NCBI GenBank assembly: GCA_947176505.1
Contig: CAMWQW010000015.1
Location: forward strand, 38,553 to 102,552
Direction of reading: 5' to 3'
Length of the DNA: 64,000 nt
DNA from: an uncultured Lachnospiraceae bacterium
Lineage (GTDB): Bacteria > Bacillota > Clostridia > Lachnospirales > Lachnospiraceae
How positions within the stretch are numbered: position 1 is the stretch's first letter; every line of letters starts with the position of its first letter. Of the stretch, positions 1-64,000 are shown one piece after another. The notes beneath the pieces were generated by a model. That model was given only the letters and a program-made list of their open reading frames with translations. It was not told where the DNA came from and did not search any database. Made by a program: the position numbers and the translations under genes.

Positions 1-776
1 AGCGAAACAGATATGCGCTTGTCCTGCGTCATGTAGAAGCGAAAGAGGACGAAGTGGATGTCGCACTGGAATTGGAAAAAGAAAAAAGACTCCGGGGTAT
101 CGTTTTTTTGGGCGGACGTTTTACTCATTCGGAAGAAAAACTGGGCAAGCTCAACGTTCCTTTTATATTCAGTACGATCGGAGTCGATATTTCCGACTGG
201 GTCGGCAGAATAGAGTTTTCAAATATTACGGTGGACGATAAGCTGGAGAGTGAGAAGATGACGGAATATCTGCTTAGTCTGGGACATAGGAGGATAGCCT
301 TTATCACAGAAAGCCCAGAGGAATCCATCGGTCGTAGGCGTATCGAAGGTTATCGGAAGGCGTTCATAGAACGCGGGCTGACAGCGCCGGAAGAGCTGAT
401 TTGTTATGTACAGGAAGAACTGGATCATTTTTCTATGGAAAACGGCTATATTACAACGAAGAAACTGCTGGAATCAAAAGAGAGTGTGACTGCCATTTAT
501 GCGGCATCGGATTCTCTTGCAATCGGTGTATGCAGGGCTGTGCTTGAAGCAGGAAAGCGCATACCCGAAGATATTTCGGTAGCCGGATACGATGGCATAG
601 AATTGGGAGAGTATTATAATCCGAAGCTTACCACAATTAAGCAGCCGGTAGAAGAAATGGCGAAGAAGACCATCCGCGTCCTGCTTGATGTGATTGCAGG
701 ACGGGAGGAACATCAGCAGATTATTTTTCCGGCACAGTTGGTAGAGCGGGAGTCTACGGCAGCCATCAAGGAATAA
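1..776 (+). CDS. LacI/GalR-type transcriptional regulator, 5' partial (effector-binding domain)
   Basis: The reading frame is open from the left edge, so this is the C-terminal part of a longer protein whose helix-turn-helix lies outside the window. The visible part (over 250 residues) is the periplasmic-binding-protein-like ligand domain of LacI/GalR repressors. Family signatures seen are RGIVFLGG, the hinge stretch SLGHRRIAFIT, the segment RRIEGYRKAF, ASDSLAIGVCRAVLEAGKRIPEDI (split over two helices) and SVAGYDGIELGEYYNPKLTTI near the end. These proteins bind a small sugar or nucleoside and change affinity for an operator. The effector cannot be read from the sequence, and no sugar genes lie downstream. 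An internal GTG at 54 could be mistaken for a start. Confidence 0.88.
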   Translation, partial: RNRYALVLRHVEAKEDEVDVALELEKEKRLRGIVFLGGRFTHSEEKLGKLNVPFIFSTIGVDISDWVGRIEFSNITVDDKLESEKMTEYLLSLGHRRIAFITESPEESIGRRRIEGYRKAFIERGLTAPEELICYVQEELDHFSMENGYITTKKLLESKESVTAIYAASDSLAIGVCRAVLEAGKRIPEDISVAGYDGIELGEYYNPKLTTIKQPVEEMAKKTIRVLLDVIAGREEHQQIIFPAQLVERESTAAIKE

Positions 777-832
777 TAAACAATAACGTGATGATTATAA
801 GGTGGCTTAATATACCGCCTATATGGTAAAAG

Positions 833-1324
833 CTAAAAGACCCGGCGGCTTAGATTGGAATTGTGATAGGACGGGTCATTGGTAATATCTTGATCAAACC
901 AGTCAAGCGGTACAAACGCGTTAGCAATGTCCTTGGAAGGAAACTCTACTTCGGCGATAATAAGAGGTGCAAAAGGAGCCTCGAAGATGTCCAATTCTAC
1001 GCATAGACTAATTTGGTCAACAGATTCCTTATATTCTGACGCAAATGTCGGCTGTTCAATCGGTATGACATAGCGTCTCTTGGAAATCACATTTCCGTCC
1101 GCTTTTTCTCTTAGATGATAGTAGGAAGTCTTATTTAGCGGGAGATTATACTCTTCTCTTGCAAGGAGTCCTTTCCCTTTATAAGTCATATAGTACGCAT
1201 CGTCCTGTCTGCGTACTCTGACAACCGGGTCAGTATTTAAGTATGCCTGTTCGATGATATGACAGGAGTATTGTTCCAATTGGTCAGGCAGTTTTTTAAT
1301 TGTAAATTTACGTTCGATTTCCAT
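833..1324 (-). CDS. CYTH domain protein (triphosphate tunnel metalloenzyme-like)
   Basis: 163-residue protein beginning MEIERKF, the ExExK signature (Glu2, Glu4, Lys6) of the CYTH superfamily. Alternating basic and acidic beta strands follow: VRVRRQDD, YYMTYKGKG, SKRRYVIP, CVELDIFE and IIAEVEFPS, the pattern of a tunnel that binds a triphosphate and divalent metals. Members include inorganic triphosphatases, thiamine triphosphatases and class IV adenylate cyclases; which activity applies here cannot be told. A Shine-Dalgarno AGGAGG lies 16 bases before the ATG, longer than usual, but there is an in-frame stop between them, so this start is the only sensible one. The gene is monocistronic and convergent with the LacI-type gene. 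Confidence 0.85.
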   Translation of the reverse strand: MEIERKFTIKKLPDQLEQYSCHIIEQAYLNTDPVVRVRRQDDAYYMTYKGKGLLAREEYNLPLNKTSYYHLREKADGNVISKRRYVIPIEQPTFASEYKESVDQISLCVELDIFEAPFAPLIIAEVEFPSKDIANAFVPLDWFDQDITNDPSYHNSNLSRRVF

Positions 1325-1364
1325 AGTTGGCGTCTTTCAACCTCCTTTGTAAATATGTAAATAT

Positions 1365-1392
1365 ATTATAGAAGGTTTTCGTGACAGTGTAA
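1365..1392 (-). promoter_or_regulatory. Promoter of the CYTH gene; rest of the 1325-1641 gap
   Basis: On the minus strand TTACAC (1387-1392) and a perfect TATAAT (1365-1370) are 16 bases apart, giving a start about 35 bases before the gene. The remainder of the gap up to 1641 is AT-rich. I see no convincing gene, RNA or terminator in it. Confidence 0.5.
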
Positions 1393-1641
1393 AGGCTTAT
1401 TCGTTTGTCAAAGTGCTACAAAACGTACGATAAAACGTTGCGTTGAAGTTTAAACCACGGTATTTTTGCGGTTGCTTTCCCGAATAACACGTTTTATAAT
1501 ATTCATATAGGTAAAATAAGACGATATAAGGTGAAAAATTGATTTTTTAGCTGCGAGTGTTGTGCCGATGCTGACAGCATCTTGGCTTACAAACTTGCCG
1601 GCTGAGAAAAGAGCATAATTATGAACATGGAGGAGGAACAC

Positions 1642-2187
1642 ATGAGTAAAGCGGCAGTTTTTTTCGGAACGGGATATGAGGAAATCGAGGCATTAACGGT
1701 AGTTGATATTCTACGCAGAGCGGGAGTGGAGACAACGATGGTCTCTATTACGGATGAAAAGAGCGTGACAGGGTCCCATGATATTAAGGTGGAGATGGAC
1801 GCGCATATTAATGAAATTGATTTTAAAGAAATTGACGTGATTGTACTGCCGGGCGGTATGGCGGGTACGAAAAATCTTGAGGCTTGCGAGAGCTTAATGG
1901 CGCAGGTCGATGCCTTTGCATCACAGAACAAAATTGTGGCAGCAATCTGTGCGGCACCAAGTATCTTGGGACACAGAGGAATTCTGCGCGGCAGGAAGGC
2001 ATGTTCTTATCCTACTTTCGAGAGTCATCTGGAAGGTGCGCAGGTGCAGGAGCAGCCAGCAGTGACAGACGGTAATATTATTACGGGACGCGGCATGGGT
2101 GCGGCGATACCGTTCGGACTGGCTATCTTAGAGAAACTGCAGGGAAAAGAGGCGGCGCAGAAGATGGCAGAGACGATAGTTTATTAA
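1642..2187 (+). CDS. DJ-1/PfpI family protein (YajL/ThiJ-like)
   Basis: 181-residue protein of the DJ-1 branch of the class I glutamine amidotransferase-like superfamily. The nucleophile elbow AAICAAPSILG holds Cys103, and the partner acidic residue is Glu16 in GYEEIEALT. The strand-turn VLPGGMAGTKNLE is also typical, as is the late segment TGRGMGAAIPFGL. Family members act on glyoxal-type aldehydes or protect proteins from oxidative or glycation damage; the specific activity here is inferred only at family level. I chose the ATG at 1642 because GGAGGAGG sits just upstream of it; an in-frame ATG at 1621 would add seven residues and would place the ribosome binding site inside the coding region. 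Confidence 0.88.
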   Translation: MSKAAVFFGTGYEEIEALTVVDILRRAGVETTMVSITDEKSVTGSHDIKVEMDAHINEIDFKEIDVIVLPGGMAGTKNLEACESLMAQVDAFASQNKIVAAICAAPSILGHRGILRGRKACSYPTFESHLEGAQVQEQPAVTDGNIITGRGMGAAIPFGLAILEKLQGKEAAQKMAETIVY

Positions 2188-2248
2188 ATCAAAATGCTTC
2201 CAAAACTTACCATAATATTTTCATTTTATCCGAACATACTAACATCAA

Positions 2249-2418
2249 GATAAGCGATAAAGTGAACGCTTTTACAGACAACAGGATTCGGTTACGAATC
2301 TCCGCACTGACAAGACAAAGTATTGACAGTACGGAAGTCTCTGGGATAAGCGTGAAACGACAGCGCTTATCTCAATAATATAGATAACAGAATGATATTC
2401 ATGCAAATGAAATCATTC
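2249..2418 (+). promoter_or_regulatory. Structured leader before the spore protein gene
   Basis: The gap holds a hairpin with 10-bp arms (2343-2352 and 2364-2373, one G-T pair). The 8-mer GATAAGCG in its left arm also occurs at 2249-2256, so the right arm could pair with either copy. A second, smaller hairpin (2390-2396 with 2412-2418) ends about 11 bases before the Shine-Dalgarno. CATACTA at 2235-2241 fits the sporulation sigma-G -10 consensus, but no clear -35 was found, so the promoter call is weak. Confidence 0.3.
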
Positions 2419-2441
2419 AAAGTATTTCGGAGGTGAAAGAA

Positions 2442-2642
2442 ATGGCAAGCAACAAGACTAATAGAGTAGAAGTTCCTGAAGCTAAGGCAGCTATGGATCG
2501 TTTCAAGACAGAGGTTGCATCTGAGTTAGGTGTAAACTTGAAAGAGGGTTACAATGGTGACCTCACATCCAAAGAGGCTGGTTCTATCGGTGGCGAGATG
2601 GTTCGTAGAATGATCAAGAGTCAGGAAGAGCAGATGAAATAA
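2442..2642 (+). CDS. Alpha/beta-type small acid-soluble spore protein (SASP)
   Basis: 66-residue protein that would coat DNA inside the dormant spore, protecting it from UV and heat, and be degraded on germination. The family core is nearly complete: AAMDRFKTEVASELGV contains the germination protease (GPR) site, with cleavage expected between Glu and Val in TEVASE. It is followed by NLKEGYNGDLTSKEAGSIGG and MVRRMIKSQEEQ. Start chosen at the ATG at 2442, seven bases after GGAGG; an upstream in-frame GTG at 2433 overlaps that ribosome binding site and is rejected. It is a single gene with its own terminator. In this family, expression is in the forespore. Confidence 0.95.
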   Translation: MASNKTNRVEVPEAKAAMDRFKTEVASELGVNLKEGYNGDLTSKEAGSIGGEMVRRMIKSQEEQMK

Positions 2643-2666
2643 GCTTAAGGACAGCTAAAAAGAATG

Positions 2667-2698
2667 ACCCGTCTGAATATTCAGGCGGGTTGTTTTTT
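2667..2698 (+). terminator. Rho-independent terminator of the SASP gene
   Basis: Arms ACCCGTCTGAA and TTCAGGCGGGT (one G-T pair) with a two-base loop, followed by a T-rich tract. The tract also contains the probable -35 element of the next promoter. Confidence 0.9.
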
Positions 2699-2718
2699 GG
2701 GTATAAATCATGTATACT
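2690..2718 (+). promoter_or_regulatory. Promoter of the 2.7-kb structured RNA
   Basis: TTGTTT (2690-2695), a 17-base spacer and TATACT (2713-2718). The -35 lies inside the T tract of the preceding terminator. Confidence 0.5.
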
Positions 2719-2723
2719 ACATT

Positions 2724-2957
2724 GTAGGTTACCTGAAAGTGAAACTTGTACAGTGACTTATGCGGTCAATAGACGCGGAAATATCTGTGCGACATGACTG
2801 ACGGGATACCGCAAATTGATAGATTCTGACGTTCAAAGAGTGTTTCGCCTGCTTTGGCAAGATATTTGTCCGAGGATGAACACTGCTGAGAGGAAAGGCT
2901 CGCTAAGATGTATAAGAATGACGGATGGAGTGCGCCTTAACAGGTGCATTTTTGTTT
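2724..2957 (+). ncRNA. Structured leader RNA or small RNA of unknown class upstream of an ABC transporter
   Basis: About 230 bases without a convincing reading frame, bounded by a promoter and an intrinsic terminator (TGCGCC 2931-2936 paired with GGTGCA 2943-2948, then TTTTTG). Internal pairings visible by eye are TGCGGT (2761-2766) with ACCGCA (2808-2813) and AGTGTT (2839-2844) with AACACT (2879-2884), the latter enclosing a GCC/GGC hairpin. The terminator ends about 50 bases before a transporter lipoprotein gene, which suits transcription attenuation by a riboswitch, but a free-standing small RNA is equally possible. I looked for the conserved boxes of the TPP, cobalamin, SAM, FMN, lysine, glycine and guanidine-I classes and did not find them. 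Confidence 0.42.
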
Positions 2958-3009
2958 GTTAAATATAAATTGATATCTGGGTGCCCGTCAGATAAAAAGG
3001 AGGATCAGT

Positions 3010-4182
3010 ATGAGAAAAAAAGCAGCGGCAATGGTAATGGGAGTTGTGATATCTTTGGCATTGCTGACCGGATGCGGTACGGGAACGCAGGGAGGCTCCC
3101 AAGATAACAATGCGGAGACTGGGAACGCGCAGGCGGCAGTTGCGGATGAGCCTGTGGAAGATGTGAATGCGCAGGAAACGGTCACGACGGATGAAACTGC
3201 GGAAGATGCAAATACGCAGGCGGCAGGCACGAGTGAGGCAGAGGAGACTCAAAGTGAGGATGATGTCACAATAAGAATCGGGTCTTTGAAGGGTCCTACT
3301 TCTATGGGACTTGTCTATCTGATGGATCAGGCAGATAAAGGTGAAGCGGCGCAGCAGTATGAATTTACGATGACAGCGGCAGCGGATGAACTGCTTCCGT
3401 CCATGATTTCGGGTGATTTGGACATTGTCTTGGTTCCGGCTAATGTGGCGAGTGTGCTTTATAATAAGACAGAGGGTGGCGTGTCGGTGATAGATATCAA
3501 TACGCTGGGAGTGCTTTATATGGTGTCCGGCGATAATACGATAAAGGGCATGGAAGATTTAAAAGGAAAAACTGTTTACCTGACCGGTAAAGGAACGACT
3601 CCGGATTATGTATTGCACTACTTACTAAAAGAAAACGGACTGACGGAATCGGACGTGACGCTCCAATATAAATCGGAGGCGACGGAGGTTGCGGCAGTGC
3701 TCACCGAAAACCCGGAAGCAATCGGTGTATTACCGCAGCCTTTCGTGACAGCGGCATGCGCACAGAATGAAAACCTTGCGGTAGTGATGGACTTGACCGA
3801 GCAGTGGGATGTTGTGCAGGAGAAGAATGGGAGCGGACAGGACGGAACAAAGAGCCAGCTTGTGACCGGTGTGACAGTGGTGCGAAATACTTTTTTGGAA
3901 GAGCATAAGACAGCAGTGGATAAATTTTTGGAAGAACATGCAGCCAGTGCGGCATATGCGAATGAACATGTGGAAGAGGCAGCCGAACTGGTGGCGGCGG
4001 CAGGTATCATCGAGAAGGCGCCGGTGGCAGTGAAGGCGATGCCTAAGTGTAATATCACATATATTGATGGAGGCGATATGATGAACGCCTTAGAAGGATA
4101 TTTGTCAGTGTTGTGTGAGCAGGATGCGGCTTCCGTGGGTGGTGGTCTTCCGGGAGAAGATTTTTACTATATTAATGAGTGA
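3010..4182 (+). CDS. ABC transporter substrate-binding lipoprotein (NMT1/SsuA-like)
   Basis: 390-residue exported lipoprotein. The signal peptide MRKKAAAMVMGVVISLALL is followed by the lipobox LTGC, so Cys22 would be lipidated and the protein anchored outside the membrane. Residues about 25-80 form an acidic, Ala/Asn/Glu/Thr-rich linker. The rest is a periplasmic-binding-protein fold of the NMT1/SsuA type, beginning IRIGSLKGPTSMGLVYL and with GDLDIVLVPANVASVLY and LKGKTVYLTGKGTTPDYVL. Families with this fold carry sulfonates, nitrate-like ions, thiamine precursors or other small nitrogen compounds; the ligand is unknown here. Start supported by AAGGAGGA upstream. It is followed 18 bases later by the matching permease-ATPase gene. 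Confidence 0.88.
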   Translation: MRKKAAAMVMGVVISLALLTGCGTGTQGGSQDNNAETGNAQAAVADEPVEDVNAQETVTTDETAEDANTQAAGTSEAEETQSEDDVTIRIGSLKGPTSMGLVYLMDQADKGEAAQQYEFTMTAAADELLPSMISGDLDIVLVPANVASVLYNKTEGGVSVIDINTLGVLYMVSGDNTIKGMEDLKGKTVYLTGKGTTPDYVLHYLLKENGLTESDVTLQYKSEATEVAAVLTENPEAIGVLPQPFVTAACAQNENLAVVMDLTEQWDVVQEKNGSGQDGTKSQLVTGVTVVRNTFLEEHKTAVDKFLEEHAASAAYANEHVEEAAELVAAAGIIEKAPVAVKAMPKCNITYIDGGDMMNALEGYLSVLCEQDAASVGGGLPGEDFYYINE

Positions 4183-4200
4183 TGAGATAAGGAGTAAGGC

Positions 4201-5712
4201 GTGGAACATACTATGCGTAAACAGATGAAAAAAGCGGTTATCATATTGTTTTGGCTGATCGTCTGGCAGATAGCGGCGGTTTGTATTGACAATCATATTC
4301 TTTTGGTGGGACCGGTGCAGGTTCTGAATGCCTTTGCGCATAATGTGATACAGCCGGACTTTTTTAAAATAGTTATTCACTCATTTGCAAGGATCGGGCT
4401 GGGATTTTTCCTAGCCCTTTTTGCCGGACTGATGTTGGGAACGATGGGGTATCGGTTCCGGATTGTGGAAGAAATATTGGCGCCTGCGATACAGGCGGTT
4501 AAATCTATTCCGGTCGCATCTTTTGTGGTGCTTCTCCTAATATGGTTCGGTTCGCAAAGACTGTCCTTTTTCATCAGTTTTCTGATTGTGTTTCCGAATG
4601 TCTATGTGAATATGATTGCGGGACTGAAAAGTGCGGATATTAAATTGTTGGAGATGGCGCAGGTGTTTGGTATCGGGAGGGCGAAACGCTTCTTCTATAT
4701 TTACAGACCGGCAGTTATGCCGTATTTGAACAGTTGTCTGAAAATATCGCTGGGTATGAGCTGGAAGTCCGGTGTTGCGGCAGAGGTGATTGGGCTTCCG
4801 GATTACTCGATGGGTGAGAGACTCTATATGTCGAAGATTTATCTGGATACCGCCGGATTGCTTGCGTGGACGTTTACAATCATTCTGGTCAGTTTCCTAT
4901 TCGAAAAGGCGGTGCTTAAGCTGATAAAAATCTTTGCGGATTGGAAGCCTTATCCAAGAACTTATTCAAGAATCCGCACGGAGCGGTGCAATGTGCGGGG
5001 AGAAAAAGTGAAGTACGGTAAGATGCGGTATCATCCGGCAGATACCGGAACGGACATGTATCGTAAAGCCGATGGCAAGACGGGGCAAGAGACAAAAAAG
5101 GATATGATTCAGGTACAAAAGGTAGATAAATTTTATACCACGCTTCCGGTGTTGCAGAATTTCAACATGTCTCTGGTAAAAGGACAGCGTTATCTTCTGA
5201 TGGCGCCGTCGGGCGGCGGAAAGACGACACTGCTTAAGATTTTGATCGGATTGGAGAATGTCAATCAAGGTGAGATTACCGGTATGCCGGAACATATCGG
5301 TATGGTTTTTCAGGAAGACAGGCTTTGCGAAGAATATGATGTTATCTGTAATATTATGCTGGGAATGACCGGATGGCTGTCGGGTAAGTCTGAAGCTGTG
5401 CTGTGTCGTGAAGTGGCAGGGATCATAGAATATGTCAGACAAGAAGCGGTTCGGATTCTTCCGGAGGAGTGTTTGACCAAACAAGTCAACGAATTGAGCG
5501 GTGGTATGCGGAGACGTGCAGCACTCCTGAGGGCAGTGATGTCCTTCTCGGATATGCTGATTCTCGACGAGCCGTTTGTAGGACTGGACGAAGAAAACCG
5601 TCTTCGCTGTGCGCAATATCTGATGGAGAATCTTAGGGGAAGAACTCTGCTGGTCACGACTCACCGGGAGGACGATGTGGAATTGCTGCGGGGAATCAAA
5701 ATAACACTGTAA
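4201..5712 (+). CDS. ABC transporter permease-ATPase fusion (SsuC-SsuB type)
   Basis: 503-residue protein joining two subunits that are normally separate. Residues 1-250 are a SsuC/TauC-like permease with about six membrane segments and the cytoplasmic coupling loop EMAQVFGIGRAKRFFYIYRP. A charged linker of about 50 residues follows. Residues about 302-503 are an ABC ATPase with Walker A APSGGGKTT (335-343), signature LSGGMRRR, Walker B MLILDEPF and the switch His in TTHRED. Start is GTG at 4201 after AAGGAG. It forms an operon with the upstream lipoprotein gene and would import its ligand at the cost of ATP. The ATPase half is short, with a compact helical domain. The continuous frame argues against a sequencing artefact. 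Confidence 0.88.
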   Translation: MEHTMRKQMKKAVIILFWLIVWQIAAVCIDNHILLVGPVQVLNAFAHNVIQPDFFKIVIHSFARIGLGFFLALFAGLMLGTMGYRFRIVEEILAPAIQAVKSIPVASFVVLLLIWFGSQRLSFFISFLIVFPNVYVNMIAGLKSADIKLLEMAQVFGIGRAKRFFYIYRPAVMPYLNSCLKISLGMSWKSGVAAEVIGLPDYSMGERLYMSKIYLDTAGLLAWTFTIILVSFLFEKAVLKLIKIFADWKPYPRTYSRIRTERCNVRGEKVKYGKMRYHPADTGTDMYRKADGKTGQETKKDMIQVQKVDKFYTTLPVLQNFNMSLVKGQRYLLMAPSGGGKTTLLKILIGLENVNQGEITGMPEHIGMVFQEDRLCEEYDVICNIMLGMTGWLSGKSEAVLCREVAGIIEYVRQEAVRILPEECLTKQVNELSGGMRRRAALLRAVMSFSDMLILDEPFVGLDEENRLRCAQYLMENLRGRTLLVTTHREDDVELLRGIKITL

Positions 5713-5763
5713 CAGAAATGGCGAAAAAGTGTATTTTTCTGGTGATTTTTATAAATGTTTTGC

Positions 5764-5792
5764 TGGTATTTTCCAATAGTTTATGCTATAAT
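5764..5792 (+). promoter_or_regulatory. Promoter upstream of tig
   Basis: A perfect TATAAT (5787-5792) preceded by TGC forms an extended -10. The -35 (TGGTAT, 5764-5769) is weak. The transcript would have a leader of about 105 bases before the tig start. Confidence 0.5.
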
Positions 5793-5904
5793 GCTTAAAT
5801 GACTGTGACTAGAAGCAAATCAAGGTTACGACCTAGGACTTCGACCGGATACTAATTTAGGAAGAATGTGTGTTGCAGAGGCAGTTTAAGGAGGAAACCA
5901 TACA

Positions 5905-7197
5905 ATGAGTTTACAGGTGGAAAAATTAGAAAAGAACATGGCGAAACTTACGATTGAAGTAGGTGCAGAAGATTTGGAGAAGGCGATTGAGAAGGCTTAT
6001 CAGAAGCAGAAAAAGCAGATTAGCATTCCGGGCTTTCGCAAAGGTAAAGTGCCGCGCCAGATGGTAGAGAAGATGTACGGTAAGGAAGTGTTCTATGAGG
6101 ACGCTGCCAATGAGTTGATTCCGGATGCTTATGATAAGGCATTGGAGGAGTGTACGGAGGATATCGTATCGTCTCCGAAGATTGAAGTGACGCAGATTGA
6201 AGCCGGCAAACCTTTTGTGTTTACCGCCACAGTAGCATTGAAGCCGGAAGTTAAACTGGGTAAATATAAGGGTGTCAAGATTGAGAAGATTGATACACAA
6301 GTCACGGAAGAAGACGTGATGGCAGAAATCGAGAAAGAACGTGAGAAAAGTGCAAGAAACATCACGGTAGAAGACAGACCGGTAAAAGACGGCGATATGA
6401 CAACGCTTGATTTTGAAGGCTTTGTGGACGACGTGGCTTTCGAGGGCGGCAAAGGCGAGAATTATCCGCTGACAATCGGCTCCGGAGCATTTATTCCCGG
6501 ATTTGAGGAGCAGCTTGTAGGCGCTGAGATCGGCAAAGAGGTGGAGGTCAAAGTAACTTTCCCCGAGGATTATCAGGCAGAGAACCTGAAAGGCAAGGAC
6601 GCCGTATTTAAATGTACAATCAAAGAGATTAAGGAAAAAGAGCTTCCCGAGTTAGACGACGAATTTGCAAGTGAAGTATCAGAATTTGAGACACTTGCAG
6701 AATATAAGGAAGATGTGAAGAAGAACTTAACCGAGAAGAAAGAGAAAGACGCTAAGAATGCCAGAGAAGATGCTGCAATCAAGGCGGCTGTAGAAGTTTC
6801 CGAGATGGAGATTCCGGACGCTATGCTTGAGACACAGCAGAGACAGATGGTGGACGAGTTTGCGCAGAGGATTACGATGCAGGGTCTCTCTATGGAACAG
6901 TACTTCCAGTTTACAGGCACCAACTATCAGCAGATGGTAGAACAGGTAAAACCGCAGGCTGAGGAACGCATCAAATCCAGACTGGTGTTGGAAGCAATCG
7001 CTAAGGCTGAGAAGATTGAGGCAACTGAGGAAGACTACGAGAAAGAACTCGAGACTATGGCTGAAGTTTACCAGATGGAACTTGATAAGGTCAAAGAGCT
7101 TATGGGCGAGAGAGAGAAGAAGAATATCATGCAGGATCTGGCAGTCAGAAAAGCTGCTGAGTTTGTAGCGGAGAATGCAAAAGAGAGTAAGAAATAG
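5905..7197 (+). CDS. tig: Trigger factor, ribosome-associated chaperone and prolyl isomerase
   Basis: 430 residues, the usual family length. Trigger factor docks at the ribosome exit tunnel and shields nascent chains. The N-terminal domain holds the ribosome-binding signature GFRKGKVP (43-50). The middle FKBP-like isomerase domain (about 150-240) contains GDMTTLDFEGFVDD and TIGSGAFIPGFEEQLVGAE. The C-terminal helical arms form the substrate cradle. The start is preceded by AAGGAGGA. It heads the quality-control block, followed by clpP and clpX, an order common in Bacillota, and probably shares transcripts with them since no terminator is visible between. Confidence 0.97.
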   Translation: MSLQVEKLEKNMAKLTIEVGAEDLEKAIEKAYQKQKKQISIPGFRKGKVPRQMVEKMYGKEVFYEDAANELIPDAYDKALEECTEDIVSSPKIEVTQIEAGKPFVFTATVALKPEVKLGKYKGVKIEKIDTQVTEEDVMAEIEKEREKSARNITVEDRPVKDGDMTTLDFEGFVDDVAFEGGKGENYPLTIGSGAFIPGFEEQLVGAEIGKEVEVKVTFPEDYQAENLKGKDAVFKCTIKEIKEKELPELDDEFASEVSEFETLAEYKEDVKKNLTEKKEKDAKNAREDAAIKAAVEVSEMEIPDAMLETQQRQMVDEFAQRITMQGLSMEQYFQFTGTNYQQMVEQVKPQAEERIKSRLVLEAIAKAEKIEATEEDYEKELETMAEVYQMELDKVKELMGEREKKNIMQDLAVRKAAEFVAENAKESKK

Positions 7198-7263
7198 GAT
7201 AACTTCATATACTGACTGAGGCGGGGCAGCAGATGACGTTAGTAGAGAAATGGAGGAATTAGT

Positions 7264-7857
7264 ATGGCATTAATACCTTATGTCATTGAGCAGACTTCTA
7301 AGGGAGAGCGCTCTTACGACATCTATTCAAGATTATTAAAAGAGAGAATCATCTTTTTGGGTGAGGAAGTCAACGACGCATCAGCCAGTGTCATTGTGGC
7401 ACAGATGCTGTTCTTGGAGTCTGAGGACCCGGAGAAAGACATTCATTTGTATATCAACAGTCCGGGTGGCGTCATCACGGCAGGTATGGCAATCTATGAT
7501 ACAATGAATTTCATCAAGTGCGATGTGTCTACCGTATGCATCGGTATGGCAGCCAGTATGGGCGCATTCCTTCTGGCAGGCGGTGCAAAGGGTAAAAGAA
7601 TGGCGCTTCCTAACGCGGAAATCATGATTCACCAACCGGCAGGTGGTGCACAAGGGCAGGCGACAGAAATTGAGATTACAGCAAAACATATTCTTGCAAC
7701 GAAAGAGAAAATGGCAAGGATTATGGCTGAGAATACAGGACAGGATTTCGAGGTAATTATGGCTGATACGGAGAGAGATAACTGGAAATCTGCCGAGGAA
7801 GCGCTGCAGTACGGTCTGATTGACCGGATTATCACGAATCACGCCAGTGCCGTCTAG
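7264..7857 (+). CDS. clpP: ATP-dependent Clp protease proteolytic subunit
   Basis: 197 residues. ClpP forms the double-heptamer peptidase chamber fed by ClpX or ClpC. The catalytic triad is visible as Ser98 in GMAASMGAF, His123 in MIHQPAGG and Asp172 in [13 protein letters not shown] (64-70) lines the substrate groove. The N-terminal [20 protein letters not shown] is typical of the axial-loop region. It lies 66 bases after tig and 63 before clpX, consistent with joint expression and with ClpX as its unfoldase partner. Confidence 0.98.
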
Positions 7858-7920
7858 AAGAATAATAGGATAGAATAATATTTTATAAGAAGATTTTCAT
7901 GCGCAGGAGCGTATGTAGAA

Positions 7921-9198
7921 ATGAGGAATAAAATGGCTGGAAAGAGTTCTGACGACAGGGTGAGATGTTCTTTTTGCAACAAAACGCAGGATCAGGTCAG
8001 GAAACTGATTGCCGGTCCGGCAGGCGTTTATATTTGTGACGAGTGCGTGGATATCTGCGCTGATATTATTGAGGAAGAATATGAGGACGAACCGGATATA
8101 GAGGAGATGGATATTAACCTTTTAAAACCGGTGGAGATTAAGAAATTCCTTGACGATTACGTGATCGGGCAGGAAGAAGCCAAGAAGGTGCTTGCCGTTT
8201 CGGTTTATAATCACTATAAGCGCGTCATGGCACCGCAGGATGAAGACGGTGTCGAATTACAGAAAAGTAATATTATTATGATCGGACCTACGGGTTCCGG
8301 CAAGACTTATCTTGCACAGACATTAGCTAAGATTATCAATGTACCTTTTGCCATTGCGGATGCGACCACATTGACGGAGGCTGGTTACGTGGGTGAAGAT
8401 GTAGAGAATATCCTTCTCAAACTGATTCAGGCGGCGGACTATGACATTGACAGGGCACAGTATGGTATTATCTATATTGATGAGATTGATAAGATTACGA
8501 AGAAGAGTGAAAATGTGTCCATCACCAGAGATGTATCAGGTGAGGGCGTGCAGCAGGCGCTTTTGAAGATTATAGAGGGAACGGTAGCAAGTGTTCCTCC
8601 ACAGGGCGGCAGAAAGCATCCTCATCAGGAATTGTTGCAGATTGATACCTCGAATATCCTCTTCATCTGTGGCGGCGCATTTGACGGACTCGAGAAAATT
8701 GTGGAGGAAAGACTGGACCGCAATTCTATCGGTTTTAATGCCCAGATTACCGAGAAAAGCAGCAAAAATATCGGTGCTGTGCTGAAGGAAGTGGCACCGC
8801 AGGACTTGATGAAATTTGGGTTGATTCCGGAGTTTATCGGACGTGTGCCGATTACGGTTACTTTGGAAGGCTTAGACAAAGAAGCGTTACTTCGGATACT
8901 AAAGGAGCCGAAGAATGCTTTGATTAAACAGTACAAGAAGCTGTTTGAGTTTGATGAAGTCAGACTGGATGTGGATGATGACGCGGCGGAAGAGATTGCA
9001 CGCCTTGCCTATGAGCGCAAGACAGGTGCGAGAGGTCTCCGCTCTATCATGGAAGATGTGATGATGGACATCATGTATGAGATTCCTTCTGATGACAATA
9101 TTGCAGAATGTGTACTGACAAAAGATGCTGTGAGCGGTGATGAGAAACCCCGTATCACTTATCGAAACAAATTATTGCAGGCTGAGAAACGAGCTTGA
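7921..9198 (+). CDS. clpX: ATP-dependent Clp protease ATP-binding subunit ClpX
   Basis: 425-residue AAA+ unfoldase that recognises tagged proteins and threads them into ClpP. The N-terminal zinc-binding domain uses Cys16, Cys19, Cys39 and Cys42 (CSFC and CDEC). Walker A is GPTGSGKT (122-129), the pore loop GYVG is at 155-158 and Walker B is IIYIDEID. The C-terminal part contains the conserved [15 protein letters not shown] sensor-2 region. Two starts are possible: ATG 7921, 11 bases after AGGAG, and ATG 7933, giving MAGKSSDD, which matches the usual ClpX N-terminus better and has GAGGA five bases upstream. The difference is four residues. Confidence 0.97.
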
Positions 9199-9202
9199 GT
9201 TT

Positions 9203-9232
9203 GAGACGCTGCCGGAATATCGGCGGCGTCTC
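9203..9232 (+). repeat. GC-rich hairpin between clpX and lon
   Basis: Arms GAGACGCTGCCG and CGGCGGCGTCTC (12 bp with one G-T pair) around a six-base loop. No T tract follows, so it looks more like an mRNA-stabilising or processing hairpin than a full terminator. Confidence 0.55.
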
Positions 9233-9251
9233 ATGACATATATAGGTAGAT

Positions 9252-11642
9252 ATGATGAGAAGAGAGACAGAAAATCCAAGAGAGTATGACAATACAAATC
9301 CCATTGCGTATATGGGGATACCGGGAACGGAAGAATTACCAACGGTTGCACTGCGCGGCTTAACAATCCTGCCGGGTATGGTAATTCATTTTGACTTAAA
9401 CAGAAAGAAATCAATTGAAGCAGTGGAGCAGGCAATGCTTAACGATCAGAGGCTTTTAGTCGTGACCCAGAAGAATGCAGAAGTGGAGGAGCCGGAATTT
9501 GATGATGTATTTGACGTTGGTACCGTTACAGTCATCAAACAGGTGACCAAGCTGCCCGGTCATACCTTGCGTGTTCTGGTGGAAGGAAAGTCAAGAGCAG
9601 AGTTACATTGTTTTAGGCAGGGATACGAATATATTATGACAGAAGTGTCATGTAAAAACGATGACATGACAGATATTTCCACTGCGGAAGAAGAGGCGAT
9701 GACCAGAACGGTCAGAGAGGCTTTCTCCGCATATTATACCTGTTTTCCTAAGGTGGGTAAGGCAGTGGCGGATCAGATTGGGGAGACTATGCCGTTAGGA
9801 GAACTGCTGGACAATATCACAATTAACATGCCTTTGTCGGTGGCGGATAAGCAGAAGATTTTGGAAGCATTGTCGGTAAAGGAGCGTTTCGAGGTATTGA
9901 CCGGTATCTTAATGAAGGAAGTGGAAGTAGTCCGCATTAAGAATGAATTGGCGAAAAAAATCAAAGGGCGGATAGACAAGAATCAAAAAGATTATATTCT
10001 TCGGGAACAGATGCAGTATATTAAAGAGGAACTGGGCGAGAACAATACTGATTCCGATGCAGAGCAGTTTGAGGCTGCAGTGGAGAAGCTTAAGGCGAAG
10101 AAGGAAGTAAAAGAGAAGATTCGTAAGGAAATCAACCGCTATAAGAATGTTGCTTCCAGTTCGTCGGAGAGCGCGGTGGAGCGCGCATATATTGAGACGC
10201 TTTTAGAGCTGCCTTGGGACAAGGAGACTAAAGATTGCAAGGATATAAAGCGGGCGCAGGAGATACTCGACGCACAGCACTATGGGCTGGATAAGGTGAA
10301 AGAACGCATTCTTGAATATTTGGCTGTGAGAGTTCTGACAGGCAAAGGGCAAAGTCCGATCATCTGTCTGGTGGGTCCGCCCGGAACGGGTAAGACTTCC
10401 GTGGCTAGGAGTGTGGCTGAAGCGTTGAACAAGAAATATGTGAGAATCTGTCTGGGTGGTGTTCGTGACGAGGCGGAAATCAGAGGGCACCGCAAGACTT
10501 ATGTGGGTGCAATGCCGGGCAGGATTACCAATGCCATCAGACAGGCAGGAGTTAAGAATCCGCTTCTGTTGCTGGATGAGATTGATAAGGTGAGCAATGA
10601 TTATAAGGGAGATCCGAGTGCGGCGCTTTTGGAAGTGTTGGACGGAGAGCAGAATGTGGCGTTTAGAGACCACTATGTGGAGATCCCCATTGATTTATCA
10701 GAAGTGTTATTTATTGCAACGGCGAACAGTACGGATTCGATTCCGAAACCATTGCTGGATCGTATGGAGCTGATTGAGGTTAACAGCTATACGGCGAACG
10801 AGAAATTTCACATAGCCAGAGAATATTTGGTGGAGAAACAGCTTAAGAAAAACGGGATACATACAGAAAATCTTAAGTTTACTGATGAGGCGCTGCGTGA
10901 TATGATACGTTTATACACCAGAGAGGCGGGAGTGCGCGGACTGGAACGTCAGATTGGCGCAGTATGCCGAAAGGCGGCACGCCGGATATTGGAAGAAAAG
11001 ACCGAATCAGTCAAGACAATAGTAGTAGATACGGAAGATTTGAACAGATATCTGGGTAAACCCAAGTACAGGCAGGATGAGATTGCGAAGAAAGATGAGG
11101 TCGGTATCGTGCGAGGACTTGCATGGACAAGCGTTGGCGGCGATACGCTGCAGATAGAAGTCAATGTCATGCCCGGCGAGGGAGAAGTTGACTATACAGG
11201 TCAAATGGGTGATGTGATGAAAGAATCCGCCCGGATTGCCATGAGCTATGTTCGCTCCGTTAGTGAACAATATCATATTCCGGACCAAATGTTTGCAGAA
11301 AAAGATTTCCATATCCATATTCCGGAGGGGGCTGTACCAAAGGATGGTCCTTCGGCGGGGATTACGATGGCAACTGCAATTCTTTCGGCAGTGACGGATA
11401 TTCCGGTGCGTGCAGATTTGGCGATGACCGGAGAAGTCACTCTGCGGGGCAGGGTGCTTCCAATCGGCGGACTGAAAGAGAAGATGCTGGCGGCAAAAAC
11501 TGCAGGGGTCAAGACGGTGTTGGTGCCCAAGGAAAATGAGAAGGATATCGCAGAACTGGAAGAGGAAATCACGGAAGGGCTGGAGATTCATATGGTAGAG
11601 TATATGGATGAAGTTGCAGCATATGCACTGGTAAAGCCGTAA
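9252..11642 (+). CDS. lon: ATP-dependent Lon protease (LonA type)
   Basis: 796-residue cytosolic protease that degrades misfolded and regulatory proteins. Order of domains: N-terminal LON substrate-binding domain (about 28-220), coiled linker, AAA+ module with Walker A GPPGTGKT (375-382) and Walker [10 protein letters not shown], and a C-terminal S16 peptidase with the Ser701-Lys742 dyad (KDGPSAGIT and GGLKEKM). There is no membrane segment, so it is LonA rather than archaeal-type LonB. The first two codons are both ATG (9252, 9255); no strong ribosome binding site decides between them. It follows clpX by 53 bases across a hairpin and precedes engB by 80 bases, as in many Clostridia. Confidence 0.98.
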
Positions 11643-11722
11643 GTCAGTTTATTGATCCGAAAGACCAGACGCCAGATTATTCTGCAAGAGTAGCGGTGTA
11701 AAGTTTGAAACAGAGGTATATT

Positions 11723-12313
11723 ATGGTTATTAGAAGCGTAAATCTGGAAACAGTGTGCGGCATTACAAGCAGGCTGCCGGAGAACAAACTGCCGGAGTTT
11801 GCATTTGCAGGGAAGAGCAATGTCGGAAAATCATCATTGATCAATGGTCTTATGAACCGTAAATCGTTGGCTCGAACAAGTTCCAAACCGGGTAAGACGC
11901 AGACGATTAACTACTATAATATTAATGAGCAGATGTATTTCGTTGACTTGCCGGGCTATGGATATGCAACTGCCAACGAGAGTGTAAAGGCGCAGTGGGG
12001 CAAATTGATTGAAGATTATCTTCATCAGTCCAAACAGATTAAGGCGGTGTTTCTGTTGATAGATATCAGACACGCGCCGTCTGAAAATGACCGGATTATG
12101 TACGACTGGATACTTGATCGGGGTTACAAGCCGATTATCATAGCGACCAAAATGGATAAAGTAAAGCGAAGTCAATTATCCAAACAGATAAAACTTATAT
12201 GTGACACGCTTGACGTTATAGATGACACTACTGTCATACCATATTCCGCACTGTCAAAACAGGGTAGGGATGAAATCTATGAATTGCTGGATGATATATT
12301 GGCTGAGGATTGA
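11723..12313 (+). CDS. engB: Ribosome biogenesis GTP-binding protein EngB/YsxC/YihA
   Basis: 196-residue GTPase needed for late assembly of the large ribosomal subunit. GTPase motifs in order: G1 GKSNVGKSS, G2 region SSKPGKTQTIN, G3 DLPGYGYA, G4 TKMDK and G5 YSALSKQG. The length matches the family. Start chosen at ATG 11723, with AGAGG eight bases upstream; an in-frame TTG at 11705 would add six residues that are not usual in the family. Placement directly after lon is a conserved arrangement in Bacillota. Confidence 0.96.
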   Translation: MVIRSVNLETVCGITSRLPENKLPEFAFAGKSNVGKSSLINGLMNRKSLARTSSKPGKTQTINYYNINEQMYFVDLPGYGYATANESVKAQWGKLIEDYLHQSKQIKAVFLLIDIRHAPSENDRIMYDWILDRGYKPIIIATKMDKVKRSQLSKQIKLICDTLDVIDDTTVIPYSALSKQGRDEIYELLDDILAED

Positions 12314-12337
12314 TGCAAAACGGATGGAGGAAGTTTC

Positions 12338-13660
12338 ATGAGACAATCTATTAAAACTTATCTCAAAGTTATTTTGAATCTGGTAACGGCATTGATTGTG
12401 CTGCTGTTATGCATTTTTCTGTTGCCGAAGTGTATTTTCTTTTTTATGCCCTTTGTTATAGGCTGGATTATTTCGTTGATTGCTTCACCGGTGGTAAGGT
12501 TTTTCGAAGAAAAGCTGAAGGTGAGGCGTAAGGGTGCATCTGTGATTGTGATTGTGGCGGTACTGTCAGCGGTAATTCTGATTGTCTATGCGGTGGGAGC
12601 CAAGCTTGTTCAGGAAGGGGTCAGCTTTGTCAATGAACTTCCGATGTTGTGGGAAGGCATCATGGACGAATTTAGTCAGGTGGGAGAGAATCTGGAAGGT
12701 ATATACAACCGATTACCTGAGGATATGCAGAACACGTTGGACAATATCGGTACGCAGATGGGAGAATATTTCGGTTCCATCATGGAAGGCGCCGGGACGC
12801 CTACTTTTGAGGCAGTCGGAAATGTTGCGAAGCAGCTTCCGGATATTTTCCTTGGAGTAGTGATGTGTATTTTGTCGGCATATTTCTTTGTGGCGGATAA
12901 GAGTTATATGTCGAACATTATGAAGAAATATGTACCCGATTCCATCAGATACCGTTTTGATTTGATACGCAGAAGCTTTCGCAATGCGGTAGGCGGTTAT
13001 TTTAAAGCACAGTTTAAAATTGAATGCTGGATATATATATTGTTAGTGGTCGGACTGCTGGCGTTACATGTGAGGTATGCGCTTCTCGTTGCGCTCGGAA
13101 TCGCATTCTTGGATTTTCTTCCCGTATTCGGGACGGGTACGGTTATGATTCCATGGGCAGTTATCGAGATATTGAGTAAAGATTACAAGATGGCAATCGG
13201 TTTGCTTATCGTTTGGTGTGTGGGGCAGCTTGTACGTCAAATGATACAGCCTAAGATTGTGGGAGATTCCATTGGAATGGATGCGATTCCGACTCTTTTC
13301 CTATTGTTCATCGGATATAAAGTAGCAGGAGTTCTTGGAATGATTCTTGCGGTTCCCATCGGTATCATTGTAGTCAACTTATATGAAGAAGGTGTTTTTG
13401 ATACGACCAAACAGAGTGTCCAGATTCTGGTGGCAGGCTATAACAAGTTCAGAAGGATTCGCCCTGAGGATACGGCAATTGTGGAAGCTTATGAGAAAGA
13501 AGTGGAAAAGAGCTACCAGAAAGAGCTGGAGTCTGTTCAAGAGGGAGAGCGGGAAAAGGAAGAGGCGTCTCAGATTAAAATAGAAGAGCCTCTGATTATC
13601 AAGAAAATCATATCCAAGAAGTCGGAGAGAGATGACGTTAAGTCGGGAAAAAGTGATTGA
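12338..13660 (+). CDS. AI-2E/YtvI family membrane protein
   Basis: 440-residue polytopic protein of the AI-2E transporter family (PF01594). Long hydrophobic helices occupy residues about 10-45, 60-90, 165-185, 225-300 and 320-365, with the amphipathic region WEGIMDEFSQVGENLEGIYN between. The hallmark late segment is FLPVFGTGTVMIPWAVIEIL followed by QPKIVGDSIGMDAIPTLFLL. In Bacillota the nearest known group is YtvI, linked to sporulation; others export small metabolites. The last 75 residues are a highly charged Lys/Glu tail that is predicted cytosolic. It follows engB by 24 bases and has a good GGAGG ribosome binding site. Confidence 0.8.
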   Translation: MRQSIKTYLKVILNLVTALIVLLLCIFLLPKCIFFFMPFVIGWIISLIASPVVRFFEEKLKVRRKGASVIVIVAVLSAVILIVYAVGAKLVQEGVSFVNELPMLWEGIMDEFSQVGENLEGIYNRLPEDMQNTLDNIGTQMGEYFGSIMEGAGTPTFEAVGNVAKQLPDIFLGVVMCILSAYFFVADKSYMSNIMKKYVPDSIRYRFDLIRRSFRNAVGGYFKAQFKIECWIYILLVVGLLALHVRYALLVALGIAFLDFLPVFGTGTVMIPWAVIEILSKDYKMAIGLLIVWCVGQLVRQMIQPKIVGDSIGMDAIPTLFLLFIGYKVAGVLGMILAVPIGIIVVNLYEEGVFDTTKQSVQILVAGYNKFRRIRPEDTAIVEAYEKEVEKSYQKELESVQEGEREKEEASQIKIEEPLIIKKIISKKSERDDVKSGKSD

Positions 13661-13729
13661 TCAAAAGGGTCAATATGAAATGGATAATGGATAGATATGC
13701 GCAAAATACAGCGCGGAAAAGAGGAAAAC

Positions 13730-14713
13730 ATGCAGGTTACGGTTTATAATTGCAGAGCTTTTGATGAGAAAGATTTATTTACGGAATATGCAAAAGAACT
13801 GGGAATTGATTTGGTGTTGTGCGCGGATGCACCGGATAGGAGCAATGTATCGCTGTGTAAAGGAAGCCGCTGCGTCGACGTCATCACATCCAAAATAGAT
13901 GAGGAACTTATACAGGCATTTAAGGAAAACGGTGTGGAGTATATCACTACCAGAACAATCGGCTATGATCATATTGATCTGGAGGCGGCAAAGAAGTGCG
14001 GTATTACAGTAGGAAATGCGCCTTACGGACCGCATGGCGTAGCGGATTATACGGTTATGCTGATTTTGATGTCTATTCGTAAGATGGGGGCAATTCTTGG
14101 AAGAACCGCCTTGCAGGATTACACGCTGGCTGGCTTAAATGGCAGAGAACTGAAAGATTTGACTGTAGGAGTCATCGGAACGGGAAGAATCGGCGCTACG
14201 GTGGTGAGCAGCCTGTCGGGTTTCGGTTGTCGTATCCTTACATACGATTTATATGAAAAAGAAGAAGTAAAAAAACATGCAGACTATGTTCCGCTTACAC
14301 AGATATGGAAAGAGGCGGATGTCATCACGCTGCACACGCCGTTAACAGAGGAAAATCATCATTTGATTAATGCAGATACCATAGCGCAGATGAAGGATGG
14401 CGTGATAATTATTAATACAGCAAGAGGAGCGCTGATTGATTCCGATGCTTTTATTGAAGCGATTGAGGACGGTAAAATCGGTGCGGCAGGTCTTGATGTT
14501 GTAGAAAATGAGTTTGATTTATACTATTATGACCACAAATCGGATATATTAAAGAATAGGGAACTTGCACTTCTCAGGAGTTTTCCGAATGTGACGGTGT
14601 CTCATCATATGGCTTTCTATACAAGAAATTATGTGGAAACGGTTGTCAAAGACTCACTTATGAGTTGTAAATGCTATATGGAGGGCAGAGAAAATCCTTG
14701 GGAGATCAAGTGA
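13730..14713 (+). CDS. D-isomer-specific 2-hydroxyacid dehydrogenase (D-lactate dehydrogenase-like)
   Basis: 327-residue NAD-dependent dehydrogenase, probably reducing pyruvate or a related 2-oxoacid to the D-hydroxyacid. The nucleotide-binding loop is VGVIGTGRIGATVV. The catalytic Arg lies in INTARGALID, the Glu in VVENEFDLYYYD and the His in SHHMAFYT; the last two resemble D-LDH/VanH enzymes rather than glycerate dehydrogenases. Start chosen at ATG 13730, preceded by AAGAGGA; an upstream in-frame ATG at 13697 would add 11 residues atypical for the family. It lies between a membrane protein and a VanZ-like protein; the pairing with VanZ does not in itself indicate glycopeptide resistance. 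Confidence 0.85.
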   Translation: MQVTVYNCRAFDEKDLFTEYAKELGIDLVLCADAPDRSNVSLCKGSRCVDVITSKIDEELIQAFKENGVEYITTRTIGYDHIDLEAAKKCGITVGNAPYGPHGVADYTVMLILMSIRKMGAILGRTALQDYTLAGLNGRELKDLTVGVIGTGRIGATVVSSLSGFGCRILTYDLYEKEEVKKHADYVPLTQIWKEADVITLHTPLTEENHHLINADTIAQMKDGVIIINTARGALIDSDAFIEAIEDGKIGAAGLDVVENEFDLYYYDHKSDILKNRELALLRSFPNVTVSHHMAFYTRNYVETVVKDSLMSCKCYMEGRENPWEIK

Positions 14714-14742
14714 CTGTATTAGAGAAATAAGGAGAATGCGTG

Positions 14743-15282
14743 ATGCAAAAAAGAAACCCGTGGAAGGTTTTATTCAAAATCTTTTTTGCTGTCTACATTT
14801 TGTTTGTGATTAAGGTCATCATTTTCAAGTATCCGATGGAGCAACTGCGTGCGATTGCGGCTACATGGCAGAGGAGCGTTATTTTAGAGGGGCTTGGAAC
14901 GGCTAACTTCACCCCCTTTAAGACGATTAAAATGTATATAGATTATGCATATAAATTAAATAGCGTGGAGAATCTGGCGGGAAATATTCTGGTTTTTGTG
15001 CCTTTAGGCTTTTTGCTGCCGATGGTGTCTGACGAATGTCGGAGATTCTCTGTTGTGATGCTCAATTCGTTTGCCTTTGTGGTCGGAATTGAAGTATTCC
15101 AGCTTTTTAGTGCATTCGGAGCTTTTGATGTGGATGATATCCTTTTAAATTGTCTGGGTGCGGCAATAGGGTATGGATGTTACCGTCTGCTATGTATTTT
15201 GCGAAACAGACAGGCGGAATCAGCAGATGAGAACGTTGAGTATAGGATAGTGGGAACGGTAGCGGAGGAGATAGACGATTAG
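14743..15282 (+). CDS. VanZ-like family membrane protein
   Basis: 179-residue membrane protein with four to five hydrophobic segments. VanZ-family features are TPFKTIKMYI, NLAGNILVFVPLGFLLP, the EVFQLFSAFGAFDVDDIL stretch and LNCLGAAIGYGCY. VanZ proteins are linked to low-level teicoplanin resistance in enterococci and are widespread with unknown roles in Clostridia. GGAG lies ten bases before the ATG at 14743; the GTG just before (14740) is an alternative start. It may share a transcript with the dehydrogenase 29 bases upstream. Confidence 0.85.
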   Translation: MQKRNPWKVLFKIFFAVYILFVIKVIIFKYPMEQLRAIAATWQRSVILEGLGTANFTPFKTIKMYIDYAYKLNSVENLAGNILVFVPLGFLLPMVSDECRRFSVVMLNSFAFVVGIEVFQLFSAFGAFDVDDILLNCLGAAIGYGCYRLLCILRNRQAESADENVEYRIVGTVAEEIDD

Positions 15283-15344
15283 AATTACAAGCATTGAATG
15301 AAGACGGTAAATGAGATACAATAGTGTAGGCGGGAGGGATTTGT

Positions 15345-15935
15345 ATGGGAAATATATTGAAGAGACTAAAGACAAACGTAGTGATTTCAGCAGTGCTGTG
15401 CATCCTGCTCGGTATTGTTCTGGTAGTATGGCCGGATATATCAATGCAGATTGCATGTACCGCAATCGGAGCGGTTCTTCTTGTCGGAGGTATCGTGCGT
15501 CTGGTACAATATTTTGTGGTGAGAGACGGGAGCATGTATGCACAGATGAATCTGATCATGGGAATTGTGCTTACCGTAGTCGGTGTATGGATTGTGTTAA
15601 AGCCGGATAAGGTTCTGGCGATTATTCCGATTATCATAGGAATCGTGATTGTGATACACGGTCTTAACAATTTACAGCAGGCAGTTTCTTTGTGCAAGGA
15701 AAAGTATGACAAATGGTGGGTTGCCCTGATTCTGGGACTGCTCACGGTAGGATTCGGTATTCTGTTAATCTGCCGTCCTTTTGCGGCGCTTGATACGGTA
15801 GTCATGTTGATTGGAATTTTCTTAATATATGACGGTTTGTCCGATCTCTGGATAGTGTCGAGAATCTATCGGACAGCTAAGGAGCTTAAGCAGGAGGCGG
15901 AGGCTCTTGACGTGGAGGCGGAAGAGGTTGAGTGA
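15345..15935 (+). CDS. HdeD/DUF308 family membrane protein
   Basis: 196 residues with about six membrane segments arranged as three similar hairpins, for example VVISAVLCILLGIVLVVWPD, AIGAVLLVGGIVRLVQYFV, LIMGIVLTVVGVWIVLKPD and ALILGLLTVGFGILLICRPF. This internal repetition and the recurrent VLVVWPD/VLKPD/LICRPF turns are typical of DUF308 (HdeD-like, acid-resistance membrane proteins). The short C-terminal tail is acidic (EAEALDVEAEEVE). The start follows GGGAGG at good spacing. Function in Bacillota is unknown. Confidence 0.8.
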   Translation: MGNILKRLKTNVVISAVLCILLGIVLVVWPDISMQIACTAIGAVLLVGGIVRLVQYFVVRDGSMYAQMNLIMGIVLTVVGVWIVLKPDKVLAIIPIIIGIVIVIHGLNNLQQAVSLCKEKYDKWWVALILGLLTVGFGILLICRPFAALDTVVMLIGIFLIYDGLSDLWIVSRIYRTAKELKQEAEALDVEAEEVE

Positions 15936-15973
15936 TGCCGAAAGTTACTGCGCACATATTGTAAAAATTGGGC

Positions 15974-16002
15974 TTGTATATTTTGGAGAGAAGTACTAAA
16001 AT
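15974..16002 (+). promoter_or_regulatory. Promoter of the 16.05-kb hypothetical gene
   Basis: TTGTAT (15974-15979), 17-base spacer, TAAAAT (15997-16002). Confidence 0.5.
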
Positions 16003-16053
16003 AAATGCAGTAAGGTATAGTTGATTTCATGTATTAGAAAGAAGGAATATTGT

Positions 16054-16530
16054 ATGACAATCGGAGCTTTAGGAGCATATGGTTTTCAGCCGTATGTATA
16101 TAATACAAATGCCGTAAGCGCAGCAAGTATGAATAAGCTGTCCAAGATATCTGATGATGTGCTGGATAAGAAGGTTGACTACAGCGAACTTACTGACGAG
16201 AGCAAGAACGTGAATCCGCTTAAGAAGGGACAGACGCTTAATTTCCAGTCGATGCTTCAGATGCAGATGCAGCGGGGACAGAATAATGCAGCAAGGATTA
16301 TGAAACCGACGGAGAAGACACAGGAGACAGAGAACGATACACAGGTTTCGGAGACAGAACAGGCTTCCGAGGCAGTGATAGCGCAGTTTGATCAAAAGGC
16401 AGCACAAATAGGCGAGGAGGCAGCAAGTCAGAATGAGGTTTCCACGAATGCAGATGCTAACGGCAGCAACAATATTAACTATCAGATGCAGCAGGCGTTA
16501 AATGCATACGGAATGTTTATGACAGCGTAA
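16054..16530 (+). CDS. Hypothetical protein, probably Lachnospiraceae-specific
   Basis: 158-residue soluble protein with no recognised domain. It opens MTIGALGAYGFQPYVYNTN, followed by SAASMNKLSKISDDVLDKK and the segment NPLKKGQTLNFQSMLQMQMQ; the remainder is low in hydrophobics and rich in Glu, Gln, Ala and Asn, probably disordered. I recall similar short proteins with a PYVYNTN-like opening only in Lachnospiraceae, which is memory rather than a search. Start chosen at ATG 16054, after AGAAGGA; a TTG at 16021 is rejected. It has its own promoter and a strong terminator, so it is a single-gene unit. Confidence 0.7.
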   Translation: MTIGALGAYGFQPYVYNTNAVSAASMNKLSKISDDVLDKKVDYSELTDESKNVNPLKKGQTLNFQSMLQMQMQRGQNNAARIMKPTEKTQETENDTQVSETEQASEAVIAQFDQKAAQIGEEAASQNEVSTNADANGSNNINYQMQQALNAYGMFMTA

Positions 16531-16561
16531 AGTGTATTAAGATATCAGTGAATGAGAAATG

Positions 16562-16612
16562 AAAACGGTGCAGGTATGTCCGTGGGGATGTACTTGGCAC
16601 CGTTTTTTTTTG
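16562..16612 (+). terminator. Rho-independent terminator
   Basis: Perfect 10-bp arms AAAACGGTGC (16562-16571) and GCACCGTTTT (16597-16606), followed by a run of T. It ends the hypothetical gene and separates it from the convergent minus-strand pair. Confidence 0.92.
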
Positions 16613-16633
16613 TTGTAATGTTTTATGTAAGGG

Positions 16634-16915
16634 TCATATTCTTGGTAAATATTGATCGAGAATATTTAATATATTGCTTGTATGTGCTTTTTTCACATTG
16701 CAGGATAATTTGTCACGGGATAAATCTTTAATTCGTTCATTTCTTCGGAGGGTGCCGGATTCCGATACTTTCTGGGAATCGGAGATTTTTTTTCCTAAAA
16801 AAACATCTTCGACATCGTGGCAAAACCATATCAAATCATAACTGTGCTGTTCACAAAAGCGAGTGATTTGATTCATTTCATTTGTTTCCAAACAAAATAT
16901 TAGTTGAATCGCCAT
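16634..16915 (-). CDS. Small protein partnered with a truncated AAA ATPase (RloB-like C-terminal fragment?)
   Basis: 93-residue protein starting MAIQLIFCLETNEMNQITRF. The segment YDLIWFCHDVEDVFLGKKI and the late SNILNILDQYLPRI resemble, in my judgement, the C-terminal part of the small nuclease-like partners (RloB or TOPRIM-type) found beside AAA_15 ATPases, but this is weak. It starts four bases after the ATPase stop, with AGGAG inside the end of the ATPase gene, so the two were translationally coupled. If the family guess is right, the N-terminal half is missing, which matches the truncation of its neighbour. Confidence 0.45.
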   Translation of the reverse strand: MAIQLIFCLETNEMNQITRFCEQHSYDLIWFCHDVEDVFLGKKISDSQKVSESGTLRRNERIKDLSRDKLSCNVKKAHTSNILNILDQYLPRI

Positions 16916-16919
16916 AGTA

Positions 16920-17918
16920 TCACTCTCCTAAAATTCCTACGAAGTCGGATGCTTCGATATTAAACGGAGAGGCTTCAATCATTCCGTTTTTATAACAATT
17001 TTCAGGCGTTGCATTTCCGCGTGCTGTCCACGACACTAAATGATTATCACTTGATAAGAAATCTATGGAGTTGCGGTTTTCTTTCAAAATGCTCATAGGA
17101 TCAAGATTGTGTGTCGTAAAGCAGAGCTGACCTTTGCCGTAATACATGAAGTATTCAATTAATTTGCATAAATAGACATCGTTTAAGTTGGAATCCATTT
17201 CGTCAACAAAGACAATGCCTCCGTTGCTGGCAGACACAAAACAATCAAATAATCGTATCAGCTTTTTAATTCCGGTACTTTCAAATTCTTTATTGATGAC
17301 ATAATCACCGTAATTCAAATTTAACTCGCATACATAGTATTCCCCGTTTTCTTTTGCATCAATGTCGATGGAAACTAAATCGCTTTTAAAGATTCGGATA
17401 AATTGAGTCAGACGCTTTACTTTTTCTTTATATTTCTCAAAATACTCTTTTTTAATATGCTTTTCACTGATACTTGCAAACAAATCCTGATAACTTCCTT
17501 GCTCTAAGAGTTCATCTATTAGCGTTTGCTGACCTAAACCATTCTCTTTTAGCCTTTTTTGTAAAAAATATAGTTCATGCTGGTCTTCCTCTCCGATATA
17601 TATGGTTATTTGTAATAAAAAAATCATAAATGATATTAAATGAATTAATAATTCTTTGCTAGATATGTCCGATACAGACATGGCGCTCTCATCTAAATTC
17701 ATGATATATAAATGGATGAAGGAATGGCTTGTTAACAGGTTGAGTGATTTCTTTTCAATAGTAGCTTTTTGTTCTTCCGCACAATGAATCTCGGTCAATT
17801 CACCGTTTTGAACTTCAAAAATTGTTTGATAGTGATTGCCGGCATAGTTACCGCTTTTCATTTGCAAGATTTCAGACTGAATTTCATACAGACCGCTTTT
17901 GCCTCTTCCGATACGCAT
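16920..17918 (-). pseudogene. AAA_15/AAA_21-type ATPase lacking its N-terminal Walker A region
   Basis: 332 residues carry the C-terminal two-thirds of an overcoming-lysogenisation/Abi-type ABC-fold ATPase: the signature-like STGIKKLIRLF, Walker B GGIVFVDEMDSNLND and the switch His in CFTTHNLDPMSI. Full members start with an RNFRSF-type strand and a GKNGxGKSN P-loop; neither is present here. In-frame stop codons lie a few codons before the ATG, so the missing part is not simply an unannotated extension. The protein could not bind ATP normally and is probably a remnant. Such ATPases act in phage defence with a nuclease partner; here the partner gene also looks short. Its 5' side abuts the promoter of the divergent radical SAM operon. 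Confidence 0.65.
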
Positions 17919-17942
17919 CGAATATTAATATAAAAGTTTTAA

Positions 17943-17971
17943 TTGACACACCAAGATAATATTGATATGAT
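17943..17971 (+). promoter_or_regulatory. Promoter of the radical SAM/AspRS-like operon
   Basis: Perfect TTGACA (17943-17948), a 17-base spacer and TATGAT (17966-17971). The 8-mer GATAATAT occurs twice in direct orientation across the spacer and -10 region and may be an operator. Confidence 0.65.
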
Positions 17972-18014
17972 AATATCACAAAGATAATAACATGGAAAGA
18001 AAGGAGTATCAAAT

Positions 18015-19025
18015 ATGGTCTACTTATTATCTGAGAGACAGGGAACATTTATCAGAGCATCTATTTACGATCATTGCAATTTTGCTTGTCAATATTGTGC
18101 TGCTGACATGGGGATGGAGAACCATACGCCAACTTGCCTGCAGGCTCCGCTATTGAATACAGAGGATTATATCAGAAATATGAAATGGTTGGCACAGCAT
18201 GGTTTTCGAATTATATCCTTTACTGGCGGCGAGCCTTTGCTGAATCCTGATTTTGCCCGGATTGCAGAGGGATGCAGACCTTTTTTTGAAACAATGGAAA
18301 TAACAACAAACGGAACAAAACTCTTGGAGAATATACAGGCAGTAAAAAAATACATTGATGTTTTGAAAATCTCCATAGATGCCTATGATAAGGAGCTTGC
18401 TGTTCGGATTGCGCATAATGATATGGCACGAAATACGATGAGTGTAATTGAAGAGAGTTGCAGGGACGGAATCAAAAAAATCGGTTTTAATTTTGTATAT
18501 ATGAAACAGAATGAAAAGGAGCTGCCAAAGTTGATTGATTATGCGGGCAGACTGCGCGAGAAATACGGTACGGATATTTATATCAGTATACTGGACTTGT
18601 ATTATTCCCGTGGCAACAGAGCATTCTGGAAGGAGCAGTTTGTAGATTTATCTACTGTCAGAGAGCAGATTGAGAGAAATGGGATACAAATTAATCGAAG
18701 ATTACGGGTTGGCTGTGACTCTTATAATTTTATCTGCAATGGGATTGTAGTGAACATGAAGGACAGTATTTCATGTACGCATAGGGCAAAAATTTGCGAG
18801 CGATGTACGGAGTATTGTCAGGAGGGTATTTATTCCTTAAAACATTCTGCAAGCGGCTGGCTCAGTGTATGTCCATCAAATACACTTTCACTGGGCACAT
18901 TGTTAAACGGCAGGACAAATGAAAAAGAGGCGCATGAAATGATCGATCAATATGTTACAACAATAAATGAAATCAAAAGAGTCGATCATACCGGAATGAT
19001 ATTTAGGGAGAAAATTGATGAGTGA
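18015..19025 (+). CDS. Radical SAM protein with C-terminal cysteine cluster
   Basis: 336-residue MoaA-like radical SAM enzyme. The cluster motif CNFACQYC (Cys21, Cys25, Cys28) would bind the SAM-cleaving 4Fe-4S cluster, and SFTGGEPLLNPDF (69-80) is the SAM-binding GGEP motif. ITTNGTKL and DVLKISIDAYDKE continue the TIM-barrel pattern. The C-terminal third has further cysteines (CDSYNFIC, CTHRAKICERCTEYC, and SVCPSN) that could hold an auxiliary cluster, but their spacing is not the classic SPASM motif. The substrate is unknown. Start ATG 18015 follows AAGGAG. It overlaps the next gene by eight bases, which argues that it works with the AspRS-like protein. Confidence 0.85.
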   Translation: MVYLLSERQGTFIRASIYDHCNFACQYCAADMGMENHTPTCLQAPLLNTEDYIRNMKWLAQHGFRIISFTGGEPLLNPDFARIAEGCRPFFETMEITTNGTKLLENIQAVKKYIDVLKISIDAYDKELAVRIAHNDMARNTMSVIEESCRDGIKKIGFNFVYMKQNEKELPKLIDYAGRLREKYGTDIYISILDLYYSRGNRAFWKEQFVDLSTVREQIERNGIQINRRLRVGCDSYNFICNGIVVNMKDSISCTHRAKICERCTEYCQEGIYSLKHSASGWLSVCPSNTLSLGTLLNGRTNEKEAHEMIDQYVTTINEIKRVDHTGMIFREKIDE

Positions 19026-19935
19026 GATTAAGAGACATCTACAGAAGCAGGAAGTGAGAGGATGTTTGTCAGCGGCTTGCGATGTCAAGCAAACAGCAAG
19101 AGATTTTTTTCAGGAGAGAGGATTTCGGGAGTTTGATACACCAATCTTAATTCCGCGGACAGGGGAAAGATATAATACCACTTTTAATGTTGATTTAGAC
19201 GGAAATCCGGCAATGTTGGCGGATTCGCCGCAGATATGCAAGATGATGCTGATGATGGCTGGATATGAGAAATACTATCAGTTTGCTCATTGCTTTCGGT
19301 CGATTGCTCGGGAGGACAATCCTGATACTAGATTGAGCGAGTTCATACAATTGGATATAGAAGTGCGGGATATTGATTTTGATGGTTTGGTGTGCTTGGC
19401 GGAACAATTTATGATACGTCTTTGCAAATCATTGCATAGATTCCCCAAGGTTACCTATTTGGAAGGTTTTGAATGTCTTGAAAAGTATGGGGAAGCGATG
19501 AAGCCTGATTTGCGAGAATGTGCGGAAGATTTATCGGTAGTCTTTATCAAGCGGCTGCCTTTGGTAAGTAGGAGTGGTGTGCCGTTTCATCATATTTTTG
19601 CAAAACCGCATCAGGAAAGTGTCGAATGGAAAAACGAAGAAATGGCGAGTTATGCGACAGAATCTTTTGATATCATCCTAAATGGAATAGAAGTCGGCGG
19701 CGGAGACCTTCGCATTATGGATGTAGAAATGCAGCGAAGACTAATGGGCATATTTGATGTTGATGAAAAGCTATATACAGGATATCTGGAGATGCTGGCA
19801 GAAAGTAAGGAACACCAGAGTGGCGGTTTTGCAATTGGTTTGGAGCGGCTGCTCATGGCTTTATTATCTGTGGACAATATCTGTCAGACAGTTGCGTTTC
19901 CCAATATCTATATGAGTAGAGATTGGTGCTTGTAA
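19018..19935 (+). CDS. Free-standing AspRS-like class II synthetase catalytic core
   Basis: 305-residue protein matching the catalytic domain of bacterial aspartyl-tRNA synthetase but lacking the N-terminal anticodon-binding OB domain and the bacterial GAD insertion. Motif 1 region is FREFDTPIL. Motif 2 starts CFRSIARED and ends EFIQLDIE, and motif 3 is GGFAIGLERL with the ATP-binding Arg277. The aspartate-pocket elements of AspRS seem retained: ADSPQICKMMLMM near residue 70 and GGGDLRIMD. Known paralogs of this size include archaeal-type asparagine synthetase and lysyl-transfer enzymes such as EpmA. I infer activation of aspartate or a similar amino acid as an adenylate for transfer to something other than a cognate tRNA. 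ATG 19018 overlaps the radical SAM stop. Confidence 0.85.
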   Translation: MSEIKRHLQKQEVRGCLSAACDVKQTARDFFQERGFREFDTPILIPRTGERYNTTFNVDLDGNPAMLADSPQICKMMLMMAGYEKYYQFAHCFRSIAREDNPDTRLSEFIQLDIEVRDIDFDGLVCLAEQFMIRLCKSLHRFPKVTYLEGFECLEKYGEAMKPDLRECAEDLSVVFIKRLPLVSRSGVPFHHIFAKPHQESVEWKNEEMASYATESFDIILNGIEVGGGDLRIMDVEMQRRLMGIFDVDEKLYTGYLEMLAESKEHQSGGFAIGLERLLMALLSVDNICQTVAFPNIYMSRDWCL

Positions 19936-19946
19936 GAGGGGAAAAT

Positions 19947-20468
19947 ATGGGAAATAAAAGAATTGTGTTTCACTATGGAAATCTGCCGAAATGTAAGACA
20001 AATAAATTGCATCTTCAGGACAGCAAATGGGTTCATTTTCACCTAGATGAGCCATGGGCATATTCCGCTGATAAAAAAATAATGTTAAAGCATATCTATT
20101 GCTTTCGGGATATTGAGGCGGTGAGATATGTAAATGTGTATGTGTTTTCCTATAAGAGCCAAGCATATTTTCTGCATACCGTTATGGCAGAGTGGGTTGC
20201 ATATATCCTTAATATTTATGGTAAGGGCACGTTAAGTGAATCGTTTATTTCTGCGATGGTACAATGCATGGAATTTTATATAAATAAGAAAAAGGACGAA
20301 TGGCTGCATGAGCGTAAGAAGCGCTTTTCGATTTCGGAATATGAACATAAAGACATTTCAGTAAGGTGCCTTGCAGAGGAAATGATTACGACATATAATG
20401 GAATAGATATGAACTTATATGGCGAGTGTGATCCGGATTGGAGGATATTGGAAAAATACGGATTGTAG
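19947..20468 (+). CDS. Unknown protein in the radical SAM/AspRS-like cassette
   Basis: 173-residue protein with no domain I recognise. It opens MGNKRIVFHYGNLPKCKTNK and contains an aromatic-rich region (KWVHFHLDEPWAYSADKK), then a likely amphipathic helix LHTVMAEWVAYILNIYG, and ends CDPDWRILEKYGL. No signal peptide or clear membrane segment is visible. ATG 19947 is preceded by AGAGGGG and lies 11 bases after the synthetase-like gene, so it is almost certainly co-translated with it. An upstream in-frame start at 19923 is less likely because it overlaps the previous gene and has no ribosome binding site. By context it may be the substrate, carrier or a third enzyme. Confidence 0.7.
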   Translation: MGNKRIVFHYGNLPKCKTNKLHLQDSKWVHFHLDEPWAYSADKKIMLKHIYCFRDIEAVRYVNVYVFSYKSQAYFLHTVMAEWVAYILNIYGKGTLSESFISAMVQCMEFYINKKKDEWLHERKKRFSISEYEHKDISVRCLAEEMITTYNGIDMNLYGECDPDWRILEKYGL

Positions 20469-20487
20469 CATTGTCGGGAGGCGCACT

Positions 20488-21411
20488 ATGATACTGAGCG
20501 TAAGCCGCAGGACGGATATTCCCAATTACTATTCGGACTGGTTTTTAAACAGAATAAAAGAAGGTTATCTGTATGTGCGCAATCCGATGAATGCTCATCA
20601 AGTCAGTAAGATTATACTGTCGCCTGAATTGGTGGACTGTATCGTGTTCTGGACAAAGAATCCGGAGCCGATGCTTGACAGACTGGAGGAACTGGCGCCA
20701 TATCCGTTTTACTTCCAATTTACGCTTACAGGATACGGCAGTGATATCGAATGTAATGTTCCTCACAAAAAGAGACGAATGATTCCGATTTTTCAGGAAT
20801 TGTCACGTAGAATCGGGCAGGAAAGAGTGATCTGGCGGTATGACCCGATTCTTTTTACACAGAAATATACACCGGAATATCACTTGAAAGCTTTTGAGCA
20901 GATTGCCGATGCCATACGGGGATATACTTCGAAATGTGTGATTAGTTTTGTGGATGCATATACCAAGAATGCAAAAAGTATGGCGGCACTCGCTCCATAT
21001 ATGCTGCCGGACGGTGAATTGACAGCATTTGCAGGGGAAATTGCACGTATAGCGGCTGAAAATAGCATGAGGGTCGGAAGCTGTGCGGAGAAAATCGACC
21101 TTGCAGATTGCGGAATTGAACATAATTGCTGTATTGACAAGGAACTGATTGAGAAGATTACGGGTAGCTGTATACAGGCGGGGAAGGACAAGAATCAGCG
21201 GATAGAGTGTGGCTGCGTTGAGAGTATTGAAGTCGGAACATATGATACATGCCGAAACGACTGCCTGTACTGCTATGCGAACAACAGCAGAGAGCGGATT
21301 CTACGGACAAGCAGTCTGTACGATGTCACGTCTCCGATTCTGTGCGGACAGATTACGGAAGAAGACAGAATTACGGAGCGGAAAGTGAAATCTTTGAGGA
21401 AAGATGTGTAG
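20488..21411 (+). CDS. DUF1848 family protein (cysteine-rich, radical-SAM-like)
   Basis: 307-residue protein of the DUF1848 family. Features: the opening MILSVSRRTDIPNYYSDWF, the strand VFWTKNPEPMLDRL, the central FQFTLTGYGSDIECNVP, and the C-terminal cysteine cluster CGCVESIEVGTYDTC followed by CLYCYAN, which could bind an iron-sulfur cluster. RRTDIPA/N and FWTKNP are the usual hallmarks. The reaction is unknown; the fold is thought to be related to radical SAM barrels, but the CxxxCxxC motif is at the C-terminus rather than the N-terminus. GGGAGG lies seven bases before the ATG, and the gene follows the unknown cassette protein by 19 bases, so it may be part of the same operon. Confidence 0.8.
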   Translation: MILSVSRRTDIPNYYSDWFLNRIKEGYLYVRNPMNAHQVSKIILSPELVDCIVFWTKNPEPMLDRLEELAPYPFYFQFTLTGYGSDIECNVPHKKRRMIPIFQELSRRIGQERVIWRYDPILFTQKYTPEYHLKAFEQIADAIRGYTSKCVISFVDAYTKNAKSMAALAPYMLPDGELTAFAGEIARIAAENSMRVGSCAEKIDLADCGIEHNCCIDKELIEKITGSCIQAGKDKNQRIECGCVESIEVGTYDTCRNDCLYCYANNSRERILRTSSLYDVTSPILCGQITEEDRITERKVKSLRKDV

Positions 21412-21444
21412 GAAGATATACAAGGGAAGAGGAGAACGGAAATC

Positions 21445-22182
21445 GTGATAAAACCGGAAATGATTATTTTCGATTACGGGCATACGCTGCTTTATGAGCC
21501 GGGTTTTGACGCGAAACGGTGTGAGGAGGCGGCTTATCCGTATATTATTAGTAATCCGCGGAAGCTTTCGATAGAGCAGATTTATGAACATGTTCAGAGA
21601 ATGTTCGGGCAGTTCAAAACGCAGAGAGACAGTGGTATAGAGATTCACGAATGGCAGTTTATGAGGCTGGTTTATGAATATCTGGGGATACAATTCAGCA
21701 TTTCTTATGAAGAACTGGAAGAAATTGAATGGAATGCCGCTTCAGAAGGCGCAGTGATGCCCTATGCGGAAGAAATGCTGGATTATTTGAATGAAAATGG
21801 CATAAGGACAGCGGTCATCAGCAATATCGGCTGGTCCGGCAACGCGCTGACTAATAGAGTCAACAGATTGCTGCCACGCAACAAGTTCGAGTTTGTTATG
21901 GCGTCCAGTGATTATGTCATCAGAAAGCCCAATAAGATGCTGTTTGAAATTGCACTAAAGAAGACGGGGCTGCCTGCGGAGCAGGTCTGGTACTGTGGTG
22001 ACAGCATGGAGAATGATGTGATTGGCGCACATAGCGCAGGCATGTATTCTGTTTTGTATGAGGGGGATACGCCGGAGGAAATCAATCCTTATAGACATCA
22101 GAATGACGGCTTGACGGCGGATTTTGAGTATCTGCATATTCATGACTGGCGTGAAATGGTGAAGGTTTTGAAAGAGCTGTAA
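21445..22182 (+). CDS. HAD-superfamily hydrolase-like protein with altered motif I
   Basis: 245-residue HAD protein. Motif I reads FDYGHTL, so the nucleophile Asp10 is present, but the second Asp of the usual DxD is Gly12. Motif II is AVISNIGWSG, motif III RKPNKMLFEIALKK and motif IV WYCGDSMENDVIGAHSAGM. Haloacid dehalogenase-type enzymes also lack the second Asp, so the protein may not be a phosphatase; alternatively it has low activity. Start is GTG 21445 after AGGAG. It lies 33 bases after the DUF1848 gene on the same strand. Confidence 0.8.
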   Translation: MIKPEMIIFDYGHTLLYEPGFDAKRCEEAAYPYIISNPRKLSIEQIYEHVQRMFGQFKTQRDSGIEIHEWQFMRLVYEYLGIQFSISYEELEEIEWNAASEGAVMPYAEEMLDYLNENGIRTAVISNIGWSGNALTNRVNRLLPRNKFEFVMASSDYVIRKPNKMLFEIALKKTGLPAEQVWYCGDSMENDVIGAHSAGMYSVLYEGDTPEEINPYRHQNDGLTADFEYLHIHDWREMVKVLKEL

Positions 22183-22267
22183 CAGAAAGTATGTAATGAT
22201 GAGAAATGATAGCAATAAAGCGCAGTGTACACAAGGAGAAAGAGAACGTGGAGAAGGAGAAAAGCTT

Positions 22268-23053
22268 ATGTATCAACATCATGAAGAATCGATAGAGAAC
22301 ATGAAAAAGTATTTTGAAGATATGGGAGCCATAGCGTTGATTCTCGGAGGGTCGGTTGCAAAAGGAAAGGCGCGCCCGGATTCGGATTTGGACGGCATGG
22401 TGATTTTGACGGATGAAGATTATGCCGAGAGGGAAAAGAAAGGTGCGACAACGGAAGTGGTGGAAGGACACTGTACCTATGAAGGAGGGTATTTTGACGT
22501 AAAATACATGACGAAAGGTTATCTTGCGGAACTTGCGGCAAAAGGCAGCGAGCCGGCGAGAAACGGCTTTACAGGCGCCAAGATTCTTTTTACACACGAT
22601 CCGGACATTGAAAGGATGATAGTAGATATTCCCGTGTTTCAGACAAAAGAAAAAGACGAAAAAATGCTGTCTTTTTATTCGGATTTCTGGCTGAACTATT
22701 ATTACTTCTTAAAAAGCTGCCCTGTTGACGGTTATATGAGAATGAGGACGATTGCGGAAATCATTTATGATTTGTACAGGCTGGTTTTGCAGGAACATGA
22801 AATCTTGTTTGATTGTAACAGACGGCTGGAGGAGCAGGTGGAAGCAATAGGTGCGGATATGGCAAGACTGGTGAGTTATGCCCGCATACTTGAAAAAACA
22901 CAAGCAGAGGAAGACGCAGATAAATTCGTAGAATGTTTCTTAAAAATTACGACGTATAAGCCTCCGACAGACATGTCGGTAGTTTTTACTACATATTCTA
23001 AGGATTTTCAAGAATGGTGGAGAGAATACAGACCGAATATCAACGAGTGGTGA
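22268..23053 (+). CDS. Nucleotidyltransferase-fold protein
   Basis: 261 residues with the polymerase-beta-type nucleotidyltransferase motif LGGSVAKGKARPDSDLDGMV (26-45): the GGSVAKG turn followed by Asp40 and Asp42, which would bind metal. The C-terminal two-thirds is helical and may be a substrate-recognition domain, as in aminoglycoside or tRNA-type transferases, though no subfamily was recognised. AAGGAG precedes the ATG at 22268; an upstream in-frame ATG at 22196 is rejected because it would place this ribosome binding site within the gene. Flanked by two HAD proteins on the same strand. Confidence 0.75.
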   Translation: MYQHHEESIENMKKYFEDMGAIALILGGSVAKGKARPDSDLDGMVILTDEDYAEREKKGATTEVVEGHCTYEGGYFDVKYMTKGYLAELAAKGSEPARNGFTGAKILFTHDPDIERMIVDIPVFQTKEKDEKMLSFYSDFWLNYYYFLKSCPVDGYMRMRTIAEIIYDLYRLVLQEHEILFDCNRRLEEQVEAIGADMARLVSYARILEKTQAEEDADKFVECFLKITTYKPPTDMSVVFTTYSKDFQEWWREYRPNINEW

Positions 23054-23105
23054 TAGCGATAACTGTTGTTAGCAGAGCAAAGCAAAATATGAGAGGAAAA
23101 TTTCT

Positions 23106-23825
23106 ATGTATCAGTACATATTGTTTGACTTAGACGGAACATTGACGAATCCGAAAATAGGCATTACAAGCTGTGTGCAGTATGCACTTCGCAAGTTCGG
23201 GATTGAAGAGCCGGATTTGGATAAGCTGGAGCCCTTTATCGGACCGCCGCTGTTAGATAGTTTTCGGGAATTTTATGGATTTGATGATGAGAAGGGGCAG
23301 CAGGCGGTTGCCTATTACAGAGAGAGGTTTTCTGATATCGGTCTGTTTGAGAACGCAATCTATCCGGGGATGGTGCAGATGCTTGAGCGTCTGCAAAAGT
23401 CGGGACGGCATCTGGCGGTAGCGTCCAGCAAGCCCACCGTGTTTGTGAAGCGGATTTTAGAGCATTTTGGGATACTTGCGTATTTTGATGTGGTGGTGGG
23501 GAGCGAGCTTGATGGGACGCGGGTTAAGAAAGAGGAAGTCGTGGAGGAAGCACTGCGGCAACTTCTGTATGGCGGGAATCAAGTGAATGACGTCAGCACA
23601 GAAATGTTAACAGATAGAAAAGAGATAGATGATATGTGCATGGAATCTCGGCATGACATCGTTATGGTAGGTGACAGGAAGTACGATATCGAAGGCGCCA
23701 AGGCATATCGCATTGATTCTGTCGGCGTAGCATACGGATATGCTGCTGACGGCGAACTGGAAGAGGCAGGCGCCGATATGATTGTGGGGACGGTGGAGGA
23801 ACTGGAGAGAGTATTGATGCGGTAA
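23106..23825 (+). CDS. HAD hydrolase, phosphoglycolate phosphatase-like
   Basis: 239-residue HAD phosphatase with motif I FDLDGTLTN (Asp8 and Asp10 both present), cap-domain segment FIGPPLLDSFREF, motif II AVASSKPT, a Lys in VKKEEVVEEAL and motif IV MVGDRKYDIEGAKA. The FIGPPL turn is characteristic of the Gph/pyrophosphatase-like subgroup that cleaves phosphoglycolate, pyrophosphate or nucleoside monophosphates. Between motif III and motif IV there is an unusual insert of about 20 residues (GGNQVNDVSTEMLTDRK) not found in typical members. A start with GAGAGGAAAA upstream supports the ATG. Confidence 0.85.
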   Translation: MYQYILFDLDGTLTNPKIGITSCVQYALRKFGIEEPDLDKLEPFIGPPLLDSFREFYGFDDEKGQQAVAYYRERFSDIGLFENAIYPGMVQMLERLQKSGRHLAVASSKPTVFVKRILEHFGILAYFDVVVGSELDGTRVKKEEVVEEALRQLLYGGNQVNDVSTEMLTDRKEIDDMCMESRHDIVMVGDRKYDIEGAKAYRIDSVGVAYGYAADGELEEAGADMIVGTVEELERVLMR

Positions 23826-23839
23826 ATTTGAAAAAAGGA

Positions 23840-23899
23840 TTGACATTCATATAAGACTGTAGTAGTCTGTAATTAACAAGCAGACTACTACAGTCTTAT
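23840..23899 (+). promoter_or_regulatory. Promoter and BlaI-type operator
   Basis: TTGACA (23840-23845) is followed after 17 bases by TAGTCT as the likely -10. A perfect inverted repeat with 19-bp arms (23851-23869 and 23881-23899) overlaps the spacer, -10 and start region. Each arm contains TGTAGTA or its complement TACTACA, the half-site of BlaI/MecI repressors. Binding here would block the blaI-blaR promoter, giving autoregulation. Confidence 0.8.
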
Positions 23900-23933
23900 T
23901 GCGGTTTTAAACAGAGAAAGGCAGGAATAAAAG

Positions 23934-24302
23934 ATGGAGCAAGAGACAACTAAATTATTTGATTCGGAATTAAAAGTCATGGGGATTCTCTGGAATGAAG
24001 GAGATGTCCCGGCAAAACATATAGCGGATTTATTGACAAAAGAGCTTGGTTGGAATAAGAATACGACGTACACGTTAATTAAACGTTGTATCAAGAAAGG
24101 TGCAATTGAACGTTCGGAGCCGAATTTTATGTGCCATGCACTTATAGCAAAAGAAGCCGTTCAGGAGGCGGAGACGACCGAGCTGATCAACAAGGTTTAT
24201 GACGGCTCCGCGGATAAGCTGTTTGCTGCCCTGCTTGGCAGGAAAAAGCTTTCCGCAAAGCAGATTGAAAAGCTAAAGCAGATTGTTGCGGATTTTGAAT
24301 GA
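23934..24302 (+). CDS. BlaI/MecI/CopY family transcriptional repressor
   Basis: 122-residue winged-helix repressor. The N-terminus LFDSELKVMGILWNEGDV and the recognition region LGWNKNTTYTLIKRCIKKGAI match the BlaI family (usual form WNxxTVxTxLxRLxxKG). The C-terminal helix region LLGRKKLSAKQIEKLKQIV is the dimerisation and cleavage part; family repressors are inactivated by proteolysis there when the cognate sensor is triggered. It sits directly behind a large palindromic operator and 121 bases ahead of its probable sensor. The target genes other than its own operon are not visible. Confidence 0.92.
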   Translation: MEQETTKLFDSELKVMGILWNEGDVPAKHIADLLTKELGWNKNTTYTLIKRCIKKGAIERSEPNFMCHALIAKEAVQEAETTELINKVYDGSADKLFAALLGRKKLSAKQIEKLKQIVADFE

Positions 24303-24423
24303 GGTGATAATCCGGGCTATGCAAACTGGTTTGAGACATATGTGGGGAATGAAGTAATGGAATATTTTTACGATTTCCGTGGCAGAATCTGTGCACAGAC
24401 AGCACAGGGATAAGGAGAAGACT

Positions 24424-27327
24424 ATGGGATTACTACAAATGAGTTTATACGGTGCAGTCATGATTTTGGCAGTGGTGTTAATACGGACCGTAGCAGTCAA
24501 CAGACTTCCCAAGCGGACTTTTATTATATTATGGAGCGCTGTTTTGGTCAGGCTGCTAATTCCTTTTGAAATTCCTTCCGGTTTCAGCGTCTATTCGCTG
24601 CTTGGAAGCGGCGCGACAGATATTGTGGAAAGCGGCTCTTTGACAGGTGATAGCAGTATCATAGAAATACAGACGTCAGAAAAGAAAGATGTTGATGAAA
24701 GAATACAGACTCCGGAGATACCATATGCTGACGAGAATATACGACAGACAGTCACGCCGGAAACCGATGAGACGCTGTCAGACAGTAATCAAGGCGGGGT
24801 GGCGTCCGGATTAACCGAAAGTAAAGTATTACCTGTGATGACTGGTTTAGTCAGTTACGTAAAAAAATCTGTTTGGTCAATTATTTATGCTGTCGGAGCA
24901 ATACTATGTGCAGTTTACTTTATTGTAGCTTATGTGCGGTGCCGCATCGAATTTAGTATGTCGCTGCCGGCGTACGATGATTATGTGAAGCATTGGCTAG
25001 AAGAGCGGCGTATATCCGAAAGTGCGAATGGTATTTTATTCCGGTTTGGACGATGGCGGCTGCGCCGGCTTCACTCTGTAATTAATGTGAGAGTCTCAGA
25101 CCGGATTGACACGCCGTTGACTTATGGGGTCATTCATCCGGTAATCCTGTTGCCGAAGAAGACGGCATGGGAAGATAGGGAACAGCTTAAATATGTGCTT
25201 TGGCATGAGTATACGCATATCTGCTACGGCGACAGTGTATTAAAGTTATTTGCTGCCGCGGCGCTTTGTGTACACTGGTTCAATCCCCTTGTGTGGGGAA
25301 TGTATTTTCTGCTGAATCGGGATATTGAGCTTACCTGCGACGAGAGCGTTGTGCATAGGTGCGGCGTCAAGGACAAATCGGCTTATGCAAATATGCTGAT
25401 TGCCATGGAGGCAAAGAGAAGCGGACTTGTGCCGCTATACAACAATTTCAGTCAGAATGCGATAGAAGAGAGGGTTCGTGCAATCATGAAGATTAAGAAG
25501 ATATCGTTTGGTGCGGTTATTTTTGCAGCCGGGCTGGTGGTGGGCGTGACTACAGCATTTGCCACTTCGGCAGGGAATAAGGAAGAATATGTACAGCTGG
25601 AGCAGGAAATAGATGAAATAGCGCAGGTAGAGAAGAAAACAGATGAATTAATGACACAGTTGTCGGAAGAAGACGGAAACATAGGCGATGCTTTTAGTGA
25701 TGTGACTAATCAAGTCAATTCACTTGACGAAGGTCTTGACAGAGATTATACACAAGATGAGTGGAATCTGTTGAATGCCGCTCAATTTGAAGGATATGAG
25801 GATATGACCGTAGCGGAGTTTCGGGACAAAGCAAACACGCTAATCGATGATTCATGGGAAAATCTTGAGTTGCTGGAACGTTTTACCAATGATGAAGCGT
25901 TGTACCGGGTGCGGGACCTTGATGAAACGGCATTTTTCTTATTCTATGTATTAAGCCCGCTAAGTGCGGAACAATGGCAGACACGTGAGTTTGGCGGATA
26001 CGTGTCGGTGGGGCATCCGTATGCGTCGGAGAATGTTACGTCGGATAGAGCAACGCTGGAATATGGCATCATAGTAACCGTATTGGATGCCGATGAATTG
26101 AAGGTGCGCGATTACGTGGATATTCGTCTCGAAACGGTGGATCGGATTTCGAATATGCTTTCTGATTATGCGGGGGAAGCATTGGCGGATGAGGAGCTGA
26201 TGCAGGAAGAAATAGAGAGGCTTATGCGTGAACTGACGGCGGAACTTAGCACAGAAGAAGTCAGTGTAGATGTGAACTGGTATTATCAGCCACTTGACCC
26301 TTTCTACGTGGATGGAGGATACTGGGATGAAGAAGAAAGGATACACGATGAGTACCAGAAAGAGCGGAAGGAGCAGTGGGAGGAGGTATTGAAGCCGTAT
26401 CTGCCCTTCGGGCTTACCTGTGAATATGATGCACAGGCTGATGAGTATAAAATGTATTTTAAGGGTAAGGAAGTAAGAGGACTTATCGATGAAAATACGG
26501 GCACATGGATTTCAGAGCACGCCGGAATCGGCTTGAATGTATACGCGCAGGACAGCATAGAGGTGTATGCGGTCTATGACGAGGATGGAAATCTGACCGG
26601 GCTGCGGGAGGCGACTAAGGAAGAACAGGAAGAGTGGAACGTAAGACGCAGGCAGACAACGGATGAGCTGTATAACGAAGTTCAGGAAGTCAGGGAATAT
26701 CTGCCCGGCACGAGCGAGGACTATGACCTTTTGCTTTCCTTAAAGAAATCGAATTATAAAAAGATGTCACTGGCGGATTTCGACAGTGCGCTGCTTGATT
26801 GGGCGAATGAGAATTACGACAGTTACGACCGAATCGAATGTGATAGGGGCTGGAATGATTTCCGGGTGGACTTGTCGGAAGAAGATAAGGAGTTTGTCAC
26901 CTGCACGGTGAGGCTGTCCGGTATAGAAAATGCAATGGTGGTCAGAAGCCTCCATCAGGGAAAGTCAGAAGAAGAGGCGGAAGACGTCAGTATAGGTGAT
27001 ACATTGACAAAAAATCCCGGAGCTGAAGCGCCGCAGTATACGTGGTGTCAGATGTACTATGTATTCAGCTATCATGTCAAGGATAAGGAGAAGGTGACAG
27101 TCGGTGAAAGGGACCGTGCGGTCGGCGGCATGTTGGACGGCATAGAGGATTTCTGGGAAGAAACCGATATCGAAGAACTTCTCAAGATGGATAAGAACGA
27201 TATCATAAAGAAATTAAACGAACTTGCGGTAAAGTACAGCACAAGGAATATTACGATCACAGTTGCGGAAGAAGACCGGATTGGCTTTGAGCGCTATGAT
27301 GAGAGATCGCTCATGATGGAACGGTAA
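24424..27327 (+). CDS. BlaR1-like M56 metallopeptidase sensor with large extracellular region
   Basis: 967-residue membrane sensor. Membrane segments lie at about 5-22, 32-50, 145-172 and 361-380. The M56 zinc protease motif HEYTH is at 261-265, with the third ligand in IELTCDESVVH (301-311). In BlaR1 the protease cleaves or triggers loss of the repressor once the outer sensor domain binds ligand. The outer part here (about 381-967, near 590 residues) has no penicillin-binding SxxK/SxN/KTG pattern; it is acidic and shows repeated coil-rich segments such as TVAEFRDKANTLIDD and KMSLADFDSALLDWANEN. The signal is therefore probably not a beta-lactam. ATG 24424 follows AAGGAG. Confidence 0.85.
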   Translation: MGLLQMSLYGAVMILAVVLIRTVAVNRLPKRTFIILWSAVLVRLLIPFEIPSGFSVYSLLGSGATDIVESGSLTGDSSIIEIQTSEKKDVDERIQTPEIPYADENIRQTVTPETDETLSDSNQGGVASGLTESKVLPVMTGLVSYVKKSVWSIIYAVGAILCAVYFIVAYVRCRIEFSMSLPAYDDYVKHWLEERRISESANGILFRFGRWRLRRLHSVINVRVSDRIDTPLTYGVIHPVILLPKKTAWEDREQLKYVLWHEYTHICYGDSVLKLFAAAALCVHWFNPLVWGMYFLLNRDIELTCDESVVHRCGVKDKSAYANMLIAMEAKRSGLVPLYNNFSQNAIEERVRAIMKIKKISFGAVIFAAGLVVGVTTAFATSAGNKEEYVQLEQEIDEIAQVEKKTDELMTQLSEEDGNIGDAFSDVTNQVNSLDEGLDRDYTQDEWNLLNAAQFEGYEDMTVAEFRDKANTLIDDSWENLELLERFTNDEALYRVRDLDETAFFLFYVLSPLSAEQWQTREFGGYVSVGHPYASENVTSDRATLEYGIIVTVLDADELKVRDYVDIRLETVDRISNMLSDYAGEALADEELMQEEIERLMRELTAELSTEEVSVDVNWYYQPLDPFYVDGGYWDEEERIHDEYQKERKEQWEEVLKPYLPFGLTCEYDAQADEYKMYFKGKEVRGLIDENTGTWISEHAGIGLNVYAQDSIEVYAVYDEDGNLTGLREATKEEQEEWNVRRRQTTDELYNEVQEVREYLPGTSEDYDLLLSLKKSNYKKMSLADFDSALLDWANENYDSYDRIECDRGWNDFRVDLSEEDKEFVTCTVRLSGIENAMVVRSLHQGKSEEEAEDVSIGDTLTKNPGAEAPQYTWCQMYYVFSYHVKDKEKVTVGERDRAVGGMLDGIEDFWEETDIEELLKMDKNDIIKKLNELAVKYSTRNITITVAEEDRIGFERYDERSLMMER

Positions 27328-27439
27328 TTTCCATCGAAGAAAAATGCGTAAAACCGCAAAATAATAAAGTTTTCGTTGTAAAATGAAATATTCTGTGTTA
27401 GCATTTAAACATAGATAATTTGTAAGAGGCTAAAGTATG

Positions 27440-27617
27440 ATTTGGAAAATGATTAATCTTCAACTGCAAAAAGGTTCGATTTTTCTCCTTCAAGGGGATA
27501 GTGCGCCTTTTTTCAGGAGGATTTGCAGCAAAGGGATCAATCGTTGATGCAGCAGTAATTCTTACAAAACAGGTACATTATCTCCTTAACGATATGGAAG
27601 AAGCTCTGACTGAGTGA
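27440..27617 (+). other. Possible gene remnant in the 27328-27644 gap
   Basis: The gap is non-coding at first sight. One frame without a proper start reads about 55 codons to a TGA at 27615-27617 and ends VHYLLNDMEEALTE, preceded by GGFAAKGSIVDAAVILTKQ, which looks like real helical protein sequence. I cannot assign a family. It may be the tail of a deleted gene. Confidence 0.25.
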
Positions 27618-27638
27618 AAATCAATATGTTAAGGAGAT
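27580..27638 (+). promoter_or_regulatory. Hairpin that hides the MFS gene ribosome binding site
   Basis: ATCTCCTTAAC (27580-27590) is a perfect complement of GTTAAGGAGAT (27628-27638), which contains the AAGGAG of the downstream gene. Four more pairs follow past a bulged base. Formation of the stem would block translation. Confidence 0.6.
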
Positions 27639-27644
27639 TTTATT

Positions 27645-28760
27645 ATGTTAAATATTAATAATATCAGGAAGCAAATATCGAGATTATACCTGTCGTCTGT
27701 GTTGGGAAACTTGTCCCTGACAGGTGCATGGGTTGCTATTCTTGCGGCAAGAGGTTACAGTCTGGTGGAAATAGGGGTCGCAGAGACCGTTTTCCACATT
27801 ACAAGCCTGCTCTTTGAGATTCCGTCAGGTGTTCTTGCCGATGTATTCGGGAGAAAAAATATGCTGATTGTCAGTAGTCTTACGCGGATGTTCGGCAATA
27901 TCATTATGATTTTCTCAGGGAATCTTTTTATGGTTTGCGCGTCGATTGCGTTTTATGCAATCAGCTATAATTTCGCTTCGGGATCCGGAGACGCACTTGC
28001 CTACGATTCGCTCAAAGAGGTCAGCCACGAAGGATATTATGATAAGTATGCATCGAACCAGTTAGTAATCTACAGACTGTGCAGCGGGATTTCAACCATG
28101 TGTGCCGGATTTGCGCTTTTTATCGGACATAGGCTGGCGTATGGAACGGATGTTATCGTGTGTATCATACAAGTATGCATACTTATGTTATTGGAGGAAG
28201 TGGGGATATGCCGTCAGACGAAGAAAGACGGGAAAAGTATGGCGACATCTATCGGAAAAGAGTTCGCCACGTGCTTTATGGAGAGCCTTTCTTTCCTTAA
28301 AACTGCAAAGTGCGCAGTTTTACTGATGTTTTGTAACTCATTTGTCGGAGCAGTTGACATTTTGCTTTTATTTTTCCTGCAGGCAAAGCTGCCGGAAGCG
28401 GGTATGCCAAACTGGGCGTTTGGTTTTTCTTTGTTTTTCATGGAAATGGGCGGCATACTCGGCGCAAAACTGATACTTAAGTGTGAGAAACTCCGATACA
28501 GAAATATATTTGCGGTGTCGGCATTCCTTGTGTTTACAGGTGTGATGCTGGAGCATTCGGGAATGTACCTGATTATGACGGCTGGCGGTTTTATTGCGGC
28601 GTTTAGCGACGATGCGCTGCAGGTGAGGACGAATACGATTCTTCAGGACAGTTTCCCGTCCGAGCAGAGGGCGACGTTAATTTCCATGGAATCTTTCACA
28701 TTTTCCGTGATTATGATCGTGCTGTCGCCGCTTGCGGGGATTCTGTTTTCTCATTGGTAA
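27645..28760 (+). CDS. Major facilitator superfamily transporter
   Basis: 371-residue membrane protein, somewhat shorter than the usual 400, with about eleven or twelve hydrophobic segments. The loop between helices 2 and 3 carries the MFS signature FEIPSGVLADVFGRKNMLIV. Similar proteins in Clostridia are annotated as drug or unknown exporters. Substrate is not inferable. ATG 27645 is preceded by AAGGAG, which can be trapped in a hairpin. The next gene starts about 50 bases after its stop. Confidence 0.85.
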   Translation: MLNINNIRKQISRLYLSSVLGNLSLTGAWVAILAARGYSLVEIGVAETVFHITSLLFEIPSGVLADVFGRKNMLIVSSLTRMFGNIIMIFSGNLFMVCASIAFYAISYNFASGSGDALAYDSLKEVSHEGYYDKYASNQLVIYRLCSGISTMCAGFALFIGHRLAYGTDVIVCIIQVCILMLLEEVGICRQTKKDGKSMATSIGKEFATCFMESLSFLKTAKCAVLLMFCNSFVGAVDILLLFFLQAKLPEAGMPNWAFGFSLFFMEMGGILGAKLILKCEKLRYRNIFAVSAFLVFTGVMLEHSGMYLIMTAGGFIAAFSDDALQVRTNTILQDSFPSEQRATLISMESFTFSVIMIVLSPLAGILFSHW

Positions 28761-28812
28761 AAATAAAGTGCGTTCGGAGAAAAGACTCCGGGCGCAGGCG
28801 TATGGAGAGACA

Positions 28813-29673
28813 ATGAATAACAAAGTTTTTTTGAATAAAATATGGGAAATTCTCAAACCGTTCCTTGTCTACTATATTCTTCACAACGTGATATTCGTTC
28901 TCATTCTGTTCTTGTGCCGTGTGACGGCGGAAGGACTTGGGGAGGAATATTTGACTTATCTGACCGAGCACGCGGAGACGGTGACCGGATTGGTCAGTGG
29001 ACTATCCATGCTTCTTTGTGTGCTTCCGCTTCGCCCGTGGCTTCGGAGTGAGCTTGCGGGACATAAGGCGGAAGCGGACTGTGTGAATCGACGAAGCAGT
29101 GTGCAGGGGAAGAATATGACCGAAGAAGGAAGGCGGGGAGACGGACTTCATAAAGCAGCGACGATGGGACTTACGATTGTACTTGCAGTCACAGCTTCCT
29201 TAGGATTGAATATACTGCTTACGCTGACCGGACTGGTCGGGATGTCTGAGGAATATGGGGAAGTGGCAGACCGGCAATACGGTGTCGCATTCGGGGCAGG
29301 TATGATTCTGTATGGATTGATTTCTCCGATTGCGGAGGAGATTGTTTTCCGCGGACTGATTTTTAACCGCATGAGACGCTATTTTCCGCATATGGCGGCA
29401 GTCATTGCATCGGGTGTATTATTCGGTATCTATCACGGCAATGTGGTGCAAGGGTTGTACGGCGGATGCATGGGCATCCTGATGGCATATCTGTATGAAC
29501 GGTCGCACAGCTTTGTTGTTCCGTGCCTGTTCCACGCCACGGCGAACATGGTGGTGTATGTGGTGGCACAGAGTATATTTGTTCAAAGTATAATTTTTAC
29601 GGTGCACGGCTGTGTGGTTTTACTCATCATTTCCGTGGCTTGTGTGTTCATTATAGAAAAAATTAGAGGATAG
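28813..29673 (+). CDS. CPBP family intramembrane glutamic endopeptidase
   Basis: 286-residue membrane protease-like protein of the CPBP/ABI (CAAX) family. Motifs: EEIVFRGLIFNRMRRYF (paired Glu plus Arg), FGIYHGN with the motif 2 His, and FHATANMVVYV with the His/Asn of motif 3. These residues line the active site within the membrane. In Bacillota, members process peptides or act in bacteriocin self-immunity. A loop of about 40 polar residues after the first helices (NRRSSVQGKNMTEEGRRG) is predicted cytosolic. Start chosen at ATG 28813 with GGAGAG upstream; an in-frame ATG at 28732 would overlap the MFS gene. Confidence 0.83.
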   Translation: MNNKVFLNKIWEILKPFLVYYILHNVIFVLILFLCRVTAEGLGEEYLTYLTEHAETVTGLVSGLSMLLCVLPLRPWLRSELAGHKAEADCVNRRSSVQGKNMTEEGRRGDGLHKAATMGLTIVLAVTASLGLNILLTLTGLVGMSEEYGEVADRQYGVAFGAGMILYGLISPIAEEIVFRGLIFNRMRRYFPHMAAVIASGVLFGIYHGNVVQGLYGGCMGILMAYLYERSHSFVVPCLFHATANMVVYVVAQSIFVQSIIFTVHGCVVLLIISVACVFIIEKIRG

Positions 29674-29813
29674 GGCGTTTTTATTCACTTATTGACAGAT
29701 ATGGCAGAACATTTTATAATTTTGTTATATATTTTGTACATAAATATACTCTGTTAGATAGAAAATTGTGTATTATTTGACGGAGATATTATATTACAGC
29801 GGGGGATGGAACT

Positions 29814-31742
29814 ATGAGTATTATTAATGTTGATGTTGACAAATGTGTCGGATGTAATGCATGTGTGCGTGCGTGCCCGGTAGGAGACGCCAATATTGCC
29901 CGTATGGATGATGAAGGGCATCTTAAGATTTTGATAGACGATGAGAAATGTATCAAGTGCGGAGCGTGCATTAAGGCATGTTCGCATGATGCAAGGTCAT
30001 ATGTTGACGACACAGAGAAGTTTCTGGAAGATTTGCGCAGAGGACAGGAAATCGCGTTGATTGCCGCACCTTCTATCAAAATAGCATTTGACGGGAACTG
30101 GCGGCATGCTCTTCAATGGCTGTCCGATCATGGCATTAAGAAGATTTATGATGTAAGCTTCGGGGCGGACATCTGTACATGGGCGCATCTGCGTTATTTG
30201 GAGAAAAATCCGGGGAAGAAACTGATATCGCAGCCTTGTGCGGCAGTGGTGAATTATGTGCAGAGACACAAACCGGAGCTTTTTGAGAATCTTTCTCCCG
30301 TACATAGTCCTATGCTCTGCCTTGCAGTTTATATGAAAAAGGTATTGGGCTACAAAGGTAAAATAGCGGCGATTTCTCCCTGTATTGCCAAAATCGAAGA
30401 GTTTCGTGAGACAGGACTTGTGGATTATAATGTGACGATGGAGCACCTGAGACAATATTTTGCAGATAACAATGTGAGGCTGCCGGAAGTTAAGATATTC
30501 AGTGAATTTGAGTTTGACGGCAGTCAGGGATTGGAGGGTGCGATTTATCCGAAGCCGGGCGGACTGATGAGCAATATTCTGACGCATGCGCCGAGTCTCA
30601 ATGTTATCACATCGGAAGGGACGGAGTCGCTGTATCAAGATATGGAAACATACGGCAAGTTGAAAGAGGCGGATAAGCCGGATTTATTTGACGTACTTAA
30701 TTGCGGTGACGGCTGTAACGGCGGGCCTGCGACAGGTGTCAACTATCAACGTTTTGCAATGAACAATATTATGCATGATGTGGAACAGCATGCGAGAAAG
30801 GTTCGCAAGGCTAATACGACCAAGAAGGGCGTGGATGAGCAGTTTGCCGAGTTTGATAAGACTCTGAACCTGAATGACTATTTGCGTACATACAAGCGTT
30901 TCAATATTCACAAAACAGTTGTTACAGAAAGGGATATCGAGAATGCGTTTGCATTGCTTGGCAAGCATACCGCGGATGAGAAAACATTTGACTGTCATTC
31001 CTGCGGTTATCAATCGTGCCGTGATATGGCAATCGCAGTGGCGCGCGGATTAAATACGCCGGGGAACTGTCATGAATTTATGATGCAGTCAATCAAAGAG
31101 GAGCGTCAGAAGGTAAAAGAAGTAAATGAGAAAGTTATGGCGATGAATGACGAACTGATGCGTGTCTTTGGAGAACTTTCTGAAAATATCGAGGCGGTTA
31201 AGGAGGAAGCCGAGCAAATACAGGCAGCGAGCGGTAAGAGCTCGCAGGAAATGACAGACGTGTCAACTCGTATGGAAGAGCTGAATCAGATGAATCAGGA
31301 AATTACACAGGCGATGGAAGCGATTAATAAGAGCGTTGCCAAATATAATGAAATGACGCAGAATGTCGAGAAGATTGCCGGTAAGATTAACCTGCTATCA
31401 TTGAACGCGGCGATTGAGGCGGCAAGAGCTGGTGAAGCCGGACGTGGTTTTGCGGTTGTAGCATCCAATATACGCGAGCTTTCCGATAATTCCAAAGCAT
31501 CTGTCGGTAATGCAAGGGAAAGCGACGGGGAAGTCAAGAATGCGATTGAGAACGTTAACCAGATTATACATAACTTTGACTCTACCGTGCAAAACCTGAT
31601 TACTTCCACAGGCGGTGCGATAGAAGGGGTTAAGTCAACGTCTGATAATAGCAGCAGCATTAAGAACTCGATGGAGGAGCTGGCACAGCTTGCCAAAGAT
31701 GTGGAAGCGATGATTGTAGAGACTAATAAGATATTACAATAG
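29814..31742 (+). CDS. Hydrogenase-like iron-sulfur protein fused to a chemotaxis signalling domain
   Basis: 642-residue soluble protein with no membrane segment. Residues 1-60 are a 2[4Fe-4S] ferredoxin domain (Cys11, 14, 17, 21 and 46, 49, 52, 56). Residues about 70-340 resemble the [FeFe]-hydrogenase large subunit, with cysteines in SQPCAAV, SPCIAK and CGDGCNGG in place of the canonical H-cluster loops. Residues about 393-425 form a further 4Fe-4S (Fes-type) domain with CHSCGYQSC. Residues about 455-642 are a methyl-accepting chemotaxis signalling domain with the hairpin tip [17 protein letters not shown]. This architecture is known as a sensory (HsfB-like) hydrogenase. It probably reports hydrogen or redox state. 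GGGGGA precedes the start. Confidence 0.85.
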
Positions 31743-31772
31743 AATGATGAATCAGAAACAATGGCATTTAAG

Positions 31773-31803
31773 CGGTCAACCCGACAGACGGGTTGACCGT
31801 TTC
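31773..31803 (+). terminator. Rho-independent terminator
   Basis: Perfect 11-bp arms CGGTCAACCCG (31773-31783) and CGGGTTGACCG (31789-31799), then TTTCTT. It lies between converging genes and could serve both. Confidence 0.85.
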
Positions 31804-31806
31804 TTG

Positions 31807-33780
31807 CTAGATAGCTTGTTTTGAAATATATTCAGTTATGACATCGACGCATTTTTGAGTTCCGATAGAGCTGTCAATACAAAGCTCATATTGATGTGGG
31901 TCACCCCATTTTTTCCCCGATATATTTTTGTAATAGGCTGCTCTTGCCATATCGGAGCGCTCAATATTTCTTTTGCCCTCATCAGGCGTATCTCCGTACA
32001 TTTCCATGACTTTTTTCACCCGGTATTCTTTCGGCGCATAGATAAAAATTCGTACTAAGTTCTTCTGGTGGCGCAGAACATAATCTGCCGAACGCCCTAC
32101 GATAACACAAGAACCTGCTTCTGCAATCTTTTTTATCACTTTGTCCTGTGCTATGACAGCTTGCTGTATGACGTCGGTACTTAAATACAATTCACGCATA
32201 ACCGCATTTTCGTCCGAGTTGATATTAGAAATAAATTCACTTGCAAGACCGCTTTCTTTTGCGGCAATCGCAGTCATTTCTTTGTAGTAGCAGGGAATGT
32301 TTAATTTCTTGGCGACTAACTGTCCGATATATTTTCCGGCAGTTCCATGTTCACGGGCAATCGTGATAATTACACCGGGTGAGGAAGGCTGTATTGCTTG
32401 GACGTTTACTTCCTGTGGTGTTTCGTTCTTATCACGTTCTAATGTTTTCCATAGACGCACCATGACGACGCTTGTGATTGCAATGGCAATAACGTCAGAG
32501 ATAGGAGCCGCAAGGAAAATACCCGTAACGCCGCTGAAAATCGGAACAATAAGTGAAAAGAAAATCAACAGCACATCTCTTAGAATAGATAACGGTGCAG
32601 CGGTTTTCGCATGACCTATGGACTGCAGGAAAATAGCGCAAACTTTTTGTACACATGTGAAAATGATCAGGGAAAGATAAATTCGTAAGCAAAGAACTGC
32701 AAATTGTGTGTATAATTCCCCATCCGCTCCAAACATTTGAATAAAGAGAAGCGGAAATAATTCAAACATGATTGTACATACTACGCAGACAATCACTGTC
32801 CATTTGATGATGAGTTTTAGAAGCTGTTGTACTCTGCCGTAATTTCTTGCGCCGTAGTTATACCCGACAATCGGCTGTGCCCCGGCAGCAATACCGATGG
32901 CAACATTTAAGACAATCTGGAATAATTTCATAATTACGACAAACGCTGCCAAAGGAATATCCGCTCCATAAACAGAAGCAGCGCCGTATTTTACCAGCAA
33001 TACATTGTTTACGATGGTAATGACCACGATAGACAGCTGGGTTAAGAAACTGGAAGCGCCTAAGGTCGCGACACGCTTTAAAATAGCTGAATTGAGGCGA
33101 AAACTTTTAAGGGATATTTTGAATGTCTTGCTTTTTGTTAAATACAGAAGACAAATAATAAAGCTGACGAACTGTCCTAATATTGTCGCGTATGCCGCGC
33201 CTTTAATGCCCATATTTAAAACAAAAATTGCCACCGGATCGCCAATGATATTGATAACTGCCCCGACTAACATAGCGCACATGGCATAGCGTGGACTTCC
33301 GTCTGCTCGTATGATAGATGCAAGAGTGTTTTGAACTAAGGCTAAAGGCATCATGAAATAGATGATAAAGCCATAGTCGTGAGCCAGTGATAAGTTTGCG
33401 TCCGTTGCACCGATTAAGCGTAACAGATTGTCACCTAAAGAATAGCTGACAACAATGATGATCACGCCGCAGAGGAAAGAGCATAACATGCTGTTGCCGA
33501 CGCTGGTATGAATGTCCTGCGTCTCATTTTTCCCGAAAGAAACGCTTAAATCGGCAGCCGCACCGTCACCAAAAAGCAACGATACGCCCCAACCGATAAC
33601 GGTAATCGGAAAGATAACTCCTGTTGCGGCATTTCCTAGATACCCAACGCCGTTCCCTACAAAAATCTGGTCAACGATATTGTAGAGGCAGGAAATAATC
33701 AGAGAGAAAATACACGGGATTGCAAATCGTCTTAGCAATACGCCCACTTTCTCTGTGCCTAAGTAATTGTTTTGTTCCAT
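31807..33780 (-). CDS. MATE efflux transporter fused to a cytidylate kinase-like domain
   Basis: 657-residue fusion. Residues 1-445 are a MepA-type MATE multidrug/cation antiporter with about twelve helices, including LLRRFAIPCIFSLIISCLYN and GAQPIVGYNYGARNYGRVQ. After a short linker, residues about 463-657 match the cytidylate kinase-like family (PF13189): VIITIAREHGTAGKYIGQLV, the helix LNIPCYYKEMTAIAAKESGL, then CVIVGRSADYVLR and the Arg-rich lid region. The P-loop is degenerate (HGTAGKYIG), so nucleotide chemistry is uncertain; it may be regulatory. Start at ATG 33780 is fixed by AGGAGG seven bases upstream. Expression appears controlled by a terminator in its leader. Confidence 0.88.
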   Translation of the reverse strand: MEQNNYLGTEKVGVLLRRFAIPCIFSLIISCLYNIVDQIFVGNGVGYLGNAATGVIFPITVIGWGVSLLFGDGAAADLSVSFGKNETQDIHTSVGNSMLCSFLCGVIIIVVSYSLGDNLLRLIGATDANLSLAHDYGFIIYFMMPLALVQNTLASIIRADGSPRYAMCAMLVGAVINIIGDPVAIFVLNMGIKGAAYATILGQFVSFIICLLYLTKSKTFKISLKSFRLNSAILKRVATLGASSFLTQLSIVVITIVNNVLLVKYGAASVYGADIPLAAFVVIMKLFQIVLNVAIGIAAGAQPIVGYNYGARNYGRVQQLLKLIIKWTVIVCVVCTIMFELFPLLFIQMFGADGELYTQFAVLCLRIYLSLIIFTCVQKVCAIFLQSIGHAKTAAPLSILRDVLLIFFSLIVPIFSGVTGIFLAAPISDVIAIAITSVVMVRLWKTLERDKNETPQEVNVQAIQPSSPGVIITIAREHGTAGKYIGQLVAKKLNIPCYYKEMTAIAAKESGLASEFISNINSDENAVMRELYLSTDVIQQAVIAQDKVIKKIAEAGSCVIVGRSADYVLRHQKNLVRIFIYAPKEYRVKKVMEMYGDTPDEGKRNIERSDMARAAYYKNISGKKWGDPHQYELCIDSSIGTQKCVDVITEYISKQAI

Positions 33781-33802
33781 AATAACCTCCTGTTTGTACA
33801 GA

Positions 33803-33934
33803 CAAAAACGGCACATGCTTCTGCATGTGCCGCATAAATCAAACACGCTCCACACGCAGTAACTTTCCGTACCGTAATCAGATTTACGGGCAAAGCCCCA
33901 CATGTGTCGTTGAATGACTGTATTTATTTTTACT
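33803..33934 (-). promoter_or_regulatory. Attenuator leader of the MATE gene; guanidine-IV (mepA-type) riboswitch candidate
   Basis: The minus-strand leader begins about 33934 and runs 150 bases to the gene. It ends in a perfect 10-bp GC-rich hairpin (33808-33817 and 33822-33831, loop AGAA) followed by TTTTT, a clear intrinsic terminator placed 13 bases before the Shine-Dalgarno. Upstream lie a hairpin CCGTAA/TTACGG (33872-33877 and 33884-33889) and an overlapping GGGC/GCCC pair. ACACATGTG near 33900 could pair with the terminator arm CACATG and act as antiterminator. Guanidine-IV riboswitches are known upstream of mepA-type MATE genes in Clostridia; I could not verify the aptamer consensus, so the class is inference. 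Confidence 0.5.
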
Positions 33935-33940
33935 TCGGTG

Positions 33941-33970
33941 ATTATATCAAAAGCGAAGCTCAAAAGTCAA
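33941..33970 (-). promoter_or_regulatory. Promoter of the MATE leader
   Basis: On the minus strand TTGACT (33965-33970), 18-base spacer and perfect TATAAT (33941-33946). Confidence 0.75.
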
Positions 33971-34101
33971 GAAAGCAAATTTTAAAATTTTTGAGGCATG
34001 AGTACGGAATGGAAATTTACCGGTGCTTATGATACAATAGACGCAAGCCCAATAGACGCAGGCAAAAGGCATCTTGGAAAATTTAAAAGGAGAGCGGGTA
34101 A

Positions 34102-34911
34102 ATGCAGATTACGGTACTGATGGAAGATACTTGCACAAATCCGGAATGTGAATATGAGCATGGACTGAGTCTTTATATAGAAGCGGAGGGGTACAAGATT
34201 CTGGCGGATACGGGGGCAAGTGAAAAGACGATTTTCAATGCCGGCAAGCTGGATGTTGATTTGTCTAAGGTGGATTTTGCAGTGCTTAGTCACGGGCATT
34301 ATGACCATTCCGGCGGCATACTTGCTTTTCGCAGGATAAACGCAGATGCCGTAATCTATATGCAGAGGACGGCTCTTGACGATTACTATCACGGGGAGAG
34401 GTATATTGGTGTCGACAAACAAATCAGTCAGCTTCCGAATATAAAGCTTCTGGCGGGGAATACGGAGATTGACAGAAATATTTCGATTTTTACAGGTATT
34501 ACCGGCAAAAAATTCTGTCCGAAAAGTAATCTTGGACTGACCAGACGTGTAGGTGGAGAGGATGTGCAGGATGATTTTGCACATGAACAGTGTCTTGTCA
34601 TACGCGGGGATAAGACATTGCTTGTTTCCGGATGTGCGCATAACGGAATATTAAATATTCTGGACAGATACGAGGGACTTTACGGTGGCGTTCCGGATGT
34701 AGTCATCAGTGGTTTCCACATGGTGAAAAAGACTGCCTACTCTGAGGAAGAAAAAGAAATCATTTTAAAGACAGCCGAGGAATTAAGAAGGAGCGGTGCA
34801 ATTTATTATACCGGACACTGCACGGGACAGCAGGCGATTGACCTGATGAAACCGATTATGGGTGATAAACTGATACAGATTCAATGCGGTATGAGAATAA
34901 ATCTGTCATAG
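34102..34911 (+). CDS. Metallo-beta-lactamase-fold hydrolase
   Basis: 269-residue protein with the metal-binding motif SHGHYDHSGG (His64, His66, Asp68, His69) and later ligands in VSGCAHNGILNIL and TGHCTG. The gene closely fits the subgroup related to 7,8-dihydropterin-6-methyl-4-aminobenzene-phosphate synthase, recognised by an N-terminal VLMEDT strand and a C-terminal GGFH-like turn (here VISGFHM). The substrate in Bacillota is unknown. AGGAGAG precedes the start. The gene is divergent from the MATE operon. Confidence 0.85.
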   Translation: MQITVLMEDTCTNPECEYEHGLSLYIEAEGYKILADTGASEKTIFNAGKLDVDLSKVDFAVLSHGHYDHSGGILAFRRINADAVIYMQRTALDDYYHGERYIGVDKQISQLPNIKLLAGNTEIDRNISIFTGITGKKFCPKSNLGLTRRVGGEDVQDDFAHEQCLVIRGDKTLLVSGCAHNGILNILDRYEGLYGGVPDVVISGFHMVKKTAYSEEEKEIILKTAEELRRSGAIYYTGHCTGQQAIDLMKPIMGDKLIQIQCGMRINLS

Positions 34912-34959
34912 ATGTAAAGCCAGATACAACAAAATATAATGTAGGAGTAGGAGAAAACT

Positions 34960-36051
34960 GTGAAAAAGATTGTAAAAGGAATTGTCATTTTCTTAGGGGT
35001 TATTATTGTGGCACTTTTAGTGTATGCCGGTTATCTGCTTCTTGGATTTCATCGTCTGCCTGATAATTTGACTCTTGAAGTCAATAGAAGTGGAGAGGCT
35101 GAAAGCTTTGATGAAGATTTTGAAGTAGAGCCTGATACGACGTACCGGATCATCACTTATAATATCGGATTTGGCGCATACCTGCCGGATTTTAGTTTTT
35201 TCATGGACGGCGGGAAGTCATCGTGGGCAAAGAGCGAGGAGAGTGTGATTGCCAACGTCGCAGCCATGGGCAGCGCGTTGAACCGGTTGGAGCCGGATTT
35301 TCTCTTTTTGCAGGAAGTTGACAGAGACGGCACGAGAAGCTATCATGTGGACGAGCTGGAAATTATGAATAAATTCATCGGAAGTTATGAATATCATTTT
35401 GCGCAGAATTATGATTCTCCATATCTGTTTTTTCCACCGTGGGAGCCTCACGGCACGAATGTAGCCGGAGTCGTGACTTATTCTAAGGGACAGATACAGG
35501 AGGCGGTACGCAGAAGCCTGCCGATTTCAGAGTCGCTTACCAAATTTATGGATTTGGACAGATGCTATTCGATTTCGCGGATTCCTACTAAAGACGGTCA
35601 TTTTCTATGTCTGTACAATGTTCATCTGGCGGCTTACGGCAGCAGCGCCGAGGTCAGAGAGGGACAACTTGCCATGCTCTATGAAGATATGACGGCGGAC
35701 TATGAGAAAGGCAACTATGTGATATGCGGCGGAGATTTTAACCATAACATGAAGGATGAATCACCGGCGGACGCTCCCGAGTGGGCGCACACGTTTCCTT
35801 ATGAAACGATTCCAGAGGGATTTGACATGGCAATCAATTATGCACTGAATGCGGAGGATATCGCACACAATTCCTGTAGAAGTGCGGATGAACCCTATCA
35901 AGAGGGGCAGACATTTACGATTACGCTGGATGGATTTATCGTGTCGGACAACGTGGAAGTGACAGATTATAAGCACATTGATTTGGGATACGGGTATTCA
36001 GATCACGATCCGGTAGAGATGTATTTTGTGCTTGACTCCAAAGAAAAATAA
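34960..36051 (+). CDS. Membrane-anchored endonuclease/exonuclease/phosphatase family protein
   Basis: 363 residues. A single N-terminal membrane helix (KGIVIFLGVIIVALLVYAGY) anchors an outward-facing EEP domain. Catalytic landmarks are ITYNIGFG, FLFLQEVD with the metal-binding Glu, YNVHL, GGDFNH with Asp and Asn, and the C-terminal SDHDPVEMYF with the general-base His. EEP proteins cut phosphodiesters in DNA, phosphoinositides or sphingomyelin; a membrane-anchored outside form is more likely to act on lipid head groups or nucleotides than on chromosomal DNA. Start is GTG 34960 after AGGAGTAGGAGA. It follows the metallo-beta-lactamase gene by 48 bases. Confidence 0.85.
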   Translation: MKKIVKGIVIFLGVIIVALLVYAGYLLLGFHRLPDNLTLEVNRSGEAESFDEDFEVEPDTTYRIITYNIGFGAYLPDFSFFMDGGKSSWAKSEESVIANVAAMGSALNRLEPDFLFLQEVDRDGTRSYHVDELEIMNKFIGSYEYHFAQNYDSPYLFFPPWEPHGTNVAGVVTYSKGQIQEAVRRSLPISESLTKFMDLDRCYSISRIPTKDGHFLCLYNVHLAAYGSSAEVREGQLAMLYEDMTADYEKGNYVICGGDFNHNMKDESPADAPEWAHTFPYETIPEGFDMAINYALNAEDIAHNSCRSADEPYQEGQTFTITLDGFIVSDNVEVTDYKHIDLGYGYSDHDPVEMYFVLDSKEK

Positions 36052-36133
36052 GCTGAGAAGATGAAAAGTCTGACAATAATACACAAATTCAATATATTTT
36101 CAAATTATCTGACAATTTAATAAAAAGTCTTTG

Positions 36134-36162
36134 TTTACAAGCGGAGAAAACTGGTGTATATT
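36134..36162 (+). promoter_or_regulatory. Promoter upstream of gltB
   Basis: TTTACA (36134-36139), 17-base spacer, TATATT (36157-36162). Transcription would start about 36169, immediately before a terminator. Confidence 0.6.
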
Positions 36163-36170
36163 AAACATGC

Positions 36171-36213
36171 AGGTCGCAAAGGAGCGCAATGTGTTTCCTT
36201 TGCGACCTTTTTT
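36171..36213 (+). terminator. Strong terminator in the gltB leader
   Basis: Perfect 13-bp arms (36171-36183 and 36196-36208, core GGTCGCAAAGGA) followed by TTTTTT. It lies directly after the promoter and about 90 bases before gltB. A second hairpin (ATAAGCAG 36220-36227 with CTGCTTAT 36241-36248) follows. Confidence 0.85.
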
Positions 36214-36300
36214 GCGTGAATAAGCAGTAAGCTTACGAGTCTGCTTATGCGGGTAAAATCAGCATTGCAAGGGATATATTTGAAAGAGGAGAGAAAAGCT

Positions 36301-39300
36301 ATGTTTGATGTGAAGACAACAGTTCCGGAAGCACCGCTTCATCGCATGGAATTTGAGCATGACAACTGCGGTATCGGTGCATGCGTGAATATCAAAGGAC
36401 TAAAAAGCCGCGTCATTGTCGAGAATGCTTTAAAGATTGTGGAAAACTTGGAGCACAGAGCAGGTAAGGACGCGGAAGGCAAGACCGGTGACGGCGTCGG
36501 CATCCTGACACAGATGCCTCATAAGTTTATGGTCAAGGTGACAAGAGAGCTTGGCTTTGATATCGGAGAAGAGAGAGAGTACGGTGTCGGTACATTCTTT
36601 TTCCCGCAGGATGAATTGCAGCGCAATCAGGCAAAGAAAATGTTCGAGATTATTGCGGAGAAGGAAGGACTTAAATTCTTGGGGTGGCGCGCCGTGCCGA
36701 CAGTTCCTTCTGTACTTGGTCATAAGGCTGTGGAATGTATGCCGTGCATCATGCAGGCATTTATCAAGAAGCCGGTGAATGTGGCGAAAGGACTTGATTT
36801 TGATAGGAAACTGTACATACTGCGGAGAACTTTTGAGCAGTCCACGGATGTGACTTATGTGGTCAGTTTATCCAGCAGGACGATTGTATACAAGGGTATG
36901 TTCTTGGTAGGACAGCTTCGCACCTTTTTCTCCGATTTACAGGATAAGGATTATGAGTCGGCGATAGCTATGGTGCATTCGCGATTTTCCACCAACACAA
37001 ATCCAAGCTGGGAGCGAGCGCATCCGAACAGGTTTATCGTGCATAACGGCGAAATTAATACGATTCGCGGCAATGCGGACAAGATGCAGGCGCGTGAGGA
37101 AAATATGGAATCAGAGCATTTGGAAGGGCAGATGCATAAGATACTGCCTGCCATCAACGCTTCCGGTTCCGATTCTGCTATGCTTGACAACACGTTAGAG
37201 TTTCTTGTGATGAGCGGTATGCCGCTGCCTCTTGCGGTGATGATTACAATTCCGGAGCCGTGGGAGAACAATAAGACCATGAGTCAGAAAAAGAAGGATT
37301 TCTATCAGTACTATGCCACTATGATGGAGCCTTGGGACGGACCCGCATCCATTCTTTTTTCCGATGGAGATATTATGGGAGCGGTACTTGACCGGAATGG
37401 TCTACGTCCGTCACGTTATATGATTACAGACGATGATACGCTGATTTTGTCCTCAGAGGTAGGTGTGCTTGATATTGATCCGGTAAAAATTGTGGTCAAG
37501 GAAAGGCTGCATCCCGGTAAAATGCTGCTTGTGGACACGAAGCAGGGCAGAGTGATTGACGATGATGAAGTGAAGGAGAAGTATGCGTCCGCCCGCCCCT
37601 ATGGTGAATGGCTTGACAATAAATTGGTGGCGCTGAAGGATTTGAAAATCCCGAATCAACGAGTGCCGGAGTATGGCAATGAAGAGCGGCAGCGTATGCA
37701 GAAGGCTTTCGGTTATACCTATGAAGAGTTAAAGACGAGTATTCTGCCTATGGCGAAGAACGGAGCGGAGGCAATCGCGGCGATGGGCGTGGATACGCCG
37801 ATTCCGGTATTATCCAAAGCGCATCATCCGTTGTTCCATTACTTTAAGCAGCTTTTTGCACAAGTGACCAATCCGCCCATTGATGCCATCCGCGAGGAGG
37901 TGGTGACTTCTACTACGGTATATCTGGGAAGAGACGGCAACCTGTTGGAAGAAGTACCGGAGAACTGCAATATGCTAAAGGTTCATAATCCTATTTTGAC
38001 CAACACGGACTTACTCAAGATTAAGAACATGAAGTCGGAAGGGTTTAAAGTAGAGGTGGTACCGATTACCTATTATAAAAATACGAGTCTGGAAAAAGCG
38101 ATAGACAGGCTGTTTGTGGAAGTGGACAGGGCATATCGTGACGGCGTTAATATTTTGATTCTGTCTGACAGAGGGGTAGATGAAAACAGGGTGGCAATTC
38201 CTTCCCTGTTAGCCGTATCCGCCCTGCAGCAGCATTTGGTAAGCACTAAAAAGAGAACGAGCGTAGATATCATCTTGGAATCGGCGGAACCCCGTGAGGT
38301 GCATCACTTTGCGACGCTGCTAGGTTTCGGCGCCTCTGCAATCAATCCTTATCTGGCGCAGGAGAGCATCAAAGAGCTGATTGAAAATCACATGTTAGAC
38401 AAAGATTACTATGCGGCAGTCAACGATTACAATGATGCGGTACTGCACGGTATCGTCAAGATTGCTTCTAAGATGGGAATTTCTACGATTCAGTCTTATC
38501 AGGGTTCCAAGATTTTTGAGGCAATCGGTATTGATAAGGACGTGATCAATAAGTATTTTACCAATACAGTATGTCGTGTCGGAGGTATTACATTAAAAGA
38601 TATCGAGAAGGAAGCCGATACGCTGCACTCCATGGCTTTTGACCCGCTTGGTCTATCAACGGATTTGACGCTGGATAACCCCGGACGTCATCAGATGAGG
38701 AGCGGTGCGGATGAACATCTGTATAACCCGGAAACGATACATTTACTGCAGCAGTCAACAAGGCGTGGTGACTATGAAATGTTCAAGCAATATACCGCAG
38801 CAGTCAACGATGAGGAGAGTATTAAGAATTTAAGAGGTCTGATGGACTTTAACTATGCGAAGAAACCCGTGCCGATAGAGGAAGTGGAGGCAGTTGACAC
38901 GATTGTCACAAGATTTAAGACAGGTGCGATGTCCTACGGTTCAATTTCCAAAGAGGCGCATGAGACGATGGCAATTGCCATGAATAGACTGCACGGCAAA
39001 TCCAACTCCGGCGAAGGCGGGGAGGATGATGACAGGCTGACAGTGGGTGCCGACGGATTAAACAGATGCTCTGCGATTAAGCAGGTGGCTTCCGGCAGGT
39101 TCGGCGTGACAAGCAAATATTTAAATAGTGCGCAGGAAATCCAGATTAAGATGGCGCAGGGGGCGAAACCCGGGGAGGGCGGACATTTGCCCGGAGGTAA
39201 GGTATATCCGTGGATAGCCAAGACGAGACATTCGACGCCGGGCGTAGGACTGATTTCTCCGCCGCCGCACCATGATATCTATTCCATCGAGGATTTGGCA

Positions 39301-40851
39301 CAGTTAATTTATGATTTAAAGAATGCCAACACGAGAGCGCGTATTTCAGTGAAGCTCGTGTCCGAGGCAGGTGTGGGTACGGTCGCAGCAGGCGTTGCCA
39401 AGGCGGGTGCACAGGTGATTCTTGTATCCGGTTATGACGGCGGCACGGGCGCGGCGCCCAGAAACTCCATTCACAATGCAGGGCTTCCGTGGGAATTAGG
39501 ACTTGCCGAGACACATCAGACATTAATCCGGAACGGATTGCGTAATAAAGTGCGCATTGAGACGGACGGTAAACTGATGAGCGGGCGAGATGTGGCGATT
39601 GCGGCGATTCTCGGAGCAGAGGAGTTTGGTTTCGCTACGGCTCCCCTTGTGACGATGGGATGTGTCATGATGAGAGTATGTAATCTTGACACCTGTCCTG
39701 TGGGCGTGGCAACACAGAATCCGGAGCTTCGCAGACGTTTTACGGGTAAGCCGGAATATGTGGAGAACTTTATGCGGTTTATTGCACAGGAACTGAGGGA
39801 ATATATGGCGAAGCTGGGCGTCCGCACGGTGGATGAACTGGTGGGAAGAACCGACCTTTTGAAAGTCAAAGAGCAGTTGACGGACCGCCAGAAGCAGGTG
39901 GATTTGAGCTTGATTCTTCAAAATCCCTATGAGGGAAGCAAAGAGAAATGCATTTTCGATCCGAAACAGGTATATGATTTCGAACTGGATAAGACGATGG
40001 ACGAGAAAGTGCTGCTCAAGCAGCTCTCTAAGGCATTGGAGACAGGGCAGAGGAGAAGTCTGGAAGTGGACGTGACAAACACAGACCGCACTTTCGGTAC
40101 GATTTTCGGCTCGGAGATTACGAGAAGATTCGGTGATACGTTGGAGGAAGATACATACCGTATTCTCTGTAACGGCTCCGGTGGGCAGAGCTTCGGCGCT
40201 TTTATCCCGAAAGGACTGACACTGGAACTGGTAGGCGATTCCAACGACTACTTCGGCAAGGGATTATCCGGCGGTAAACTGATCGTGTATCCTCCGAAAG
40301 GCTCAAAGTTTAAGCAGGATGAAAATATTATTATCGGCAATGTGGCGCTTTATGGTGCAACTTCCGGCAAGGCTTTTATTAACGGTGTGGCTGGAGAGAG
40401 ATTCTGTGTGCGCAATTCCGGTGCGATTGCAGTCGTGGAAGGAGTGGGAGACCACGGATGCGAATACATGACCGGTGGACGCGTGGTTGTGCTCGGTTCA
40501 GTCGGCAAAAACTTTGCGGCTGGTATGAGCGGAGGCATCACATATGTGCTGGATGAGAATAATGATTTGTATACAAAAACGAATAAAGAAATGGTGTCTT
40601 CTTATGAGATTACTTCCAAATATGACGTTCTCGAGCTGAAAGAGATGATCAAGGAACATGTCGCTTACACAAATTCTGTCAAAGGTAAGGAGATTCTTGA
40701 TAATTTCGGAGAGTACCTGCCGAAATTCAAAAAAATTATTCCGCACGATTATGAGAAGATGTTAAAGCTCATCGTGCAGATGGAAGAGAAGGGCTTAAGT
40801 GCGGAACAGGCACAGATTGAGGCATTCTATGCTGCCCAGAACAAGAAGTAA
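36301..40851 (+). CDS. gltB: Glutamate synthase (NADPH) large subunit
   Basis: 1516 residues, the family length. It transfers the amide of glutamine to 2-oxoglutarate. The N-terminal class II amidotransferase domain has its nucleophile Cys in HDNCGIGAC, so about 20 residues would be removed by processing. The central domain is followed by the FMN-binding synthase barrel with SGEGGEDDDRL and KPGEGGHLPGGKV, and the 3Fe-4S ligands in CVMMRVCNLDTCPVG. The C-terminal GXGXG helix domain (for example GGQSFGAF, GLSGGKLIVYPP) ends the protein. ATG 36301 is preceded by GAGGAGAG; an upstream ATG at 36247 is rejected. It forms an operon with gltD and lies behind a promoter-terminator leader. Confidence 0.98.
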   Translation: MFDVKTTVPEAPLHRMEFEHDNCGIGACVNIKGLKSRVIVENALKIVENLEHRAGKDAEGKTGDGVGILTQMPHKFMVKVTRELGFDIGEEREYGVGTFFFPQDELQRNQAKKMFEIIAEKEGLKFLGWRAVPTVPSVLGHKAVECMPCIMQAFIKKPVNVAKGLDFDRKLYILRRTFEQSTDVTYVVSLSSRTIVYKGMFLVGQLRTFFSDLQDKDYESAIAMVHSRFSTNTNPSWERAHPNRFIVHNGEINTIRGNADKMQAREENMESEHLEGQMHKILPAINASGSDSAMLDNTLEFLVMSGMPLPLAVMITIPEPWENNKTMSQKKKDFYQYYATMMEPWDGPASILFSDGDIMGAVLDRNGLRPSRYMITDDDTLILSSEVGVLDIDPVKIVVKERLHPGKMLLVDTKQGRVIDDDEVKEKYASARPYGEWLDNKLVALKDLKIPNQRVPEYGNEERQRMQKAFGYTYEELKTSILPMAKNGAEAIAAMGVDTPIPVLSKAHHPLFHYFKQLFAQVTNPPIDAIREEVVTSTTVYLGRDGNLLEEVPENCNMLKVHNPILTNTDLLKIKNMKSEGFKVEVVPITYYKNTSLEKAIDRLFVEVDRAYRDGVNILILSDRGVDENRVAIPSLLAVSALQQHLVSTKKRTSVDIILESAEPREVHHFATLLGFGASAINPYLAQESIKELIENHMLDKDYYAAVNDYNDAVLHGIVKIASKMGISTIQSYQGSKIFEAIGIDKDVINKYFTNTVCRVGGITLKDIEKEADTLHSMAFDPLGLSTDLTLDNPGRHQMRSGADEHLYNPETIHLLQQSTRRGDYEMFKQYTAAVNDEESIKNLRGLMDFNYAKKPVPIEEVEAVDTIVTRFKTGAMSYGSISKEAHETMAIAMNRLHGKSNSGEGGEDDDRLTVGADGLNRCSAIKQVASGRFGVTSKYLNSAQEIQIKMAQGAKPGEGGHLPGGKVYPWIAKTRHSTPGVGLISPPPHHDIYSIEDLAQLIYDLKNANTRARISVKLVSEAGVGTVAAGVAKAGAQVILVSGYDGGTGAAPRNSIHNAGLPWELGLAETHQTLIRNGLRNKVRIETDGKLMSGRDVAIAAILGAEEFGFATAPLVTMGCVMMRVCNLDTCPVGVATQNPELRRRFTGKPEYVENFMRFIAQELREYMAKLGVRTVDELVGRTDLLKVKEQLTDRQKQVDLSLILQNPYEGSKEKCIFDPKQVYDFELDKTMDEKVLLKQLSKALETGQRRSLEVDVTNTDRTFGTIFGSEITRRFGDTLEEDTYRILCNGSGGQSFGAFIPKGLTLELVGDSNDYFGKGLSGGKLIVYPPKGSKFKQDENIIIGNVALYGATSGKAFINGVAGERFCVRNSGAIAVVEGVGDHGCEYMTGGRVVVLGSVGKNFAAGMSGGITYVLDENNDLYTKTNKEMVSSYEITSKYDVLELKEMIKEHVAYTNSVKGKEILDNFGEYLPKFKKIIPHDYEKMLKLIVQMEEKGLSAEQAQIEAFYAAQNKK

Positions 40852-40874
40852 GCTTAAGAAGAGAGGAGAATATC

Positions 40875-42368
40875 ATGGGAAAACCGACCGGATTTATGGA
40901 ATATGAGCGTAAAGTTTCTAAAGACTTAAGTCCGAAACAGCGCATCAAAAATTTTAATGAATTTCACGAGCATCTTTCGATGGAAGAACAACAGCTGCAG
41001 GGGGCAAGATGTATGGACTGCGGTGTCCCTTTCTGCCAGTCCGGTATGACGCTGTGCGGTATGACATCAGGATGTCCGCTGCACAATCTGGTGCCGGAGT
41101 GGAATGATCTTGTATATACCGGAAACTGGGAGCAGGCATATATGCGCCTGCATAAGACGAACAATTTTCCGGAATTTACTTCGAGGGTATGTCCCGCATT
41201 GTGCGAGGCAGCATGCACATGTGGGCTGGACGGAGAACCTGTCAGCACGAAGGAAAATGAATACGCAATTATTGAAAATGCATACGAAAAGGGCTATGCG
41301 TCCGCAAAACCTCCCAAGGTGAGGACGGGAAAGACCGTAGCCGTAGTGGGAAGCGGTCCGTCGGGACTTGCCGTAGCGGATCAGCTTAACAAAAGAGGAC
41401 ATTTGGTGACAGTGTTTGAACGTTCTGACAGGATTGGCGGATTATTAATGTACGGTATTCCGAACATGAAGCTGGAAAAACACATCATTGACCGCAAGGT
41501 GAAGGTGATGGAAGAAGAAGGTGTGACCTTTGTGACCGGAGCGAATATCGGTAAGGATATAAAAGCGGAGAAATTAATGAAAGAATATGACCGCGTGGTA
41601 CTTTGTTGCGGTTCTTCGCAGCCAAGAGACATTAATGCACCCGGCAGGGATGCCCAAGGTATTTATTTTGCGGTAGACTTTCTGGGCAGAAATACAAAGA
41701 GTCTGTTGGATTCCGATTTTCAGGATAAGCAGTATGTGGATACAAAGGGCAAGGACGTGGTGATTATCGGCGGCGGCGACACCGGCAATGACTGTGTTGG
41801 AACGGCAATCCGCCATGGCGCCAAATCCGTTACCCAGATTGAGATGATGCCCAAAGCGCCTGACAAGCGTGCGGATAACAATCCGTGGCCCGAATGGCCC
41901 AAAGTATGTAAGACCGATTACGGTCAGGAAGAGGCAATTGCCGTATACGGGCACGATCCTCGTATCTATGAGTCAACGGTGAAAGAGTTTATCAAAGACA
42001 AAAGTGGTAATTTGAAAGCGGTCAAGATTGTCTCGCTGACGTGGGAAAAAGATGCTAAGACCGGGCGTATGAACATGAAAGAGGCAGAAGGCAGCGAAAA
42101 GACGCTTGATGCGCAGATTGTCCTCATTGCCGCAGGATTCTTGGGAAGCCAGAAGTATGTGACGGATGCTTTTAAGGTGGCGGTGGATAACAGAACCAAC
42201 GTGCAGACAAGCAGCGGAAAATTCGCCACCAATGTAGACAGAGTATTTGTGGCAGGTGACATGCATACGGGACAGTCTTTGGTGGTCAAAGCAATCCGAC
42301 AAGGCAGGGAGTGTGCCAAAGAAGTGGATGAGAATCTGATGGGATATACGAATATGTATGTGCAGTGA
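40875..42368 (+). CDS. gltD: Glutamate synthase (NADPH) small subunit
   Basis: 497 residues. This flavoprotein takes electrons from NADPH and passes them to GltB through two 4Fe-4S clusters. The N-terminal cysteine-rich region contains CMDCGVPFCQ, CPLHNLVPEWND and CPALCEAACTCG. The FAD-binding loop is VAVVGSGPSGLAVA, the NADPH loop VVIIGGGDTGNDCVG, and the C-terminal VFVAGDMHTGQSLVVKAI matches the family. It starts 23 bases after gltB with AGAGGAG and is followed by a strong terminator, which closes the operon. Confidence 0.98.
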   Translation: MGKPTGFMEYERKVSKDLSPKQRIKNFNEFHEHLSMEEQQLQGARCMDCGVPFCQSGMTLCGMTSGCPLHNLVPEWNDLVYTGNWEQAYMRLHKTNNFPEFTSRVCPALCEAACTCGLDGEPVSTKENEYAIIENAYEKGYASAKPPKVRTGKTVAVVGSGPSGLAVADQLNKRGHLVTVFERSDRIGGLLMYGIPNMKLEKHIIDRKVKVMEEEGVTFVTGANIGKDIKAEKLMKEYDRVVLCCGSSQPRDINAPGRDAQGIYFAVDFLGRNTKSLLDSDFQDKQYVDTKGKDVVIIGGGDTGNDCVGTAIRHGAKSVTQIEMMPKAPDKRADNNPWPEWPKVCKTDYGQEEAIAVYGHDPRIYESTVKEFIKDKSGNLKAVKIVSLTWEKDAKTGRMNMKEAEGSEKTLDAQIVLIAAGFLGSQKYVTDAFKVAVDNRTNVQTSSGKFATNVDRVFVAGDMHTGQSLVVKAIRQGRECAKEVDENLMGYTNMYVQ

Positions 42369-42417
42369 TAGGAAGATGCACGTTCAGGAAGATATGAACT
42401 GAATTTCGTAATGAAAT

Positions 42418-42460
42418 AAGACGCATGATAAGTGGGTGATCCGTATCATGCGTCTTTTGT
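42418..42460 (+). terminator. Terminator of gltBD
   Basis: Perfect 13-bp arms AAGACGCATGATA (42418-42430) and TATCATGCGTCTT (42444-42456), then TTGT. Confidence 0.88.
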
Positions 42461-42521
42461 ATGGAATGCCCGAATATAGTGCGGCAGAAACAGGAAATAC
42501 TATAAGAAAGAGGATTGTATC

Positions 42522-42550
42522 TTGCATGTAAGGGGAAAAAAACATATAAT
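42522..42550 (+). promoter_or_regulatory. Promoter of the thioesterase gene
   Basis: TTGCAT (42522-42527), 17-base spacer, perfect TATAAT (42545-42550), 37 bases before the start codon. Confidence 0.7.
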
Positions 42551-42587
42551 GTGGTATACATTGATGAATCAAGAGGGTGTGTAAACT

Positions 42588-43055
42588 ATGGAAAAAACAG
42601 TATCTGAGTCCATGATAGAGCAGATTTATCAAATACGCCCGGAATATTTAAACGGCGCGGGGAGATTGTTCGGCGGGAGACTGATGGAGTGGATTGATGA
42701 GCTGGCTGGGTTTGTCGCTATCAGGCACGCGCAGCGGAATGTGATTACGGCTTCTGTTGACAATTTAAAGTTTATCAGAGGCGCCTTTCTGGGTGATTTG
42801 ATCGTCCTGATCGGGAGAATAACGTTTGTAGGGAAGACTTCTATGGAGGTGCGGGTAGATACCTATGTAGAGAGTATGGACGGCATCAGGAAGCCGATCA
42901 ACAGAGCCTATTTGACATTAGTTGCGATTGATGCGGAGGGAAAACCTGTAGAGGTGCCCGGACTTATCGTGCAGACGGAATCCGAGAAGGCGGAATGGGA
43001 AGCCGGAATCAGAAGACGCGAAATGCGCAAGCAGCGTAGAACGGAAGGATTTTGA
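42588..43055 (+). CDS. Acyl-CoA thioesterase (hotdog fold, YciA-like)
   Basis: 155-residue single hotdog-domain protein. The hallmark is LFGGRLMEWIDELAG, the central helix with the catalytic Asp/Glu region, followed by the strands VITASVDNLKFIRGAF and TSMEVRVDTYVES. These enzymes release free fatty acids from acyl-CoA; chain-length preference is not visible. The C-terminus is a basic tail (RRREMRKQRRTEGF). It is transcribed from its own promoter. Confidence 0.9.
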   Translation: MEKTVSESMIEQIYQIRPEYLNGAGRLFGGRLMEWIDELAGFVAIRHAQRNVITASVDNLKFIRGAFLGDLIVLIGRITFVGKTSMEVRVDTYVESMDGIRKPINRAYLTLVAIDAEGKPVEVPGLIVQTESEKAEWEAGIRRREMRKQRRTEGF

Positions 43056-43151
43056 TTGTATTGGTGGTATGTTATATCAGGGCTAAGGGTAATTTTGAGG
43101 GCTGAATTAACGAGATAAGTAGACGTAGAACGTCGAGAAATGGAGGAAAAA

Positions 43152-43523
43152 ATGGATTTGACAAAGTATTTTCAGAGTATTATCGAACAGGACCGGTGTG
43201 CGGTGGTCATATGTAACTTAGAACATGAGATTATCTATATGAATCCGGCGGCAGTGGAGAGGTATGAAAAGAGCGGCGGAGCGAAGCTTGTTGGACAAAG
43301 TCTGCTGGGCTGCCATAATGAGAAATCCTGCGAAATGATTCATAGAGTGATTGCGTGGTTTGAGGAAAGCACGCAGAACAATATCATGTATACATATCAT
43401 AATGACAAGCAAAATAAGGATGCCTATATAGTGGCTCTGCGTGATGAGGACGGTACTTTAATCGGATATTATGAGAAGCATGAGTTTCGGGATGCAGAGA
43501 CAGGGGAAGCATATCACTTCTAA
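43152..43523 (+). CDS. Stand-alone PAS-domain protein
   Basis: 123 residues forming little more than one PAS fold: AVVICNLEHEIIYMNPAAVERY, then LVGQSLLGCHNEKSCEMI and the strand AYIVALRDEDGTLIGYYE. The CHNEKSC stretch resembles heme- or cluster-interacting PAS variants, but this is only suggestive. There is no output domain, so it would act by protein contact. Start at ATG 43152 because GGAGG lies six bases before it; the ATG at 43140 contains that ribosome binding site. Confidence 0.72.
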   Translation: MDLTKYFQSIIEQDRCAVVICNLEHEIIYMNPAAVERYEKSGGAKLVGQSLLGCHNEKSCEMIHRVIAWFEESTQNNIMYTYHNDKQNKDAYIVALRDEDGTLIGYYEKHEFRDAETGEAYHF

Positions 43524-43560
43524 AAAGCAGAGAAGAAATATGCGAAATCAGGAAACCAGA

Positions 43561-43602
43561 AAAACTGCGGACAGAATAAAGCGTCTATCCGCAGTTTTTT
43601 AA
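43561..43602. terminator. Terminator between converging genes
   Basis: Perfect 11-bp arms AAAACTGCGGA (43561-43571) and TCCGCAGTTTT (43588-43598), with T run on the plus strand and A run preceding, so it can serve both directions. Confidence 0.85.
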
Positions 43603-43612
43603 TTCTGATATT

Positions 43613-44191
43613 TTACATAAATTGACGAAGATCAATGGATAGATTTTCGTAAATGTGCACTTTAACGGGTTCGGAAAAAGAATGTACGATTGGACCTTCT
43701 CCATGTTCGAAATCGTATACGGTCACATATTTCTGTTTAGGGTCTACAATCCAGTATTCACGGACACCTTTAGCCTGATACAGCATAAGCTTCCGCCCAT
43801 AATCCATGTATTTATTGGATGGAGAGGTGATTTCAATAATCCAGTCCGGAGCACCGTGGCAGCCTTTTTCATCCAGCTTATCATCCTGACAGATGACGAC
43901 AATATCCGGTTCCACATAGTTACGGGTATCATTTGCTATATAAACTGCAAAGGGTGCCAGAAATACCTCACATGGTCCCTTATTGTTCTTAATGTGCATG
44001 TAAATCTGTACATGAAGTTCGCCGAGAATCTTCTGATGCGTCATGGAGGGCGATTCCATGATAAACATTTCACCGTCAATCAGCTCGGCACGTTCACCGT
44101 CCGGCAGTGCTTCAATATCTGCAATAGTGTAGGACTTACCTCCTTCAATCGACATAAACAGTTCCTCTCTTTCTTTTAATGCGTATTCCAT
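43613..44191 (-). CDS. Uma2 family (DUF820) restriction-endonuclease-fold protein
   Basis: 192 residues of the Uma2 family, which has a PD-(D/E)XK nuclease fold. Typical pieces are AELIDGEMFIMESPS, VEPDIVVICQDDK, WIIEITSPSNKYMDYGRKL and the final VREYWIVDPKQKYV. The acidic pair Asp (PDIVV) and Glu with Lys-like partners (EITSPS) form the putative active site. The family is abundant in cyanobacteria and some Clostridia, with no proven target. Start is fixed by AAGGAGGT. It has its own minus-strand promoter about 130 bases upstream. Confidence 0.85.
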   Translation of the reverse strand: MEYALKEREELFMSIEGGKSYTIADIEALPDGERAELIDGEMFIMESPSMTHQKILGELHVQIYMHIKNNKGPCEVFLAPFAVYIANDTRNYVEPDIVVICQDDKLDEKGCHGAPDWIIEITSPSNKYMDYGRKLMLYQAKGVREYWIVDPKQKYVTVYDFEHGEGPIVHSFSEPVKVHIYENLSIDLRQFM

Positions 44192-44324
44192 ATAGTGACC
44201 TCCTTTTCCGGCAGAAGGATTATATGGATGCCCTCCGCCGCTATTTGATTATGATTGAGAGTAAAGCGGCAGAAATTGCCTGAATGTGTGAATACACGGT
44301 TCAACGATTACTCTTGATGGATAT

Positions 44325-44353
44325 ATCATACTACCTTGCGGAATAGTTGTCAA
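44325..44353 (-). promoter_or_regulatory. Promoter of the Uma2 gene; rest of the 44192-44503 gap
   Basis: Minus-strand TTGACA (44348-44353), 17-base spacer, TATGAT (44325-44330). The leader to the ATG is about 125 bases. The remaining gap contains only the asnA terminator. Confidence 0.75.
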
Positions 44354-44390
44354 GTCATAATTTGATGATCAAGGATTATCATGGATCGGG

Positions 44391-44436
44391 TAAAAAAGAG
44401 AAAGCGGATTGACTTAAATGGTCAACTCGCTTTCTC
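44391..44436 (-). terminator. Terminator of asnA
   Basis: Long minus-strand hairpin (outer arms GAGAAAGCG and CGCTTTCTC with further GTTGAC/GTCAA pairing) followed by TTTTTT, 68 bases after the asnA stop. Confidence 0.8.
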
Positions 44437-44503
44437 GTCCTGACGCTCCATTTTATACATCTATGGTCGGTGCATTGGTGCAAATCGGGCACGGAAAAAC
44501 AAG

Positions 44504-45514
44504 CTACAGCAGTTGTATTCCGTGTGCCAGAGCTTCTTTTGTCACAGCTTCGGGCCAAAGGGAAGACTGTACTTCACCGATATGGGCTTTGCGCAGGAAG
44601 AACATACAGATACGGGACTGCCCGATACCGCCGCCGATGGTAAAAGGAAGTTCTTCGTTTAACACTGCTTTCTGGAAGGGCAGCTCGGCTCTCTCAGGGC
44701 AGCCGGCTTTATCCAACTGCTCCATCAAAGCTTTTTTGTCTACCCGGATACCCATGGAAGACAGCTCAAGTGCAATATCCAGTACAGGGTAATAGACCAG
44801 AATATCAGCATTTAACGCCCAATCGTCATAGTCCGGAGCGCGTCCGTCATGTTTGACGCCGGATTCTAATAAATCTCCGATCTGCATAACACAGACAGCG
44901 CCTTTTGCTTTTGTTATGTAATATTCACGCTCTTTCGGCGTATAGTCCGGAAACATATTTTCCAATTCCTGCGTGGTAATAAAAAAGATATCATGAGGTA
45001 AAATTTCATTGATATAGTCATAGCGTATTGCCATGTACTTTTCGGTTTTGCGCAGCACCTTGTAGACAGACCGGACAGTTTCTTTCAAATAGTCTATGGA
45101 GCGCTCTTCGCGGGAGATGATTTTCTCCCAATCCCACTGGTCCACATAGATAGAGTGGATGTTGTCCGTCGTTTCGTCCCGGCGGATGGCGCTCATGTCC
45201 GTGTATAATCCTTCTCCGTGTACGAAACCGTATTTCTGCAGAGCCATGCGTTTCCACTTGGCGAGGGAGTGCACGATTTCAGCCTGAGCGTCACCTTGCT
45301 CCTTGATGCCGAAGGAAACCGGACGTTCCACGCCGTTTAAGTTATCGTTGAGTCCGGAAGCGGGGTCTACAAACAACGGTGCAGATACTCTCAGAAGACG
45401 AAGTTCTTCCGCTAAAAGGACCTGAAAAAAATCTTTGACAGTTTTGATACCTATCTGCGTGTCGTGCAGATTCAACGCAGATTTGTAATCTTTGGGAATC
45501 ATTAAATTATCCAT
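44504..45514 (-). CDS. asnA: Aspartate-ammonia ligase (asparagine synthetase A)
   Basis: 336 residues, close to the 330 of the well-studied enzyme. It makes asparagine from aspartate, ammonia and ATP through an aspartyl-adenylate, and is itself related to class II aminoacyl-tRNA synthetases. Family segments: VSAPLFVDPASGLNDNLNG, HSLAKWKRMALQKYGF, DQWDWEKIISREER and the motif 3 region FTIGGGIGQSRICMFFL. Start chosen at ATG 45514 (MDNLMIPKDY) with AGAGAGG upstream; an in-frame ATG further upstream at 45598 would add 28 residues not found in the family and would overlap the promoter. Confidence 0.96.
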   Translation of the reverse strand: MDNLMIPKDYKSALNLHDTQIGIKTVKDFFQVLLAEELRLLRVSAPLFVDPASGLNDNLNGVERPVSFGIKEQGDAQAEIVHSLAKWKRMALQKYGFVHGEGLYTDMSAIRRDETTDNIHSIYVDQWDWEKIISREERSIDYLKETVRSVYKVLRKTEKYMAIRYDYINEILPHDIFFITTQELENMFPDYTPKEREYYITKAKGAVCVMQIGDLLESGVKHDGRAPDYDDWALNADILVYYPVLDIALELSSMGIRVDKKALMEQLDKAGCPERAELPFQKAVLNEELPFTIGGGIGQSRICMFFLRKAHIGEVQSSLWPEAVTKEALAHGIQLL

Positions 45515-45536
45515 AGGAAACCTCTCTTTATATAAA

Positions 45537-45562
45537 ATTATAGTAGAAGCAAATTTACTTCT
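45537..45562 (-). promoter_or_regulatory. asnA promoter -10 and adjacent palindrome
   Basis: A minus-strand TATAAT (45537-45542) lies next to an 18-bp near-perfect palindrome AGAAGCAAATTTACTTCT (45545-45562), which sits in the spacer and could be an operator. The -35 is poor. Confidence 0.5.
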
Positions 45563-45627
45563 ATTTAACTGCTTTTGCGTAAAGAAATCAAGTAGCACTT
45601 TCAGAAAGTAATAAAAGCATTAAAAAA

Positions 45628-45703
45628 CGAACAAATGTTTGAAAAAGACTTGCAATCTATGGATATGTGTGATAACATACAACTATATCAGAACATATGT
45701 TCT
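45628..45703 (+). promoter_or_regulatory. SOS-type promoter with two LexA-like boxes
   Basis: TTGCAA (45650-45655), 17-base spacer and TAACAT (45673-45678) form the promoter. GAACATATGTTC within 45690-45703 is a full match to the Gram-positive LexA core GAAC-N4-GTTC and covers the start region. CGAACAAATGTTTG (45628-45641), one core mismatch, lies just before the -35. The pair would allow tight LexA repression. Confidence 0.75.
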
Positions 45704-45833
45704 GAATGCGCTTAACAGGTAGGGATGATCTGTTATATATTATATATAGAAGAAACGGTAGAGATAACACGGATTGGAAGCAGGAGCGGCAGATAGTTGC
45801 GCGAAACAGGTACACAGAGGGATTTGCAACGTT

Positions 45834-47177
45834 ATGGAAGTCAGGATTTCACCGCAGATGTCGGTTATGGATAAATTGAAAATTCTTTCGGATGCTGCGA
45901 AATACGACGTATCGTGCAGTTCCAGCGGTTCCAATCGCAGAAATGACGGTACGGGTATCGGCAATACGGTGGCGGCGGGGCTTTGCCACAGCTTTGCGGC
46001 GGACGGAAGATGTATTTCGCTTTTAAAGATACTATTTACGAATGAATGTATTTATGACTGTAAATACTGTATCAACAGAAAATCGAATGATGTGCCGCGG
46101 GCGTCTTTCACACCGGACGAAGTTTGTGAATTGACCATGGAATTTTACAGACGCAATTATATAGAAGGGCTTTTCTTAAGTTCCGGTATTCTGTATAGTC
46201 CGAATTATACGATGGAATTGATTTGTGAGACGGTGCATAAGCTGCGTACGCTACATCGATTTCAAGGATACATTCATGTGAAGGCAATTCCGGGTGCAGA
46301 TCCGCTTCTCATACAGCGTGCAGGCTATTTAGCGGATCGTATGAGTGTGAATTTAGAAATGGCTACAGCCGACGGGCTGCGTGAGATGGCGCCGAACAAG
46401 CATCGGCGGAATATATTGAAGCCAATGAGGCAGATACAGAACGGTATCACGGAGAATAAGAATGAACTTACCTTATATAAACATGCGCCGCATTTCTGCG
46501 AGGCTGGACAGTCTACGCAGATGGTTGTAGGGGCGCTGCCGGAGAGCGACTACCAGATTATGTCGGTGGCGGAGAATCTGTATGACAAATTCTCATTAAA
46601 GAGAGTTTACTATTCCGCCTTTGTGAACGTGAACGAAGACAAAGACCTCCCCGCCCTTGCAGGCGGACCGCCGCTTCTGAGGGAACACCGGCTTTATCAG
46701 GCGGACTGGCTTCTACGTTTCTATGAGTTTAAGGTGGATGAACTGTTGACTGCGGACAGACCGAATTTCAATATGGCAATTGACCCGAAAGCAGACTGGG
46801 CAGTGAGGCATTTGGAGATTTTTCCGGTGGAAATTAATCGGGCAGATTACAGGCTGCTCCTTCGTATCCCCGGAATAGGCGTTAAAAGTGCAAAACGCAT
46901 TATCACTGCAAGACGATTCGGACCATTGACATTTGAAGACCTAAAGAAGATGGGAATTGTGCTGAAGCGTGCGCTATATTTTATTACATGTAACGGCAGA
47001 ATGATGTATCCGACGAAGATAGACGAAGAGTATATTGTTCGCAATCTGACTTACCAGAACCAGATGGGAAAAGGGGAGCGGTTACCCTTTATGCCGGACG
47101 GAACAACATACAGACAGACATCTTTATTTGACGACGGGATGATTCTGGGAGCACAGGGATATCGAAGCATTTCGTGA
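45834..47177 (+). CDS. Putative DNA modification/repair radical SAM protein
   Basis: 447-residue protein that fits the family known as putative DNA modification/repair radical SAM protein (TIGR03916). The opening KILSDAAKYDVSCSSSGSNR is a family hallmark. The SAM cluster motif is CIYDCKYC (Cys72, 76, 79). A C-terminal helix-hairpin-helix (LLRIPGIGVKSAKRIITARR) should contact DNA. The family is uncharacterised; it always occurs with the partner encoded next. I chose ATG 45834; a TTG at 45774 would add 20 residues, and an ATG at 45858 is also conceivable since the ribosome binding site is weak. LexA-like boxes upstream point to induction by DNA damage. Confidence 0.88.
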   Translation: MEVRISPQMSVMDKLKILSDAAKYDVSCSSSGSNRRNDGTGIGNTVAAGLCHSFAADGRCISLLKILFTNECIYDCKYCINRKSNDVPRASFTPDEVCELTMEFYRRNYIEGLFLSSGILYSPNYTMELICETVHKLRTLHRFQGYIHVKAIPGADPLLIQRAGYLADRMSVNLEMATADGLREMAPNKHRRNILKPMRQIQNGITENKNELTLYKHAPHFCEAGQSTQMVVGALPESDYQIMSVAENLYDKFSLKRVYYSAFVNVNEDKDLPALAGGPPLLREHRLYQADWLLRFYEFKVDELLTADRPNFNMAIDPKADWAVRHLEIFPVEINRADYRLLLRIPGIGVKSAKRIITARRFGPLTFEDLKKMGIVLKRALYFITCNGRMMYPTKIDEEYIVRNLTYQNQMGKGERLPFMPDGTTYRQTSLFDDGMILGAQGYRSIS

Positions 47178-47239
47178 GAATGATAATTGGTTGACATAAA
47201 TCATATGTGCCGATGATACAAATATTGGAGACGTATATT

Positions 47240-48028
47240 ATGGAAGAGAAATATATCATCTGTGAGGATTCACTGGAGGGCATCTTCACTGCGGTCTATG
47301 ATGCGTATGCCTTAAGGGAGGGGCATGAGCATCTTCATGTGCAGGTAGGTGAAGATGATAATTACAGATTATTTGCAGAATATCTGTATAGTCAGCCGGA
47401 TTTAGACAAGACTGACAAAGTGGTGCGCACATTGAAAAGACGTGTGGGAGATGAAGTATACGGCACGATTTGTCGTGCGGCAGCCTCTTACGATAAGGCG
47501 AAGGGTGATGCGGTATATCACACGATTGTAGACGGAATCACAGGAAGAAACGGTAGTGGTGGGAACGGCAGGCGGACGATGGAGAATCTGCGCAACCCGT
47601 ATGTACTTAAGACCTTTGAACTGGCAAGACGAACTGCGAATGAAGTACATCACGAAGTAGAATTTATCAGATTTAAAGAGCTTCAGCAAGATATTCTATA
47701 TGCAAAGATTGGACCGGAAAACAATGTAGTGCCTTTTCTGATGCCGCATTTTGCGGACAGATTGTCAGTAGAGAGCTTTATGATTCATGATGAAAAGAGA
47801 GACTTATTCGGTGTACATCCCGCGAAAAAGGAATGGTATCTTGTCTCCGGTGTTGAGGGTTTTGAAGAAGAATCATTGGTTTGGTCGGATAATGAGCTTA
47901 AGGTTCAGGAATTATTTACTCTTTTTCATAAGACGATTGCGATTGCAGAGCGTAAAAACAGTCGTTTACAGCAACAGATGCTGCCATTACGCTTCCAAGA
48001 ATATATGGTTGAATTTGGTCAAAAGTGA
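47240..48028 (+). CDS. TIGR03915/DUF4130 family DNA metabolism protein
   Basis: 262-residue partner of the radical SAM protein. It matches the family described as probable DNA metabolism protein: the opening IICEDSLEGIFTAVYDAYAL, RNPYVLKTFELARRTANEVH, HEVEFIRFKEL and IGPENNVVPFLMPHFADRL, then HDEKRDLFGVHPAKKEWYL. In other bacteria this domain is fused to a uracil-DNA-glycosylase-like domain, which is absent here. The reaction of the pair is unknown; a role in repairing or editing a damaged base is inferred. ATG 47240 with TTGGAG upstream; it begins 62 bases after the radical SAM gene. Confidence 0.88.
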   Translation: MEEKYIICEDSLEGIFTAVYDAYALREGHEHLHVQVGEDDNYRLFAEYLYSQPDLDKTDKVVRTLKRRVGDEVYGTICRAAASYDKAKGDAVYHTIVDGITGRNGSGGNGRRTMENLRNPYVLKTFELARRTANEVHHEVEFIRFKELQQDILYAKIGPENNVVPFLMPHFADRLSVESFMIHDEKRDLFGVHPAKKEWYLVSGVEGFEEESLVWSDNELKVQELFTLFHKTIAIAERKNSRLQQQMLPLRFQEYMVEFGQK

Positions 48029-48086
48029 ATAAATTGTGACTTGCTTTTTTGACAAGAAACGGGATAATAGACAGAATTCACAAAAA

Positions 48087-48107
48087 ATATTTTGATAGTC
48101 AAAATAT
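48087..48107. repeat. 9-bp inverted repeat in the 48029-48273 gap
   Basis: ATATTTTGA and TCAAAATAT separated by TAG, without a T tract; a possible operator upstream of the HPr-like gene. Confidence 0.3.
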
Positions 48108-48165
48108 CTTGGTGAGGTTGTTAAAATATGACAAAATTGTTTTTAATTAGGAACAAAATTGACTC

Positions 48166-48193
48166 TTTACAAATATGAATAAAGGAGTATAAT
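48166..48193 (+). promoter_or_regulatory. Promoter of the HPr-like gene
   Basis: TTTACA (48166-48171), 16-base spacer, perfect TATAAT (48188-48193). Confidence 0.65.
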
Positions 48194-48273
48194 CATCTCA
48201 AATGAGGAGAAAGTTAACAAATTTTTCTATGTGTGCCTTTTGCATACATAAATGGAAAAGGAAGGTGAATGTT

Positions 48274-48498
48274 ATGCAACACAGAATTAAATTAAGACCG
48301 GATGAAGTGAAGGACTTTGTTTCCGCTGCAACAAAATGCATCTTTGACGTAGACATCTCCTACAATAGTTTTATAGTAGATGCGAAATCAATCATAGGTG
48401 TGTTAGGACTGAATTTCAATCAGGTTCTGACAGTTTCCTATAACGGATACGATGCTGATTTCGAGAAATATCTCAGAAAATTTGCAGTAGCATGTTAA
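48274..48498 (+). CDS. HPr/Crh-like phosphocarrier-fold protein without the active histidine
   Basis: 74-residue HPr-fold protein. The segment DAKSIIGVLGL (36-46) corresponds to the regulatory serine region of HPr, with Ser39 aligning with Ser46, the HPr kinase target. The usual GxHARPA loop carrying His15 is missing, replaced by LRPDEVKDFV, so it cannot carry the PTS phosphate. This combination recalls Crh, a catabolite-repression cofactor for CcpA, although the sequence is quite diverged. ATG 48274 follows AGGAAGG; a GTG at 48265 is possible. It is transcribed alone between a promoter and a terminator. Confidence 0.75.
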   Translation: MQHRIKLRPDEVKDFVSAATKCIFDVDISYNSFIVDAKSIIGVLGLNFNQVLTVSYNGYDADFEKYLRKFAVAC

Positions 48499-48529
48499 TC
48501 ATATAATCCGGAACAAACACGACACATTG

Positions 48530-48573
48530 ACTCCCTGTTTGAGATAGCGTAATATCTTAGATGGGGAGTTTTT
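48530..48573 (+). terminator. Terminator after the HPr-like gene
   Basis: ACTCCC (48530-48535) pairs with GGGAGT (48564-48569) around an inner AT-rich hairpin (GATA/TATC), followed by TTTTT. Confidence 0.65.
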
Positions 48574-48602
48574 GTGTTTGGATTATGTAAGGAAAGGGAT
48601 AT

Positions 48603-50996
48603 ATGGAAATTCGTATTTCCGTCAGGAGTCTTGTGGAATTTATTCTGCGCTCCGGCGATATTGACAATCGAAGAACAGCGTCACCCGAGAATGCAATGCA
48701 GGAAGGCAGCAGAATCCACCGTATGATACAGCGGCGTATGGGACCGGAATATCAGGCGGAGGTAGGACTTAAGTACACCTATGATGCAGGGGAGTACAAT
48801 ATTATCGTGGAAGGACGGGCTGATGGAATTATTACGCAGGAAAATACCGTTACGATAGATGAAATCAAGGGAGTTTTCCGTGATATTAAGAAGATGAAGT
48901 CTGCCGTACCGGTGCATCTGGCGCAGGCAAAATGCTATGCCTATATCTACGCACAACAGAATTCTTTGAGCGAAATTCGTGTCCGCATGACGTATTGTCA
49001 TATGGAAACAGAAGAAATACGATACTTCCACCACGATTTTATCTTTAAGGAGCTTGAAGAGTGGTTTGCGGATGTTATGGAGCAGTATCGCAAGTGGGCG
49101 GACTATTCCTTTACATGGCAGAAGATAAGGCAGGATTCCATCAAAATGCTGCAATTTCCCTTTGACTACAGAGAGGGACAGAAGGAGCTGGTGACATATG
49201 TCTATCAGACAATTTACCATAAGCGTAAGCTCTTTATAGAGGCGCCTACGGGAGTTGGAAAGACAATTTCCACGGTTTTCCCGGCGGTTAAGGCTATGGG
49301 AGAAGGCATGTGTGAGAAGATTTTCTATTTGACGGCGAAGACGATTACGCGCACGGTAGCCGACAAGACTTTCACACTTCTGCGTGAGAAGGGATTAAAG
49401 ATAAAGAGTGTGATATTGACGGCGAAGGACAAGATATGTTTTATGGAAGAAACGGAGTGTAACCCGGAACATTGTCCTTATGCCAAAGGTCATTATGACA
49501 GAATAAATGATGCGATGTATGATTTACTCACGCAAGAGGATGCGTACAGCAGGGAAAAGATAGAGGAATATGCCAAGAAACACAGAGTGTGTCCCTTTGA
49601 AATGTGTCTGGATATGAGTTTGTTTTCCGATGCCGTCATCTGTGACTATAACTATGTCTTTGACCCGCATGTGTATTTGCGGAGATTTTTCTCGGAAGGG
49701 ATTCGCGGAGAATACATTTTCCTGATTGATGAGGCGCACAATCTTGTGGAGCGCGGCAGAGATATGTATAGTGCAGTGCTCTGCAAGGAAGATTTTCTGG
49801 AGCTAAAACGTTCGGTTAAGGCGTATGACGAGAGGATTGCCAAGAATCTTGACAAATGCAATAAGGAACTGCTTGTACTGAAAAGAGAGTGTGAGAATTA
49901 CAGAATAGAGGAGTATATTGACCCTTTTGTGCGCGCGCTTACGAGGCTTAGCGCGGCGATTGACGATTATCTGGAGGACCATGAGGATAGTCCGGTTCGT
50001 AAGGAGATTCTGGAATTTTACTTTGAAGTATCGCATTTTCTGGAAATGTACGAGCTTGTGGACGAGAACTATGTGACGTATTCGGAAATGGAGTCGGACG
50101 GCAGCTTTATCCTGAAGCTTTTCTGTGTGAATCCGGCGAAGAATCTGCGGGAATGTATGATGAGGGGAAGAAGCACGATTCTCTTTTCCGCAACGCTTTT
50201 GCCGATACAATATTATAAGAAGCTTCTCGGTGCAGACGAGGGAGACTACGAAGTGTATGCCAAGTCTGTTTTTCGACCGGAGAAGATGGGATTATACATC
50301 GGAAGCGATGTGACCAGCAAATATTCGCGCAGGAGCGATGAGGAATATTACCGGATTGCTTCCTATATTCATGAGGTAGTGCGGCAAAGGCACGGTAATT
50401 ACATGTTGTTTTTTCCTTCGCATGCTTTCTTAAGGACGATATATGATATTTATATGCACTATTTCAATGTAGATGAGTCTGTGGAGTGCATCGTTCAGGA
50501 AGATTACATGAATGAGCAGGCGAGGGAAGAGTTCCTGAATCGATTTACCGGAAATGAAGACTGTGACCTAAACGCCATGATTCGAATGGAAATAGAAATT
50601 GAAGAAGAGCGGAGTCTGTTGGGCTTCTGTGTGATGGGTGGTATATTCAGTGAGGGGATTGACTTGAAGAATGACAGTCTGATCGGAGCTGTCATTATCG
50701 GAACGGGGCTTCCGCAGGTGTGCAATGAGAGAGAACTGCTGAAAGAGTTTTTCGATAGCTGGGGTGAGAACGGCTTTGATTATGCCTACCGGTACCCCGG
50801 AATGAATAAAGTACTTCAGGCGGCAGGAAGAGTTATCCGTACCGTGGACGATTTTGGAATCGTGGCACTTTTGGACGAGAGATTCCTGACGCCTGCTTAT
50901 CAGCGGCTCTTTCCGCGAGAGTGGAATAATTATGAGATTGCGACGGTTGACCGTATCGGTCGTCGTATCGAACGATTTTGGGATGAGTGGTTATAA
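48603..50996 (+). CDS. Cas4-like nuclease fused to an XPD/DinG-type iron-sulfur helicase
   Basis: 797 residues. Residues 1-170 are a PD-(D/E)XK nuclease like Cas4/RecB: His39 in GSRIHRMIQ, Asp74 in GRADG, then the Glu87-x-Lys89 pair in IDEIKG and the helix QAKCYAYIYA. Residues about 180-797 form a superfamily 2 helicase of the XPD/DinG branch: Walker A APTGVGKT (214-221), four cysteines suited to a 4Fe-4S cluster (279, 286, 291, 330), the DEAH box in IDEAHNL, and late motifs FPSHAFLR and QAAGRVIRT. Such proteins unwind forked or RNA-DNA duplexes; the attached nuclease suggests coupled cutting. It lies beside repair genes. No SOS box was seen directly upstream. Confidence 0.87.
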   Translation: MEIRISVRSLVEFILRSGDIDNRRTASPENAMQEGSRIHRMIQRRMGPEYQAEVGLKYTYDAGEYNIIVEGRADGIITQENTVTIDEIKGVFRDIKKMKSAVPVHLAQAKCYAYIYAQQNSLSEIRVRMTYCHMETEEIRYFHHDFIFKELEEWFADVMEQYRKWADYSFTWQKIRQDSIKMLQFPFDYREGQKELVTYVYQTIYHKRKLFIEAPTGVGKTISTVFPAVKAMGEGMCEKIFYLTAKTITRTVADKTFTLLREKGLKIKSVILTAKDKICFMEETECNPEHCPYAKGHYDRINDAMYDLLTQEDAYSREKIEEYAKKHRVCPFEMCLDMSLFSDAVICDYNYVFDPHVYLRRFFSEGIRGEYIFLIDEAHNLVERGRDMYSAVLCKEDFLELKRSVKAYDERIAKNLDKCNKELLVLKRECENYRIEEYIDPFVRALTRLSAAIDDYLEDHEDSPVRKEILEFYFEVSHFLEMYELVDENYVTYSEMESDGSFILKLFCVNPAKNLRECMMRGRSTILFSATLLPIQYYKKLLGADEGDYEVYAKSVFRPEKMGLYIGSDVTSKYSRRSDEEYYRIASYIHEVVRQRHGNYMLFFPSHAFLRTIYDIYMHYFNVDESVECIVQEDYMNEQAREEFLNRFTGNEDCDLNAMIRMEIEIEEERSLLGFCVMGGIFSEGIDLKNDSLIGAVIIGTGLPQVCNERELLKEFFDSWGENGFDYAYRYPGMNKVLQAAGRVIRTVDDFGIVALLDERFLTPAYQRLFPREWNNYEIATVDRIGRRIERFWDEWL

Positions 50997-51020
50997 AACG
51001 GTATATTCACATATGCGGCA

Positions 51021-51884
51021 TTACAGTTTCCGCAACAGCGCAATCTCTTCTTTATAGGGAGCCACCTTTTTGTCCGGATTAGTCAATGATGGGATGTAAG
51101 GCGTTTCTAATATTTTAGGCAGATTGATAAAGTCGGGATGGTGGACAATGTAGCGCAGTGCGTCTGTGCCGATGGCTCCCTCTCCGATATTGGCATGGCG
51201 GTCTTTGCCGGCACCGCGTTCATTTTTGCTGTCGTTGATATGAAACAGCGCAATCTGGTCTTTTCCAATTAATTGATCAAATTGGTCAATCACGCCGTCG
51301 AAGTCGTGTACAATATCGTAGCCGGCATCATTTAGATGGCAAGTGTCCATGCAGACGCGCAGCTTCTCGTTGTGCGTAACTTTGTCATAAATGGCAGCCA
51401 GTTCTTCAAAGCTTCGACCGATTTCAGAACCTTTTCCAGCCATAGTCTCCAATGCAATATAGCAATTCTGCTCTTTTGTCAGCACTTCATTCAGTCCTTG
51501 AGCGATTCGGTCAATACCCGAATCAACGCCGGCACCTACATGTGCGCCGGGGTGCAGAATTAGAATCTGTGAACCCATTGCGACCGTGCGTTCAATTTCT
51601 AAAGCAAGAAAATCTACGGCTATTTCGTAGGTGGCAGGATTAACCGTATTAGCCAAGTTGATGATATAAGGGGCGTGAACGACGAAACTCTCTATATTGT
51701 GGGCACGCATGCAGTCCCATGCAGGGGCAATATTAAGCTCAGAGATGTCTTTACGCCTTGTATTTTGTGGTGCACCTGTGTATAACATGAATGTGTCAGC
51801 ATCGTAGGATAAGGCTTCTTTCACGGAACCGAGCATCATTTCTTTACCGCTCATTCCGACATGGGAACCTAATTTGGGATTCAT
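51021..51884 (-). CDS. nfo: Deoxyribonuclease IV (AP endonuclease)
   Basis: 287 residues, the family length. Endonuclease IV cuts DNA at abasic sites using three zinc ions in a TIM barrel. Recognised elements: [10 protein letters not shown] at the start, [68 protein letters not shown] and the closing ETPYIP. All expected His, Asp and Glu ligands are present. Its start at 51884 has AAGGAG upstream on the minus strand. It is convergent with the helicase gene, and its promoter lies in the complex region after 51885. Confidence 0.97.
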
Positions 51885-51935
51885 AGTAAACTCCTTTCTG
51901 ATAATGGTTAACAGGTTACTGGTACAAAATATAGA

Positions 51936-52154
51936 TTGACTTATAGCGTCAAGCTACAAAATCTATTGACTTACATGAAATTATTATACAACATTTATTG
52001 ACAGATTTCATTAAGAAAAGGAATGATATTGACAAAAAGTGTTACAAAATTCCGCAAATGACATTTCTTTTTGACAAAAAAGGAAACAGGGTCATCGAAA
52101 TATGACATAAATGTCGATGTGGATAACTATGTGGAAATTGGGGATTTCTTTGAC
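51936..52154. repeat. Array of phased TTGAC motifs in the 51885-52389 gap
   Basis: TTGAC, mostly preceded by A/T-rich bases, occurs in the same orientation at 51936, 51966, 51998, 52029, 52071 and 52150. The first gaps are 30, 32, 31 and 42 bases, near whole numbers of DNA helical turns, so the sites face the same side. The region is very AT-rich and otherwise shows no gene. Confidence 0.45.
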
Positions 52155-52201
52155 ATTTCTCATGGATTTTTATAAAATAATGGGTGAAAACATGTGGAAA
52201 A
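52118..52201 (-). promoter_or_regulatory. Cluster of DnaA-box-like sites
   Basis: On the minus strand TTATCCACA (52118-52126) is a perfect DnaA box, TTTTCCACA (52193-52201) differs by one base and ATTTCCACA (52130-52138) by two. No dnaA, dnaN or other origin gene lies nearby, so this is more likely a regulatory or DnaA-titrating site than the chromosomal origin. Confidence 0.45.
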
Positions 52202-52261
52202 GTCGAGAAACGGATTTTAGTTTACAAAAATGCATACTCATCCGGTCAATAGAAACGAGTT

Positions 52262-52290
52262 TTGCAAATTGATGACAACAGTGATAAAAT
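52262..52290 (+). promoter_or_regulatory. Promoter of the GH13 gene
   Basis: TTGCAA (52262-52267), 17-base spacer, TAAAAT (52285-52290). Confidence 0.55.
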
Positions 52291-52389
52291 AGAAGCGTGG
52301 ATTCATGAGAAAGCTGATCACAGAAAGACAATACATGAAGAAACAAAAAAGTCATGAGAAATCATGGGTTAAGAACAGGAGTACATACT

Positions 52390-53700
52390 ATGTGGGCTTA
52401 TGAAAGTGTTTTTTATCAAATTTATCCGTTGGGATTTTGCGGCGCGCCTTTTGAAAACGACGGGCAGCTGGAGCATCGTATCTTGAAAGTGAATGACTGG
52501 ATTCCTCATATGAAGAAACTAGGCATCAATGCGATTTATTTTTCTCCCGTGTTTGAGTCGGATACGCACGGTTATAACACGAGGGATTATCATACGATTG
52601 ACTGCAGGCTCGGAACAAATGAAGATTTCAAGGAAGTTTGCCAGAAACTGCATGACAATGGTATCAAAGTAGTGCTGGACGGGGTCTTCAACCATGTGGG
52701 CAGAGGGTTCTGGGCATTTCAGGACGTACTTAAGAATCGTGAAAATTCTCCTTACCTTAGTTGGTTCAATATTAATCTGGGCGGCAATTCCAATTATAAT
52801 GACGGCTTGTGGTATGAAGGCTGGGAGGGTAACTATGATTTAGTGAAACTTAATCTGCGGCATGAAGACGTCATTAATCATATTTTGGACAGCGTCAAGG
52901 GATGGGTGGAAGAGTTTGACATCGACGGTCTTCGTCTTGACGTAGCATACTGTCTGGACCATGACTTTGTCAGAAGACTGCGCGGCTTTACGGACAGCCT
53001 GAAACCGGAGTTCTATCTGCTGGGCGAGATGCTCCATGGGGATTATAACCAGATGGTCAATGACCAGATGCTTCATTCATCTACGAACTACGAATGCTAT
53101 AAAGGGCTGTTCTCCAGCTTTAACAGTATGAATATGTTTGAAATCAATCATTCTCTGCTGCGACAGTTCGGACCGGAGAACTGGACTTTATACAAGGGCA
53201 AACATCTCCTATCCTTTGTGGATAATCACGATGTAACAAGAATTGCCAGCAACCTGACTAATGAAAAGCACCTGCCGCTTATCTATGCGCTCTGCTTTGG
53301 TATGCCGGGTATTCCCTGTGTATATTACGGCAGCGAGTGGGGTGCGAAAGCCAATAAGAGTGAGGGTGATCCTGCACTGCGGGCATGTTTTGAAGAGCCG
53401 GAGTGGAATGAACTGTGTGAGTGGATTGCGCACCTTGCCGAGGCAAAGAAGGAGTCAAAAGCGTTAAACTACGGTGATTTCCGTTCCGTAGTGCTGACGA
53501 ACAAGCAGTGCATCTTCGAGCGGAAGTGCGATGATGAGAGGGTGCTTGTTGCAATCAATGCGGACAGTGAGAGCTACACGGCGCATTTCGATGCGGGCTG
53601 CGGCATGGCGCAGGATTTAATAAGCGGCGGGACGCATGATTTCGGCGGCGGAAGCGAATTACCTCCGTACAGTGCATTTTTCTGGAAGATGGAGAGATAG
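52390..53700 (+). CDS. GH13 alpha-amylase-family glycosidase (cytosolic)
   Basis: 436-residue glycoside hydrolase family 13 enzyme with no signal peptide, so it acts inside the cell on maltodextrin-type substrates. The conserved regions are DGVFNHVG, GLRLDVAYCLD with the nucleophile Asp184, LLGEMLHGD with the acid/base Glu213 and FVDNHDVTR with Asp281. The (beta/alpha)8 barrel begins at the N-terminus (VFYQIYPLGFCGAP). The specific reaction (alpha-amylase, neopullulanase or glucosidase type) cannot be settled. Start chosen at ATG 52390 with AGGAG upstream; the ATG at 52354 adds 12 residues before it. It is not near other starch genes. Confidence 0.88.
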   Translation: MWAYESVFYQIYPLGFCGAPFENDGQLEHRILKVNDWIPHMKKLGINAIYFSPVFESDTHGYNTRDYHTIDCRLGTNEDFKEVCQKLHDNGIKVVLDGVFNHVGRGFWAFQDVLKNRENSPYLSWFNINLGGNSNYNDGLWYEGWEGNYDLVKLNLRHEDVINHILDSVKGWVEEFDIDGLRLDVAYCLDHDFVRRLRGFTDSLKPEFYLLGEMLHGDYNQMVNDQMLHSSTNYECYKGLFSSFNSMNMFEINHSLLRQFGPENWTLYKGKHLLSFVDNHDVTRIASNLTNEKHLPLIYALCFGMPGIPCVYYGSEWGAKANKSEGDPALRACFEEPEWNELCEWIAHLAEAKKESKALNYGDFRSVVLTNKQCIFERKCDDERVLVAINADSESYTAHFDAGCGMAQDLISGGTHDFGGGSELPPYSAFFWKMER

Positions 53701-53758
53701 TGAACAGAATAGGATGTCGGAACGGCTATAGATGACATACTGCAATAGCCATAATCAA

Positions 53759-53794
53759 GGGATTTCTACTGTGAGACGGTAGAAATCCCTTTTT
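53759..53794 (+). terminator. Terminator of the GH13 gene
   Basis: Perfect 11-bp arms GGGATTTCTAC (53759-53769) and GTAGAAATCCC (53779-53789), then TTTTT. Confidence 0.92.
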
Positions 53795-53837
53795 GCGCTG
53801 GGAGAAGAACAAAGCGGAGAGCAGTACGATTATCCCA

Positions 53838-53866
53838 TTGTAATGCAACTACATGAATGGTAAAAT
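53838..53866 (+). promoter_or_regulatory. Promoter of the secretion operon
   Basis: TTGTAA (53838-53843), 17-base spacer, TAAAAT (53861-53866), about 75 bases before the ABC transporter start. Confidence 0.6.
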
Positions 53867-53939
53867 GAACCGCATGTATTAGGTGCACAAATGATAGCAG
53901 TCATATACAAAAAGATAAGACAAGGAGCAAGACAACAAA

Positions 53940-56066
53940 ATGGAACAAAATCCGAACACAGGGTATCTCTGTTTCATGATTGCAGCCAAATTCTTAAGGA
54001 TGAAAGTTCCGCAGGAACTGGCAGGCAGATTTACGGAAGAAGAGAATACCGACTATGAATTGATGAAAGCGGCGAAAGAACTGGGACTGAAAGCATCTGC
54101 CGGAAAGCTGAACCTTAAGAAAGTGGAGAATGCAGCCGTTCCGGTTATCGCGAAATTAAAAGATGGAAATTATCTGCTCATTGTTAACCGGAAGGACGAG
54201 CATAAGTGGACTATATTAAATCCGTTAAAAGGCGCGCCGGAGACAATGGAGGAAGCTGACCTTCTGGGGATACTGTCGGGTCAGGTCATCGTCCTTGCCA
54301 GAAAAAAGACAGACCCTGCCGGCGACGACTGCCGTAAGTTCGGATTCCGCTGGTTCATACCGACAATATTGAAATTCAAGAAGCAGTTTATCTGCGTTCT
54401 GCTTGCCGTATTTGTTATTCAGATCTTAGGCATATTGACGCCTCTTATGACGCAGGTAGTAGTGGACAAGGTACTTTCCCACCATGCGATGAACACCCTG
54501 TATACCATCGCCGTGGGGATATTTATTGTATATGTCTATGAACTGGGCATCAATCTGTGCAAAAGCTATCTGTTCGTACATACGACGAACCGGATTGATG
54601 TGACACTGAGCGCCAGACTGTTCCATCATCTGTTCGGATTACCCCTCAAATATTTTGAATCAAGGCGGGTGGGAGAGACCGTGGCGAGAGTCAGGGAACT
54701 CGATCAGATTCGTTCGTTTCTGACAGGAACACCGCTTTCATCTATGATTGACGTTTTTTTTGTGATCGTGTATGTAGTGGTGTTGTTCTTATACAGTGTT
54801 CCGTTGACGCTTATCGTAATTGCGTCATTGCCGCTGTTTGCAATTCTGTCACTTATCATCACGCCTTTATTTAAAAAGAGTCTGGATGAAAAGTTCGAGA
54901 CAGGAGCGAGGGCACAGTCGTTCCTCGTGGAGTCGGTGAACGGCATCCATACGGTCAAGTCTTTTGCGTTGGAATCCTCCTTCGAAGAAAAATGGGGAGA
55001 CTTGCAGTCCGATTACGTCAAAGCCGGATATAAAACATCCATGATTGCGCAGACTTCCAATGCCGTGGCAAACTTTATCCAGCATCTGGTAGACCTTCTG
55101 GTGCTTGTGTACGGCGCAAAGACGGTGATAGACGGCACGCTCTCCATCGGGCAGCTCGTGGCGTTCCGGATGCTGGCGGGCAGAGTAAGCGGACCGATTC
55201 TGCGTCTGGTACAGCTATGGCAGGAATATCAGCAGGCATCCTTGTCGGTCAAAAGGATTGGCGATATCTTCAATTCTCCGACAGAGCGTAAAAGTGACAA
55301 TTCCATACAGACGCTTCCGACTCTGCAGGGAAGAATCCGGTTCGAGAACGTAAGATTCCGCTACCGCATGGACGCATCCGACGTGCTCCACGGGATGTCC
55401 TTTGAAATTAAAGAGAATAAAGTCATCGGTCTGGTCGGGCGCAGCGGTTCCGGAAAAAGCACCATTTCGAAACTGATACAGCGGCTGTATATTCCTCAGA
55501 GCGGGCGTATCTTAATAGACGGTATGGACATCTCCCTGATGGATCCGCAGATGCTGCGCCGCCAGATTGGCGTAGTGCTGCAAGAGAACTTCATGTTCAA
55601 CGGCACCGTAGCTGAAAATATATCAATTCATTGCCCGTGCGTGACCATAGAACAGATTATGGAGACGGCTAAGATTGCAGGCGCGCACGATTTTATCATG
55701 GAACTGGAAGAAGGGTACGACACGATTATCGGTGAGAAAGGCGTATCCTTGTCCGGCGGTCAGAAACAGCGGATTGCAATCGCGAGGGCAATCATCAACA
55801 ATCCAAGGATACTGATATTTGATGAGGCTACGTCGGCGCTGGACTATGAATCGGAAAGCATTATCCAGCGGAATCTGCAGGATATCTGTAAGAACAGGAC
55901 CGTGCTGATCATAGCGCACCGCTTGTCAACCCTTTCGTCAGCCGATGAGATTATGGTGATTGACAGAGGCGAATTAAAAGAATCGGGCAGCCATGAAGAA
56001 CTGATGGGACAGGACGGCTTATATGCGTACCTGTATCATCAGCAATTGAGAGGCGAAGTAGATTAG
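53940..56066 (+). CDS. Type I secretion ABC transporter, HlyB-like with inactive C39 domain
   Basis: 708 residues. The N-terminal 125 residues are a C39 peptidase-like domain; the segment PNTGYLCFMIAAKF aligns with the catalytic DCGxA turn, but Thr replaces the Cys, so the domain should not cleave leaders and instead resembles the docking domain of HlyB. A six-helix exporter domain (about 145-430) follows, with TQVVVDKVLSHH. The ATPase has Walker A GRSGSGKST (500-508), signature LSGGQKQR, Walker B ILIFDEATSALD and switch His in IAHRLS. It would export an unprocessed protein with a C-terminal or internal signal. It forms an operon with the adaptor 21 bases downstream. Confidence 0.92.
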   Translation: MEQNPNTGYLCFMIAAKFLRMKVPQELAGRFTEEENTDYELMKAAKELGLKASAGKLNLKKVENAAVPVIAKLKDGNYLLIVNRKDEHKWTILNPLKGAPETMEEADLLGILSGQVIVLARKKTDPAGDDCRKFGFRWFIPTILKFKKQFICVLLAVFVIQILGILTPLMTQVVVDKVLSHHAMNTLYTIAVGIFIVYVYELGINLCKSYLFVHTTNRIDVTLSARLFHHLFGLPLKYFESRRVGETVARVRELDQIRSFLTGTPLSSMIDVFFVIVYVVVLFLYSVPLTLIVIASLPLFAILSLIITPLFKKSLDEKFETGARAQSFLVESVNGIHTVKSFALESSFEEKWGDLQSDYVKAGYKTSMIAQTSNAVANFIQHLVDLLVLVYGAKTVIDGTLSIGQLVAFRMLAGRVSGPILRLVQLWQEYQQASLSVKRIGDIFNSPTERKSDNSIQTLPTLQGRIRFENVRFRYRMDASDVLHGMSFEIKENKVIGLVGRSGSGKSTISKLIQRLYIPQSGRILIDGMDISLMDPQMLRRQIGVVLQENFMFNGTVAENISIHCPCVTIEQIMETAKIAGAHDFIMELEEGYDTIIGEKGVSLSGGQKQRIAIARAIINNPRILIFDEATSALDYESESIIQRNLQDICKNRTVLIIAHRLSTLSSADEIMVIDRGELKESGSHEELMGQDGLYAYLYHQQLRGEVD

Positions 56067-56087
56067 CGCACAGGAAAGAGGACTAAG

Positions 56088-57200
56088 ATGAACAACTATT
56101 TACAAAAAAAACTGAAACTTCATGATAAAAAATTGAAATACGATTTTCTCCCCTCGATGATAGAGATTATAGAACGCCCGGCAAACAGACTGGCGGATGT
56201 CATACTTTTTCTGACTATCGCATTGATTGCAACCGCCATCGTCTGGGCTGCCTTGTGGGAAGTCGATATCGCGGTGACTGCCACGGGAAGCGTCATACCG
56301 GAGGGCGGCATAATTGCGATTGACAGCGCATACGGAGGCAGAATCGAGAGGATGGACGTGAAAGACGGCAGCTTTGTGAAAGCGGGCGACGTGGTTGCCG
56401 TATTGGAGAATGCCGAAGCTTGGTTCGATACAGAGGAATGCAGACATAATCTGGAAATCCTGCAGATTCAGCGAGAAATGTACGGCAGGATATACGAGGA
56501 TTTGTGTGTAGAAGAAAAAGAGGATAGTGATGACCTCTATACCACAGACACTTCGGCGTATGGCGAGTACGCTTTGCTGGCGGATGCCATTCTCCTTGAG
56601 AATGCCGTGTATGAAGAAGAACTGAACAGGATAGAAAACGAAGAGGAAAAGTCAGCTTATGAAAAACAGCACAGGCTGAGCGTCCTGCAGAATGTTAATA
56701 CGCTGGATGTGAAAATATACAGTGCCGAAATCAGCCTTCGGAACGCGGAAGAAAAACTGGAACGCTACACGCTGAAAGCACCGGCGGACGGTCAGATTAC
56801 CCAGATGTCCATGATTACGCAGGGGATGCTGGTGGAAGCGGGTGAGAGTATAGGGTATCTCATTCCGGCAGAAAAAGAAAATATGTTTACCGCCTATGTG
56901 CCGGACGAAGATATCAGTCAGATTCATACGGGCGATGCCGTCAGCGTTCGGATTGCAGCCTACCGTGATACGGAGAATGAATATATGGAAGGGACCATTG
57001 CGACCGTGGGAGATATAGCCCTTAACATAGACGGAATCGGGGCAGTCTACGCAGTCGGGATTCGGATAGAGAACCTCCCGGAAGACTTGAGAGTCGGAAT
57101 GGAAGGAACATGCGATATCATTGTCGGCACAAGAACCGTGCTCGATTATTTCATGGAACCTTTTCAGGACGGACTAAGGGACAGTCTGAAAGAGAAGTAG
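56088..57200 (+). CDS. HlyD-like membrane fusion/adaptor protein of the secretion system
   Basis: 370 residues with one N-terminal membrane helix (VILFLTIALIATAIVWAALW), then the lipoyl-like half domain (VTATGSVIPEGGIIAIDSAY, MDVKDGSFVKAGDVVAVLEN), a helical coiled region of about 100 residues, the second half-motif (APADGQITQMSMITQGMLVE) and a beta-barrel ending GMEGTCDIIVGTRTV. This is the organisation of HlyD adaptors, though with a shortened coiled coil, as expected in an organism without an outer membrane channel. The start follows GAGGA. It pairs with the HlyB-like ATPase. Confidence 0.9.
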   Translation: MNNYLQKKLKLHDKKLKYDFLPSMIEIIERPANRLADVILFLTIALIATAIVWAALWEVDIAVTATGSVIPEGGIIAIDSAYGGRIERMDVKDGSFVKAGDVVAVLENAEAWFDTEECRHNLEILQIQREMYGRIYEDLCVEEKEDSDDLYTTDTSAYGEYALLADAILLENAVYEEELNRIENEEEKSAYEKQHRLSVLQNVNTLDVKIYSAEISLRNAEEKLERYTLKAPADGQITQMSMITQGMLVEAGESIGYLIPAEKENMFTAYVPDEDISQIHTGDAVSVRIAAYRDTENEYMEGTIATVGDIALNIDGIGAVYAVGIRIENLPEDLRVGMEGTCDIIVGTRTVLDYFMEPFQDGLRDSLKEK

Positions 57201-57263
57201 AAATGTGACTGAAAATTAAAATGTGTATTACGAGCGATAAGGCAGCAAGAAAAGAGGTAAAAC

Positions 57264-58229
57264 ATGAAGCAGGTAGAGAGTACGGACAGAGTTCCGATTT
57301 ATGATGTGAAGGGAAATAAACTTGATGAAATCAGGCTGCCAGAGCGGATTATGCCGATTCCGGCAAGGAGAGGCGGCTTTTCGGAAAAGGGAATCTACTA
57401 TAAAGGGAGCGGCATCGTCTACAGAAACCACCTGTCGAATCGGGAACAGATTAAGATGACGACAGGAGAGCAGATTATCGGTAAGACGGGACTTATCTAT
57501 GAACGGTATCTGGCGTGTTACCCGACGTTGGTGCATAAGTTCGGCATATTCACTTTTCCACATCAGCCTGTCTTCACGGACTGCGAGGGCGGCTGCGGCA
57601 GGAAGGAACAGCGTCTTGTGGACAACCAGAAGATATTCGCATACAGCGCAATCGAGGAAATCGTTGATGTGATCCCAATCAGCATACCGGAACACTGTAT
57701 CTATGCCTACCGCCTGAAAAATGTGAAAGGCGGGATAGAGGATACGGTTGCCCTGCTGAAATACGTGCTTACCAACGACTTTAATACCGCATGGGATAAG
57801 AATCTATGGGAAGATATCTATGCCTACGGATATGTGCGGGATGTGGCGGACTGGTTCGTGTCGGACAGACCGGAACACAAACTCGGTACGGTATATGCGC
57901 TGTTAGATTCCCTGTACCGGGCGGATGTGTCGCTGTATGCCCAGCTGCTCTTAAGGTGTTTCGGGGAGTATTGTTTTGATAAGTATATGGTCTTATACTA
58001 CAGTGCTGCACTGGTGAGACGGTACTGCCCGGAATTGTTCGCGGAGGAGAATCCGGATATCGCACATTTCGATATTGGGATATATGAACGGCTGCTCACA
58101 TGCCTGTTCTCCGGCAAGGCGTGCTGTCATCTGGAAAAGGAAGAACAGTATGCGTGGGTGCGGGGATATTTTGACAGGGTAGGGAAGGAGCATGTGGAGA
58201 GGTTGAGGCGGAGATGGAGGTGGAGGTGA
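57264..58229 (+). CDS. Unknown protein encoded in the secretion operon
   Basis: 321-residue protein that I do not recognise. It opens MKQVESTDRVPIYDVKGNK, has a Cys-rich turn DCEGGCGRKEQ near residue 110, and a helical C-terminal half with paired aromatic segments such as WEDIYAYGYVRDVADWFV and LLLRCFGEYCFDKYMVLYY. There is no signal peptide or membrane helix. It ends in a very basic stretch (RLRRRWRWR). AGAGG precedes the ATG and it lies 63 bases after the adaptor gene. By position it may be a chaperone, modifying enzyme or regulator of the exported product. Confidence 0.6.
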   Translation: MKQVESTDRVPIYDVKGNKLDEIRLPERIMPIPARRGGFSEKGIYYKGSGIVYRNHLSNREQIKMTTGEQIIGKTGLIYERYLACYPTLVHKFGIFTFPHQPVFTDCEGGCGRKEQRLVDNQKIFAYSAIEEIVDVIPISIPEHCIYAYRLKNVKGGIEDTVALLKYVLTNDFNTAWDKNLWEDIYAYGYVRDVADWFVSDRPEHKLGTVYALLDSLYRADVSLYAQLLLRCFGEYCFDKYMVLYYSAALVRRYCPELFAEENPDIAHFDIGIYERLLTCLFSGKACCHLEKEEQYAWVRGYFDRVGKEHVERLRRRWRWR

Positions 58230-58354
58230 GAGGGGAAGGAGGGGAAGTTTATGGACGGTAGATATGCGGCTATAGTAGAATGAGAATAGTGCGTGAAAGG
58301 CGAATATAGCACATGGTATTCGTTTCAATAAAATCAAAAGAAGGGAAGAAGATT

Positions 58355-58813
58355 ATGGAATTTGAGTACAGAGAGATAAGTGAAGAAAGATGTAAGGAGA
58401 TTGACAGTTGGGAGATACATGACCCATATGGATATGGACTTGTTTTTACAGCGGAGAGAGAAGACTTTGTAACAAACAAGGATGAATCGATATTATTTTG
58501 CCATGCATTTATGCCAACGCATGATGATAGTGACAAATATGAGTATTGCCTATTTATATGGAATGATGAGTACAATTTAATGGTATATGATTTTGAATCT
58601 GTTACTGATGATAAATCTGGTTTGATACAGATACGCAATGAAGATATCGTGATTTTGGAAAATGAGTTTATAGAAAAAAGCGAAAATAAAAAAGAGTTAC
58701 TAGGTATTTTAAAAGCAATGATTTCAAAGTATGAAGAGAATTGTTGCCGTTTAGCGATTGCAAGAACATGGAAGTATAATTTTAAGTTTACATATAAGGG
58801 GGAAATAATTTGA
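58355..58813 (+). CDS. Small acidic protein, array family 1 copy A (possible immunity protein)
   Basis: 152-residue soluble acidic protein opening MEFEYREISEERCKEIDSWE. It contains DESILFCHAFMPTHDDSD and ends with a short helix and the strand FTYKGEII. Length, acidity and clustering with similar genes resemble immunity proteins of toxin systems, but no known family was recognised. ATG 58355 follows AAGGGAAGAAG; an upstream frame from 58313 is less likely. Its stop overlaps an ATG opening an eight-codon frame (MNDYEVVT), which corresponds to the start of the next companion gene and looks like its remnant. Base composition is more AT-rich than in the secretion genes. Confidence 0.68.
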   Translation: MEFEYREISEERCKEIDSWEIHDPYGYGLVFTAEREDFVTNKDESILFCHAFMPTHDDSDKYEYCLFIWNDEYNLMVYDFESVTDDKSGLIQIRNEDIVILENEFIEKSENKKELLGILKAMISKYEENCCRLAIARTWKYNFKFTYKGEII

Positions 58814-59003
58814 TGAATGATTATGAAGTAGTCACTTGAGAAAGGATTTATATTTGTAAACTTGTTTGTGCGAAACGAGAGACAGAGAAAAATTTATAGG
58901 CGATAGTTATATGGATGTAGTACAATGAAGCGGGTATATGAAAGGTGAGTATAGCTAATTACAATAGATAAAACAAAATTAAGTGAAAGAAGGGAAGAAG
59001 TTT

Positions 59004-59443
59004 ATGGAATTCGAGTACAGAGAGATAAGTGAAGAAAGATGTAAAGAGATTGACAGCTGGGAGATACGTGACTCATATGGGTGTGGCAAAGCTTATGCAG
59101 CGGAGAGAAAAAATTTGTTACAAATGAAGATGAATCAATATTGTTCTGTCATATGTTTAGTCCTCGCCATGATGACAGAGAAGGAAATAATGAATCATAC
59201 TTATTTGTTATGGATAAAGAATATCATATGGTAAGCCATATAGTGAAAGACATTAAAGTCATTGATAAAAAACATTGGATTGTATATGTAAATATTGTTG
59301 AAGATGATTATATTGATAATTGTGATAATAAAGTGATGAATATTCTGAAAAAAGTGATTGCGATTTTTATAAAGAAATATAGGAGTGAAATGCCGGGGGA
59401 ACATTTCAAATATCATTTTTATTATAAGGGGGAAGAAGTTTGA
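59004..59443 (+). pseudogene. Array family 1 copy B, interrupted by a -1 frameshift
   Basis: Second copy of the 58.36-kb gene, including its upstream region. The first 37 or so codons (MEFEYREISEERCKEIDSWE, then RDSYGCGKAYAAER) are in one frame; from a run of six A at about 59108-59113 the homologous protein continues in the -1 frame as FVTNEDESILFCHMFSPRHDD and ends HFYYKGEEV. Restored length would be 146 residues. One lost A explains it, but the A-AAA-AAT context also allows programmed -1 slippage. The stop overlaps the next start (TGATG), the same coupling seen in the other modules. Confidence 0.65.
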
Positions 59444-59673
59444 TGGATGAGTTTAAAGCAACTGTACAGGCACTTAAGAGAATCATCTTAAGTGGCGGTG
59501 AAACCGTGGAAGAAGATTGGATAGTGATAATAGATCAATTAGTCGGATTAAATGATGCGACAACTATTCAAAATATTCAGGATTTTGTTTGTGAAAATTT
59601 TTCATTGAAAAATTATCGTTACGAAACAAACCAGACCATGAAAATAACGGGGAAAAACCGATTACATAGATAA
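59443..59673 (+). CDS. Companion of array family 1, C-terminus replaced by repeat sequence
   Basis: 76-residue protein opening MDEFKATVQALKRIILSGGE. Its start overlaps the stop of the preceding frame. From about codon 58 the reading frame runs into the repeated leader that precedes every following module, so the last 18 or so residues (RYETNQTMKITGKNRLHR) are encoded by repeat DNA and are probably not native. I infer that the original 3' end was lost when the next module was inserted by recombination. No domain recognised. Confidence 0.5.
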   Translation: MDEFKATVQALKRIILSGGETVEEDWIVIIDQLVGLNDATTIQNIQDFVCENFSLKNYRYETNQTMKITGKNRLHR

Positions 59674-59776
59674 ACAAAAAACGTGGAAGGAGAACAAAAG
59701 AATGGGATTTGTGTATGAAGAAGTAGGAGAAGAGAACAGAGAGTTGTGGGAATCGATAGGGTGGAAAGATTGGGGG
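59615..59776 (+). repeat. Module repeat block, copy 1
   Basis: Leader from about 59615, GAAAATAACGG at 59640, through AACGTGGAAGGAGAAC and the first 25 codons of the small gene. Nearly identical blocks start at 60989, 61618 and 62960. The strict identity stops around the GGGTGGAAAGATTGGG sequence, after which the copies diverge. Confidence 0.9.
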
Positions 59777-60151
59777 GAGAAAAAAACAGTAGGATATTTT
59801 AAAACAAATTATTGGGTCATAGAGAAAGAACGACATATTTATATGCAGCCAATTGGAGGCTTTATTGATATGCCGAATTACCACGATCTTTCATACAAGG
59901 AAAGAATTATTCGTATGGAGGTTATAGACAAAGGAAATGGAACTATAGAAACAGGATTTAATATATCGTGGGATATTTGTCATATAAATATTCCTAAATC
60001 TGTTTGGGAAGAAAGAGATAAAATTATACAGGCGATAAAAGAAGCGTTTATGGTTTATAGGGCGGGACATGGTGAAGAGGATATTAATTCAATCTCTACT
60101 ACAATAAGCGGTAAACCTAAATGCGTGGAGGTGGATTATAATGGGAGATAA
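59702..60151 (+). CDS. Module small protein (family 2), copy 1
   Basis: 149-residue protein opening MGFVYEEVGEENRELWESIG. All copies share this N-terminus, then a variable part, then VYMQPIGGFIDMP-like and YKxRIIRMEV strands, a helix beginning IPKSVWEERDKIIQAI, and a C-terminal EVDYNGR. A single alpha/beta domain is likely; no known family was recognised. The conserved frame with variable middle is what one expects of an immunity or target-binding protein. GGAAGGAG lies 11 bases before the ATG. Its stop overlaps the companion start by 11 bases. Confidence 0.7.
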   Translation: MGFVYEEVGEENRELWESIGWKDWGEKKTVGYFKTNYWVIEKERHIYMQPIGGFIDMPNYHDLSYKERIIRMEVIDKGNGTIETGFNISWDICHINIPKSVWEERDKIIQAIKEAFMVYRAGHGEEDINSISTTISGKPKCVEVDYNGR

Positions 60152-60944
60152 TAGTACAATTATTGATTTGCTTAATGCATGGCTTCAATCATGGCGGGGA
60201 AATAATAATGTTCCGCCCAAGACGGTGCTGTCGGGAGAAACACTAAGTAAATTTATAGCTGACCTCCAGAATGAGATTGTAAATGTGATTGAGGATTTTG
60301 GGAAAAACAGTATCGGAGAAAATGCAAAATTAGTATTGTATTCAGGACTGGAGTATAATACTGTACAAGATTTTTGTGAAGTTTCTAATGGCGAATATTA
60401 CATGATTAGCCAAACTGCTGCTGATGTCTTGTGGAATCCAATATTTCGACAAACAGTTGTCGATGCGATTGGTGAGCAAAAAGTAACGGATTCCACCACC
60501 GCACAAGTTCTCGAAGGAAAGAAATATAATGCAGATGGTTCTTGGGAACGCATCAACCAATATGCCACAGAAAGCGGAAACTACCTTGTCCTTGACGATT
60601 TTATATCATCCAAAGTTGCAGAAGCGGGACTTGCCAAGGGCAATGTCGTATATCTGGTAGGGGAAGGGCTTAAGCCGGACAGTGTCGGACTTCTTACAGA
60701 AGTTCCCACAGTACTCAATGATGCAAACAACGCAGGGATAAATCTCTCAGATGCAGTCACCGTTGGAAAGAACCTCACCAAAAATGCTGACGGTACTTAC
60801 AGCTTTGAAATTGTGGACTGCTCAGATGTATCTGTGTACTTGGACCAGAGCGGCAGGGTGATATTTGTTGATTTTGTGGAAACGATTTCGGGCAATCCAG
60901 CGGAGATAATGGATTTTGAACTGGAGCTGGATTATTCGGCATAA
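60141..60944 (+). CDS. Module companion protein (family 2), copy 1
   Basis: 267-residue protein opening MGDNSTIIDLLNAWLQSWRG. A helical N-terminal region of about 65 residues contains SGETLSKFIADLQNEIVNVI, followed by the conserved core NSIGENAKLVLYSG, EYYMISQTAADVLW, VLEGKKYNADGSWERINQYA, LDDFISSKVAEAGLAKGNVV and DCSDVSVYLDQSGRVIFVDF. No signal peptide, membrane helix or cysteine-rich motif. It overlaps the small gene by 11 bases, so translation is coupled. Proximity to a HlyBD-type exporter makes it a candidate secreted effector, but this is inference. The 3' half is almost identical in DNA to copies 3 and 4. Confidence 0.68.
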   Translation: MGDNSTIIDLLNAWLQSWRGNNNVPPKTVLSGETLSKFIADLQNEIVNVIEDFGKNSIGENAKLVLYSGLEYNTVQDFCEVSNGEYYMISQTAADVLWNPIFRQTVVDAIGEQKVTDSTTAQVLEGKKYNADGSWERINQYATESGNYLVLDDFISSKVAEAGLAKGNVVYLVGEGLKPDSVGLLTEVPTVLNDANNAGINLSDAVTVGKNLTKNADGTYSFEIVDCSDVSVYLDQSGRVIFVDFVETISGNPAEIMDFELELDYSA

Positions 60945-60988
60945 TTTTTACTGGAGAAAAAGTATTGTTACGAAAAAAGCTGGAACGT

Positions 60989-61127
60989 GAAAATAACGGG
61001 GAAAAACCGATTACATAGATAAACAAAAAACGTGGAAGGAGAACAAAAGAATGGGATTTGTGTATGAAGAAGTAGGAGAAGAGAACAGAGAGTTGTGGGA
61101 ATCGATAGGGTGGAAAGACTGGGGGGA
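60989..61127 (+). repeat. Module repeat block, copy 2
   Basis: Same leader and first 25 codons as copy 1, beginning GAAAATAACGG at 60989; the flank before it (GTTACGAAAAAAGC) is only partly similar. Confidence 0.9.
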
Positions 61128-61501
61128 GAGAAAAGCAGTAGGATATTATAAAACAATGCACTGAGTCATTGATAAAGAACGACATATCTATATGCAGCCA
61201 ATAGGAGGTTTCATTGATATGCCGGATTATCATGACCTGTCATATAAAGGCAGGATTATCCGGATGGAGATTGTAAATAAATCAAGCGGGAGTATAGCCG
61301 ATGGGATTTATATGGCATGGGAAATTAAACGTATATATATCCCCCCAGTCAATTTGGGAGGAAAGGGATATGATTCTGCAGGCAGTGAAAGGGGCATTTG
61401 GGGTTTATCGTGCAAGCCATGATGAAGAGGATATCAAGTCCGTTTCAGTTGAGATAAGCTGTGAACCTGAGTGTGTGGAGGCAGATTATAATGGGAGATA
61501 A
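61051..61501 (+). pseudogene. Module small protein (family 2), copy 2, disrupted
   Basis: Homologous over its full length but with two lesions. Codon 38 is TGA (61162-61164) where the other copies have TGG for Trp. Further on, a run of six C (61341-61346) has one extra base compared with the frame that continues QSIWEERDMILQAV. Both the HIYMQPIGGF core and the ADYNGR end are still readable, so the decay is recent. Confidence 0.85.
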
Positions 61502-61586
61502 TAAGGAAATTGCGGATATGCCTATTTTGAAAAATCCGACGAAGATAACGGGTTTTGAACTGGATTATTTGGTATGGCTTTTGTAA
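61491..61586 (+). pseudogene. Module companion, copy 2, internally deleted
   Basis: 31 codons only: MGDNKEIADMPILKN joined directly to NPTKITGFELDYL, which corresponds to the last codons of intact companions (NPAEIMDFELELDY). Over 200 codons between the start and the tail have been lost, leaving the frame intact. Confidence 0.75.
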
Positions 61587-61591
61587 AAAAG

Positions 61592-61752
61592 TATCGTTAC
61601 GAAACAAACCAGACCATGAAAATAACGGGGAAAAACCGATTACATAGATAAACAAAAAACGTGGAAGGAGAACAAAAGAATGGGATTTGTGTATGAAGAA
61701 GTAGGAGAAGAGAACAGAGAGTTGTGGGAATCGATAGGGTGGAAAGATTGGG
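61592..61752 (+). repeat. Module repeat block, copy 3
   Basis: Leader TATCGTTACGAAAC and GAAAATAACGG (61618) through the start of the small gene, essentially identical to copy 1 including the upstream flank. Confidence 0.9.
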
Positions 61753-62126
61753 TGAAAAATCCAATAGATTTTTGTTCAATTGTACATTGGGCTATTGATA
61801 GGGAGAACAAAGTATACATGCAGCCAATAGGCTCCTTTATTGATACACCAGAGTACTATGATTTGGCATATAAAGGAAGAATTGTAAGAATGGAAATATT
61901 AGAACATGGGGATGGAACAAGAAGTAAAGGATTTAATATATTATGGGATGTTCATAGGATTTGTATTCCTCAATCAATTTGGGAGTACAAAAGTGAAATA
62001 TTAAAGGCTGTTTTTGAGTCTTTTAAGGTTTGTAGGGGTGTAATTCCAGAGGATAAAGTGAAATCTATTTCTGTAGAAATAAACTGCACTCCAGAATGCA
62101 TGGAGGAGGATTATAATGGAAGATAA
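61680..62126 (+). CDS. Module small protein (family 2), copy 3
   Basis: 148-residue intact copy. The first 24 residues match copy 1; then the middle differs (VKNPIDFCSIVHWAIDREN) and later strands are variant (GSFIDTPEYYDLAYKGRIV). The pattern of an identical start and divergent body suggests recombination between modules or diversifying selection. It keeps the IPQSIWEYKSEIL helix and the terminal EEDYNGR. The stop overlaps the companion start by 11 bases. GGAAGGAG is upstream. Confidence 0.7.
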   Translation: MGFVYEEVGEENRELWESIGWKDWVKNPIDFCSIVHWAIDRENKVYMQPIGSFIDTPEYYDLAYKGRIVRMEILEHGDGTRSKGFNILWDVHRICIPQSIWEYKSEILKAVFESFKVCRGVIPEDKVKSISVEINCTPECMEEDYNGR

Positions 62127-62910
62127 AAGTATTAAGCAAAAACTTATAGAATGGGTCAGGCAGTGGCGAAGTGATAATGGAGTTTCAGATGATGTAGACT
62201 TGTTATCCACAGAATATCTGGATAAGTTTGTAGGAGAACTTTAGAATAAAATAGTAAATGTATGTAATGATTTTGGAAAGAACAGCATCGGAGAAAATGC
62301 GAAATTAGTGTTGTATTCAGGAATACACTACAAATTTGTTCAAGATTTTTGTGAAGCATCCAATGGTGAATATTATATGATTAGTCAGACGATAGCTGAT
62401 GTTTTATGGGATGGAGATTTTCGACAAGCAATTGCAGAGGCAATTGGCGAAAATGATGTGGATGACCCTATCACCGCACGAGTCCTTGAAGGAAAAAAGT
62501 ATAATGCTGATGGTTCATGGGAACGCATCAACCAATATGCCAAAGAAAGCGGCAACTACCTTGCCCTTGACGATTTTATATCATCCAAAGTTGCAGAAGC
62601 GGGACTTGCCAAGGGTAATGTCGTATATCTTGTAGGGGAGGGGCTTAAGCCGGACAGTGTCGGACTTCTTACAGAAGTTCCCACAGTACTCAATGATGCG
62701 AATAACGGAGGAATGAATCTTTCAGATGTAGTCACCGTTGGAAAGAATCTTACCCAAAATGCTGACGGTAGTTACAGCTTCGAAATTGTAGACTGCTCGG
62801 ATGTATCTGTTTACTTGGACCAGAGCGGCAGGGTGATATTTGTTGATTTTGTGGAAATGATTTCGGGCAATCCAGCGGAGATAACGGATTTTGAACTGGA
62901 AATGGATTAA
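62116..62910 (+). pseudogene. Module companion (family 2), copy 3, interrupted by a stop codon
   Basis: Opens MEDKSIKQKLIEWVRQWRSD, has LSTEYLDKFVGEL and then a TAG at 62242-62244 where copies 1 and 4 have CAG (Gln). The frame continues in phase to 62910 with the normal core, including YYMISQTIADVLW and VLEGKKYNADGSW. A single C-to-T change explains it. Downstream reinitiation near 62308 could make a 200-residue product. Confidence 0.8.
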
Positions 62911-62959
62911 GTTGCATAATTTTTTGTAAAAAGTGTTATTATCAAACAAGCCAAAACAT

Positions 62960-63096
62960 GAAAATAACGGGGAAAACCGATTAGATAAATAAACAAAAAT
63001 GAACGTGGAAGGAGAACAAAAGAATGGGATTTGTGTATGAAAAGGTAGGAGAAGAGAACAGAGAGTTGTGGGAGTCGATAGGGTGGAAAAATTGGG
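62960..63096 (+). repeat. Module repeat block, copy 4
   Basis: GAAAATAACGG at 62960 through the first codons of the small gene, slightly diverged from copies 1-3 (GATTAGATAAAT instead of GATTACATAGAT, and two extra bases before ACGTGGAAGG). Confidence 0.88.
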
Positions 63097-63470
63097 GTAA
63101 GAAAACTATAGAGTTTTGTTCCATTACACATTGGGTTGTTAACAAGGAGCAGAAAGTTTATATGCAGCCAATAGGAGGCTTTATTGATATGCCAGATTAT
63201 CATGATTTGGCATATCAAGGTAAGATTGTACGCATGGAGGTTATAAGTCATGGAAGCGGTTCCAGACGAGATGGATTTCATAAAGTTTGGAGTATTAATA
63301 AGATATATATCCCGAAATCTATATGGAATGATAAAGATAAAATATTGCAGGTAATAAAAGAGGCATTTAGTGTTTACAGAGGCGGAACGGGAGAAGAGTT
63401 TATAAATTCAATTACTGTTGAAATAAGCTGTGATCCTGAGTGTGTGGAGGTGGATTACAATGGAAGATAG
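63024..63470 (+). CDS. Module small protein (family 2), copy 4
   Basis: 148-residue intact copy opening MGFVYEKVGEENRELWESIG. The body resembles copy 3 in the FCSITHWVVNKEQKVYMQ part and copy 1 in GGFIDMPDYHDL, so it looks like a mosaic. C-terminus EVDYNGR is conserved. GGAAGGAG precedes the ATG. The stop overlaps the next start by 11 bases. Confidence 0.7.
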   Translation: MGFVYEKVGEENRELWESIGWKNWGKKTIEFCSITHWVVNKEQKVYMQPIGGFIDMPDYHDLAYQGKIVRMEVISHGSGSRRDGFHKVWSINKIYIPKSIWNDKDKILQVIKEAFSVYRGGTGEEFINSITVEISCDPECVEVDYNGR

Positions 63471-64000
63471 CAGTATTAAGAAAATACTTATAAATTGGGT
63501 TAATGCATGGAGAAGTAATAACGGTATTCCAGAAGAGCCAGAGAATCAGGATGATGACGGAAAATTGACAGGAGAAACACTTGATAAGTTTGTGCTGGAT
63601 CTCCAGAATGAAATTTTAAATGTGATTGGAGATTTTGGAAAGAACAGTATTGGAGAAAATGCAAAGTTAGTATTGTATTCAGGATTGGGGTATAACACTA
63701 TACAAGATTTTTGTGAAGTTTCTAATGGCGAATATTACATGATTAGCCAGACAGCAGCAGATGTTTTGTGGGATGGTGAATTTCGGCAGGCAGTCGCATT
63801 TACAATTGGTGAAGAAAATATAAAGGATTCCACCACCGCACAAGTTCTCGAAGGAAAGAAATATAATGCTGATGGTTCATGGGAACGCATCAACCAATAC
63901 GCCACAGAAAGCGGAAAATATCTTGCACTTGACGATTTTCTTTCTTCCAAAGTTGCAGAAGCGGGACTTGCCAAGGGCAATGTCGTATATCTGGTAGGGG
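63460..64000 (+). CDS. Module companion (family 2), copy 4, 3' partial
   Basis: Open from ATG 63460 to the window edge, 180 codons without a stop. It opens MEDSSIKKILINWVNAWRSN, carries a short Glu/Asp-rich insert (EEPENQDDDG) and the core seen in copy 1 (NSIGENAKLVLYSG, YYMISQTAADVLW, AEAGLAKGNVVYL). By comparison about 90 codons remain outside the window. This appears to be an intact copy, so the array has at least two intact companions. Confidence 0.7.
   Translation, partial: MEDSSIKKILINWVNAWRSNNGIPEEPENQDDDGKLTGETLDKFVLDLQNEILNVIGDFGKNSIGENAKLVLYSGLGYNTIQDFCEVSNGEYYMISQTAADVLWDGEFRQAVAFTIGEENIKDSTTAQVLEGKKYNADGSWERINQYATESGKYLALDDFLSSKVAEAGLAKGNVVYLVG

Follow-up and report, generated by a model that had tools for sequence, protein, structure and literature searches.

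A host-directed or adhesive role is usually assumed for RTX proteins that carry a self-processing module. In FrpC/FrpD, ApxIVA, and Smlt3024/Smlt3025, as far as the accessible parts of the sources describe them, an Asp-Pro self-processing module is joined to an RTX tail, and the FrpC/FrpD group includes a partner that binds to the N-terminal head; furthermore, in the accessible part of PMC6759196, the authors suggest that FrpC/FrpD are an antibacterial type I effector and its immunity protein. In CDI (CdiA-CT/CdiI) and Rhs systems, according to the accessible parts of PMC3150448 and PMC4927057, a constant delivery part is combined with an exchangeable toxin part having its own immunity gene, and tandem displaced toxin/immunity fragments, some homologous to the main gene, are also found. 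Features of both groups meet in the locus examined here, which lies in a stretch of 64,000 nucleotides (the window) from an uncultured Lachnospiraceae bacterium: the module and the tail are common with the FrpC/FrpD group, the small protein would parallel the partner protein, and the exchangeable part and displaced fragments are as in CDI and Rhs. Judging from sequence comparison and a predicted structure, the locus quite probably specifies a polymorphic toxin against bacteria that leaves the cell by the type I route through HlyB/HlyD, with the toxic head at the N-terminus and the immunity and orphan cassettes on the 5' side. No CDI or Rhs family was among the matches, HlyB/HlyD and RTX being found instead.

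The features of the locus are collected in Table 1. The HlyB-type protein scored 876 bits with TIGR01846, above the cut-off of 725.55, and has a C39-like domain (PF03412); the HlyD-type adaptor matched PF13437 with an E-value of 3.6e-14 and reached 162 bits with TIGR01843, below the cut-off of 208.65. The preliminary description of this DNA had placed the array directly behind these genes; the link to HlyB/HlyD is well supported, but the array is not directly behind them because a gene for 321 residues (57264-58229; protein X) lies between. Protein X matched no family in Pfam or NCBIfam and is present in 3 of 397 family genomes. L075 and L038 have it after HlyD too, as does, judged by eye, L080; as an anchor of the system it was dropped, having been found without the system in G370. 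A promoter and terminator scan (28 against 23.9 expected, and 5 against 3.4) was uninformative.

Table 1. Type I secretion genes and array features in the window.
Feature	Position	Strand	Description
HlyB-type type I secretion ATPase/permease	53940..56066	+	708 aa
HlyD-type adaptor	56088..57200	+	370 aa
Protein X	57264..58229	+	321 aa; between HlyD and array
Small protein, type A	58355..58813	+	152 aa, intact; candidate orphan immunity gene
Head remnant after the 58355..58813 gene		+	few codons only
Second type A small gene	59004..59443	+	frameshifted, two frame pieces
Type A head remnant	59440..59673	+	77 aa; by eye like the start of aligned type A heads
Leader block, module B1	59622..59701	+	
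Small protein B1	59702..60151	+	149 aa, intact; candidate immunity protein
Detached effector head B1	60141..60944	+	267 aa, without tail; predicted ADP-ribosyl-cyclase-like domain
Further leader copies	near 60971-61050, 61600-61679, 62942-63023	+	
Small protein B2	61051..61501	+	broken: in-frame stop and frameshift
Head remnant B2	61491..61586	+	31 aa; head mostly deleted
Small protein B3	61680..62126	+	148 aa, intact; companion broken
Head B3	62116..62910	+	interrupted by in-frame stop
Small protein B4	63024..63470	+	148 aa, intact; candidate for the immunity gene cognate to the full effector
Effector head B4, start	63460..64000	+	runs off contig C15; inferred continuation: C59 (L010), C37 (L021)

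In terms of the modules, four near-identical blocks of leader and N-terminus had been described together with a variable small-protein body, and both points were borne out. When four module pairs were compared in 60-base steps, the leader and the first ~18 codons were 95-100% identical; the identity fell to 46-82% over the small-protein body and the head start (36-90% for the pair of modules 1 and 2, with small genes more alike) and was back up to 85-100% at the head end. A related module family ahead of the array was likewise seen, as related-looking small genes from position 58355 onward. Also, the small gene overlaps the start codon of its companion by 11 bases as described, but a pair of 148 and 267 residues does not recur in every module: both frames are intact in module 1 only (149 and 267 aa), and among the four modules, three small genes are intact and one companion has 267 residues. 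Instead of intact two-gene units, most modules are displaced or broken cassettes; for types A and B together, 4/6 small genes in the window are intact. The array might be the decayed product of a tandem duplication at the 5' end of an RTX operon, its extra copies having no function, in keeping with the partial or complete breakage of modules A2, B2, and B3. This is quite unlikely, however, given that so many small genes are intact while only the last head would be part of a full effector, that dN/dS is 0.12-0.37 among the three intact B copies of the window and that of L075 (0.16-0.37 for B1 against B3, B4, and L075), and that the layout is repeated with other heads at other loci.

The companion had been taken for a stand-alone protein; by sequence comparison, it is instead the truncated N-terminal head of a giant RTX protein, the rest of which appears to lie on contigs C59 and C37. 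The window ends with its contig (C15), and the joins C15-C59-C37 are suggested by repeats at the ends of the contigs and by the order of the pieces in L075. The latter is an uninterrupted locus with, in this order, HlyB, HlyD, the 321-aa protein, a small protein, and an effector of 1,427 aa. The L075 effector has an FrpC-type self-processing module and RTX repeats, and its N-terminus is 52% identical to head B1. Contig C59 carries a frame of 1,162 aa, open at both ends, with nonapeptide calcium-binding RTX repeats (PF00353, E 1.4e-25); homology of the self-processing module was found to 6sjw (E 2.7e-36). Behind the RTX end on C37 are two radical SAM genes, which were not assigned to the system because L075 does not have them beside its effector.

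The effector search gave matches in 111/397 genomes, from which only long effectors were kept (own genome, G147, G092, G131, G334, and two each of G188 and G087), and frames of roughly 200-620 aa were dropped. In the 26 related loci, several of them from metagenome assemblies, one recurring tail (a hydrophobic stretch in many members, the Asp-Pro self-processing module, and RTX repeats) is combined with several head types, usually with a matching small protein encoded directly upstream; L076, L082, and L084 duplicate the contigs of L069, L038, and L070, and each such contig entered the count a single time. The module starts with Asp-Pro in 23/26 loci and with Ser-Pro in L073 and L074, the start being not covered in L085. 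At the C-terminus, where an export signal may lie, the effector ends in a common xQLW on C37, in L075, L077, L078, L079, and L081, and in the remnant L128, and in a distinct NQLL-type sequence in L085, L090, L091, and L094. Head and small-gene types co-vary across loci, with 15 exceptional pairs of the same head type and different small types and three of the reverse; L043, L074, L078, and L086 were omitted from this comparison, to which four orphan pairs were added. Between near relatives, furthermore, the head is exchanged at one locus (L077/L078; also L080), with the boundaries in conserved stretches. A constant tail and an exchangeable part are present as in polymorphic toxin systems, but the variable part is N-terminal, unlike the C-terminal toxin domain of the classical layout. 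Displaced pairs of small gene and head remain upstream, where the small genes often survive, and tandem small-gene copies are present in 11/23 loci. Cassettes of the effector/immunity type diversified by recombination, an idea of the preliminary description, are well supported with the recombination visible, though the unit had been misread.

The suggested survey of relatives for the module and HlyB/HlyD showed the two secretion genes adjacent in the window and nine of the other loci (L075, L077, L078, L080, L081, L085, L090, L091, and L094). HlyD alone was found at a contig end in L038, and HlyB/HlyD were not found on the sequence examined for the other 15/26 loci. In seven loci (L073, L074, L086-L089, and L093), signal-peptide-like starts were noticed with HlyB/HlyD absent from their contigs, and the pattern of upstream arrays is therefore not confined to type I secretion.

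As to the small proteins, none matched a Pfam or NCBIfam family above the cut-off, and a viral-collection scan gave no relative of the small protein; types A and B were not significantly related to each other, and type A hit no PDB chain up to an E-value of 1. Matches to TYW2_N_2 for B1 (Pfam, E 0.018), PH_14 for the type A protein of L069 (Pfam, E 0.013), EF-hand proteins (calcium-binding protein 4, hippocalcin, and recoverin; PDB, E 0.049-0.57), and sortilin (PDB, E 0.078) were taken as chance. The type A profile A4 matched in 6/397 genomes. Small proteins of types A, B, and C are about 150 aa with no hydrophobic N-terminal segment; membrane or lipoprotein-like small proteins accompany lipase-like heads in some loci, and also occur in L073, L091, and L092, where no lipase head is shown.

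Several roles can be considered for the small protein. The gene hlyC sits just upstream of its RTX gene, as the small gene does, but an HlyC-like activating acyltransferase or another RTX-modifying enzyme is extremely improbable: the HlyC acyltransferase family was not matched in Pfam or NCBIfam, nor was any other above the cut-off, the sequence of the small protein changes with the head, and arrays occur without an effector. A dedicated secretion chaperone or adaptor, holding the head in an unfolded or soluble state for HlyB/HlyD, would account for the translational overlap and co-variation with the head and suits a protein of this size with no hydrophobic N-terminal segment and with HlyB/HlyD nearby. 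We nonetheless consider it unlikely, because small genes form arrays in which no effector was seen (G341, and G131 C29 over the 19 kb examined) or which have effector fragments only (G391), because they are so often in tandem, and because membrane or lipoprotein-like forms beside lipase-like heads could hardly be cytosolic chaperones. Small proteins were also found without a secretion system in G341 and G125, which the preliminary description would have held against an effector/immunity pair if the small protein also failed to bind or neutralise the companion; orphan immunity, however, predicts such genes, and the finding argues against a chaperone but not against immunity. The orphan small genes and the upstream displaced pairs, read from sequence, therefore fit immunity better than a chaperone. 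Alternatively, the small partner might hold a non-toxic head that is linked to a surface, by analogy with FrpC, which has the same module and whose N-terminal part binds FrpD and becomes linked to epithelial proteins (accessible part of PMC5233953). Such an FrpD-like role in tethering or adhesion is very unlikely, since small proteins of types A, B, and C with no hydrophobic N-terminal segment would be poor tethers of a secreted head, and since the predicted head fold is enzyme-like and orphan arrays are present.

No domain family had been recognisable in the preliminary description, which held for Pfam and NCBIfam but not for the fold of the head, predicted to be ADP-ribosyl-cyclase-like with modest scores. 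The model of the 267-aa head B1 (pLDDT 74.5, pTM 0.73; built on seven sequences) is similar to ADP-ribosyl cyclases of the CD38 type and to two toxins from bacteria that share this fold when compared by VIA-align over Foldseek's top 1,000, with Z not exceeding 8.1, a range where the tool warns of common arrangements; 9ouf is probably Tac1, judging from its species, Streptococcus parasanguinis. An ELP-type motif with a candidate catalytic glutamate is found in 6/6 of the B/C heads reaching it, as placed by a weak alignment to 9ro8 and with a pattern composed after viewing the alignment; in that alignment, the second glutamate and the two tryptophans of the active site had no confident placement. 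By sequence, the matches of the head were not significant, with unrelated ZapA and thiol reductase chains outscoring 9ro8, and PF02267 was found in only 1/6 B/C heads scanned, where the unrelated PDGF_N (E 0.024) scored above it. The 267-aa head had no relative in the plasmid search. For head type A, no lead to a fold or family emerged, and by profile it matched head B weakly (probability 22%).

If the locus is an antibacterial toxin, the small protein would be the immunity protein of its head, and the head of the window an ADP-ribosyl-cyclase-like enzyme that would destroy the NAD(P)+ of a neighbouring cell. Once the protein is outside its producer, calcium would fold the tail, and the self-processing module would free the head or attach it to a surface; for entry of the head into the target cell, the hydrophobic stretch ahead of the module is a candidate. 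The orphan array might protect against siblings with older or other heads and also store material for later exchange. More broadly, and with less assurance, we lean towards a group of reversed-polarity polymorphic toxins used by monoderm Clostridia of the gut and rumen; their heads would extend from ADP-ribosyl-cyclase NADases to lipases, and they would carry an Asp-Pro clip. In these toxins, the toxic domain would be N-terminal, the immunity gene 5', and the retired cassettes upstream because type I export needs the C-terminus. NADase heads would be paired with cytosolic immunity and lipase heads with membrane-anchored immunity, and the calcium-triggered clip may free or crosslink the head on the target surface.

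Such a layout was not described among the matches listed from the open-licence PMC literature, the nearest being, in its accessible part, the FrpC/FrpD proposal of PMC6759196. FrpD differs in being an outer-membrane lipoprotein, whereas small proteins of the window type gave no convincing PDB match by sequence, and the accessible literature on the FrpC/FrpD group mentions no array, head exchange, or ADP-ribosyl-cyclase head. The ADP-ribosyl cyclase toxins Tac1 (T7SS) and PANA_2924 ARCtox (T6SS) are alike in the predicted fold and the aligned glutamate motif of the B/C heads but sit as domains at the C-terminus of T7SS and T6SS proteins; the delivery routes given in PMC12605009 are T6SS, T7SS, and CDI, and the terms "RTX" and "type I secretion" are absent from its main text and that of PMC12356396. 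Tandem non-identical immunity genes with recombining conserved blocks are also known from the T7SS (esaG and tipC; PMC9484751), with other proteins and another secretion route, and its abstract does not speak of pieces of toxin heads between the copies. FtxA of Filifactor alocis, in the accessible part of PMC7692872, is a Gram-positive RTX protein with a self-processing-like module, equivalents of HlyB/HlyD in its operon, and an alpha/beta-hydrolase-type motif in its N-terminal part, but is treated there as a candidate virulence factor with no immunity partner or head exchange described. The reversed layout and orphan immunity arrays would give self-processing RTX proteins a testable function, extend type I secretion to antibacterial competition among Gram-positive gut bacteria, and, if true, account for RTX proteins of the FrpC/FrpD type, too, as bacterial weapons. 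While the toxin of CDI and Rhs is C-terminal, with orphans downstream and toxin fragments mostly without start signals (as far as the accessible parts of those sources go), the locus in the window has an N-terminal toxin head, 5' immunity, upstream orphans that keep their start codons and have lost the tail, and type I export, which suggests that it depends on the end of the protein bearing the export signal where immunity and orphan cassettes are located.

The window lies at the end of a contig (C15) of a 4.17-Mb genome in 62 contigs, and its array of small genes follows the genes for HlyB, HlyD and a 321-aa protein. First come two small genes of type A, one intact and the other frameshifted, with remnants of effector heads (the variable N-terminal parts of large RTX proteins) alongside; then four modules of type B, in each of which the leader and the N-terminus are near-identical. 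In module 1, the frames of the 149-aa small protein and of a 267-aa protein share 11 bases; damage is seen in modules 2 and 3, and module 4 is truncated by the contig end. At the DNA level the modules form a mosaic: the leader and the opening codons are 95-100% identical, identity falls to 46-82% through the body of the small protein and the beginning of the head (36-90% for the pair of modules 1 and 2), and it returns to 85-100% at the head end.

Positions of the features discussed
Feature	Location	Remark
HlyB	window, 53940-56066	
HlyD	window, 56088-57200	after HlyB
321-aa protein	window, 57264-58229	without family; after HlyD
Radical SAM/SPASM-type genes, two adjacent	L021 (C37), 8504-10959	directly after the RTX end
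Protein with self-processing-module-like domain	L022 (C45), 8183-9424	
Orphan lipase head	L072, 5830-6333	
Signal-peptide-bearing effectors with the same module	L087, 4423-8227; L089, 6768-8287; L093, 4779-8277	
Second accessory protein	L038, 4565-5245; L069, 784-1527; L080, 3748-4491	before small gene
3,709-aa protein	L073, 2807-13936	GLUG and M26-N-type repeats
Array of small genes	L126 (G131, C29), 578-9854	

The 267-aa companion is a detached effector head, because its residues 240-266 reappear with 96% identity at the start of a frame spanning the whole of another contig (C59; 1,162 aa, both ends open), and because head, C59 and C37 align collinearly with one effector elsewhere. Counted by eye, the C59 frame has about five repeats of about 60 residues each; it further contains a hydrophobic stretch rich in glycine, a homologue of the self-processing module of FrpC (PDB 6sjw, E 2.7e-36) in which Asp-Pro is present, and RTX repeats. 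At its far end it overlaps C37, the contig on which the RTX gene terminates. L075, a metagenome-assembled Lachnospiraceae record, shows the whole order without a break: the HlyB and HlyD genes are followed by that for the 321-aa protein, then by a small gene, whose 149-aa product has 61-63% identity with the three intact copies in the window, and lastly by the gene for an effector of 1,427 aa. This effector is a 100% match to that of a genome of the same genus (G423) and aligns in order with the 267-aa head (52%), C59 (64%) and C37 (46%). C15, C59 and C37 are probably joined in this order, and the array in the window is a series of displaced effector 5' ends. Of the radical SAM/SPASM-type pair on C37, the first resembles peptide maturases and the second matches weakly, both below family cut-offs; such genes do not adjoin the effector in L075.

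Exchange of heads is visible in two near relatives, L077 and L078, which represent one locus with flanks of about 96% DNA identity. Their tails are 83% identical over 587 residues, whereas no similarity was detected between their heads; the former aligns with type A heads and the latter with type B. In L080, a type C small gene and the effector come after an orphan small gene of type A and a type A effector truncated to 556 aa; downstream of their heads, the truncated and full effectors have 501 bp at 98.4% in common. Such a footprint would be expected if a new small-gene/head cassette had entered by recombination and displaced its predecessor upstream.

The C59 module and the region following it were searched against 397 genomes of the family, and long effectors were kept for comparison; the module query matched 111 genomes, mostly in frames of about 200-620 aa. 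A scan for the region after the module across the named genome collection gave 20 loci, and 26 loci including the window were compared after three duplicates had been taken out. While the module was matched in the other seven effectors compared, the C59 repeats and hydrophobic region had no match among these seven. In 23 of the 26 loci a same-strand frame ended near the effector start, at most 41 bases into the effector gene and at most 115 bases ahead of it, two others having no upstream DNA and one being masked; the frame in L085 (105 aa) may be unrelated. The small gene had a tandem upstream paralogue in 11 of these 23 loci, compared with 2 of 28 pairs of control genes taken at these loci; one of the two pairs is an orphan module in its own right. 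Copies of the effector head lay upstream in the window, L072, L073, L083 and L092 (short in L092), and a copy of the post-head region in L080. Similarity of small proteins and of heads coincided in 19 pairs (shuffled mean 2.3, maximum 8 in 2,000; somewhat inflated by kinship of loci) and was discordant in 18 of 325. Types B and C are homologous, and homology between types A and B was not demonstrable by comparison. Both families are rare, B/C occurring in 5 and type A in 6 of the 397 genomes, each including one weak hit; within the genus, the long effector occurs in 2 of 77 genomes.

Several further proteins were noticed. A protein of about 350-430 aa with a self-processing-module-like domain is common across the family and genus, and the neighbours of its representative in the present genome, judged by eye, resemble spoIID and an M23 peptidase. 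Signal-peptide-bearing relatives (L073, L074, L086-L089 and L093) have no HlyBD on their contigs; in L087, L089 and L093, another small family (about 246-275 aa) stands in tandem directly upstream, in two to five copies. The second accessory protein (226-247 aa) is alike by eye in its three loci. For each of these two families, two members were searched, giving no Pfam family above cut-off. Upstream of the 3,709-aa protein of L073 lie a truncated duplicate of that protein's N-terminus and a tandem pair of membrane-type small proteins.

The small protein is a candidate immunity protein, given the persistence of its gene, the intact copies in the window, the dN/dS values and a hydrophobic segment where heads are lipase-like. 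The genome of G341, a single contig, has a tandem row of three type A genes, all intact, and the 20 kb examined contained no head, tail or HlyB-like gene besides a generic ABC match. G391, likewise a genome in one contig, has four type A genes and one type C gene, accompanied by heads that are truncated and by an RTX remnant; G131 has six B/C-like matches on C29 and its effector on a separate contig (C43), and G125, absent from the 111 genomes above, has one B/C-like match. Four of the six small genes in the window are intact, and just one head would be part of a full effector; dN/dS is 0.12-0.37 when the intact copies of type B and that of L075 are compared. The heads of L072, L081, L083 and L090 match PF11187, with L094 assigned through head similarity, and the small proteins that accompany such lipase-like heads carry a hydrophobic segment at the N-terminus, which would match the expected site of attack. 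Small proteins of types A, B and C have no such segment; on the other hand, L073, L091 and L092 also have membrane or lipoprotein-like forms, without a lipase head demonstrated. The full effector of L072 has a GHSKG motif that is missing from the orphan head, and the small gene upstream of this head is intact. In the L126 array, B/C-like small genes are mixed with several membrane/lipoprotein-like ones, with no effector within the 19 kb examined; it may be a multi-toxin immunity island.

In the mechanism we propose, HlyB/HlyD would export the effector, presumably through a signal at its C-terminus, where an xQLW end is common to seven places. Outside the cell, calcium would fold the repeats and the module, and the Asp-Pro bond could be cut and linked, as demonstrated for FrpC (PMC7078468). 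The head would then enter and poison a neighbouring cell, siblings being kept safe through neutralisation by the small protein, and the orphan array would broaden protection and provide homologous arms for exchange. What the sequences show is the anatomy of the locus, the exchange of heads and the retention of small genes, whereas export, cleavage, entry, toxicity and neutralisation are proposed steps. Weighing against the reading are contig joins that are only probable, the relatives with signal peptides and no HlyBD on their contigs, the lack of demonstrable homology between small proteins A and B, and the 18 discordant pairs. The host is probably a monoderm Gram-positive, judging from Lachnospiraceae records.

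Orphan toxin/immunity arrays are described for CDI and Rhs (PMC3150448, PMC4927057) and strings of immunity genes for T7SS (PMC9484751), and, on the basis of Smlt3024/3025, FrpC/FrpD was suggested to be an antibacterial pair that uses type I secretion (PMC6759196). Polymorphic toxins are described as C-terminal-variable (PMC3482391), whereas the present system has the polarity opposite to that of CDI and Rhs. Set against these reports, what appears new here is this reversed polarity, the probable type I route in Gram-positives and the visible exchange of heads.
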